Source of the DNA: a virus
Length of the DNA stretch: 24,842 bases
Reading direction: 5' to 3' (one strand)
Virus record (IMG/VR): IMGVR_UViG_3300032282_001781
Span: 1-24,842 of that record
Shown here: positions 1 to 24,842 of the stretch, piece after piece
Layout of the letters: the number at the start of each line of letters is the position of its first letter
Position numbering within the stretch: position 1 is the stretch's first letter
Made by a program: the position numbers and the translations under genes
Notes under the pieces: model-generated
What the model was told of the DNA's origin: nothing
Databases searched by the model: none
Seen by the model: only the letters and a program-made list of their open reading frames with translations

Positions 1-203
1 CGGGAGCGGGTTTTAAATTTACAGGACTTCCGCCAGTACATTGTATGATTGATGCTATGCAACTTGTTGCCCATAGAGATATCTGGGAAGAAATGGGATA
101 CTGGTATAACAAAGAAACAACTAGCGACGGTATAATATACGAAGAGATGTGTAAGAGATACCCTTACGTTCACATAGACGAAATACTGGCAGAAAATTAT
201 TAA
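1..203 (+). CDS. 3' end of an unrecognised gene, possibly glycan-related (partial)
   Basis: An open frame runs in from the left edge (codons in phase with position 3) and stops at TAA 201-203. The 66 visible residues are rich in Tyr, Trp and acidic residues, with stretches such as WEEMGYWYN and RYPYVHIDEIL. The next gene starts inside the stop codon (TAATG), so the two are translationally coupled. The C-terminal piece alone does not identify a family. A carbohydrate-related role is only a guess from the adjacent glycosyltransferase. Confidence 0.6.
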   Translation, partial: GAGFKFTGLPPVHCMIDAMQLVAHRDIWEEMGYWYNKETTSDGIIYEEMCKRYPYVHIDEILAENY

Positions 204-856
204 TGAATATTGCATTGATTGTTCCCGTTCTGAACAGGTTTGATCTTTTTGCACAATTGATCAAATCTGTCGATGTTCCAGTCTTTCCAATAGTGATAGA
301 CAACTGGAATGAAAATCTTGGTGTAGCCGCTGCATGGAACTTAGGAGTGAGCATTGCCATGAAAGAGGGATACCGCTATGCTTTGATAGCGAATGATGAT
401 TCTTATTACATGCCAAGAACCATTGAAAAGATTTACATGGCAATGCGAGACACAGAAGCCGTTCTGGTATCTCCCAATCCCAATCATCAATTTGCTCCCG
501 GTGGATTGATTGAGGGCGCAGACTTTTTCAACTTCATCATAGATGTACCCCAATTGCTTGACAGTTGCGGCACATTTGACGAAAATTTTCAACCAGCCTA
601 CTTTGAGGACAATGACATGCATTACAGAATAAGATTGTCTGGTGCAAGGTCATACATTCATACCGAAGCCATAGCGCATCATTATGGATCACAGACTCAG
701 TATGCTGATAGAAACAATCCAGTTTGCCCGCCGCATCAGTTTGAGAACAACAGAAGATATTACACTGAGAAGTGGGGCGGTCAGCCGGGACAAGAAGTAT
801 GCTTAACTCCATATGGGAGTCCGAACCACACGATAAAAGATTGGGACAGAAGATGA
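203..856 (+). CDS. Glycosyltransferase, family 2-like (GT-A fold)
   Basis: A 217-residue protein that opens like a GT2 enzyme: a first beta strand and VPVLNRFD (residues 8-15), then NLGVAAAWNLG near residue 40, then an acidic ANDDSYY at about 63-69 in the place of the nucleotide-sugar/metal-binding DxD motif. The later stretch with FDENFQPAYFEDNDMHYRI resembles the acceptor-side acidic motif of small phage and cyanobacterial GT2 proteins. GT2 enzymes transfer a sugar from a nucleotide donor; a likely role is glycosylating phage DNA or virion proteins, or altering host glycans, but the acceptor cannot be read from sequence. ATG 203 overlaps the preceding stop, and the last codon overlaps the next start at 853. 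No signal peptide, so it is probably cytoplasmic. Confidence 0.8.
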   Translation: MNIALIVPVLNRFDLFAQLIKSVDVPVFPIVIDNWNENLGVAAAWNLGVSIAMKEGYRYALIANDDSYYMPRTIEKIYMAMRDTEAVLVSPNPNHQFAPGGLIEGADFFNFIIDVPQLLDSCGTFDENFQPAYFEDNDMHYRIRLSGARSYIHTEAIAHHYGSQTQYADRNNPVCPPHQFENNRRYYTEKWGGQPGQEVCLTPYGSPNHTIKDWDRR

Positions 857-1905
857 GATTGTACAAGAAAGAAGAACAACTGTGTTTCGATGACATACTG
901 CTAGTTCCACAATCATCCGATGTGATGAGCAGGAAAGATGTCAATCTGACTATGAGCATTGGTCATGGAGAGAGAAAGATAGAGTTGTACCTTCCCATTA
1001 TTGCTGCTCCAATGGATACTGTGTGTGAGTCTAATATGGCTCTGGAGATTGCATCTCATGGAGGACTAGGTATAATTCATAGGTATATGGACCCTGAGGA
1101 GCAGAAGCATGAAGTATTTTCGGTTTCAAAGCGCGGATATCTTGTGGGGGCCGCTGTCGGAAGTTCTTGCAATAATACCTCCAGTCTACGACAAGTTGAA
1201 TCGCTTGTACGTTCGGGTGCGAAAGTTATTCTAGTTGACACCGCCAATGGTCACAACGTACTTGCTGCACAAACGGTGCGTGAGATTAGATTGGCATTTC
1301 CCAATGTTCATATCATGGCTGGCAACGTCTCAACATGGGACGGATTCCTAGCCCTGTCTTTGGCGGGAGCAGATTCCATTCGTGTGGGAATTGGCGGCGG
1401 TGCTTGTTGCACGACAAGGGTCGTGACGGGACATGGCATGCCTACCTTGGCATCCATTATGGATATTTATGACATGCAAGATAGATTGGAACTACCAACT
1501 TCGATTGTCGCTGATGGTGGAATCAGAAATTCAGGAGACATGGTTAAAGCCTTTGCTGCCGGTGCCGATGCTGTGATGATTGGATCATTGTTGGCTGGTC
1601 ATGAGCAGTCTCCCGGTAAAGTGGTTACATTAGGTAATAAAAAATATAAAAGGTTGCGCGGTATGGCTTCTGAGGAGGCACAGTCTGAGTGGCGCAAAAG
1701 CGTGTCTGTTGTTGAAGGTGCATCTGTTGATGTTGAATATCGTGGAGATGTATCAAGAACTCTGGATGCATTGCGCGGCGGAATAACAAGTGGCTGCTCC
1801 TATTCTGGTGTAAGTAAATTGGAAGACTTGCAATTCGTATCTCAGTACGCATTAGTTTCTTCATTGTCAATGAATGAGAGTGGTCCGCATGCCACTAAGA
1901 AGTGA
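853..1905 (+). CDS. GMP reductase / IMP dehydrogenase family enzyme (GMP-reductase-like)
   Basis: A 350-residue TIM-barrel enzyme. Seen: FDDILLVPQ (12-20), AAPMDTVCE, the [10 protein letters not shown] phosphate-binding region, [13 protein letters not shown], and the catalytic loop [11 protein letters not shown] with Cys186 in the catalytic position. The two CBS domains that most IMP dehydrogenases insert are absent, and the length matches GMP reductase (about 345). The C-terminal part (RGMAS, then [13 protein letters not shown], then [11 protein letters not shown] and KLEDL) is closer to GMP reductase (GMSS, EGKTVEVPYKGDV, GGxRSxCTYxGA) than to IMPDH (QGVSG flap, RSGMGY). Family knowledge: GMPR makes IMP + NH3 from GMP with NADPH, while IMPDH makes XMP from IMP. 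I chose ATG 853, which overlaps the upstream stop (ATGA); an in-frame ATG at 772 would lie deep inside the glycosyltransferase gene. Confidence 0.9.
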
Positions 1906-1918
1906 AGGTGAGATTAAG

Positions 1919-2203
1919 ATGCCAGTCGTTCCCAACAACAATACTGAGGGTGAGATAAAGAAAGTTTGTGATGAACTATCAGACATGCTGATCCTGAAGA
2001 ATCGTGCCTATGGAAACTCAGCATTAGACCCAGTTAGGATATTCTCCAGTTCTGACAATGTTGAGCAGTTGAAGGTTCGTATTGATGACAAGTTGAGCCG
2101 GTTTGCCAGAGGCAACGAGTTTCCCGGTGATAACGATATTGACGACTTACTTGGCTATCTGGTATTATTGAAGGTAGCAAGACGCGAAAATTGGAGGCAC
2201 TGA
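1919..2203 (+). CDS. Nmad1/DUF1599-like phage protein
   Basis: A 94-residue protein. The pattern ILKNRAYGNSALDPVRIF, then EQLKVRIDDKLSRFARGN, then IDDLLGYLVLLKVAR matches the small phage family called nucleotide-modification-associated domain 1 (DUF1599). It was named for its genome company with nucleotide-modifying genes; its biochemistry is not established. The start at ATG 1919 is favoured by AAGGTGAG (1905-1912) at good spacing, rather than ATG 1874 or 1889, which lie inside the upstream gene. The stop overlaps the next ATG at 2203. Its position beside the GMP reductase-like gene fits a nucleotide-pool or modification theme. The family assignment is from memory of the motif. Confidence 0.7.
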   Translation: MPVVPNNNTEGEIKKVCDELSDMLILKNRAYGNSALDPVRIFSSSDNVEQLKVRIDDKLSRFARGNEFPGDNDIDDLLGYLVLLKVARRENWRH

Positions 2204-2370
2204 TGCCAACTTATACATTCGCCTGCACCGCATGCGATAGCGAGTTTGACAAGAATGTCCGCTATGAGGATATTGAGAATGTTGTCTGTGAATCTTGCGG
2301 ATATCGAACCAAAAGACTTTATAATTTCAAGGGGCTTACATGGGCACCCACTGCTGGAGGATATCGGTGA
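2203..2370 (+). CDS. Small zinc-ribbon protein (FmdB-like)
   Basis: A 55-residue protein with two knuckles, FACTACDSEF (C8, C11) and VVCESCGYRTKRLY (C29, C32), the spacing of FmdB-type one-domain zinc ribbons. Such proteins are common in actinophages near the packaging genes, with no proven role; nucleic-acid or protein binding is the usual guess. ATG 2203 overlaps the preceding TGA, and the stop overlaps the next start (GTGA). Confidence 0.75.
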   Translation: MPTYTFACTACDSEFDKNVRYEDIENVVCESCGYRTKRLYNFKGLTWAPTAGGYR

Positions 2371-2660
2371 ACAAGAGGAACAAGTCCAAAGCGGTCACAA
2401 ATCCTTACTTTCACGATGATCACATAATTTGTTATTACGATCTGGACTTTGGCAGAGATGTAATCAAGCCGGGGGACAAGATTAGGTTCAAGAACGTTCG
2501 TGGATATTTCGTATTCCAGAAATGGGTTCACAACGCTACCTTGGACAAGACATGGATTGATTGCATGGACCCGAAAACATTTGAGTACAAGTCTTTTTAC
2601 ATGGACAAACTCAAGGGTGTGCATCGTGCCAAGAAGAGCATAAGGAAGAAACTTGTCTGA
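2367..2660 (+). CDS. Conserved small phage protein (DUF7246-like), upstream of terminase
   Basis: A 97-residue basic protein starting at GTG 2367, which overlaps the previous stop and has GGAGGA (2357-2362) just upstream. An ATG at 2340 is in frame but sits inside the zinc-ribbon gene. The core (IKPGDKIRFKNVRGYFVFQKWV, then TWIDCMDP, then KSFYMDKLKGVHRAKK) has the beta-rich pattern of a small actinophage family that ends in a run like RSFRPDRVKTVHR. No enzymatic motif is seen. Its place directly before the terminase genes suggests a packaging or DNA-binding link. Confidence 0.7.
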   Translation: MNKRNKSKAVTNPYFHDDHIICYYDLDFGRDVIKPGDKIRFKNVRGYFVFQKWVHNATLDKTWIDCMDPKTFEYKSFYMDKLKGVHRAKKSIRKKLV

Positions 2661-3174
2661 ACTAGAGATTGCTGACAGATTTGACAATATGAATCGTGTC
2701 GTTGAGGAATTGCTGAAAGGCAGAAATCCCAAAGACATTGCGACAGAACTCAGCATGTCCCGCGCCTTGGTGCTTGAACTCATAGATGAGTGGAAGTCAA
2801 TCGTTCATAATGATGGTGGCATTCAGGCTCGCGCCCGCGAGGCTCTGGCCGGTGCCGATCAACATTATGCGATGATTATTGCCCGCGCATGGGAGACTGT
2901 TGAGCAGGCTGACACTAATAATCAGTTGACTGTGAAGACAAATGCTCTCAAACTTGTTGCTGATACTGAGCAGAAACGTCTAGACATGCTGAACAAGGCG
3001 GGAGTTCTGGAGAATTCAGAACTTGCTGAGCAACTTCTTGAGACTGAGAGAAAGCAGAACATCCTTGTTGGCATTCTGCGAGATGTCACAGCATCATGCG
3101 ATAAGTGCAAGTTTGAGGTTGCCAGCAGACTGTCTGAGGCAACGGGTAAGATGGAAGCAGTTAACGTAGACTGA
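2653..3174 (+). CDS. Terminase small subunit
   Basis: A 173-residue protein directly upstream of, and overlapping by one base, the large terminase gene. The N-terminal third (about residues 14-50: VEELLKGRNPKDIATELSMS, then ALVLELIDEWK) reads as a helix-turn-helix, and the rest is strongly helical and charged (REALAGADQHYAMIIARAWETV, then NKAGVLENSELAEQLLETERK), as in small terminases that ring around DNA. The role is recognising the genome packaging site and loading the large subunit. The start is TTG 2653, preceded by AAGGAAG (2642-2648), and it overlaps the previous stop. Confidence 0.75.
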   Translation: MSELEIADRFDNMNRVVEELLKGRNPKDIATELSMSRALVLELIDEWKSIVHNDGGIQARAREALAGADQHYAMIIARAWETVEQADTNNQLTVKTNALKLVADTEQKRLDMLNKAGVLENSELAEQLLETERKQNILVGILRDVTASCDKCKFEVASRLSEATGKMEAVNVD

Positions 3175-5006
3175 TGTTTGAGGATTTCCTTGGGGCACTT
3201 GATGCCAATGAATTTGAGACGATCCCCGTCTCCATTGAAGAGTTTGTGACTTCCAAGGACTATCTCTATCTACCGCCATTGTCAGATCATCAATATACTA
3301 TGATCAGGGCTTCTACTCAGATTTATAAGAAGGAGACTCTGATTCGTCTGCATGGCGATGAAGAGGGGCTGAAGAGATGGAAGCAAACTTGTAATGAAGT
3401 TATCTTTCAACTGGGCAAGGGGTCGGGTAAGGACTATGTTTCAACCATCGCCTGTTCATATGTTGTTTACCTTTTGCTATGCTTGAAAGACCCGGCGAGA
3501 TATTATGGCAAGCCGCCCGGTGACGCTATTGACATCATCAACATTGCCATCAACGCCGTTCAGGCCAACAGGGTTTTCTTCAAGGGTTTCACCACTAGGA
3601 TTGAAAGAGCGCCGTGGTTTCAGGGTCGCTACAACATGAAGGCAAACAGTGTTGAGTTTGACAAAGCCATCACCGTACACTCAGGTCACTCCCAACGCGA
3701 GTCGTGGGAGGGATATAATGTTCTCATCGTATTCCTAGACGAGATTTCAGGTTTTGACATTGAATCAACCAGTGGCAACGAGCAGGCCAAAACCGCTGGT
3801 GCCATCTATCGAATGTATCGTGCATCTGTTGATTCACGATTTCCTGACTATGGAAAAGTAATTCTTCTTTCATTTCCCCGATATAAGAATGACTTCATCC
3901 AGCAAAGATACAATGACGTTGTGAGCGAGAAGGAAACGGTTGTCAGGACTCACACTTTCAAGGTTGACCCCGATCTTCCTGATGACATAGAGGAAAACAA
4001 ATTCACGATTGATTGGGAAGAGGATCATATTCTATCCTATAACGTTCCCAGAGTATTCGCTCTCAAGAGGCCGACATGGGAAATCAACCCTACTCGTAGC
4101 ATAGATGATTTTACTGTGGCCTTCTTCACCGATCCTGTGGACGCTCTGGCACGTTTTGCCTGCATGCCTCCCGATGCTCAGGATGCTTTTTTCAAATCGC
4201 GGGAGAAGGTGGAGAGAGCCTTCAATAGACTTAATATTGCCTTGGACAGTGACAACAGGTTTGAGGATTGGTTCCAGCCTGAGGATGAGAAACTTTATTT
4301 CATCCATGTTGACTTGGCGCAGAAGCATGATCATTGTGCTGTTGCCATGGCACACATTGACAAATGGGTGAACATCAAGGTGGGCAATCAGATGAAGGAG
4401 GCGGCTCCTTCAATAGTTGTTGATGCTGTAAGATGGTGGACGCCTACGAGTACGCAGAGCGTTGACTTCACAGAAGTCAAGGATTATATAATCTCTCTCA
4501 AACACAGAGGATTCAATATTCGCAGGGTGACCTTTGACCGTTGGAACTCGCATGACATGATGCAGCAGTTGAACGCTTACGGCATGAATGCTGAGATTCT
4601 TTCTGTTGCCAAGAAACATTATGAGGACATGGCGCTGGGGGTTATGGAGGAAAGAATCTCTGGTCCTCATATTGACCTATTAATAGAGGAACTGCTACAA
4701 TTGAGAATAATCAAGGACAAGGTTGATCACCCTCGCAAGGGTTCCAAGGACTTGGCCGATGCTGTGTGTGGCGCAATTTATGATGCGATTGCTCTGACTC
4801 CAGCAGACTTGAATCAAGAAGTTTATATTCACACTTATGATTATGATGATGAGCGGGAAGAGATGGAAGCCCTTGCCAAGAAAGGGCGCAATACGATAGA
4901 GTTGCCTAATAAGAGAGAGATGCCAGATTATCTTCGTGACTTCATGGGCATGAATGACGATGATGATGGTGGCACTAGGTTCGTAGATAATTTCACAATT
5001 TTATAA
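3174..5006 (+). CDS. terL: Terminase large subunit (packaging ATPase/nuclease)
   Basis: A 610-residue protein with both terminase domains. The ATPase has a Walker A-type loop GKGSGKD (81-87), a Walker B run LIVFLDEIS (184-192) with Asp189/Glu190, and a coupling-type stretch LLSFPRYKND. The RNase H-like nuclease has its first acidic residue in FIHVDLAQKHDHCAVAM (Asp380), a middle element VTFDRWNSHDMMQQL, and a final acidic residue in KDLADAVCGAIYDA (Asp529). It forms the motor that translocates DNA into the prohead and cuts concatemers. ATG 3174 shares a base with the small-subunit stop. The portal and capsid genes normally found nearby are not in this window. Confidence 0.96.
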   Translation: MFEDFLGALDANEFETIPVSIEEFVTSKDYLYLPPLSDHQYTMIRASTQIYKKETLIRLHGDEEGLKRWKQTCNEVIFQLGKGSGKDYVSTIACSYVVYLLLCLKDPARYYGKPPGDAIDIINIAINAVQANRVFFKGFTTRIERAPWFQGRYNMKANSVEFDKAITVHSGHSQRESWEGYNVLIVFLDEISGFDIESTSGNEQAKTAGAIYRMYRASVDSRFPDYGKVILLSFPRYKNDFIQQRYNDVVSEKETVVRTHTFKVDPDLPDDIEENKFTIDWEEDHILSYNVPRVFALKRPTWEINPTRSIDDFTVAFFTDPVDALARFACMPPDAQDAFFKSREKVERAFNRLNIALDSDNRFEDWFQPEDEKLYFIHVDLAQKHDHCAVAMAHIDKWVNIKVGNQMKEAAPSIVVDAVRWWTPTSTQSVDFTEVKDYIISLKHRGFNIRRVTFDRWNSHDMMQQLNAYGMNAEILSVAKKHYEDMALGVMEERISGPHIDLLIEELLQLRIIKDKVDHPRKGSKDLADAVCGAIYDAIALTPADLNQEVYIHTYDYDDEREEMEALAKKGRNTIELPNKREMPDYLRDFMGMNDDDDGGTRFVDNFTIL

Positions 5007-5010
5007 GCAA

Positions 5011-5085
5011 GCGGCGGTATCCTAGCCCGGTTTTGGAAGCGGTCTTATAAGCCGTGTATCGTGGGTTCAAATCCCACCCGCCGTA
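5011..5085 (+). tRNA. tRNA-Ile(UAU)
   Basis: Cloverleaf: acceptor GCGGCGG/CCGCCGT with one G-U pair, short D stem TCC/GGA with GG in the loop, anticodon stem GCGGT/GCCGT, loop CTTATAA with anticodon TAT at 5046-5048, 5-base variable loop, T arm GTGGG-TTCAAAT-CCCAC, discriminator A5085. No encoded CCA. The anticodon reads AUA directly; most bacteria use a CAU anticodon modified with lysidine for this codon. It starts 5 bases after the terminase stop. Confidence 0.9.
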
Positions 5086-5087
5086 CT

Positions 5088-5205
5088 GGACTACAGGCAT
5101 AATCTTAGGATGGTATAGTTACAGTACCTGTCGCTAGAGTTTGCGGTGAGATACGGAAGTTCCTTCCCATTTCGTGCAAAAGAATTTGGCGCATGCCTGT
5201 AGTCC
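5088..5205 (+). ncRNA. Unassigned structured RNA closed by a perfect 13-bp stem
   Basis: GGACTACAGGCAT (5088-5100) is perfectly complementary to 5193-5205, enclosing 92 bases with no supported gene. The interior can fold into several short hairpins: ACAG-TAC-CTGT, CGC/GCG around 5130-5143, GGAA-GTTCC-TTCC, and GTGCAAA/TTTGGCGC with an AGAA tip. The 3' side runs into TTTTATTT, so the closing stem could also act as a terminator. It lies between a tRNA and an HNH endonuclease gene. I do not recognise a known RNA family. The stem is certain; the multibranched fold is inferred by hand. Confidence 0.6.
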
Positions 5206-5212
5206 TTTTATT

Positions 5213-5221
5213 TGATAAAAT
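5213..5221 (+). promoter_or_regulatory. Extended -10 promoter for the HNH gene
   Basis: TGATAAAAT fits the TGnTAnnnT extended -10 form; the hexamer is TAAAAT 5216-5221. Transcription would start near 5228, just before the GAGG that can serve as ribosome site for ATG 5236. No good -35 is seen. The same nine bases recur at 5725. Confidence 0.5.
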
Positions 5222-5235
5222 GTGTATGAGGAATC

Positions 5236-5727
5236 ATGACAATGCTGACAAAGAAAGAAAAGATTGAGTTACTGCATCGCAAGTATGGATATGATTGTTT
5301 CATCTGTGGTAGTCCATTCGGCAATGAGAAACCTACGATTGAGCATTGGATTCCCCGCGCGGCGGGAGGATCAGATGATATCTCCAATCTCAGATTAACT
5401 CACAAGTCTTGCAATGTCATGAAGAGTGATACGATGCCCAATCCTGATGGCACTATCACATTGCGTCCTAAGAAGATTCCATATTATAAGCGTCGTAGTG
5501 ATCGTAGGGAGATTCTTGACAAATTCTGCTATGAGTGTGAGGATGGCAGAAAATTGTATAAGGGTGAGACTTGTATGACATGTGGCTCACCTCCCGGCCC
5601 CCTAGAAAATCCTAGGTATCTTAAGCGTAAATCTCCCGAATGTGATCATAATGTGCATTGGTGTTGGGCATGTAGTATAGGAATTGTCGAAAAAAAGTCG
5701 GCGGCTCAGAATTTGATCACAGGCTGA
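5236..5727 (+). CDS. HNH endonuclease
   Basis: A 163-residue protein with a complete HNH module: CFIC (C21, C24), IEHWIPRAAGG (E36, H37 as the metal/general-base pair), SNLRLTH (N51, H56) and SCN (C59, N60). A second Cys cluster in the C-terminal half (CYECEDG, CMTCGSP, CDHNVHWCWAC) suggests one or two additional zinc sites. HNH enzymes nick or cut DNA, acting in phages as homing endonucleases or in packaging and recombination. Here it lies free-standing beside a tRNA and a structured RNA, a common setting for mobile homing endonucleases. The start is ATG 5236 with GAGG upstream; a second ATG follows at 5242. Confidence 0.9.
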   Translation: MTMLTKKEKIELLHRKYGYDCFICGSPFGNEKPTIEHWIPRAAGGSDDISNLRLTHKSCNVMKSDTMPNPDGTITLRPKKIPYYKRRSDRREILDKFCYECEDGRKLYKGETCMTCGSPPGPLENPRYLKRKSPECDHNVHWCWACSIGIVEKKSAAQNLITG

Positions 5728-5733
5728 TAAAAT
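5725..5733 (+). promoter_or_regulatory. Extended -10 placed for a leaderless mRNA
   Basis: TGATAAAAT overlaps the stop codon of the HNH gene; the hexamer TAAAAT ends at 5733, six bases (ATATAT) before ATG 5740. Transcription starting at the usual distance would begin on the A of the start codon. The gene has no ribosome-binding sequence, which fits leaderless translation. Confidence 0.6.
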
Positions 5734-5739
5734 ATATAT

Positions 5740-5976
5740 ATGGATGAGTATCAAGTTCGCATGTCAGCCCATCAAGAGGGCGAGAAAGTCGTCATCAAAG
5801 TAATCCTTGATGATGCTGAGATGATAATGAAGTACAAGAACAAGGACAGCATATCGGTTATCGCTGGGAACCTTGACAGGATTCTTGAATACATGTGGAC
5901 GGACTATCTGGTTCGTAAAGAATTCAGCGAGCAGATTGAGAATGAACTAGACGATTGGTTGAGAGATGGAAATTGA
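5740..5976 (+). CDS. Hypothetical acidic protein, probably leaderless
   Basis: A 78-residue protein: an N-terminal mixed region (MSAHQEGEKVVIKVILDD) followed by probable helices (SVIAGNLDRILEYMW, then VRKEFSEQIENELDDWL). I do not recognise a family. ATG 5740 is placed exactly where a transcript from the -10 at 5728-5733 should start. The 3' end overlaps the next gene by 11 bases. Confidence 0.7.
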   Translation: MDEYQVRMSAHQEGEKVVIKVILDDAEMIMKYKNKDSISVIAGNLDRILEYMWTDYLVRKEFSEQIENELDDWLRDGN

Positions 5977-6139
5977 TGAACTTGACTACTATGAAAGTCT
6001 TCAGCAGTCTTGGCAGGAGGGCTTTGACGACGCTTGCATGTATTATGATAGAACCATTAATGAGATGCATAGAACCCTCCACCCAGATCAATCACTCTCG
6101 TACACGAAGTGCTTTGAAAGTCCATGCAAAGACCTCTGA
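5966..6139 (+). CDS. Hypothetical 57-residue acidic protein
   Basis: ATG 5966 opens a frame that stops at TGA 6137-6139. The product is acidic and Tyr/Asp/Glu-rich (MEIDELDYYESLQQSWQEGF, then DDACMYYDRTINEMHRTLHP), typical of small phage genes and far more protein-like than the basic Met/Thr-rich reading of the neighbouring frame. It overlaps the preceding gene by 11 bases. Unknown function. Confidence 0.6.
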   Translation: MEIDELDYYESLQQSWQEGFDDACMYYDRTINEMHRTLHPDQSLSYTKCFESPCKDL

Positions 6140-6143
6140 ATGA

Positions 6144-6152
6144 TGTTATACT
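6144..6152 (+). promoter_or_regulatory. Extended -10 promoter upstream of the fibre genes
   Basis: TGTTATACT (hexamer 6147-6152) fits TGnTAnnnT. The start of transcription would be near 6159, followed by an AAAGGGGG-type ribosome site and ATG 6173. No clear -35. Confidence 0.5.
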
Positions 6153-6172
6153 GATATAAAGGGGGAAAGCCA

Positions 6173-6457
6173 ATGGCTCTCACACATCAAACCATAACTC
6201 TGTATGCCAGTGCTACGCAGCAGATAAGTCCTGTTGAAGTCCCGCCATATTGCGAGGGTGTCTCAGTGTCAGTTCAGAATCTCAACGGATCAAACTATGT
6301 CTACATCGGAAACTCTGGTACAAGTTCTGTGTCCTACGGATTCAGGTTGTCGCCGGGTCAGGCTTGGACAGCAGACATAGACCCATCAGACGCATTATTC
6401 GTGGCAACGAGTGACACATCTTCTCAGATTGCTATCACAAGGATATTCTGGCAATGA
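6173..6457 (+). CDS. Probable minor virion/tail protein
   Basis: A 94-residue protein made largely of Ser, Thr, Gly and Val strands (ITLYASATQQISPVEVPP, then GVSVSVQNLNGSNYVYIG, then YGFRLSPGQAWTADI, then ALFVATSDTSSQIAITRIFW), giving a beta-sandwich pattern common in small phage tail or decoration proteins. It has a strong ribosome site (GGGGGA at 6161-6166). It overlaps the next fibre-type gene by 4 bases, supporting a virion role. Confidence 0.7.
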   Translation: MALTHQTITLYASATQQISPVEVPPYCEGVSVSVQNLNGSNYVYIGNSGTSSVSYGFRLSPGQAWTADIDPSDALFVATSDTSSQIAITRIFWQ

Positions 6458-6918
6458 GCAGAATCGGCTTCACAGATGTTGTTCAGAAGGCTTATGGATC
6501 ATTCTATGACACAACAACGCAACACGCCACATCTGCAAATACTGCTTATCCAATAACATTGAACAACACAGACCTGTCCAGCGGGATTACGCTAAATGGA
6601 AGTTCTATCACATTCACGCAGGGCGGGGTATACAATGTTCAATGGTCCGCTCAGACTGGTGATACCGGAACGGCCAACTACAAGTTCTGGCTGAAAAAAA
6701 ACGGGCAGAATATGTTTGGAACAACGGGTACGATATCCGTAACCAATCAGAATAATTATGCACTACCAGCATGGAATTACTTTGTGAATTTAAATGCGAA
6801 TGATGTTCTGCAATTCTATTGGCAGAGTGATAGTAATAGTGCTTCATTGGTCTATGCCGCTTCCGCCGGAAATTATCCTTCTTGTTTCTCAATGATTGTT
6901 ACTGCTGTTCAATTATGA
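6454..6918 (+). CDS. Tail/receptor-binding type protein with C1q/TNF-like jelly-roll pattern
   Basis: A 154-residue protein. The order YGSFYDTTTQ, ITLNNTDLSSGITLNGSSITFTQGGVYNVQWSAQ, KFWLKKNGQNMFGTT, PAWNYFVNLNANDVLQFYWQSDS is the strand pattern of C1q/TNF-like jelly-roll domains seen in phage and marine-virus structural proteins, usually trimers on fibres or head surfaces. It overlaps the upstream virion-type gene (ATGA) and precedes the long fibre gene. A receptor or host-surface role is inferred from fold type and neighbours. Confidence 0.75.
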   Translation: MSRIGFTDVVQKAYGSFYDTTTQHATSANTAYPITLNNTDLSSGITLNGSSITFTQGGVYNVQWSAQTGDTGTANYKFWLKKNGQNMFGTTGTISVTNQNNYALPAWNYFVNLNANDVLQFYWQSDSNSASLVYAASAGNYPSCFSMIVTAVQL

Positions 6919-6922
6919 CTCA

Positions 6923-6931
6923 TGATATAAT
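6923..6931 (+). promoter_or_regulatory. Extended -10 promoter for the long fibre gene
   Basis: TGATATAAT is a perfect TGnTATAAT extended -10 (hexamer 6926-6931). The start would be near 6938, giving a short leader with GGAG (6952-6955) before the TTG start at 6961. Confidence 0.6.
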
Positions 6932-6960
6932 TTAATGAGATTGAGAAAATTGGAGTCATC

Positions 6961-8460
6961 TTGACATTCGCATCAGGATCAATATCTTCTATAACAACCG
7001 CTTCCGCAAATGGCACCGGCCACTTGGCGGATCATAACAATATAAAATCAGTGTTAAGCGCACATGATGGCATTCTGTCAACGTCTGCATCTATCGCCGC
7101 CGCTATAGACAATGAGACTGGTTCTGGTAGTTTAGTTTTCAACACCAACCCCACCTTTCAAGGTCTTGTCTCTGGCTCAACAATGTCATTGACATCAGGC
7201 GCGAGCGTAGGCGGCGATTTGACAGTTAGCGGAAGCATAGTGGCTGGCGGAAGTGCTTTTTATCTCAGTGCGAGCAATATTATAGTTGATGATCCGCTGC
7301 TCTACATAGCAAACAACAATCCATCAAACATAAATGATATTGGGGTCGTTGGACATTTCACTTCAGGAAACTATCAACACACCGGAATCGTTCGTGATGC
7401 CACAGATAATATCTGGAAATTGTTCTCTAATGTCATTCCAGAACCAACTACAACATTAGATTTCGCAAGTGCCACATATGACACGTTGCAGTTGGGCGGG
7501 CTGATAGTAAATTCAAGTTCCACCACCACAACAGCATCAATCACATCAGCAGGGGCGGGGACATTTGCTTCATTAACCGCTACGGGAAATTCTACTTTTG
7601 GTAATTTAGCCACTAATACCATATACAATCAAGGATTCACGGGTCCGAATCTGAATTTTGGATCGTCTTCAATTACTTTAAGAACACAAAATTCTGGGAC
7701 TAACAAAGGATTAATTATTCAAAGTGGTTCCACAACTCAGACTGCTAATCTTCAGGAATGGCAGAACAGCGCAGGAACAATTTTAGGATCAGTCGGAGCA
7801 TCCGGTTTATTCGTATTAACATCAGCATCCTTGGCTGCCGGAACTGCTACGATTCCAGCCTTGAGACTCACATCTGGGGTAACGCTGACAACTCCAGTGG
7901 CGGGCGCGGTAGAGTATGATGGAACGACTGCCTATTTTACTACTAATACTTCAGCCTCATCAAGGGGAGTCATTCCCACTTTATTGATAAGAGTGGCATC
8001 TGCCTCGTTGGCATTGGTAAACAATACTGTTGCACAACCAGTATTTTCTTCAAGCGGTACGATTAATTTGGCTGCTAACACTGCTTATGAATTTGAAATG
8101 CAAATTATTCAATCGGGTTCTGCGGCAGCAACTTCAAATACCGCATCCTTCTTGTTCGGTGGAACGGCAAGCAATGGAGTAATCGCATACACGGCTATCT
8201 CTGGAACCAATGCCATCGGTGCAGCAAGCACAACATTCTCCAATGTACTGACTGCGACAGCAATATCTATTGCATCGACTTCTCAAACCAGAACATTTTT
8301 AATTAAAGGTATTTTAAGAAATCCAATAGCAGGAACATTTATTCCTCAAATTCAATTTAGTGCTTCTCCAGCAAACAATCCGTATACCGCTGCTGGGTCT
8401 TATATGAAATTTATTCCAATTGGTGCTAGTGCAACTAATGGTACTGGCGGCTGGCAGTAA
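6961..8460 (+). CDS. Tail fibre / structural protein
   Basis: A 499-residue Ser/Thr/Ala/Gly-rich protein. The N-terminal part has repeating short beta runs (TFQGLVSGSTMSLTSGASVG, then GDLTVSGSIVAGG). Residues about 104-180 carry a domain common in tailed-phage structural proteins: DDPLLYIANNNPSNINDIGVVGHF, QHTGIVRDATDNIWKLFS, then PTTTLDF and ATYDTLQLGGL. The C-terminal 150 residues form another beta domain (LIRVASASLALVNNTVAQPVF to YMKFIPIGAS). No intramolecular chaperone (peptidase) domain is evident. The start is TTG 6961 with GGAG upstream. It probably forms a trimeric fibre or tail-associated protein. Confidence 0.85.
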   Translation: MTFASGSISSITTASANGTGHLADHNNIKSVLSAHDGILSTSASIAAAIDNETGSGSLVFNTNPTFQGLVSGSTMSLTSGASVGGDLTVSGSIVAGGSAFYLSASNIIVDDPLLYIANNNPSNINDIGVVGHFTSGNYQHTGIVRDATDNIWKLFSNVIPEPTTTLDFASATYDTLQLGGLIVNSSSTTTTASITSAGAGTFASLTATGNSTFGNLATNTIYNQGFTGPNLNFGSSSITLRTQNSGTNKGLIIQSGSTTQTANLQEWQNSAGTILGSVGASGLFVLTSASLAAGTATIPALRLTSGVTLTTPVAGAVEYDGTTAYFTTNTSASSRGVIPTLLIRVASASLALVNNTVAQPVFSSSGTINLAANTAYEFEMQIIQSGSAAATSNTASFLFGGTASNGVIAYTAISGTNAIGAASTTFSNVLTATAISIASTSQTRTFLIKGILRNPIAGTFIPQIQFSASPANNPYTAAGSYMKFIPIGASATNGTGGWQ

Positions 8461-8493
8461 AATAGTATCCTATAGTACAATTAATTGAATCAT

Positions 8494-8564
8494 TCTCCGA
8501 TGGTGTAATGGTAGCACAAATGACTTTGGATCATTTAGTCTTAGTTCGAATCTAGGTCGGAGAG
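8494..8564 (+). tRNA. tRNA-Gln(UUG)
   Basis: Acceptor TCTCCGA/TCGGAGA, D arm with TGGTAGCA, anticodon stem AATGA/TCATT, loop CTTTGGA (anticodon TTG), T arm CTTAG-TTCGAAT-CTAGG, discriminator G8564. No encoded CCA; a single C follows and then the ATG of the next gene. Its 3' acceptor strand contains GGAG, which could double as a ribosome site. Confidence 0.95.
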
Positions 8565-8565
8565 C

Positions 8566-8826
8566 ATGTCAAAAAATAAAGATGATAATTCATGGAAGTA
8601 TGGCGGCATTAAGAAGCGTGACTACAATCAGAGTCATGATGGCCCTGAGGAAATTCCGCACAAGAAAAAGAAGAAGAAGATTAATCGTTCAAAGTGCGAG
8701 CATGACTATCAGGTTTTGAGAGAATATGTCTGGCCTTCATGGCATAGGCTCAAGGATGCCGTCTATACAGACTTTGCCTGCTCAAAATGCGGAAAGAAAA
8801 AGATGGAAGGGCCTGTCTATAGATAG
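8566..8826 (+). CDS. Hypothetical Lys-rich protein with a Cys/His knuckle, abutting tRNA-Gln
   Basis: An 86-residue protein with a poly-Lys stretch (HKKKKKKINRSKCEHDY, about residues 31-48), then ACSKCGKKKMEG (CxxC). C43xxH and the CxxC may form a zinc site. The ATG begins two bases after the tRNA-Gln discriminator, so any ribosome site lies inside the tRNA, or tRNA 3' processing leaves a nearly leaderless mRNA. No known family. Confidence 0.7.
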   Translation: MSKNKDDNSWKYGGIKKRDYNQSHDGPEEIPHKKKKKKINRSKCEHDYQVLREYVWPSWHRLKDAVYTDFACSKCGKKKMEGPVYR

Positions 8827-8832
8827 GCATAT

Positions 8833-8903
8833 GCGTCTGTGGTGTAGGGGTAACACGACATCCTTCCAAGTTGTAATCGCCAGTTCGAATCTGGTCAGAC
8901 GCT
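8833..8903 (+). tRNA. tRNA-Gly(UCC)
   Basis: Acceptor GCGTCTG/CAGACGC, D arm with GGGGTAACAC, anticodon loop CTTCCAA (anticodon TCC) on a 5-bp stem with one T-T mismatch, T arm GCCAG-TTCGAAT-CTGGT with one wobble, discriminator T8903. Followed by C; no encoded CCA. Confidence 0.93.
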
Positions 8904-8916
8904 CTTAAATCGAAAG

Positions 8917-8925
8917 TGATATACT
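8917..8925 (+). promoter_or_regulatory. Extended -10 placed for a leaderless mRNA
   Basis: TGATATACT (hexamer 8920-8925) lies six bases before ATG 8932, the same geometry as at 5725. No ribosome-binding sequence precedes the ATG. This predicts a transcript that starts at the start codon. Confidence 0.6.
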
Positions 8926-8931
8926 GATATT

Positions 8932-9813
8932 ATGCCATATGAGATAAGACATAACATTGAGGGTTGCAGCGGTTACGCTGTTGTGCTGAAGGATTCTGGG
9001 AAGATTGTCACATGTCATCCTGACAAGACTTCAGCGCTCAAGCATCTCGCCGCCCTTGAGATTAATGTGGAGGAAGCCAAGATGGAGAAGGCTGAGGGTC
9101 ATACACCAAATGATGGTATGGTTTCAGCAGCAAAGCGCGCCCTTAAATGGAAAGAAGAAGGGCATGCTGGTGGAACCAGCATTGGTCTGGGCCGCGCTCA
9201 TCAAATTGTGAACCGCGAGAGTCTTAGTGATTCCACTGTGAAAAGAATGTATTCTTTCTTCAGCCGTCATGAGGTTGACAAGAAGGCCAAAGGCTTCTCC
9301 TCAGGAGAGGAAGGCTTCCCCAGTCCCGGCAGAGTTGCGTGGGATTTGTGGGGCGGTGACTCAGGGTACTCTTGGTCTAGGGACAAGGTGGCCGGTATGG
9401 AGAAACTTTTCATGCATGGTGGAAGCACAGAGTTCAAGGTTGAGTACAATGTTGGAGATTGTCAGGGCGGCTGGGCGGTATTGAAAGATGGCACTGGACA
9501 AGTTGTAGGATGTTACAAGACTGAGAATGAAGCCATCGATCACATGGAAGAACTGACAACTGAGATGACTGACATTCTTGGTGATGAGGTTAGGACTTCC
9601 AAGTCTCCGAATGAATATTCTGAGAAAGCATATGGCGCTACAAGTTTCTGGGATGGAGTTTTCTTTCCGGCTCAGAAGGGTGTCATGGGAATTGACAATG
9701 ATACCAATAAAGAGAACGCTAGATTTGTTTCAACATATAACACGCCGCCACAGAAGGACGGCACAGAAAGTACCGGCTACGGAAATAGTAGCGGCGGTAC
9801 AAATCCAAGATAA
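8932..9813 (+). CDS. Phage virion/maturation-type protein with duplicated domain
   Basis: A 293-residue protein. Residues 1-45 (YEIRHNIEGCSGYAVVLKDSG, then KIVTCHPDKTSALKHLAALE) and 168-212 (FKVEYNVGDCQGGWAVLKDG, then GQVVGCYKTENEAIDHMEEL) are two copies of a small domain often attached to phage portal or capsid-maturation proteins. Between them, residues about 62-150 (MVSAAKRALKWKEEGHAGGT, LGRAHQIVNRESLSDSTVKRMYSFFSRH, PSPGRVAWDLWGGDSGYSW) match a module found C-terminal to capsid-maturation protease and related structural proteins of actinophages. No protease catalytic set is seen, so this looks like a separated accessory domain. It is probably expressed from a leaderless promoter. Confidence 0.7.
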   Translation: MPYEIRHNIEGCSGYAVVLKDSGKIVTCHPDKTSALKHLAALEINVEEAKMEKAEGHTPNDGMVSAAKRALKWKEEGHAGGTSIGLGRAHQIVNRESLSDSTVKRMYSFFSRHEVDKKAKGFSSGEEGFPSPGRVAWDLWGGDSGYSWSRDKVAGMEKLFMHGGSTEFKVEYNVGDCQGGWAVLKDGTGQVVGCYKTENEAIDHMEELTTEMTDILGDEVRTSKSPNEYSEKAYGATSFWDGVFFPAQKGVMGIDNDTNKENARFVSTYNTPPQKDGTESTGYGNSSGGTNPR

Positions 9814-9824
9814 CAGGAGAAGTA

Positions 9825-9983
9825 ATGGCAGTATTTGACAGACTTTTTGATCTGTTCAAGCCCGTCGTTTCGAAAGAAACGGACACTTGTGCGTCAGGAT
9901 ATCCTGACTGGAAGCCAAGTGAAACTTGGACACCAAAATTTGATGACAATGGAGCAGAACCGGAGGCTTACGATGGCGACTAA
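9825..9983 (+). CDS. Small acidic protein upstream of endolysin
   Basis: A 52-residue frame starting at ATG 9825 behind CAGGAGAAG. The product begins MAVFDRLFDLFKPVV (amphipathic) and ends in an acidic tail (KFDDNGAEPEAYDGD). The endolysin ATG (9973) and its GGAGG site lie inside the 3' end, so the genes are coupled. The amphipathic start could touch the membrane or a virion partner, but there is no full TM segment, so holin is unlikely. The gene contains a 16-bp perfect palindrome at 9893-9908. Confidence 0.65.
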   Translation: MAVFDRLFDLFKPVVSKETDTCASGYPDWKPSETWTPKFDDNGAEPEAYDGD

Positions 9984-10896
9984 GACTCCCACATATGGCC
10001 AGATCAAGCAAGCATTCATCGATCATGGCGTTAATTTCAAAGAGGTTAAGGGTTGTACGACAATTGGTCGTCCATGGGATTCAAATAATCCATTGGTGGG
10101 ACATGTTCATCACCACACAAGCACGCCAAGTGCTACGGATTCCAATCCCAATCCCGCCCCCACGCTTGAATGGTTGATGACAGCATTCTCAAAACCAGCA
10201 GCAAACTGCCTCGTTGGTCGTGATGGTGTGGTTTACATCTGCTCATGGGGTTCTTGCTTCCACTCAGGTCTTGGCGGGCCTTGGAAATCGCGCGGCCTTT
10301 CAGGAGGAAATACAGGTCACTACCGACTCTGGGGAACAGAGATTGATGATCCCGGCAATGGGAAAACAATAAATGCCAAGCAGATTGAAGCAGTTGGTAG
10401 AATGGACGCGGCCTTCATGAAACTTTGTGGCTGGGATGAGTATGCTCTGATCAATCACGCTGACTGGACGGATGCTGGGCAATGGCTGAAGAATCCTCAG
10501 GGTCAGGCTGATGGTCCTGCTGGACGTTACGAGGGTCGCAAGAATGACACTCTTCGTCAATACTATCCAGCATCATTCTGGAGAACTAATGCCAAGAAGT
10601 ATGTTGTTGGTCCTACGCCTCCCGCTCCAACACCCACTCCTCTGAAGAAGGTGTGGCTTGTGTCTGTGCAGCCGGGAAAGCGTAACCAACAGGTTTGGAC
10701 TGTGCAGAATGCTCTTAAGCAAGAGGGTCTGTATTCTGGAACTCCAACTGGGTATTTTGACGCTGCTACAAAGGCTGCTTATGCTAAATGGCAAAATCGT
10801 CTAGGATACACTGGAACAGATGCAAACGGCGTTCCCGGTATTCAATCATTGACAAATCTGGGCGATAAGTATAAATTCGTTGTAGCCACCGCATGA
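9973..10896 (+). CDS. Endolysin: N-acetylmuramoyl-L-alanine amidase + peptidoglycan-binding domain
   Basis: A 307-residue protein. The N-terminal Amidase_2 domain (about 1-205) has VHHHTS (His46-48, zinc ligand region), CLVGRDGVVYICSWGSCFHSGLG, GTEIDDPG and a second-ligand region NHADWTDAGQW. A Pro/Thr linker (PTPPAPTPTP, about 212-222) joins a C-terminal peptidoglycan-binding repeat (QVWTVQNALKQEGLYSGTPT, GYFDAATKAAYAKWQNRLGY). It cleaves the amide between MurNAc and L-Ala in the cell wall at lysis. No signal peptide, so it needs a holin or other export. The start is ATG 9973 with GGAGG at 9962-9966; an upstream in-frame ATG (9835) lies inside the small gene and lacks a ribosome site. Confidence 0.93.
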   Translation: MATKTPTYGQIKQAFIDHGVNFKEVKGCTTIGRPWDSNNPLVGHVHHHTSTPSATDSNPNPAPTLEWLMTAFSKPAANCLVGRDGVVYICSWGSCFHSGLGGPWKSRGLSGGNTGHYRLWGTEIDDPGNGKTINAKQIEAVGRMDAAFMKLCGWDEYALINHADWTDAGQWLKNPQGQADGPAGRYEGRKNDTLRQYYPASFWRTNAKKYVVGPTPPAPTPTPLKKVWLVSVQPGKRNQQVWTVQNALKQEGLYSGTPTGYFDAATKAAYAKWQNRLGYTGTDANGVPGIQSLTNLGDKYKFVVATA

Positions 10897-10902
10897 TATA
10901 AT
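10894..10902 (+). promoter_or_regulatory. Possible extended -10 after the endolysin
   Basis: TGATATAAT, identical to the element at 6923, overlaps the endolysin stop. Transcription would start near 10909, immediately before the hairpin at 10915-10941, so a ferritin mRNA from it would carry that hairpin at its 5' end. Confidence 0.4.
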
Positions 10903-10914
10903 TATTTTAAGCAT

Positions 10915-10941
10915 GGGGGGTCGAATGATCTTCGGCCCCCC
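10915..10941 (+). terminator. Strong GC hairpin between endolysin and ferritin genes
   Basis: GGGGGGTCGAA (10915-10925) pairs with TTCGGCCCCCC (10931-10941) around a TGATC loop, giving 11 pairs with one G-U. The downstream tract (TATTAAATTT) is AT-rich but not a clean T run. It may terminate the endolysin transcript or stabilise the 5' end of the next mRNA. Confidence 0.65.
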
Positions 10942-10965
10942 TATTAAATTTAAAGAGGAATTATT

Positions 10966-11412
10966 ATGGCATTGGTAGAAGAACTCAAGACATTGCAGGC
11001 AAACGCATTTGCCATGTACTCACAGGCACATGGATATCACTGGAATGTTGAGGGTATGCTGTTCAAGGAACTGCACGCATTCTTCCTTGAGATTTATGAT
11101 GACGTGTATGATTCAATTGATCCAATTTCAGAGAATATTCGCAAACTTGGTTCCAAGGCACCATTTGGTGTGTATCAGTGGGCTTCAAACGCAACCGTAA
11201 AGATCAACGATGATTCCAATATATCCCCCGTTGACATGTTGAAGGAACTGACATTGACAAATGCTCTGATGGTTGAGCAGTTGAAGAGAATTTTTGTTGT
11301 TGCTGATCAGGAAAATGAGCAGGCCATAGCGAATTTTATCGCTGACAGGCTTGACAAGCATCAGTTCTGGCACTGGCAATTGACATCTACGCTGAAAGTA
11401 ACAACGGTATAA
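10966..11412 (+). CDS. Dps-like ferritin family protein
   Basis: A 148-residue helical protein, close to the Dps subunit length. The ferroxidase signature HWNVEGMLFKELH then YDSIDPISENIRKLGSKAP gives His25, His37, Asp52 and Glu56 in Dps ligand positions; the site matching E. coli Dps Asp67 is Leu41, with Glu42 next to it. Family role: 12-mer cages that bind DNA and/or oxidise Fe2+ with peroxide, protecting DNA. The lack of a Lys-rich N-terminal tail argues against strong DNA binding. It has a clear ribosome site (AAAGAGGA) and its own upstream hairpin. It could protect phage DNA or store iron; a host origin by transfer is likely. Confidence 0.85.
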   Translation: MALVEELKTLQANAFAMYSQAHGYHWNVEGMLFKELHAFFLEIYDDVYDSIDPISENIRKLGSKAPFGVYQWASNATVKINDDSNISPVDMLKELTLTNALMVEQLKRIFVVADQENEQAIANFIADRLDKHQFWHWQLTSTLKVTTV

Positions 11413-11414
11413 CC

Positions 11415-11443
11415 TTGACCGGATAGCCTATATTTGGTAGAAT
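11415..11443 (+). promoter_or_regulatory. -35/-10 promoter for a leaderless lysozyme-like gene
   Basis: TTGACC (11415-11420), 17-bp spacer, TAGAAT (11438-11443), then 7 bases to ATG 11451. This is a near-consensus sigma70-type promoter whose start point would fall at or next to the start codon. No ribosome-binding sequence lies between. Confidence 0.7.
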
Positions 11444-11450
11444 TGATTGT

Positions 11451-11969
11451 ATGGTTATCCTAAAAAGGATTGCTCCCGTGGTTGCGCTTCTTGCCATGTT
11501 TTTTATGGCACAGCCACCAGCCGCCCAGAGCATGATCCTGAAAAATAACTCTGCAACACAAACAACACAACAAATAAAAATTGCAAAATGCAACAACAAG
11601 ATCGTAAAATGGATGTACACCGCAGGTTTCCGTGGACAATCTTTGAGAATCGGTTATGCGATTATCATGAGAGAATCCGGTGGAAATCCGAAAAACATCA
11701 CATACAACGATTGGGGGTTGTGGCAAATTAATCGCCCGACCCACCCACAATATTCAGGTTCTGCCCTACTTGATCCTATTAGAAGTTCAAGGATCGCATA
11801 TAAGATGACTAAGGGCGGGAAGTATTGGATTCCTTGGGGTATCGGAATGACACGTTCCGGCAAGCCATATATGGATGCCAGAGACTACGATGGAATTTGG
11901 AATCAGTGGAAGAAAGATAACTGGATTTGGATTCCGTTTAGTAGATATTACAGATCGTATCCATGCTGA
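11451..11969 (+). CDS. Secreted lysozyme-like / lytic transglycosylase-like protein
   Basis: A 172-residue protein. Residues 1-26 form a signal peptide or signal anchor (VILKR, then APVVALLAMFFMA, then PPAAQS). The rest has the goose-lysozyme/transglycosylase pattern: IGYAIIMRESGGNPKNI with Glu75 as the likely catalytic acid, then NDWGLWQINRPTHPQ, ALLDPIRSSRIAYKMT and YWIPWGI. It would cut glycan strands outside the membrane, either at lysis without a holin (secreted or signal-arrest type) or as a wall-access factor. It is likely transcribed alone from the leaderless promoter just upstream. A virion-bound role is less likely given the signal peptide. Confidence 0.85.
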   Translation: MVILKRIAPVVALLAMFFMAQPPAAQSMILKNNSATQTTQQIKIAKCNNKIVKWMYTAGFRGQSLRIGYAIIMRESGGNPKNITYNDWGLWQINRPTHPQYSGSALLDPIRSSRIAYKMTKGGKYWIPWGIGMTRSGKPYMDARDYDGIWNQWKKDNWIWIPFSRYYRSYPC

Positions 11970-11981
11970 ATATACATAATC

Positions 11982-12022
11982 GGGCCATAGCGGCCCATAC
12001 GACTGATATTAAATAGCAGTCG
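11982..12022 (+). other. Two adjacent hairpins before the tRNA cluster
   Basis: GGGCC-ATAGC-GGCCC (11982-11996) is followed by CGACTG/CAGTCG (12000-12005 with 12017-12022, 11-base loop); the second ends directly at the first base of tRNA-Met. The first may terminate the lysozyme-like transcript; the second may guide processing of the tRNA precursor. Confidence 0.5.
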
Positions 12023-12094
12023 GCCTCCTTGGTATAATGGATATTACGGCGCTCTCATAAGGCGCAGAAGATGGTTCAATTCCGTCAGGAGGTA
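12023..12094 (+). tRNA. tRNA-Met(CAU), elongator or Ile2 type
   Basis: Acceptor GCCTCCT/AGGAGGT with a G1-U72 wobble, anticodon stem GCGCT/GGCGC, loop CTCATAA (anticodon CAT), T arm GATGG-TTCAATT-CCGTC, discriminator A12094. It lacks the C1-A72 mismatch and the three G-C pairs of an initiator. A separate UAU tRNA for AUA exists at 5011, which makes Met more likely than lysidine-modified Ile. One C separates it from tRNA-Thr. Confidence 0.9.
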
Positions 12095-12095
12095 C

Positions 12096-12168
12096 GCCGG
12101 ATTAACTCAGGGGTCAGAGTTCTCGCCTTGTAAGCGAGCAGTCGTCAGTTCGAATCTGACATCCGGCT
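12096..12168 (+). tRNA. tRNA-Thr(UGU)
   Basis: Acceptor GCCGGAT/ATCCGGC, D stem ACTC/GAGT, anticodon stem CTCGC/GCGAG, loop CTTGTAA (anticodon TGT), T arm GTCAG-TTCGAAT-CTGAC, discriminator T12168, followed by C and no encoded CCA. Confidence 0.96.
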
Positions 12169-12172
12169 CTGA

Positions 12173-12260
12173 GGAAACGTGGCCGAGTGGTTTAAGGCGA
12201 GGGATTGCTAATCCCTTGTACATTTATAATGTACCGGAGGTTCGAATCCTCTCGTTTCCG
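12173..12260 (+). tRNA. tRNA-Ser(GCU)
   Basis: Acceptor GGAAACG/CGTTTCC, anticodon stem AGGGA/TCCCT, loop TTGCTAA (anticodon GCT), long variable arm GTACATT/AATGTAC as in class II tRNAs, T loop TTCGAAT, discriminator G12260. A single C separates it from tRNA-Ile. Confidence 0.96.
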
Positions 12261-12261
12261 C

Positions 12262-12333
12262 CCACAGGTAGTGAAACGGTAATCACGCAATTCTGATAAA
12301 ATTGTATTGGAGGTTCGATTCCTCCCTTGTGGA
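12262..12333 (+). tRNA. tRNA-Ile(GAU)
   Basis: Acceptor CCACAGG/CTTGTGG with one G-U, D stem GTG/CAC, anticodon stem CAATT/AATTG, loop CTGATAA (anticodon GAT), T arm GGAGG-TTCGATT-CCTCC, discriminator A12333. With the UAU tRNA at 5011 it covers all Ile codons. Confidence 0.95.
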
Positions 12334-12351
12334 CTCTAGAAAGGTCTATTA

Positions 12352-13488
12352 ATGAAAATAGGAATGCTTTCCTCAGACTGGGGCGATTACCAAATTTCCA
12401 GTCCCGGTGGCTGTACATGGATTAGAATGTTTGGCCCCGCAGCAGAATTGAACAATCTAGGAATTGAAACTGTAATTGGTGAAGTGGGTTGGCGGGACGA
12501 CGAGGGCTTTGTCGCTGTTTCAACTCAAGACAGATTGATGATGAAGAATCGTGGACCGATCAAGAATCCTAGTAATTACTCTGGCGGTCTTGATGTTGTC
12601 ATATTCAAACTATGGATGTGGCATGAGGCTAATGAGTATATTGAACGTGCCCAGCAAATGGGGCAGACAATAATCATTGACATTGATGACTGGTTCCACG
12701 GTCTGCCGACCACGAACATCGCTTTCCAGACAACACATCCTGATCGTGATGCGACTTGGAATCGAAATCATATGTTGAACACATACAGGAATGTCAATGG
12801 TCTGATAACCAGTACAGAATTCTTGCAGGATTATTATTCCAAGTTTAATGAAAATGCTTATCAAGTTCATAATTCATTAAAGCCAAGTTATTTTATCAAG
12901 CGTATTGATGCTGCTGGAGCAAAGCCGACAATTGGATGGGTTGGAATCATGATCTGGCGATCCGGCGACATTGAAGAATTACGCGGTTGGCTGGGTCCAT
13001 TCCTAGATGAGTATGATCTAAGATTTCATCATGCTGGCATAAACTTTGAAGACCCGAAAGAGTTTGCCAAGATTGCCAACATTGATCCTGAAAGATTGAC
13101 AGGAACTCCCGGCGCTAGCCCACAATACTATGGGAATATCCTGCTTCCAATGGATATAGGAATTGTTCCGTTGAACAAGTTGCCATTTAACGAGGCAAAG
13201 AGCAGCCTGAAGGGCTTGGAGTATGCCATGTCTGGCATTCCATTCGTTGCCTATGGCTCCAACGAGTACAAGAAGTTGGAAGCAGAAGGTGCTGGAAACA
13301 CTGCGGTCAAGCCACGCCAATGGATCAAGCACATGGAAAAGTTAATTGATCCCGCAGAGAGAAGGCGGCAGGCTGATCGTGGCTATGAATTAGTCATTGA
13401 CAAGTATAATATTGAGAATGTAGTCTATAAGTGGATTGATGCGATAGAGCGTATTCATCAGGCTAACCCTAGGAGAAAAGATGGATAG
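12352..13488 (+). CDS. Glycosyltransferase, GT-B fold (GT4-like)
   Basis: A 378-residue protein. The N-terminal domain starts MKIGMLSSDWGDYQISSPGGCTWIRMFGPAAEL, the typical GT-B acceptor-side opening, with an acidic IIIDIDDWFHGL at about 105-116. The C-terminal domain has a strand TIGWVGIMIWRSGDIEELRG (about 193) and the GT4 signature stretch PFNEAKSSLKGLEYAMSGIPFVA (about 278-300) with an acidic/Lys pair for the nucleotide-sugar donor. The C-terminal helix (YELVIDKYNIENVVYKWIDAIERI) packs back as in the family. The donor and acceptor are unknown. It is transcribed just after the tRNA cluster and overlaps the next gene by 8 bases. Confidence 0.8.
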   Translation: MKIGMLSSDWGDYQISSPGGCTWIRMFGPAAELNNLGIETVIGEVGWRDDEGFVAVSTQDRLMMKNRGPIKNPSNYSGGLDVVIFKLWMWHEANEYIERAQQMGQTIIIDIDDWFHGLPTTNIAFQTTHPDRDATWNRNHMLNTYRNVNGLITSTEFLQDYYSKFNENAYQVHNSLKPSYFIKRIDAAGAKPTIGWVGIMIWRSGDIEELRGWLGPFLDEYDLRFHHAGINFEDPKEFAKIANIDPERLTGTPGASPQYYGNILLPMDIGIVPLNKLPFNEAKSSLKGLEYAMSGIPFVAYGSNEYKKLEAEGAGNTAVKPRQWIKHMEKLIDPAERRRQADRGYELVIDKYNIENVVYKWIDAIERIHQANPRRKDG

Positions 13489-13777
13489 CGGAAAGTTCTG
13501 GTATTACGTCGGCGCTGCCGTAGGAACAATAATTCGTTTCGTAATCATTGCAATATGCATTTATGGCTTTGTAACTCAGATTTGGAATCGTGAGATTCCA
13601 TACATTCCGATAATGCTGTTCCTTATCTATCAGATTTGGTCTAAGACTTATGTGGTTTATGAGGCTGTTGTATTCTTGGCAAGGAATCCCCCCAAGGAGA
13701 CTCTGAGTCCTTCAGAGATTGAGAGGCTTGTGGCATTGATTAATTTCAAGAATTTGCATGGTGGCGGGCCGAATTAA
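13481..13777 (+). CDS. Small two-TM membrane protein, holin candidate
   Basis: A 98-residue protein with hydrophobic helices at about 8-32 (YVGAAVGTIIRFVIIAICIYGF) and 40-62 (YIPIMLFLIYQIW, then YVVYEAVVFLA), then a charged cytoplasmic-type tail. Size, two membrane spans and a polar tail are compatible with a class II holin, and no other holin is evident near the lysins. It is, however, 1.5 kb from the nearest lysin and sits between a glycosyltransferase and an Ntn hydrolase, so an accessory role is equally possible. Confidence 0.7.
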   Translation: MDSGKFWYYVGAAVGTIIRFVIIAICIYGFVTQIWNREIPYIPIMLFLIYQIWSKTYVVYEAVVFLARNPPKETLSPSEIERLVALINFKNLHGGGPN

Positions 13778-14316
13778 TGACTTGCATTGTGGCGATAGTG
13801 GACAGGCATAGAAGGATTACGATGGGAGCAGATTCATCTGCTGTGGATGAGACTATCCATACCCCCCACCTTGACCCTAAGGTATTTGTCAAGGGTGAGG
13901 GTGAGATAGCGATCGGATATTGTCATAGTTTTAGAATGGGTCAGATTATAGAATTCTGGTTTACCCCGCCGCCTCTTCCTGAGGGTTCAGAGAATATGAT
14001 GCGTTACATGGTGACAGAATTCATTCCTGAATTGAAATCTGTTTTGTCAGATCATGACTATCCAAACAACGAAGAGGACAAGACAGAATGGTCTTTGATT
14101 GTTGGAGTTCGTGGGCATATATTCACCATTGAGTCTGACTGGCATGTTGGCTATGATGATCTTCCGTATGCGTCTATCGGTGCTGGTTCTTCCTATGCAT
14201 TGGGAGCGATGTATACCGCCCAAGATACTACCGACATAGTGGCCAAGAAAGCGCTGGAGGCGGCAGAAAAATTCTGCCCCTATGTCCTAGGACCATTTCA
14301 TTTCATAGAGGTTTAG
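13777..14316 (+). CDS. HslV/proteasome-like Ntn hydrolase
   Basis: A 179-residue protein starting Met-Thr-Cys; removal of Met would expose Thr2 as the N-terminal nucleophile. MTCIVAIVDRHRRITMGADSSAVD parallels the proteasome beta/HslV start, with Asp19 and Lys35 (PKVFVKG) falling close to catalytic Asp17/Lys33. GEIAIGYCHSFRMGQII resembles the Gly-rich active-site strand, and YASIGAGSSYALGAMYTA is the conserved GSGxxYALGAL region. Family role: threonine peptidase, usually in rings with an unfoldase. No ATPase partner is visible here. It overlaps the membrane protein stop by one base (TAATG). Peptidase activity is inferred, not shown. Confidence 0.82.
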   Translation: MTCIVAIVDRHRRITMGADSSAVDETIHTPHLDPKVFVKGEGEIAIGYCHSFRMGQIIEFWFTPPPLPEGSENMMRYMVTEFIPELKSVLSDHDYPNNEEDKTEWSLIVGVRGHIFTIESDWHVGYDDLPYASIGAGSSYALGAMYTAQDTTDIVAKKALEAAEKFCPYVLGPFHFIEV

Positions 14317-14535
14317 ATGAACTTGCTGGACTTTGAACCCAATTCGGACTTGCCACAGTTTGATCTTTCTGGGATAATTATGCATGAGTGCATCTGTGGT
14401 TCAGACATGTGGCGGGTCGTAGTATCCTTTGAGGACTATGAAATTTCTTCTTACATGCTGGATATGGAATGCTTTCATTGTGGGACTAGGGCCAAGGCTC
14501 CGACTCCCATAGATAATCCAGATTATGAGGGATAG
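14317..14535 (+). CDS. Small zinc-ribbon-like protein
   Basis: A 72-residue protein with HECICGSDMW (CxC) and MECFHCGTRA (CxxC), probably one zinc ribbon, between acidic termini. It directly follows the Ntn hydrolase stop with no gap. No family is recognised beyond the general actinophage small-Cys class. Confidence 0.7.
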   Translation: MNLLDFEPNSDLPQFDLSGIIMHECICGSDMWRVVVSFEDYEISSYMLDMECFHCGTRAKAPTPIDNPDYEG

Positions 14536-14537
14536 TT

Positions 14538-14720
14538 ATGTATGATGGGATAGCCAAGAAGTTTCATGAGAAGTTCATCGGCGGTGAACTGAATTCTCAG
14601 ACCATGGAAATAGCACACCAATATGTCAAATTTATCATTGATGCATATGAGGATGCGTGGAATGATTATGCCAAAACTTACGAGAACGAGGAATTTGATG
14701 AATCGGACGAAAGCGATTGA
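14538..14720 (+). CDS. Hypothetical acidic helical protein
   Basis: A 60-residue protein: likely helices (GIAKKFHEKFI, then TMEIAHQYVKFIIDAYEDAWNDYAKTY) and a very acidic C-terminus (ENEEFDESDESD). It starts 2 bases after the previous stop. No family is recognised. Confidence 0.6.
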   Translation: MYDGIAKKFHEKFIGGELNSQTMEIAHQYVKFIIDAYEDAWNDYAKTYENEEFDESDESD

Positions 14721-14925
14721 ACACATGGCCAAGGCCATGATTAAGTATGATCAGAATGCTATCAGCAAGACGTGGAAAGATTTGGCAACAATTTCTCTAG
14801 AAGCACTTGAAGAATATATGGGTACTACGAGATACTGGATGTCAGCAGAGTTCGAACGTGACAGCGTGTTGCGTGAGATAGAGGCCACTATAGATAGGAT
14901 TCGTAATGCAGACATTTCTCTCTGA
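14698..14925 (+). CDS. Hypothetical helical protein
   Basis: A 75-residue protein starting at ATG 14698 behind GAGGA inside the end of the previous gene. Mostly helical, amphipathic (AIEHMAKAMIKYDQNAISKTW, then SLEALEEYMG, then SVLREIEATIDRIRNAD). An in-frame ATG at 14725 is an alternative. Its end overlaps the next gene by 20 bases. Unknown function. Confidence 0.6.
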   Translation: MNRTKAIEHMAKAMIKYDQNAISKTWKDLATISLEALEEYMGTTRYWMSAEFERDSVLREIEATIDRIRNADISL

Positions 14926-15379
14926 GTATACATTCGCTGAGTCAGCCGCCGTGCTGGATCAGAAGCGGCTTGTCAAGCAGTTGCTGGAAGGCCGTCAGAT
15001 CATGCAGGCGCTCTCAGGAAATTCCAAGGGCTGGCGTAATCACCCAGCAACTCGCATGTGGCAGGGGCACGCTGGTGCCCTCTACTTCTACCTAATGTGC
15101 ATGCGTAATGAGATGGATAAGCGTGGCTACAAGTGGGAGAACAACTGGCATGAGATTGAACTCATGCGCCATACCTACTTTCAGGATGAGGATTCATATC
15201 CTGATTGGATGACTACCGGCGAGTTTGCCCAAGTTGTCACCACTCACCGTGCCAATCTGCATCTCAAGGCTCCTGATCTTTATCCCCAGTATGCTCTTGA
15301 GACAATCAATTATCGTAATGATGTATGCTGTGAGCGTTGTAATTATCATTGGCCTACGCATGTAAAGGATGCGGCATGA
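14906..15379 (+). CDS. MSMEG_6728-like protein (pyrimidine-dimer glycosylase/endonuclease V family-like)
   Basis: A 157-residue protein. MQTFLSEYTFAESAAVLDQKRLVKQLLEGRQIMQAL, then KGWRNHPATRMWQGHAGALYFYLMCM matches the family in actinobacteria and their phages often annotated as pyrimidine-dimer DNA glycosylase or MSMEG_6728 family. In T4 endonuclease V the nucleophile is Thr2; here residue 2 is Gln and Thr is residue 3, so classic activity is uncertain. A C-terminal CCERC knuckle is an addition. If active, it would repair UV damage in phage DNA. The start ATG 14906 lies inside the previous gene. Confidence 0.75.
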   Translation: MQTFLSEYTFAESAAVLDQKRLVKQLLEGRQIMQALSGNSKGWRNHPATRMWQGHAGALYFYLMCMRNEMDKRGYKWENNWHEIELMRHTYFQDEDSYPDWMTTGEFAQVVTTHRANLHLKAPDLYPQYALETINYRNDVCCERCNYHWPTHVKDAA

Positions 15380-15462
15380 GTGAGTTTTATCCAGAGGAAT
15401 TTTATGCAGATGAAGTTTGGTCAGATTGGGAGGGATGGGATGAGGAAGAAGAGAGAGCGTAA
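15376..15462 (+). CDS. Tiny acidic peptide (28 residues)
   Basis: ATG 15376 overlaps the preceding TGA (ATGA). The peptide is extremely acidic and aromatic (MSEFYPEEFYADEVWSDWEG, then a run of Glu). The GGGAGGG in its 3' half is the ribosome site of the next gene, so it could act as a leader peptide. Small size keeps this tentative. Confidence 0.4.
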   Translation: MSEFYPEEFYADEVWSDWEGWDEEEERA

Positions 15463-15613
15463 GGATTATTTCCTTGGCCCCTTGCATGTAATTGTTCGTA
15501 ATCACAGCGAGAGTTCGCAGTATGGTTTTCTAACTTGGTCTATTAATCGTAAGCACACAGTTGATGTTTGGTTTGCACAGACATTGATTACTATCAGAAG
15601 GAATTCGATATGA
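15440..15613 (+). CDS. Hypothetical small basic protein
   Basis: A 57-residue protein starting at ATG 15440, chosen because GGGAGGG (15428-15434) sits five bases upstream; a GTG at 15380 is in frame but unsupported. It starts with a basic run (MRKKRERKDYFLG) and continues as beta strands (LHVIVRN, then YGFLTWSIN, then TVDVWFAQTLITI). Unknown function. Confidence 0.55.
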   Translation: MRKKRERKDYFLGPLHVIVRNHSESSQYGFLTWSINRKHTVDVWFAQTLITIRRNSI

Positions 15614-15849
15614 ACCACGACCCGCTATGCTGGACATACATTAAAGGTCTTCCAGACCTGACAAATCCATGTGATGCATGCGCTAAGATTGCTATGATTC
15701 GCGCCGATGAAAAGGCTAAATGGGTGATTAGACCAGAATGTGATTTCAGTCCTGATGGCAGGCATGGGGACTTCCGCTTTGGACCGGAAAAAGATTTATG
15801 CGGATATTGTTCAGAAGACGTTTCTCGTTTATTTGAAATGGGGCAGTAA
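15610..15849 (+). CDS. Small Cys protein, paralogue of the next gene
   Basis: A 79-residue protein starting ATG 15610 behind AAGGA. CDACAKIAMIRADEKAKW is followed by a second cluster DLCGYCSEDV. The CxxCA, IAMIRADE motif recurs in the next gene as CGCAHVEMIRRDERE. It is probably a zinc-stabilised actinophage protein of unknown function. Confidence 0.7.
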   Translation: MNHDPLCWTYIKGLPDLTNPCDACAKIAMIRADEKAKWVIRPECDFSPDGRHGDFRFGPEKDLCGYCSEDVSRLFEMGQ

Positions 15850-16091
15850 TGAATAATCCATTGGATGATGCAATCAATAGTGGTGCTGGACATAGTGTTC
15901 CCCGTGTTCGGTCATTACCGAACACCGAACAAGACTCGCTTAAGCACGATAAGTTTTGTCCAATTAGTGATCCTTCTGCGGGTGTTCCATATTGTGGTTG
16001 TGCCCACGTTGAAATGATTCGTCGTGACGAGCGGGAAAGAATTGAGAATGAACGCTCACCAATTTGGTCGGAGGCAATGGATGCCGACTAG
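15849..16091 (+). CDS. Small Cys protein with C-x-C and IRxDE motif
   Basis: An 80-residue protein; TAATG overlap with the previous gene. FCPISDPSAGVPYCGCAHVE then MIRRDERERIENE is a pattern found in many actinophage hypothetical proteins. The coding sequence contains a strong inverted repeat (15896-15931). Function unknown. Confidence 0.7.
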   Translation: MNNPLDDAINSGAGHSVPRVRSLPNTEQDSLKHDKFCPISDPSAGVPYCGCAHVEMIRRDERERIENERSPIWSEAMDAD

Positions 16092-16266
16092 CACCTGTGT
16101 GAGCAAGACTCATCAGGAATATTGGTGTCTAGGATATTATTATACGTCTCACAACAAGTTCACCGCCGAAAAATGGTGTGACCCATGTCGTGAGCGGTTC
16201 AAGGACGATATTGATTCAGGAAGGATTACGACTGGTGTCAGAAAAAGTCGTACAAAGAAAGCATAA
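16081..16266 (+). CDS. Hypothetical Cys-containing basic protein
   Basis: A 61-residue protein; ATG 16081 lies six bases after GGAGG (16070-16074) inside the end of the previous gene. It has YWCLGYYYTSHNKF and WCDPCRERF (CxxC), then a basic tail ending RKSRTKKA. Possibly a small nucleic-acid-binding zinc protein. Confidence 0.6.
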   Translation: MPTSTCVSKTHQEYWCLGYYYTSHNKFTAEKWCDPCRERFKDDIDSGRITTGVRKSRTKKA

Positions 16267-16420
16267 TTGTGCTTTCTGCAAAGTAGCCATTGACAGTGGC
16301 GAGAAAATCGGCGGCAGGGTACAATCGAAACCATCGGACATTTGGGTGGATCGTTACATCTGTGTGTCCTGCTATAAAATATTGTGGGACAAGATAGACT
16401 ATGAGAAGGGTTATCTATGA
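16235..16420 (+). CDS. Small zinc-knuckle protein
   Basis: A 61-residue protein with CAFCKVAID then YICVSCYKILW, two CxxC knuckles 27 residues apart, reading as a treble-clef or PARP-like zinc fold. I chose GTG 16235, with AGGAAGG about 11 bases upstream, since no ATG is available; the start is uncertain. It overlaps both neighbours. Confidence 0.6.
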   Translation: MSEKVVQRKHNCAFCKVAIDSGEKIGGRVQSKPSDIWVDRYICVSCYKILWDKIDYEKGYL

Positions 16421-16683
16421 GTAAGCCACTGTGGTGGAAGAATTCGGTCAAGTTGATTAAGAAGTTTACCTCTGAGGATAGTTGGGCAGAGTTTCATATC
16501 AACGAAGAACTAAAGAATGTGGTATTTGTGTACTATGTCAACATTGAGGGGGAAAGGTTTGAGTGCGAGCAGAGGGTAACGTTTGACTCTCTTGAATCAA
16601 ATCTTCAGGATCAGGTGTTTGACATGCTGCATGAGTCTTTCAGGTATTCGATTGAACGTTACATAGAGACGGTGCATCTATGA
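16417..16683 (+). CDS. Hypothetical protein
   Basis: An 88-residue protein: mixed strands (WAEFHINEELKNVVFVYYVN, then ERFECEQRVTF) and a C-terminal helix (LQDQVFDMLHESFRYSIERYIE). ATGA overlaps with both neighbours show tight coupling. No family recognised. Confidence 0.65.
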   Translation: MSKPLWWKNSVKLIKKFTSEDSWAEFHINEELKNVVFVYYVNIEGERFECEQRVTFDSLESNLQDQVFDMLHESFRYSIERYIETVHL

Positions 16684-16877
16684 TTGACGTTATCAGTTTG
16701 AATGATGTTTATTATGTCAACATTGATGATTTCATAAATCATCTGAATATCTGTGCTGAGTCTGTGATTGCGTTCACGGCTGACTCCGCGCCGGTAGGCG
16801 CAAAGATGGTCACCGATACTTTGTACACAACCATTGAAACTCTAGAAGGATTTAAAGAGGATGTTCGTGTAGTATGA
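16680..16877 (+). CDS. Hypothetical protein
   Basis: A 65-residue protein (MIDVISLNDVYYVNIDDFINHLNI, then SAPVGAKMVTDTLYTTIETLEGF). ATGA overlaps at both ends. Unknown function. Confidence 0.6.
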   Translation: MIDVISLNDVYYVNIDDFINHLNICAESVIAFTADSAPVGAKMVTDTLYTTIETLEGFKEDVRVV

Positions 16878-17068
16878 GCGATGACTACTATTACTACAAG
16901 GAACGGTGCCGGGAGTTGGAGAATGAACTCTCCACCGCCCAAAAAACTATTGCCAATTTACAGCGAAAGTTATATGATGTTCAGAGTGCAGTAAGAGGTA
17001 GGACAGTTTCAAATGCCTCCGATGTTCTGTCATTGATAGCGTGGACCGTCTACGATTGGAAGGATTGA
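16874..17068 (+). CDS. Small coiled-coil protein
   Basis: A 64-residue protein; after a Tyr-rich start (MSDDYYYYKERC) residues about 10-42 form a heptad-like coiled coil (CRELENELSTAQKTIANLQRK). Likely oligomeric; function unknown. Confidence 0.6.
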   Translation: MSDDYYYYKERCRELENELSTAQKTIANLQRKLYDVQSAVRGRTVSNASDVLSLIAWTVYDWKD

Positions 17069-17069
17069 C

Positions 17070-17339
17070 ATGGAGAAGTATGTGATGGAGCATACTGATA
17101 TCACTCTAGTTGTTCATGAGTCAGATAGTTGTATGGGGGAGCATTGCACTGTCCACAATAAGTCTGATCATTCTATGAGAGGCTTTCCGCAGCATTGGCG
17201 TGAGGATCGTGGAATCATGGAGCGCATTTGTTCACATGGCATTGGTCATCCTGACCCTGATTCTACTTGGCCCGCCCATTATGCTGAATGGGTGCATGGT
17301 TGCGACGGATGTTGCGCGGGTTCGTATGATGCACAATGA
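17070..17339 (+). CDS. Conserved small His/Cys-rich actinophage protein
   Basis: An 89-residue protein with many His and Cys residues: SCMGEHCTVHNKSDHSM, then PQHWREDRGIMERICSHGIG, HPDPDS, and the C-terminal HGCDGCCAG. The pattern ERICxHGxGHPDPD plus HGCDGCC recurs in actinophage hypothetical proteins as I recall. Probably zinc-bound. An alternative start is ATG 17085. Confidence 0.7.
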   Translation: MEKYVMEHTDITLVVHESDSCMGEHCTVHNKSDHSMRGFPQHWREDRGIMERICSHGIGHPDPDSTWPAHYAEWVHGCDGCCAGSYDAQ

Positions 17340-17502
17340 TCAGATTGAGAATCATCTACGATCTTCTTACAGAGCATTGGCAAAATGCTTGATAGAATTT
17401 CGTGAGCATGGTATAAATGATGAGGTAGCACAAGAACTCATGGACCTTGAGTTTCAGACTTGGGCCATGCTAGACCGTATACAGAGAAATAGGAGAGTTT
17501 GA
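17326..17502 (+). CDS. Hypothetical helical protein
   Basis: A 58-residue protein starting at ATG 17326 or 17329 inside the end of the previous gene; longer in-frame starts would lie within that gene. Helical throughout (QIENHLRSSYRALAKCLIEF, then VAQELMDLEFQTWAMLDRIQ). Unknown function; the start is uncertain. Confidence 0.55.
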   Translation: MMHNDQIENHLRSSYRALAKCLIEFREHGINDEVAQELMDLEFQTWAMLDRIQRNRRV

Positions 17503-17762
17503 TGAGATTGCACACTACAGCCGTTCCGGCCACAAAGTACCTACCTGAGCGTATTCATGTCAAGGTAACTGATAACAACAATGTGCCAAATAATGTCAAG
17601 GATCGCACCTATCAAGTTGCTGAGTACAGCGATGTTGAGCATGATTGGGTTGCGGCACGCTTCCTGAATGATGTTGTTGGCAAGGGTCATGCACATCTGA
17701 ATAGGATTGGCACGACACTTACTGAGCGAGGATATGTATATGAGGTTGTGGAAAGTGTTTGA
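17502..17762 (+). CDS. Hypothetical protein
   Basis: An 86-residue protein; ATG 17502 shares a base with the preceding stop and has AGGAG at 17491-17495. Strand-rich (RIHVKVTDN, then DRTYQVAEYSDVEHDWVAARFL, then GYVYEVVESV). Unknown function. Confidence 0.65.
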   Translation: MRLHTTAVPATKYLPERIHVKVTDNNNVPNNVKDRTYQVAEYSDVEHDWVAARFLNDVVGKGHAHLNRIGTTLTERGYVYEVVESV

Positions 17763-17970
17763 GATAGAGGAACTTGTCAGTTATCTTGAAGATGTAATGA
17801 TTGCCATTCAGGTGGCTCAGAAATCTGCTGACCATGGTGATATCACCAATGCCATTTACAACATTGATCATGCTGAGATTAACATGCAGCGTGCAAGAAA
17901 TCTTGCTATTAATATTCAGCACGGCCCGCGCCGCGTAGCCGTGCGTGGAGAATATGATGAAATCCCGTAG
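17740..17970 (+). CDS. Hypothetical helical protein
   Basis: A 76-residue protein; ATG 17740 lies eight bases after GAGG (17728-17731), better than ATG 17734 at two bases. Helices (EIEELVSYLEDVMIAIQVAQ, then ITNAIYNIDHAEINMQRAR). Unknown function. Confidence 0.6.
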   Translation: MRLWKVFEIEELVSYLEDVMIAIQVAQKSADHGDITNAIYNIDHAEINMQRARNLAINIQHGPRRVAVRGEYDEIP

Positions 17971-18166
17971 GCTTAGAAAGCCACGGGAGAAAAGACTTCC
18001 CGTAATAATCTATACAGATAATTGCAAGCCTGCTACTATTAAGAAAATAAAGCAATTGTGGGTATCCACCACTGCATGGCCCTGCCTAGTTGTAGGGCCG
18101 GGGGTTACAGTATCCCACCCCGATTATTCAACGCATGACTACATTATTAAGGAGAACAATGGGTGA
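17957..18166 (+). CDS. Hypothetical basic alpha/beta protein
   Basis: A 69-residue protein from ATG 17957 (GGAG at 17947-17950). A basic N-terminus (MKSRRLRKPREKRL) leads to an alternating strand/helix order (PVIIYTD, then ATIKKIKQLW, then PCLVVGPGVTV). GTG 17945 is an alternative start. Unknown function. Confidence 0.55.
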   Translation: MKSRRLRKPREKRLPVIIYTDNCKPATIKKIKQLWVSTTAWPCLVVGPGVTVSHPDYSTHDYIIKENNG

Positions 18167-18509
18167 CCTTGAGTTCAGTGACCTCTACCTCTCTGCCAAT
18201 GAGTATCTTGACATCATTGCTAAGGTAGCGCAGGATTCAGAATTCTTTGACAACATGGATGACAAGACGTGGCATCCTGAGGATTTGTACTACAACATGT
18301 CTACAATTACTGAGACTGTTGGTCAGGCTATCAAGCATTACATGACATTCGTTAACAGTCGCAGGCTGGCAAATATTCGCGGGACAAGGGCGGAAGCCAT
18401 TCAGAAGAACATTCAAGATATAATGAATGAGTATCAGGCTGCCAATCCTGAGCGTACTCAGGTATTTGGCGGAACAGTTCCAAGTAGCGCATTCGGAGAT
18501 AAAGTCTGA
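18159..18509 (+). CDS. Hypothetical helical protein
   Basis: A 116-residue protein with a clear AGGAG site at 18150-18154. Mostly helical (EYLDIIAKVAQDSEFFDNM, then ITETVGQAIKHYMTFVNSRR, then AIQKNIQDIMNEYQAA) with a flexible C-terminal tail. ATG 18135 is in frame but lies within the previous gene and lacks a ribosome site. Unknown function. Confidence 0.65.
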   Translation: MGDLEFSDLYLSANEYLDIIAKVAQDSEFFDNMDDKTWHPEDLYYNMSTITETVGQAIKHYMTFVNSRRLANIRGTRAEAIQKNIQDIMNEYQAANPERTQVFGGTVPSSAFGDKV

Positions 18510-18742
18510 TGAGAGTAGCATTCTGGGATGATCGCAAGCCGTTTACCTATATTAGCACCACACCCGGCCCTACAGATGTGGTATATGACATTCCGCACAA
18601 AATAGTGGAGCAATATGTCAAGTGTATGGATGAGTTCCTAAAGGTTCAAAGTCTGATTCATATGTTTATTCGTGAACAGGATTTGCGGGATGATGGTGAA
18701 GATTTTTCTGTATCTCATAAAGTAATGAAGTTCAAGGACTGA
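18509..18742 (+). CDS. Hypothetical protein
   Basis: A 77-residue protein; TGATG overlap with the preceding gene. It starts MRVAFWDDRKPFTYISTTPG and continues as a helix (IVEQYVKCMDEFLKVQSLIHMF). Unknown function. Confidence 0.6.
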   Translation: MRVAFWDDRKPFTYISTTPGPTDVVYDIPHKIVEQYVKCMDEFLKVQSLIHMFIREQDLRDDGEDFSVSHKVMKFKD

Positions 18743-18743
18743 C

Positions 18744-18926
18744 GTGGAAGTTGATAGAGTTTATGACCCATTCTCGCAAGAGAGTAGAGTTTATCTCTGC
18801 ATGACGGAGGATGAGTTGAGAACTCTCAGATTTGACATCGCAGTAGCATTGGCTTATATGCATGAGTTGGATGGAAACACTCTTGACGCAATGAATAGAT
18901 TCCTGTATGATACTGATGATGTCTAG
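18744..18926 (+). CDS. Hypothetical protein ending at tRNA-Arg
   Basis: A 60-residue acidic protein starting at GTG 18744, directly after the previous stop (MEVDRVYDPFSQESRVYLCM, then LRFDIAVALAYMHELDG). The last base of its TAG stop is the first base of tRNA-Arg, so the mRNA and the tRNA share a nucleotide. Unknown function. Confidence 0.6.
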   Translation: MEVDRVYDPFSQESRVYLCMTEDELRTLRFDIAVALAYMHELDGNTLDAMNRFLYDTDDV

Positions 18927-18998
18927 CCGCCGTAGTTCAGGGGACAGAACGCGAAACTTCTAATTTCGATGTCGCTGGTTCGAATCCAGCCGGTGGTA
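18926..18998 (+). tRNA. tRNA-Arg(UCU)
   Basis: Acceptor GCCGCCG/CGGTGGT, D stem GTTC/GAAC, anticodon stem CGAAA/TTTCG, loop CTTCTAA (anticodon TCT), T arm GCTGG-TTCGAAT-CCAGC, discriminator A18998. It reads AGA, a codon used often by the genes here. One C separates it from tRNA-Glu. Confidence 0.96.
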
Positions 18999-18999
18999 C

Positions 19000-19072
19000 G
19001 GCCCCATCATCTAGAGGCCAAGGATGCAGGACTTTCATTCCTGTCGCACGGGTTCGAATCCCGTTGGGGCTA
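19000..19072 (+). tRNA. tRNA-Glu(UUC)
   Basis: Acceptor GGCCCCA/TGGGGCT with a G1-U72 wobble, anticodon stem CAGGA/TCCTG, loop CTTTCAT (anticodon TTC), T arm ACGGG-TTCGAAT-CCCGT, discriminator A19072. Confidence 0.95.
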
Positions 19073-19085
19073 CAAAATTAAACAT

Positions 19086-19158
19086 GGTGTCATAGGCCGA
19101 AAAGCGAGGCGTATGTTTGTGGAACATATTGTAGCGGGAGCATTACCCGTATGACACC
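19086..19158 (+). tRNA. tRNA-His(GUG), non-canonical D and T loops
   Basis: G-1 at 19086 opposite C73 (19158), the His identity pair; acceptor GTGTCAT/ATGACAC (19087-19093 with 19151-19157), D stem GCC/GGC, anticodon stem TATGT/ACATA, loop TTGTGGA with anticodon GTG (19119-19121), 5-base variable loop, T stem GCGGG/CCCGT. The T loop is AGCATTA instead of TTCRANN, and the D loop GAAAAGCGA lacks the G18G19 pair, so the usual elbow contacts are missing. It lies in line with tRNA-Glu and tRNA-Lys. Confidence 0.75.
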
Positions 19159-19162
19159 CCAA

Positions 19163-19236
19163 GCCTCGTTAACTCAGTTGGTCAGAGTAGCGGACTCTTA
19201 ATCCGCGAGTCGTTGGTTCGAATCCAACACGGGGCA
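19163..19236 (+). tRNA. tRNA-Lys(CUU)
   Basis: Acceptor GCCTCGT/ACGGGGC with one wobble, D stem ACTC/GAGT, anticodon stem GCGGA/TCCGC, loop CTCTTAA (anticodon CTT), T arm GTTGG-TTCGAAT-CCAAC, discriminator A19236. One C separates it from the next gene's ATG. Confidence 0.95.
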
Positions 19237-19237
19237 C

Positions 19238-19432
19238 ATGAAGATAACAGAATTGGTCAGAGGACCAATGGTTAGATTGATGAATCATAAGAAAGATGTA
19301 CAACTTTATGTACAAGCAGAGTACGGGCCGGATGATATTGTTTTCATCACCGTCATCCAGCCTAACGGTACAGCATCGATCTTTGAGTGCAAGATGCGGC
19401 TGATAAATCAATATTCAACCATAGACAAGTAA
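19238..19432 (+). CDS. Hypothetical protein abutting tRNA-Lys
   Basis: A 64-residue strand-rich protein (ITELVRGPMVRLMNH, then DVQLYVQAEYGPDDIVFITVIQ, then TASIFECKMRLI). The ATG starts two bases after the tRNA-Lys discriminator, the same geometry as the tRNA-Gln/8566 junction; the only upstream purine run is the GGGG in the tRNA acceptor. Unknown function. Confidence 0.65.
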   Translation: MKITELVRGPMVRLMNHKKDVQLYVQAEYGPDDIVFITVIQPNGTASIFECKMRLINQYSTIDK

Positions 19433-19450
19433 CCAATATTCCGGTATGAT
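19423..19450 (+). promoter_or_regulatory. Possible promoter for the DUF7455-like gene
   Basis: TAGACA (19423-19428), 16-bp spacer, TATGAT (19445-19450). Both boxes match consensus at five of six positions. The start would be near 19457, leaving a 32-base leader with GGAGGA. Confidence 0.45.
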
Positions 19451-19488
19451 TGTACTATAACTGTTCATCCACCCCATTGGAGGAAGAT

Positions 19489-19704
19489 ATGACTATGACA
19501 GAATCAAAGACTAATGTTCTTAAGGTGGCTGATCGTTGTGACCGCTGCCAAGCGCAGGCTTTCGTGCTTGTGAATTTCATGGAGGGTGAACTTTACTTCT
19601 GTGGCCACCACTTTGCCAAGCATGAATTGATGCTGCGTGAGAAGGGCTATGAGATTATTGATGAGCGTTTCAAGATCAACGAGAAGGGTGGGTCTTCGGC
19701 ATGA
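19489..19704 (+). CDS. DUF7455-like zinc protein
   Basis: A 71-residue protein; ATG 19489 follows GGAGGA (19479-19484). VADRCDRCQAQAFVLVNFMEGELYFCGHHFAKHE has a CxxC and a C-x-HH zinc site; this is the pattern of the small actinobacterial/actinophage DUF7455 family. Function not known. A second in-frame ATG lies at 19495. It overlaps the next gene by 4 bases. Confidence 0.8.
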   Translation: MTMTESKTNVLKVADRCDRCQAQAFVLVNFMEGELYFCGHHFAKHELMLREKGYEIIDERFKINEKGGSSA

Positions 19705-20009
19705 ACGAGGAAGAAGAGATTCATAGTCTGATCGATGATTTGGTTGCGATGGGTGCATTGATTCGTCAGCCTGATCCGGTCGGTGGAGAAGTTATGTACA
19801 ATGTCAATTCTGAAAGAATGGTAGAGGTAATGCCTTCATTATACGATTTGTTCATGGAAGAGATTGAGCAGACAATGCTTAGCCTGTACGAACAGGGTCT
19901 TGTGAAGATTGAGTATGATGAGAATCTTAAGGCATTGTATTCCCTGACCGAAGAGGGACATCGGGTAGTTGAGAGCATAATAATCACAACCCCCGACTTT
20001 GATGTATAA
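19701..20009 (+). CDS. Acidic protein with winged-helix-like pattern
   Basis: A 102-residue protein. SLIDDLVAMGALIRQPD and MLSLYEQGLVKIEYDENLKALYSLTEEGHRVVES read like the recognition-helix and wing portion of small winged-helix regulators (the xxGLVxxxxxxxxxxYxLTxxG pattern). It may be a transcription regulator or adaptor. The strongly acidic N-terminus is unusual for DNA binding, so this is tentative. Confidence 0.65.
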   Translation: MNEEEEIHSLIDDLVAMGALIRQPDPVGGEVMYNVNSERMVEVMPSLYDLFMEEIEQTMLSLYEQGLVKIEYDENLKALYSLTEEGHRVVESIIITTPDFDV

Positions 20010-20572
20010 TGGAATTGACAATGACTGACAATCGTAATGTTATTGACTTCTACAAAGGATGGGAAACAGATGCAATCAAAGCCGACCTTGATAGAAACCG
20101 TCTTCCCTTCATTGCCGCCTTTGAGCATGTCAACGGTGATTTCAATAAGGCTACCGGGATTCGCAACACCAATGGATTTCTGGGCCGGGAGGTTTGGATC
20201 GTAGGTGAGCGCGCGAAGCGCTATGACAAGCGCGGCACAGTCGGCACACACCATTATGAACACGTCAAGTACGCGGATTCGTGGCTTTCCGTTTTTAGAG
20301 GCATTGATGATTTTCCTGATTATCGTGTTGTCGCAGTTGATAATGTTAGTGGTGCGTGCGACATTAGAGAGTATAATTGGAGTCCGAAAACCATCATGAT
20401 GTTTGGCGAGGAGCAGCGCGGATTATCAGAAGAGGCTTTTTTGTTTGCCGATGACATTGTTTATATTCCCATGCGTGGATCAGTTCGCAGTTTCAATGTA
20501 GGAACGTCCAGCGGAATCGCAATGTATGATTATTTTACAAAAACGGGGATGAATGACCCCATTGACCTGTGA
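20009..20572 (+). CDS. SpoU/TrmH-family RNA 2'-O-methyltransferase
   Basis: A 187-residue protein with the SPOUT knot motifs: motif 1-like NRLPFIAAFEHVNGDFNKATGIRN, motif 2 KTIMMFGEEQRGLSEEA (FGEEQRGLS at 132-140) and motif 3 VYIPMRGSVRSFNVGTSSGIAMYDY (about 151-175). The family methylates ribose 2'-O of tRNA or rRNA with SAM. Arg/Asn/Glu residues of motifs 1-3 are present, so it is probably active. It lies about 0.8 kb after a tRNA cluster, which suggests tRNA as substrate. The start is ATG 20009 (TAATG overlap), with ATG 20021 as an alternative. Confidence 0.92.
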   Translation: MELTMTDNRNVIDFYKGWETDAIKADLDRNRLPFIAAFEHVNGDFNKATGIRNTNGFLGREVWIVGERAKRYDKRGTVGTHHYEHVKYADSWLSVFRGIDDFPDYRVVAVDNVSGACDIREYNWSPKTIMMFGEEQRGLSEEAFLFADDIVYIPMRGSVRSFNVGTSSGIAMYDYFTKTGMNDPIDL

Positions 20573-20705
20573 CTATCAAGATTGTCTGAGACAGGCAATC
20601 GTAAAGTATCCATTTTATGATTGTTTAAGAATCTCTTGTGCTGACCATATCCCACAGATTGTCAGGGAGACTGGCGGTTACGATTGGTTGAATTGCAATC
20701 AATAA
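20553..20705 (+). CDS. Hypothetical 50-residue Cys-containing protein
   Basis: A frame from ATG 20553 to TAA 20703-20705, overlapping the methyltransferase end by 20 bases, with GGGG (20545-20548) as ribosome site. The product (MTPLTCDYQDCLRQAIVKYP, then FYDCLRISCADHIPQIVRET, then GGYDWLNCNQ) has five Cys, including a possible small zinc site. No other frame here encodes anything plausible. Unknown function. Confidence 0.6.
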   Translation: MTPLTCDYQDCLRQAIVKYPFYDCLRISCADHIPQIVRETGGYDWLNCNQ

Positions 20706-20713
20706 GGTATAAT
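20684..20713 (+). promoter_or_regulatory. Promoter for the Cys-rich protein operon
   Basis: TTGGTT (20684-20689), 18-bp spacer, perfect TATAAT (20708-20713). The start would be near 20720; the AAGAAGGTGA ribosome site and ATG 20755 follow. Confidence 0.6.
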
Positions 20714-20754
20714 GAATCTAGGTATATTACCGAGAAAGAAGGTGAATCAAATAA

Positions 20755-21009
20755 ATGGATAACAACCAACAATCAGCAAGCCAGCCATCTGGCAAGCCTA
20801 CAGTGGAAAACGCAACTCTTGGACACACAGAAGTTTCTCAGCCAGTCACCAACCTTGGCGTTAACGAGCCAAAGACTATGAGCGGAAACAGTGTTCAAAG
20901 TCCTTTGAGTGGTTCAGATGTCTCCATGACAACTGGACAGCCTTACGGTGGTCCTATTGCCTCAACAGAGGTAGAGCCTAACGTTCGCAGGGAAGCAGGC
21001 CCATACTAA
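20755..21009 (+). CDS. Low-complexity Ser/Gln/Pro-rich protein
   Basis: An 84-residue protein, rich in Ser, Gln, Pro, Gly and Asn (MDNNQQSASQPSGKPTVENA, later SGSDVSMTTGQPYGGPIAST), probably disordered. It is the first gene after the promoter at 20684-20713 and is one base from the Cys-rich gene. The pair looks co-expressed, perhaps as virion or scaffold-like factors. No family recognised. Confidence 0.65.
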   Translation: MDNNQQSASQPSGKPTVENATLGHTEVSQPVTNLGVNEPKTMSGNSVQSPLSGSDVSMTTGQPYGGPIASTEVEPNVRREAGPY

Positions 21010-21010
21010 A

Positions 21011-21736
21011 ATGCCTGAAAATCAAGGACGACTATCACCATTTAGTTCGTCAAGCGGACAACATGATGAGGCCAATGACAATCATGTTGAATATTATGTT
21101 CGCCCGAGCGGAGGTGAAGACAAGATGTTAGATGTTAACTCTTCAGAGACAGTTGATCGTGGCTATGATCACTCAAGTTCAACAGAACCAGACCCTACTG
21201 GTACTATTGCCATGCAGAAAGAAGCCACATATACCAAGCCAGCCGAACTTGATGGCGTTGGAAAGTACAGCACAACAGCAAATTCAACTGTTGATGCTCC
21301 AGAATCTGGACAAACCACAGAGCCTTCAAGCGTACACAAAGCAGCATGCTGCGATGATTGTGGCGCTGAATGTGGTGGTGACTGCTGCCAAAAATGTTCT
21401 AAGATGGCGAAGGCTGCTGGTTGCTCTTGCACATGCGAGAACTGCCAGAAGTGCGCCATGATGAAGGCTGTTGGTTGCAATTGCTGCTCAGATTGTGGCG
21501 CTAACTGCAACGGAGATTGCTGCGATAAGTGCAGCATGACTTCCAAGGCAGAGGAAGCGGAAGACTTGGAGAAGGCTGCTAAGCCTGAGGATAAGGAAGA
21601 AGAGGAAGAGCCAGCAGATGATGTTGAAGAACTTGAGAAGGTTGCTCCGGTGGAAACCAAGCAATCTATCTGGGGTAACGCTTTTGCTCCCGGCATTCCA
21701 ACCGCCGCCATGAGAACAGTATTTAGACAAGAGTAA
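21011..21736 (+). CDS. Acidic protein with a central metallothionein-like Cys-rich block
   Basis: A 241-residue protein. Residues 1-110 are Ser/Thr/Glu-rich and probably disordered. Residues about 113-174 hold 20 Cys in two related units (CCDDCGAECGGDCCQKCSKM and CCSDCGANCNGDCCDKCSM) joined by GCSCTCENCQKCAMM. Residues about 176-215 are highly acidic (runs of Glu/Asp), and the tail (WGNAFAPGIPTAAMRTVFRQ) looks structured. Cys spacing (CC, CxC, CxxC) with no aromatic residue in the block suggests metal clustering like a metallothionein, or a multi-zinc structural module. It matches no family I know. It is followed by a terminator-like hairpin. Confidence 0.75.
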   Translation: MPENQGRLSPFSSSSGQHDEANDNHVEYYVRPSGGEDKMLDVNSSETVDRGYDHSSSTEPDPTGTIAMQKEATYTKPAELDGVGKYSTTANSTVDAPESGQTTEPSSVHKAACCDDCGAECGGDCCQKCSKMAKAAGCSCTCENCQKCAMMKAVGCNCCSDCGANCNGDCCDKCSMTSKAEEAEDLEKAAKPEDKEEEEEPADDVEELEKVAPVETKQSIWGNAFAPGIPTAAMRTVFRQE

Positions 21737-21758
21737 TAAAACTAGTAATGCATGGATG

Positions 21759-21779
21759 GGCGGGTCGAAATGACTCGCC
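21759..21779 (+). terminator. Hairpin terminator after the Cys-rich gene
   Basis: GGCGGGTC (21759-21766) pairs with GACTCGCC (21772-21779), 8 pairs with one G-U, loop GAAAT, followed by TGTTCCATTTT. The stem opening GGGTCGAA resembles that of the hairpin at 10915. Confidence 0.6.
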
Positions 21780-21800
21780 TGTTCCATTTTAGGAGATATC

Positions 21801-22199
21801 ATGAGAATTCTAATTGTTGGTAGTAAGAACTGGACTAATTATAACGAGTTCATGCGTAATGTGACTGTGGCCATTGAGGATGCTTCTATCTTTAATCCAG
21901 AAGACAATAAGATTGTCTTTGTTCACACAGGTTCTCAGGGTGCTGAGAATATGACTACTGAATATGTTGGAAAGATTGAGAAGTTCATGAAACAGAAGGG
22001 CTACTCCGTAAAGGAGGAGTTGTTCAAGAAGAAGTACAGCGGAAATAGCGTTGACAGAATCACCGCTGACTATGATATGATTACTTCCGGCATTGATTCG
22101 GCGCTCGTATTTATCAGGGCATCTGATCGCCGCGCCGAGTATTGTGTGAGGCTGCTCAAGGAGCATGCTATTCCAGTCAAAGTTATTAAGGAGAACTAA
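21801..22199 (+). CDS. SLOG-family protein (DUF2493/YpsA-like)
   Basis: A 132-residue Rossmann-like protein: MRILIVGSKNWTNYNEFM at the N-terminus, the Gly-rich site VFVHTGSQGAENMTTEYV (about 39-57), then DYDMITSGIDSALVFIRASD and HAIPVKVI. This is the order of the small cpYpsA-like SLOG proteins common in actinophages. SLOG domains bind nucleotides or their derivatives; in phages the role is unproven. It has a good AGGAG site and overlaps the next start codon. Confidence 0.8.
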   Translation: MRILIVGSKNWTNYNEFMRNVTVAIEDASIFNPEDNKIVFVHTGSQGAENMTTEYVGKIEKFMKQKGYSVKEELFKKKYSGNSVDRITADYDMITSGIDSALVFIRASDRRAEYCVRLLKEHAIPVKVIKEN

Positions 22200-22228
22200 T
22201 GTCACCCAAAGGAACTGGTCAGCGGTAG
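22199..22228 (+). other. Nine-codon start ORF in the wrong frame for the deaminase
   Basis: ATG 22199 has a near-perfect AAGGAG site (22188-22193) but hits TAG after nine codons. The reading frame one base ahead stays open from 22200 into the deaminase, encoding natural family sequence (KELVSGRLTNKDRRYLKLAQ). A +1 shift at CCC-AAA (22205-22210) would join them as MSPKELVSG. It may be a programmed frameshift, a mutation or a sequence error. Confidence 0.5.
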
Positions 22229-22253
22229 ACTGACCAACAAAGATCGACGCTAT

Positions 22254-22577
22254 TTGAAGTTGGCCCAGAACGTTGCCATGTCTTCATCTGAGCGTATGAA
22301 GCATGGCGCTGTCATCGTAAAGGGTGGCAGGGTCATGAGTGTTGGAATTAATAAGTTTCGCAATCATCCATTGATCATTCAGCCTGAGATTATAAAGACT
22401 GTGTGTTCTGTTCATGCTGAGATGGATGCGTTGCGTAAGATCAGGGACGCACGCGGTGCCACAATTTATGTGGCCCGCGTAAACAACGGGGGAAACACAA
22501 GATTGTCTCGTCCATGCAACTATTGTTATAAGGCAATTCGTGAGGCGGGAATCAATAAGATCGTCTATACCGATTGA
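22254..22577 (+). CDS. dCMP/cytidine deaminase family protein (start uncertain)
   Basis: A zinc deaminase with HAEMDAL (His54, Glu56) and PCNYC (Cys88, Cys91), the full zinc and proton-shuttle set. It deaminates dCMP, cytidine or a related base, feeding dUMP/dTTP. The only standard in-frame start is TTG 22254, with no ribosome site, and it would cut off upstream residues (NKDRRYL) that fit the family N-terminal helix. A well-placed ATG at 22199 is one frame off. The true product probably starts at 22199 through a +1 shift. The SLOG gene directly upstream is coupled to it. Confidence 0.8.
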   Translation: MKLAQNVAMSSSERMKHGAVIVKGGRVMSVGINKFRNHPLIIQPEIIKTVCSVHAEMDALRKIRDARGATIYVARVNNGGNTRLSRPCNYCYKAIREAGINKIVYTD

Positions 22578-22603
22578 CGAGAACCATTGCTGAATGTTAC
22601 AAT
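22574..22603 (+). promoter_or_regulatory. Strong promoter before the WhiB region
   Basis: TTGACG (22574-22579), 18-bp spacer, extended -10 TGTTACAAT (22595-22603). The start would be near 22610; AAGGAT and ATG 22631 follow. It drives the small gene and WhiB. Confidence 0.65.
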
Positions 22604-22630
22604 TAGTATACCTACTACATAAGGATATAA

Positions 22631-22855
22631 ATGCCTACTTACGCTGAATTGAACTACGATCAGGCTCACGCTTTTGTTGACGGAAACGTTGACAAGGGTT
22701 TCTACTGGGATGGTTGGGATATCATCAAGTGGACCCCCAACCCCAACGGTTTCTCCCAGAAGAATGGGATGTACCGTAACAAGCAGTGGGGCTTCTCCGT
22801 GAGAATCCCCCTGACCGATCAAGGTACTTGGAAGGTTCTCTCCAAATATGTCTGA
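22631..22855 (+). CDS. Hypothetical protein, first gene of the WhiB operon
   Basis: A 74-residue aromatic-rich protein (YAELNYDQAHAFVDGNVDKG, then YWDGWDIIKWTPNPNGF, then WGFSVRIPLTDQGTW). It reads as a small beta domain. Its own promoter is just upstream, and it overlaps WhiB by 8 bases. Codon choice (many C-ending codons such as AAC, TTC, CCC) differs from neighbours, hinting at high expression or transfer. Unknown function. Confidence 0.65.
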   Translation: MPTYAELNYDQAHAFVDGNVDKGFYWDGWDIIKWTPNPNGFSQKNGMYRNKQWGFSVRIPLTDQGTWKVLSKYV

Positions 22856-23168
22856 CATATTGAGAGAGATGGGTCTGGAAGAGGATACTCTGAAGTGGTA
22901 TCACTTGGCCGCTTGCAAGAACATGGATGTAAATTATTTCTATGACACCTATGAGTTTGATCATGAGACTGCCAGACAGATAGATCAAATGTGCTTTCAC
23001 TGCCCTGTCGTAAAGTTTTGTTATGATGAGGGTGTCTCAAACAAGGAGAAGGGTGTCTGGGGCGGGGTGTATTTGAACCTTGGTAGGGTTGACAATGATA
23101 TGAACAAGCACAAGAGTGCTGATGACTGGAAGGTTCTGAAGAAGATTCATGGCAAAAATTCGGTATGA
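22848..23168 (+). CDS. WhiB-family iron-sulfur transcription regulator
   Basis: A 106-residue protein with the four WhiB cysteines: Cys23 (HLAACKN), Cys49, Cys52 and Cys58 (CFHCPVVKFC), followed by the GVWGGVYL turn (69-76) that contacts the housekeeping sigma factor. The C-terminus is basic (KHKSADDWKVLKKIHGKNS). WhiB proteins hold a 4Fe-4S cluster and modulate actinobacterial RNA polymerase; phage copies such as WhiBTM4 interfere with host WhiB2. It starts at ATG 22848 within the preceding gene. Confidence 0.95.
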   Translation: MSDILREMGLEEDTLKWYHLAACKNMDVNYFYDTYEFDHETARQIDQMCFHCPVVKFCYDEGVSNKEKGVWGGVYLNLGRVDNDMNKHKSADDWKVLKKIHGKNSV

Positions 23169-23409
23169 CATAGACATGGCTAAGGCTGTGCGTCGGATAA
23201 AGAAGCCCGTCAGGGGGCTTGTGATGGACATTCGTGGCCTTCCAGAATTTCTGTGTGTCTCTGTCTATGAGGAGAATATTATGGAGTACAGCGACTCGCA
23301 GCGGGAGGCAATCATGGAATATCTTATCATGGTCAGAGAAGTCATTCGTTCTTATGGCGTTCCATGTGAGATTCAAGGATTTAAGTACAACAAGGACCGG
23401 AGGTTCTGA
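23149..23409 (+). CDS. Hypothetical protein
   Basis: An 86-residue protein overlapping WhiB by 20 bases, with strands and helices (KPVRGLVMDIRGLPEFLCVSVY, then SDSQREAIMEYLIMVREVI). Unknown function; tight coupling suggests joint expression with WhiB. Confidence 0.65.
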   Translation: MAKIRYDIDMAKAVRRIKKPVRGLVMDIRGLPEFLCVSVYEENIMEYSDSQREAIMEYLIMVREVIRSYGVPCEIQGFKYNKDRRF

Positions 23410-23639
23410 TGGATTGCTACTCATGCGGAAAGCAGAAAGCCAATCTTCACGCAAAGAAATCGGATATAATGAATGGTGTGACAGTATTGATGTGTCAGTC
23501 TTGCATCGATTCTGGCTATGAGCCTCGTTGGATTGTGGTTCTGGGGGGTAGACAGAATGGTCCCGCTTCCGTCAAGGATTATGTGGCCAAGCGCAAGTAC
23601 CTAGGCACAGAGATTATGGCTCACGAATTGATATCTTAG
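23409..23639 (+). CDS. Small zinc-ribbon protein
   Basis: A 76-residue protein with MDCYSCGKQKANLHAKKSDI, then VLMCQSCIDSGYEPRW: two CxxC knuckles, giving one zinc ribbon. The C-terminal half (PRWIVVLGGRQNGPASVKDYV) recurs in actinophage small proteins. ATG 23409 overlaps the prior stop. Unknown function. Confidence 0.75.
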   Translation: MDCYSCGKQKANLHAKKSDIMNGVTVLMCQSCIDSGYEPRWIVVLGGRQNGPASVKDYVAKRKYLGTEIMAHELIS

Positions 23640-23651
23640 GAATGATTATGA

Positions 23652-23924
23652 ATGGACTTAAGCACTGGAGAGGTAACAGCAATAGTAGGTGTCGCATCGG
23701 TTATTGTTGGAACAATTGGCGGTAGGTACTTGGATCGGATAACTAAGAAGGACGAGTTAACCAATGAAGAGATACTTGCCCTGAGGGAAGACATGGATGA
23801 TGCTGATGAGTCCTTGGATGATTGGAAGTTGAAATATTTCGATCTTCGGGAGAAGAATCTTGAACTTCAATCACATATAGATAAACTAGAAATAGAAATA
23901 ACAAAATTAAAATTGCACCAGTAA
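23652..23924 (+). CDS. Membrane-anchored coiled-coil protein
   Basis: A 90-residue protein with one N-terminal hydrophobic segment (about 6-26, VTAIVGVASVIVGTIGGRYL) followed by a long charged coiled coil (EEILALREDMDDADESLDDW, then LREKNLELQSHIDKLEIEIT). It resembles spanin-like or membrane-scaffold proteins in shape only. Role unknown. Confidence 0.65.
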   Translation: MDLSTGEVTAIVGVASVIVGTIGGRYLDRITKKDELTNEEILALREDMDDADESLDDWKLKYFDLREKNLELQSHIDKLEIEITKLKLHQ

Positions 23925-23940
23925 CTTTTATAGGAGAGAC

Positions 23941-24162
23941 ATGTCATCTGTACCGATTAGTCAGGATGATCTTGAGTTCATAATTGCTGAGGTCGCCCGC
24001 GATCTGATGGAGAAGTGGGCGATTGAGTCCGCGATAGAGGAAGACAAGTTGCCCGAATACGCTCATATGGCCGCTGATGTGACCACATTTGTTGTGGAGC
24101 ATTATATGGGTCATCTTAATTCTCTGATGGCCTACAAGGCGTTAGCGGCGGGTACGGAGTAG
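23941..24162 (+). CDS. Hypothetical acidic helical protein
   Basis: A 73-residue protein with AGGAGAG before the ATG. Helical (LEFIIAEVARDLMEKWAIES, then YAHMAADVTTFVVEHYMGHL). Unknown function. Confidence 0.65.
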   Translation: MSSVPISQDDLEFIIAEVARDLMEKWAIESAIEEDKLPEYAHMAADVTTFVVEHYMGHLNSLMAYKALAAGTE

Positions 24163-24186
24163 TCTCCTTCCCAGTGGTAGAATAGT

Positions 24187-24215
24187 ATTGGACAGTTGAA
24201 CTCTGACTGTCCAAT
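24187..24215 (+). terminator. Perfect 10-bp hairpin in the gap before the DUF1003-like gene
   Basis: ATTGGACAGT (24187-24196) pairs perfectly with ACTGTCCAAT (24206-24215), loop of 9. It has no T run, and TAGAAT just upstream (24178-24183) resembles a -10 box, so the hairpin may be a terminator or the 5' end of the next mRNA. Confidence 0.5.
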
Positions 24216-24239
24216 TCTGCCTGTCATGGGCGAAAATGG

Positions 24240-24599
24240 GTGATCAAAGTTAGAGAAAAATTCCGAAAAATCAATCACAAGGCTGAAGAGTTGGCTGACC
24301 TTGCAACTGAATGGTTCGGAACACCCTTGTTTCTGTTGTTGAACATTCTGTTCTGGACGTTCTGGATCGTGAAGCATTGGAACATTGATGAGTTCACGCT
24401 CATAGTGTCTTTGCAAGCAATTCTTATGAGCATCCTGATCCTCAACGCTGCCAATAGGCAGCAGCGCAAGGAGCGTGAGATTGCTGCACAGGATCGTGAA
24501 CGTGATGAGATAGTGCAGGATCATGTTGAGGACATTCATGATGATGTTGAGCGTATCAAGAATATGCTTGACGAGATTGTGGATGAGATGGATGGATAG
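24240..24599 (+). CDS. Two-TM membrane protein (DUF1003/low-affinity permease-like)
   Basis: A 119-residue protein. FGTPLFLLLNILFWTFWIVKHW (about 26-47) and FTLIVSLQAILMSILILNAANRQ (about 53-75) form two membrane spans with the SLQAIxxSIxIxxxxNRQ feature of DUF1003/PF04120 proteins, followed by a charged coiled coil (about 76-119, heptads around VEDIHDDVERIKNMLDEIV). The start is GTG 24240; an ATG at 24236 is out of frame. Role unknown; a membrane-associated factor. Confidence 0.7.
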   Translation: MIKVREKFRKINHKAEELADLATEWFGTPLFLLLNILFWTFWIVKHWNIDEFTLIVSLQAILMSILILNAANRQQRKEREIAAQDRERDEIVQDHVEDIHDDVERIKNMLDEIVDEMDG

Positions 24600-24747
24600 G
24601 GAGGGCGGGGGACAGGGAAGATACATACTCTCCCTCATAAACTCCCTAGACAACAAGAACACAATAATAGTAGACCTCTTGGTAGAGATAACCAGACTGA
24701 GAAAACTGCTCAAGGACAATGGAATCAACCCCGAGAAGTCGAAATAA
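24592..24747 (+). CDS. Small coiled-coil protein
   Basis: A 51-residue protein starting at ATG 24592, overlapping the previous stop (TAG 24597-24599). It has a Gly-rich start (MDREGGGQGRYIL) and an amphipathic helix (IIVDLLVEITRLRKLLKDNG). Upstream in-frame ATGs lie inside the membrane-protein gene. Unknown function. Confidence 0.5.
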   Translation: MDREGGGQGRYILSLINSLDNKNTIIVDLLVEITRLRKLLKDNGINPEKSK

Positions 24748-24757
24748 CCAGCAAAAA

Positions 24758-24830
24758 ATGCAGATGAAAATGCATAATATACATCCATTTGCATAATATG
24801 CAGGTTTTTATGCTATAAAACGCATATTTT
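24758..24830 (+). repeat. AT-rich tract with repeated TGCATAATAT palindromes
   Basis: TGCATAATAT occurs at 24771 and again at 24790, 19 bases apart; the second copy is the 13-bp palindrome TGCATAATATGCA (24790-24802). Related words (ATGCAG at 24759 and an ATGC...GCAT pair at 24810-24825) flank them. After the last gene at 24747 nothing else is coding. It could be operators, an origin-type iteron tract or a promoter region. Confidence 0.5.
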
Positions 24831-24842
24831 ACTCCATCGTAA

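Follow-up and report, generated by a model that had tools for sequence, protein, structure and literature searches.

tRNA-Pyl has neither the GG of the D loop nor the TPsiC sequence, and combines this with an anticodon stem of 6 bp, a CUA anticodon and a variable loop of 3 nt. Suppressor tRNAs obtained in the Steinberg laboratory from libraries of D and T loops reportedly show that alternative contacts between the two loops can function as well. Descriptions of tRNA give the contacts G18-Psi55 and U54-A58, together with their modifications, as conserved or universal. Conservation of U54, U55 and G18 is described in (PMC7912444). The G19-C56 pair forms an exposed platform that the ribosome, among other factors, reads, and loss of the elbow is described in mitochondria, where some metazoan tRNAs lack it (PMC4810234). 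Phage tRNAs with altered anticodon loops are described as well (PMC10264068), and cyanobacteria are known to carry long tRNA arrays (Anabaena trn operon type, PMC10272220). A tRNA-His of the same class as the one described here is present in Streptomyces phage Warpy (MF358541 95103-95176), with D-loop TAAAAGTAA, T-loop GGCGGTA, G-1, C73 and CCA; it is annotated only as tRNA-His, in a record that is silent on the unusual elbow.

The stretch of DNA analysed in this work (the window), a 24.8-kb virus record from IMG/VR, carries at 19086..19161, on the plus strand like all its parts and neighbours mentioned below, what is almost certainly a tRNA-His(GUG) with a recoded elbow, running from G-1 to an encoded CCA. 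From its 5′ end it consists of G-1 and the 5′ strand of the acceptor stem (GGTGTCAT, 19086..19093, pairing with 19151-19158), a connecting AG, the D stem (GCC at 19096..19098, with its partner GGC at 19108-19110) enclosing the D loop GAAAAGCGA (19099..19107), a single G, the anticodon arm TATGT-TTGTGGA-ACATA (19112..19128, with the anticodon GTG at 19119-19121), the variable loop TTGTA (19129..19133), whose last base is A48, the T arm GCGGG-AGCATTA-CCCGT (19134..19150, with the loop bases A54 G55 C56 A57 T58 T59 A60), the 3′ acceptor strand ATGACAC and, at 19158..19161, the discriminator C73 with the CCA. All helices are fully paired (acceptor 7+1, D 3, anticodon 5, T 5), the acceptor stem has 7 bp, the anticodon and T stems 5 bp each and their loops 7 nt each, and folding prediction gives the four-arm cloverleaf as the structure of lowest energy (-25.8 kcal/mol). 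An earlier, sequence-only reading of positions 19086-19158 was thus right about the complete helices, the G-1:C73 pair, the GTG anticodon in a 7-base loop and the T loop AGCATTA without TTC. Its statement that the D loop lacks G18G19 holds for G18, replaced by A18, but not for G19, which alignment with relatives shows to be present. The CCA at 19159-19161, which extends the gene beyond 19158 and went unmentioned in that reading, is encoded in none of the other ten tRNAs of the window.

With canonical bacterial tRNA-His the gene shares the cloverleaf, U33, the CCA, G19-C56 and both marks of that identity, G-1:C73 and the GUG anticodon; it differs in having A18.G55, A54.U58, A15.A48, A8.A14 and G21, and no U54, U55 or A58. 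As only C56 and G19 are retained from the usual U54 U55 C56 and G18 G19, it is filed here as a variant of bacterial tRNA-His. The Warpy tRNA-His differs from it in turn at 54-58 (G.G) and 8-14 (U.A). tRNA-Pyl resembles it in the missing D-loop GG and TPsiC, but membership in that family is rejected given its 5-bp anticodon stem, GUG anticodon and 5-nt variable loop.

The gene belongs to a close-packed array in the order Arg-Glu-His-Lys, where it is preceded by canonical tRNA-Arg(TCT) (18926..18999) and tRNA-Glu(TTC) (19000..19073) and followed, 2 nt past its CCA, by canonical tRNA-Lys(CTT) (19163..19237), all three recognized by ARAGORN and Rfam. The terminase of the window shares 62-66% identity with terminases of Streptomyces phages (e.g., Gilson, Wakanda). 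Besides ten canonical tRNAs, the window encodes an RNA methyltransferase of the SpoU family. An IMP dehydrogenase/GMP reductase family gene lies at 772-1905, and a protein encoded at 13777-14316 matches the phage family phrog_1040, named ‘peptidase HslV family’.

ARAGORN calls the 10 other tRNAs of the window and not the tRNA-His, which, in a 103-nt stretch, also stays below the gathering cut-off of the Rfam tRNA model RF00005, with no match even at E<=10. The suspicion that standard gene finders could miss it is therefore correct for the gene itself, whereas only part of the class of relatives described below escapes them, since ARAGORN recovers 20 of 235 class matches and several members pass RF00005 (e.g., at loci L211 and L107). 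The window contains a single perfect cloverleaf with T33-GTG, and no such structure arose in 1200 first-order Markov surrogate windows matched in composition. Direct similarity search with an 86-nt stretch in phages gave chance matches only, the exact core pattern of the tRNA-His no matches, and a pattern made of its anticodon and T loops alone six matches, none of them a cloverleaf.

A covariance model built from the tRNA-His alone recovered one relative, at the syntenic position of another locus (L003:9019-9093), with the anticodon CTT (Lys) and with acceptor and anticodon stems that differ from those of the tRNA-His. Comparison of the two yielded a loop motif, nnAAAGYGA in the D loop (A15 A16 A18 G19 Y20 G21 A22) and nGCAnTA in the T loop, and the class was searched for with these two loops, the GC of the D stem and two C's 3′ of the T loop, no other stem pairs being demanded. 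This pattern is found in at least 119 viral contigs of IMG/VR; among the 119 matches listed, 112 form at least 15 of the 17 pairs possible in the acceptor, anticodon and T stems, and one more forms 14. Redundancy removed, the class comprises 46 members with 15 anticodons.

Across the 46 members 97% of the helix cells are paired. Of the 17 column pairs with the highest mutual information, out of 2485, 16 belong to helices and the remaining one is the tertiary pair 54-58. When 41 members were counted independently, 93.7% of the cells were paired (59.2% after shuffling), and the covariation score reached 0.903, compared with 0.192 in shuffled and 0.10-0.17 in slid alignments. Compensatory changes in relatives, the check that the sequence-only reading had proposed, are seen across the class at the variable pairs of every stem of the tRNA-His, including 12-23 of the D stem and all five pairs of the anticodon stem. 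The idea that the gene is a decaying tRNA pseudogene could draw on its loops, which depart from the universal consensus, and on its escape from the finders; however, with all stems intact and such strong compensatory change among relatives, it is refuted as far as sequence allows, and we regard it as exceedingly improbable.

The same alignment points to an elbow that is remodelled rather than missing, contrary to what the sequence-only reading had suggested in calling the tRNA elbow-less: G19 and C56 are kept, and 54-58 and 8-14 covary. The pair 54-58 ranks 12th of 2485 (G.G 25, A.U 18, C.A 2, C.U 1) and 8-14 ranks 26th (A.U 22, A.A 13, U.A 8, G.G 2, A.G 1), and the columns -1/73 and 35/36-73 correlate too. 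Since the search pattern fixed or nearly fixed positions 15-22 in the D loop and 55-57 and 59-62 in the T loop for most members, invariance there, including that of G19 and C56, is no independent evidence; positions 8, 14, 48, 54, 58, 73, -1 and the stems are independent. A48, outside the pattern, is present in 46 of 46 members.

Additional information comes from tRNAs that ARAGORN detects by itself in the class loci, most of which have an ordinary cloverleaf and which represent intermediate steps. Among these, unique tRNAs with G55 have AG instead of GG in the D loop in 88 of 99 cases, whilst those with U55 have GG in 1724 of 1759; within the U55 tRNAs, a D-loop GA accompanies U56 in 20 of 24 cases and C56 in 2 of 1731. 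Because the counts in the two loops co-vary in this way, 18-55 (G.U to A.G) and 19-56 (G.C to A.U) shift as matched pairs, and the G55 set is not merely the class recounted, as 77 of its 99 tRNAs keep U54.A58. The concern that the class letters are an artefact of the search is countered by the pattern-free stems, by these calls of ARAGORN's own and by a loop-agnostic scan of arrays, at loci mostly picked as carriers of class members, which turned up 61 unique perfect cloverleaves that ARAGORN had not called, compared with 1 when the sequence was reversed.

Some tRNAs of phage and plasmid arrays with ordinary cloverleaves have T-loop TGCRANN together with A18, or TTTGANN together with A19, compensated examples being L070:5836 (Arg TCT) and L029 (Gly GCC). 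Perfect cloverleaves uncalled by ARAGORN, with Val(TAC) and Phe(GAA) anticodons, occur at L098:1436-1506, L161:5297-5369 and elsewhere; their T loops are AGCATAA or AGCGTAA and their D loops have AG, so that hidden tRNAs exist beyond the class searched for. A tRNA-Lys(UUU) of Synechococcus phage BUCT-ZZ01 (L212:1494-1567) has a class-like short D loop, but with GG, and the T-loop ATCGTTC, and is an intermediate with A54.U58 and a standard 18-55.

Metazoan mitochondrial tRNAs without an elbow (PMC4810234) share with the tRNA-His the lack of a canonical T-loop motif, and a tRNA of that type, whose D and T loops no longer interact, is what the absent TTC and GG would at first suggest. Nonetheless, the covariation of 54-58 and 8-14, the invariant A48 outside the search pattern and the compensation of 18-55 and 19-56 in related array tRNAs all speak against this reading, as do the retained 19-56 and the standard length and arms, and it appears very improbable. 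The Steinberg suppressors, for their part, are laboratory selections, whereas the class tRNAs are natural and have non-U.A pairs at 54-58.

Bacterial tRNA identities have characteristic discriminator bases, and the discriminator fits the identity given by the anticodon in 45 of the 46 members (His C, Lys A, Ile A, Gln G, Cys U, Gly U, Pro A, Asn G, Trp G, Phe A, Val A), the exception being a doubtful Ala member; G-1 and C73 are present in 8 of 8 non-redundant members with GTG (His). Matching discriminators and anticodons thus cover at least 12 amino acids. The stems of the tRNA-His also resemble those of canonical tRNA-His in arrays, with a mean identity of 0.68, whereas the mean to other isotypes is 0.42. 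Judged by stems, nearest neighbours are mixed, so that a single ancestor and repeated conversion are both possible origins of the class.

Furthermore, class members fill gaps. Among 147 cases in arrays with at least 8 canonical tRNAs, only 7 have a canonical copy with the same anticodon alongside the class member, where 94.5 would be expected; these cases are partly non-independent, many of the cyanobacterial arrays being closely related, but the effect persists in phages and for several anticodons (2 of 56 against 36.3 expected in phage arrays, CAT left out). In Microbacterium phage Magritte, for instance, about 30 tRNAs are annotated in the parts viewed, none of them for His, and the class His gene lies, unannotated, in the space that separates Pro from Asp. 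In a few genomes the canonical copy coexists with the class member, as in Streptomyces phage Angela (His) and at L161 and L195 (Ile).

Gap-filling bears directly on the other suggestion of the sequence-only reading, namely a decoy or mimic, a look-alike of tRNA-His that absorbs an anticodon nuclease or HisRS outside translation. Phage tRNAs have been proposed to counter anticodon nucleases (PMC10264068). The evasion put forward there works by mutation of the anticodon loop, whereas the anticodon loops of the class are ordinary in form (e.g., CTTTTAA). Lys(UUU), a classic nuclease target, is the commonest class anticodon among the matches listed. Yet a decoy would have no need to supply the isotype that its array is missing, nor do discriminators that match for at least 12 amino acids, a kept G19-C56 and the frequent CCA favour it, and we consider it improbable as an account of the gene; a protective side role of class tRNAs, beside translation, may still exist.

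The tRNA-His of the window is instead very probably a functional elongator tRNA-His(GUG) with a recoded elbow, from an uncultured tailed phage akin to actinobacterial phages. The sequence-only reading had allowed for a functional tRNA, and compensatory changes, identity elements and gap-filling, all read from sequence, strongly back that part of it. The Arg-Glu-His-Lys array is probably co-transcribed, and the tRNA-His would be processed like its neighbours, charged by the host HisRS through G-1:C73 and GUG, and used in translation as the His isoacceptor otherwise absent from the array. In its elbow G19-C56, read by the ribosome, RNase P and others, is retained, its role as a platform explaining why a working tRNA has not lost it, whilst the inner contacts are swapped as a set: 18-55 from G.U to A.G (the geometry of A18.G55 being inferred), 15-48 from R.Y to A.A, 21 from A to G, and 54-58 from U.A to A.U in the tRNA-His and to G.G or C.A in relatives. 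With G19-C56 kept and the inner contacts exchanged together, the L-shape should still form. As U54, U55, G18 and A58 are absent, the bases predict none of the usual TrmA, TruB, TrmH and TrmI modifications at those sites. For the SpoU-family RNA methyltransferase of the window (20009-20572), the best NCBIfam match is TrmH (Gm18), weak and under all cut-offs; carrying A18, a class tRNA could not serve as a Gm18 substrate.

Why such tRNAs are kept in mobile arrays is a separate matter. It is tentatively suggested that recoded tRNAs would be retained because they work on when host tRNAs are attacked or when factors reading the elbow are hostile. Put more generally, mobile arrays could be using an alternative but consistent elbow code, in matched sets across isotypes (18-55 G.U to A.G, 19-56 G.C to A.U, 54-58 U.A to A.U, G.G or C.A), maintained by escape from host factors that read the elbow or its marks; the enzymes or defence effectors escaped would be those reading the standard elbow or Psi55, T54 and Gm18, and 19-56 would keep the tRNA usable by the ribosome. 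This is a possibility of which we are rather doubtful. A serious rival, to which we give somewhat less than an even chance, concerns the reason for the change and not the function of the tRNA: phage tRNAs may simply tolerate compensated tertiary drift, with no host factor driving it. Graded intermediates, such as TGCAAAT accompanied by A18 and a retained U54.A58, are what stepwise drift would give; the same combination, however, keeps reappearing with many different anticodons, both in distant phages and in plasmids of cyanobacteria, and the strict pattern is rare in cells (12 of 292 genomes in Cyanobacteriota, 1 of 289 in Verrucomicrobiota). With these frequencies a housekeeping role of the class in cells is unlikely.

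No earlier description of the class was found in the openly readable literature, and prior notice in subscription papers is possible. Natural tRNAs of at least 12 identities with compensated replacements amount to natural experiments on what the elbow does in translocation, processing, modification and tRNA-cleaving defences. They also show that tRNAs go unnoticed when phage and plasmid arrays are annotated, and a statement that an array lacks an isotype can therefore be wrong. Among named phages the class is carried by Streptomyces phages Warpy and Angela, Microbacterium phage Magritte and Pseudomonas phage ventosus, where the class gene (anticodon TGG, Pro) is unannotated. A tRNA-Met of the Staphylococcus phage K group, which one query matched, is canonical and not of the class.

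In bacterial genomes the motif belongs mostly to tRNA-Ile(GAU) of Nostocales arrays, with few cases in Verrucomicrobiales and Chloroflexales; in Nostocales, long arrays of the Anabaena trn operon type (PMC10272220) hold a class tRNA for Ile, not for His. At L214 and many Nostoc loci, this tRNA-Ile(GAU) has a U.U mismatch at 6-67 in many strains, with U-A or A-U in its place in others, and some plasmid records annotate a ‘hypothetical protein’ across it. Class His tRNAs of three phages (L118:1446-1518, L163:311-382, L331:3001-3073) have the mid-acceptor mismatches 4-69 and 5-68 in common, and a 209-kb viral contig carries GOLLD RNA and tmRNA (L178:4933-5347 and 6310-6712) near an array with a class His tRNA.

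Follow-up and report, generated by a model that had tools for sequence, protein, structure and literature searches.

A cysteine-rich phage protein with a scaffold-like C-terminal tag as a possible modular internal head protein

Gene content of the phage fragment

The viral DNA analysed here, 24,842 nucleotides in length and referred to below as the window, carries a terminase gene (3174-5006) whose product shares 62-66% identity over 96% of its length with those of Streptomyces phages, such as Gilson (Stanwilliamsviridae), among the matches listed. A DUF7455 gene and a WhiB-like gene, the latter recognised by eye, fit an actinobacterial host. The window also contains an IMP dehydrogenase-like gene (772-1905; phrog_9582 dehydrogenase, E 1.7e-95), a Dps/ferritin-like gene (10966-11412; PF00210), which is a second possibly metal-related gene of the phage, and ten tRNA genes scattered over 5011-19237; PADLOC returned no defence match worth following.

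The subject of this work is a plus-strand coding sequence of 241 amino acids at 21011-21736, which starts 1 nt past the stop codon of an 84-aa gene on the same strand (20755-21009). This upstream gene is kept beside it in relatives: its product shares 64% identity with the counterpart adjoining the homologous gene in a related locus, L293, and it lies upstream in other loci too. Both in the window and in L293, the neighbours of the cysteine-module gene are non-structural genes. At 20009-20572 the window has a SpoU-type RNA methylase gene (PF00588), and at that place L293 has a phrog_2859-type gene. No head protease lies within the window, and the scaffold used for comparison below is that of its relatives.

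The cysteine block and its coding status

The encoded protein has 20 cysteines within 62 residues (113-174; 21347-21532), and F, W, Y and H are all absent from this block. The initial annotation had counted 20 cysteines at 21347-21535 and had found no aromatic residues among them; the count and coordinates are correct, 21535 taking in one extra Ser codon, and the translation contains no F, W or Y there. Three clusters can be distinguished, all on the plus strand. Unit 1 (residues 113-129; 21347-21397) has the form CCxxCxxxCxGDCCxKC, with seven cysteines at 113, 114, 117, 121, 125, 126 and 129; unit 2 (residues 138-148; 21422-21454) has five, at 138, 140, 142, 145 and 148; and unit 3 (residues 156-174; 21476-21532) has the form CxCCxxCGxxCxGDCCxxC, with eight at 156, 158, 159, 162, 166, 170, 171 and 174. 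The first and last clusters have the 17-aa unit CCxDCGAxCxGDCCxKC in common, and their DNA (51 nt each) is identical at 36 of 51 positions. The two related units described initially were therefore recovered, with the five-cysteine cluster, not listed separately at that time, lying between them.

In four pairwise comparisons of the window gene with its homologues in L293, L294, L136 and L297, silent sites were at or near saturation, and dN was 0.36-0.48. Cysteines of the window protein aligned to cysteines in 15 of 16, 15 of 18, 13 of 14 and 8 of 10 cases, respectively, and silent TGT/TGC swaps were found at 6, 10, 7 and 2 of these aligned positions. Because homologues exist and dN is low against saturated silent sites, the frame at 21011-21736 is a real gene, and these comparisons indicate that the cysteine block is likewise real and under selection. 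AlphaFold2 modelled the protein with low confidence (mean pLDDT 53.7) and hardly any secondary structure, a result which is compatible with the disorder proposed for this protein but does not prove it.

The protein family and the evolution of its units

Homologues were collected from four overlapping sources, namely tblastn on 80 terminase-related loci (12 homologues), an alignment scan of viral contigs (41 loci), whole records (11 of 30 matched) and a scan with the Cys-rich members (12 loci). The family comprises 48 distinct proteins with a complete C-terminus, and it has no database annotation. A permissive DNA pattern modelled on a single unit hit at least 120 stretches and recovered 4 true family members among 80 loci examined; by eye, the remaining loci were of low complexity or in the wrong frame. 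The whole window protein had no useful match in Pfam, PHROGs, PDB sequences, phage records or viral contigs; at E<=1 it matched nothing in PHROGs, and its sole Pfam match was an unrelated DUF. A convincing homologue was absent from our copy of INPHARED (50,697 phage records searched), the genome contigs collection held no relatives of the Cys-rich set, the cysteine block matched no plasmid, and a whole-record scan of Gilson detected no copy of the family gene. A literature search, for which most subscription journals were outside coverage, found neither a phage protein of this kind nor a virion proteome in which to look for it.

The number of cysteines per member varies widely: 16 of the 48 proteins have 3, 22 have 6, four have 7-10, and one each has 12, 14, 15, 20, 23 and 25. 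The basic form of the family, with 3 or 6 cysteines in most members, consists of spaced, zinc-finger-like CxxC knuckles. Six members with CC-containing units, including the window protein, form one clade (support 100/98 in a 26-row tree), whose tree neighbours L296, L300, L301 and L302 have six cysteines each; judged from these sequences, CC-rich units have replaced the CxxC knuckles in the clade of the window protein. In the region of the gene, the loci L136 and L170 agree to about 97% and differ by exactly one 72-nt unit, the ends of which read MGMSK/A and MGMSK/S. Sequence comparison thus indicates that the Cys units evolve as whole units.

Probable metal binding and related cysteine motifs

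On the sequence evidence, no other use of the window protein's cysteines is as likely as metal binding. The zinc-finger-like basic form of the family, a His in place of a Cys in one unit of L136 and an iron-sulfur-type motif in sister proteins favour the metal-binding role suggested initially, whereas membership in a metallothionein family is unsupported. The 70-aa block matched no Pfam model at E<=10, a null to be read with the caveat that HMMER bias filters can suppress Cys-rich matches, and the label metallothionein-like does not hold as a family assignment. An alignment to a known non-metal structural family, which had been named as evidence against metal binding, was not found. Redox buffering and virion cross-linking, the other uses suggested initially, gained no support, yet nothing contradicted them either. 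Among PDB sequences, the only zinc-type matches for the block were weak ones to ribosomal eL43 (E 0.02-0.4), which we rejected since their alignments do not track the Cys units.

Basic members gave weak zinc-finger matches in NCBIfam and Pfam (TIGR02419, HVO_0758 and zinc ribbons), which fall short of a family assignment. The sister protein of L187 carries an iron-sulfur-type Cys motif (NF041615, E 2.5e-5, 24.5 bits against an NCBIfam cut-off of 100), with weak PioC and HiPIP matches (E about 0.04), and by eye L182 and L297 resemble L187 at this motif. The capsid maturation protease of phage DSL-LC01 contains, again by eye, two modules of the family, the iron-sulfur-type Cys motif and PDGS[FY]PI, the second of which is also present in L059, L029, L301 and others. 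In the same lake phage (locus L284, OQ999401.1), a gene annotated as high potential iron-sulfur protein (15074-15808) lies directly before the capsid maturation proteases.

The zinc-finger matches raise the idea of a regulator that targets host polymerase or nucleic acid through a TraR/DksA-like C4 finger. Two of 26 members matched TIGR02419 (best E 0.0011) and two matched PRK11019, all with low scores. However, L011 reached 19.3 bits against a curated cut-off of 59.7 for the TraR/DksA C4 zinc finger, neither a coiled-coil arm nor a confident fold is predicted, the finger spacing is lost in the Cys-rich clade, and the window protein itself has no match. We consider such a regulator highly improbable.

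The C-terminal tag

Near its end the window protein carries the sequence SIWGNAFAP (residues 219-227; 21665-21691, plus strand), which resembles the end of a phage scaffold. Within the last 40 aa of the 48 distinct family proteins, 47 have W-x-[GN]-x-F and the remaining one has W-x-S-x-F. The head proteases of these phages give Peptidase_S78 and phrog_9427 matches and have a scaffold-like C-terminal half. We compared 15 such protease-scaffolds (G004, G030, G031, G032, Gilson, six further Streptomyces phages, G033-G035 from loci L147, L143 and L145, and the Rhodococcus phage Peregrin); 14 end in W-x-G-x-F, and the fifteenth, from Peregrin, ends in F-x-G-x-F.

The stricter pattern S-x-W-x-[GNS]-x-F is borne by 3 of the 128 ORFs of G004 (0.35 expected) and by 3 of the 160 ORFs of G030 (0.29 expected), in both cases only in the protease-scaffold, the Cys-family protein and a homologue of the window protein encoded at 8932-9813, hereafter family 2. 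Among the 142 ORFs of G031 only the protease-scaffold and the family-2 protein bear it, because the tag of the Cys-family protein is offset there (SPIWKGAF) and is missed by the strict pattern. Gilson has 3 hits in 218 ORFs, two of them probably due to chance, and the window has 2 in 49 ORFs. The family-2 gene of the window (8932-9813, plus strand) has a tag of the same kind, SFWDGVFFP, at 9643-9669; its product is built from DUF2188-like and phrog_2859-like modules, and relatives have added a CMTCGCDDLGNDHHY Cys motif. The tag of the cysteine-module protein is preceded by KQS, not KS.

In profile-profile comparisons of the scaffold halves with the Cys family, only the C-terminal 14 columns, that is, the tag, aligned (E 3e-4, probability 39%), a modest value because a control comparison gave E 0.0037 at an unrelated place. 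Profiles of family 2 and the Cys family showed no shared tag, and family 2 and the scaffold showed only a very weak one. By sequence, therefore, the protein has one feature looked for in an internal head protein with a capsid-targeting tag: its terminal tag recurs in the scaffold of related phages.

A predicted nested start

A nested start is predicted at 21110-21127 on the plus strand, where GGAGGTGA-AGACAAG-ATG places an in-frame ATG at codon 39 (21125). Between the conserved YVR and EPDP stretches, 38 of the 43 distinct sequences of the family have GGAGG at start-site distance ahead of an in-frame ATG or GTG; 300 synonymous randomisations produced 10.4 such cases on average and 21 at most. 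The exceptions are L132, L133, L134, L182 and L187, and several Cys-rich sisters have the weaker ribosome site GGTGGTGA instead. The same device precedes the scaffold half in all 12 protease genes examined. In L140 (16024-17358) and L285-L291, from cultured Streptomyces phages and Peregrin, the predicted nested scaffold start inside the protease gene is GGAGGT with ATG or GTG; these loci have a conserved KKS stretch, and the annotation of the regions shown contains no separate scaffold feature.

A rival account makes the product a cytosolic metal-handling protein, a phage metallothionein whose benefit would be protection of the infected cell or a supply of zinc, with some other role for the tag. 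The density and spacing of the cysteines without aromatic residues, the C-to-H swap and the position of the gene among non-structural genes favour this explanation. On the other hand, no metallothionein model matches the block, and members with only 3 cysteines retain the tag, the nested start and the protease sites described below; Cys binding is therefore not the common function of the family. Overall, we regard a cytosolic role as unlikely, if still worth weighing.

Predicted prohead-protease sites

Four putative prohead-protease sites of the form [ILVM]-x-K/[AS], where the slash marks the predicted cut, lie on the plus strand around the clusters: VHK/A ahead of unit 1 (K110; 21332-21343), MAK/A at the boundary of units 1 and 2 (K134; 21404-21415), MMK/A at that of units 2 and 3 (K152; 21458-21469) and LEK/A past unit 3 (K188; 21566-21577). 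They fall before, between and after the clusters and never inside one, and a relaxed site, TSK/A at residues 177-180, forms a boundary outside the strict pattern. In 35 family proteins the pattern was observed 157 times where 14.2 occurrences are expected; the corresponding figures are 21 and 3.0 for 5 scaffold halves and 68 and 51.8 for 27 long background ORFs. Cleavage at these sites is a prediction, as the pattern was first read off these proteins; moreover, the statistics for tag and site are not independent, because both were defined after viewing these proteins and the family members are related.

When ORFs were ranked by site excess, the protease-scaffold and the Cys-family protein took the top two places in G004, G030 and G031. 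The cysteine-module protein headed the 49 ORFs of the window, and the family protein came second of 46 for the part of G002. The protease-scaffold of Gilson ranked only fourth of 218, and several cultured scaffolds have just one or two sites. In many family members a site directly precedes the tag.

Two further explanations deserve mention. The protein could be an accessory scaffold only, whose Cys knuckles stabilise an assembly intermediate and are all removed before DNA packaging. In its favour, tag, nested start and sites all match those of the scaffold gene, but the Cys expansion, the change in copy number and the strong conservation suggest that the Cys pieces themselves matter, and no copy was detected in Gilson; we judge this account rather improbable. 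Alternatively, it could belong to the virion and use its cysteines for disulfides or cross-links, formed after release, in place of metal sites, which would suit the many cysteines and the tag in common with the scaffold. However, clusters of 7 and 5 cysteines are odd in number, and pieces cut at the sites could therefore not pair all of their cysteines internally; the C-to-H swap and the zinc-finger-like basic form also argue against this possibility, to which we give little credence.

Proposed role of the protein

We give about even weight to the view that the gene encodes a modular internal head (procapsid) protein, which would be loaded by its scaffold-like tag and which the prohead protease is predicted to process into peptides that bind metal. 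The two family modules recognised by eye in the capsid maturation protease of DSL-LC01 also favour this view. The C-terminal tag S-x-W-x-[GN]-x-F-x-P, which resembles the end of the protease-scaffold, would dock the protein inside the growing capsid. The S78-type prohead protease would then cut at the [ILVM]-x-K/[AS] sites that separate the Cys clusters and, for many members, also just ahead of the tag. Small peptides with one Cys cluster each would stay in the head, where they may bind Zn(II) or Cu(I) through thiolates, and they may enter the host with the DNA. The initial annotation had offered a virion protein as one guess; a virion location is now favoured because this protein has a tag, a nested start and sites in common with the scaffold, which goes beyond the original view.

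What the sequences themselves show is the gene, its units, the selection on these units, the shared tag, the nested start signal, the excess and placement of sites and the change in unit copy number; capsid docking, virion location, cleavage, metal binding, ejection and any benefit to the phage are inferred. A main weakness of the head-protein reading is distance from the head cluster, outside of which the Cys-family gene lies: G004 has its protease at 11 kb and the family gene at 93.6 kb. The lack of a convincing homologue among the INPHARED phage records searched also counts against this reading. More tentatively, the protein might be a polyprotein of metal-binding mini-peptides that enters the prohead by means of a peptide resembling the scaffold C-terminus, is cut by the protease inside the shell and reaches the host with the DNA, the number and type of units (CxxC knuckle, CC-rich or HiPIP-like) being swapped between phages.

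If the head-protein reading is true, a large group of actinobacterial phages, cultured Streptomyces phages among them, would have a C-terminal head-targeting tag that lends itself to testing. The reading would also predict where their prohead protease cuts and would hint that metal- or thiol-rich peptides are carried in their heads. The tag could also serve to load chosen proteins into these capsids.

Comparison with known systems

The bacterial metallothioneins SmtA/BmtA and MymT hold their metals in thiolate clusters of CC, CxC and CxxC. The cysteine block has clusters of the same types; unlike these proteins, it has no Pfam match and sits within a longer, tagged protein, the clade of which adjoins members with CxxC knuckles. 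The sisters L182/L293, L187/L294 and L297 are, by eye, like the HiPIP/Iro iron-sulfur proteins in carrying a CxxCxxF-C-GYC-type motif, which the window protein does not have. In phage lambda, an in-frame start inside the head gene C yields the shorter product Nu3 with the same C-terminus; the nested start in the present phages is predicted from sequence alone, and it is also present in the Cys gene.

A further parallel is offered by the internal head proteins IPI-IPIII of phage T4. There, a short terminal capsid-targeting peptide has been proposed to direct a protein that the phage can dispense with to the head interior; the prohead protease removes this peptide, and injection together with the DNA is described for a T4 internal protein (PMC9958956). 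No sequence relation to the cysteine-module protein was seen, the tag is N-terminal in the T4 proteins and C-terminal here, and the cysteine-module protein differs further in its Cys-rich cargo and in its predicted cut site, [ILVM]xK/[AS].
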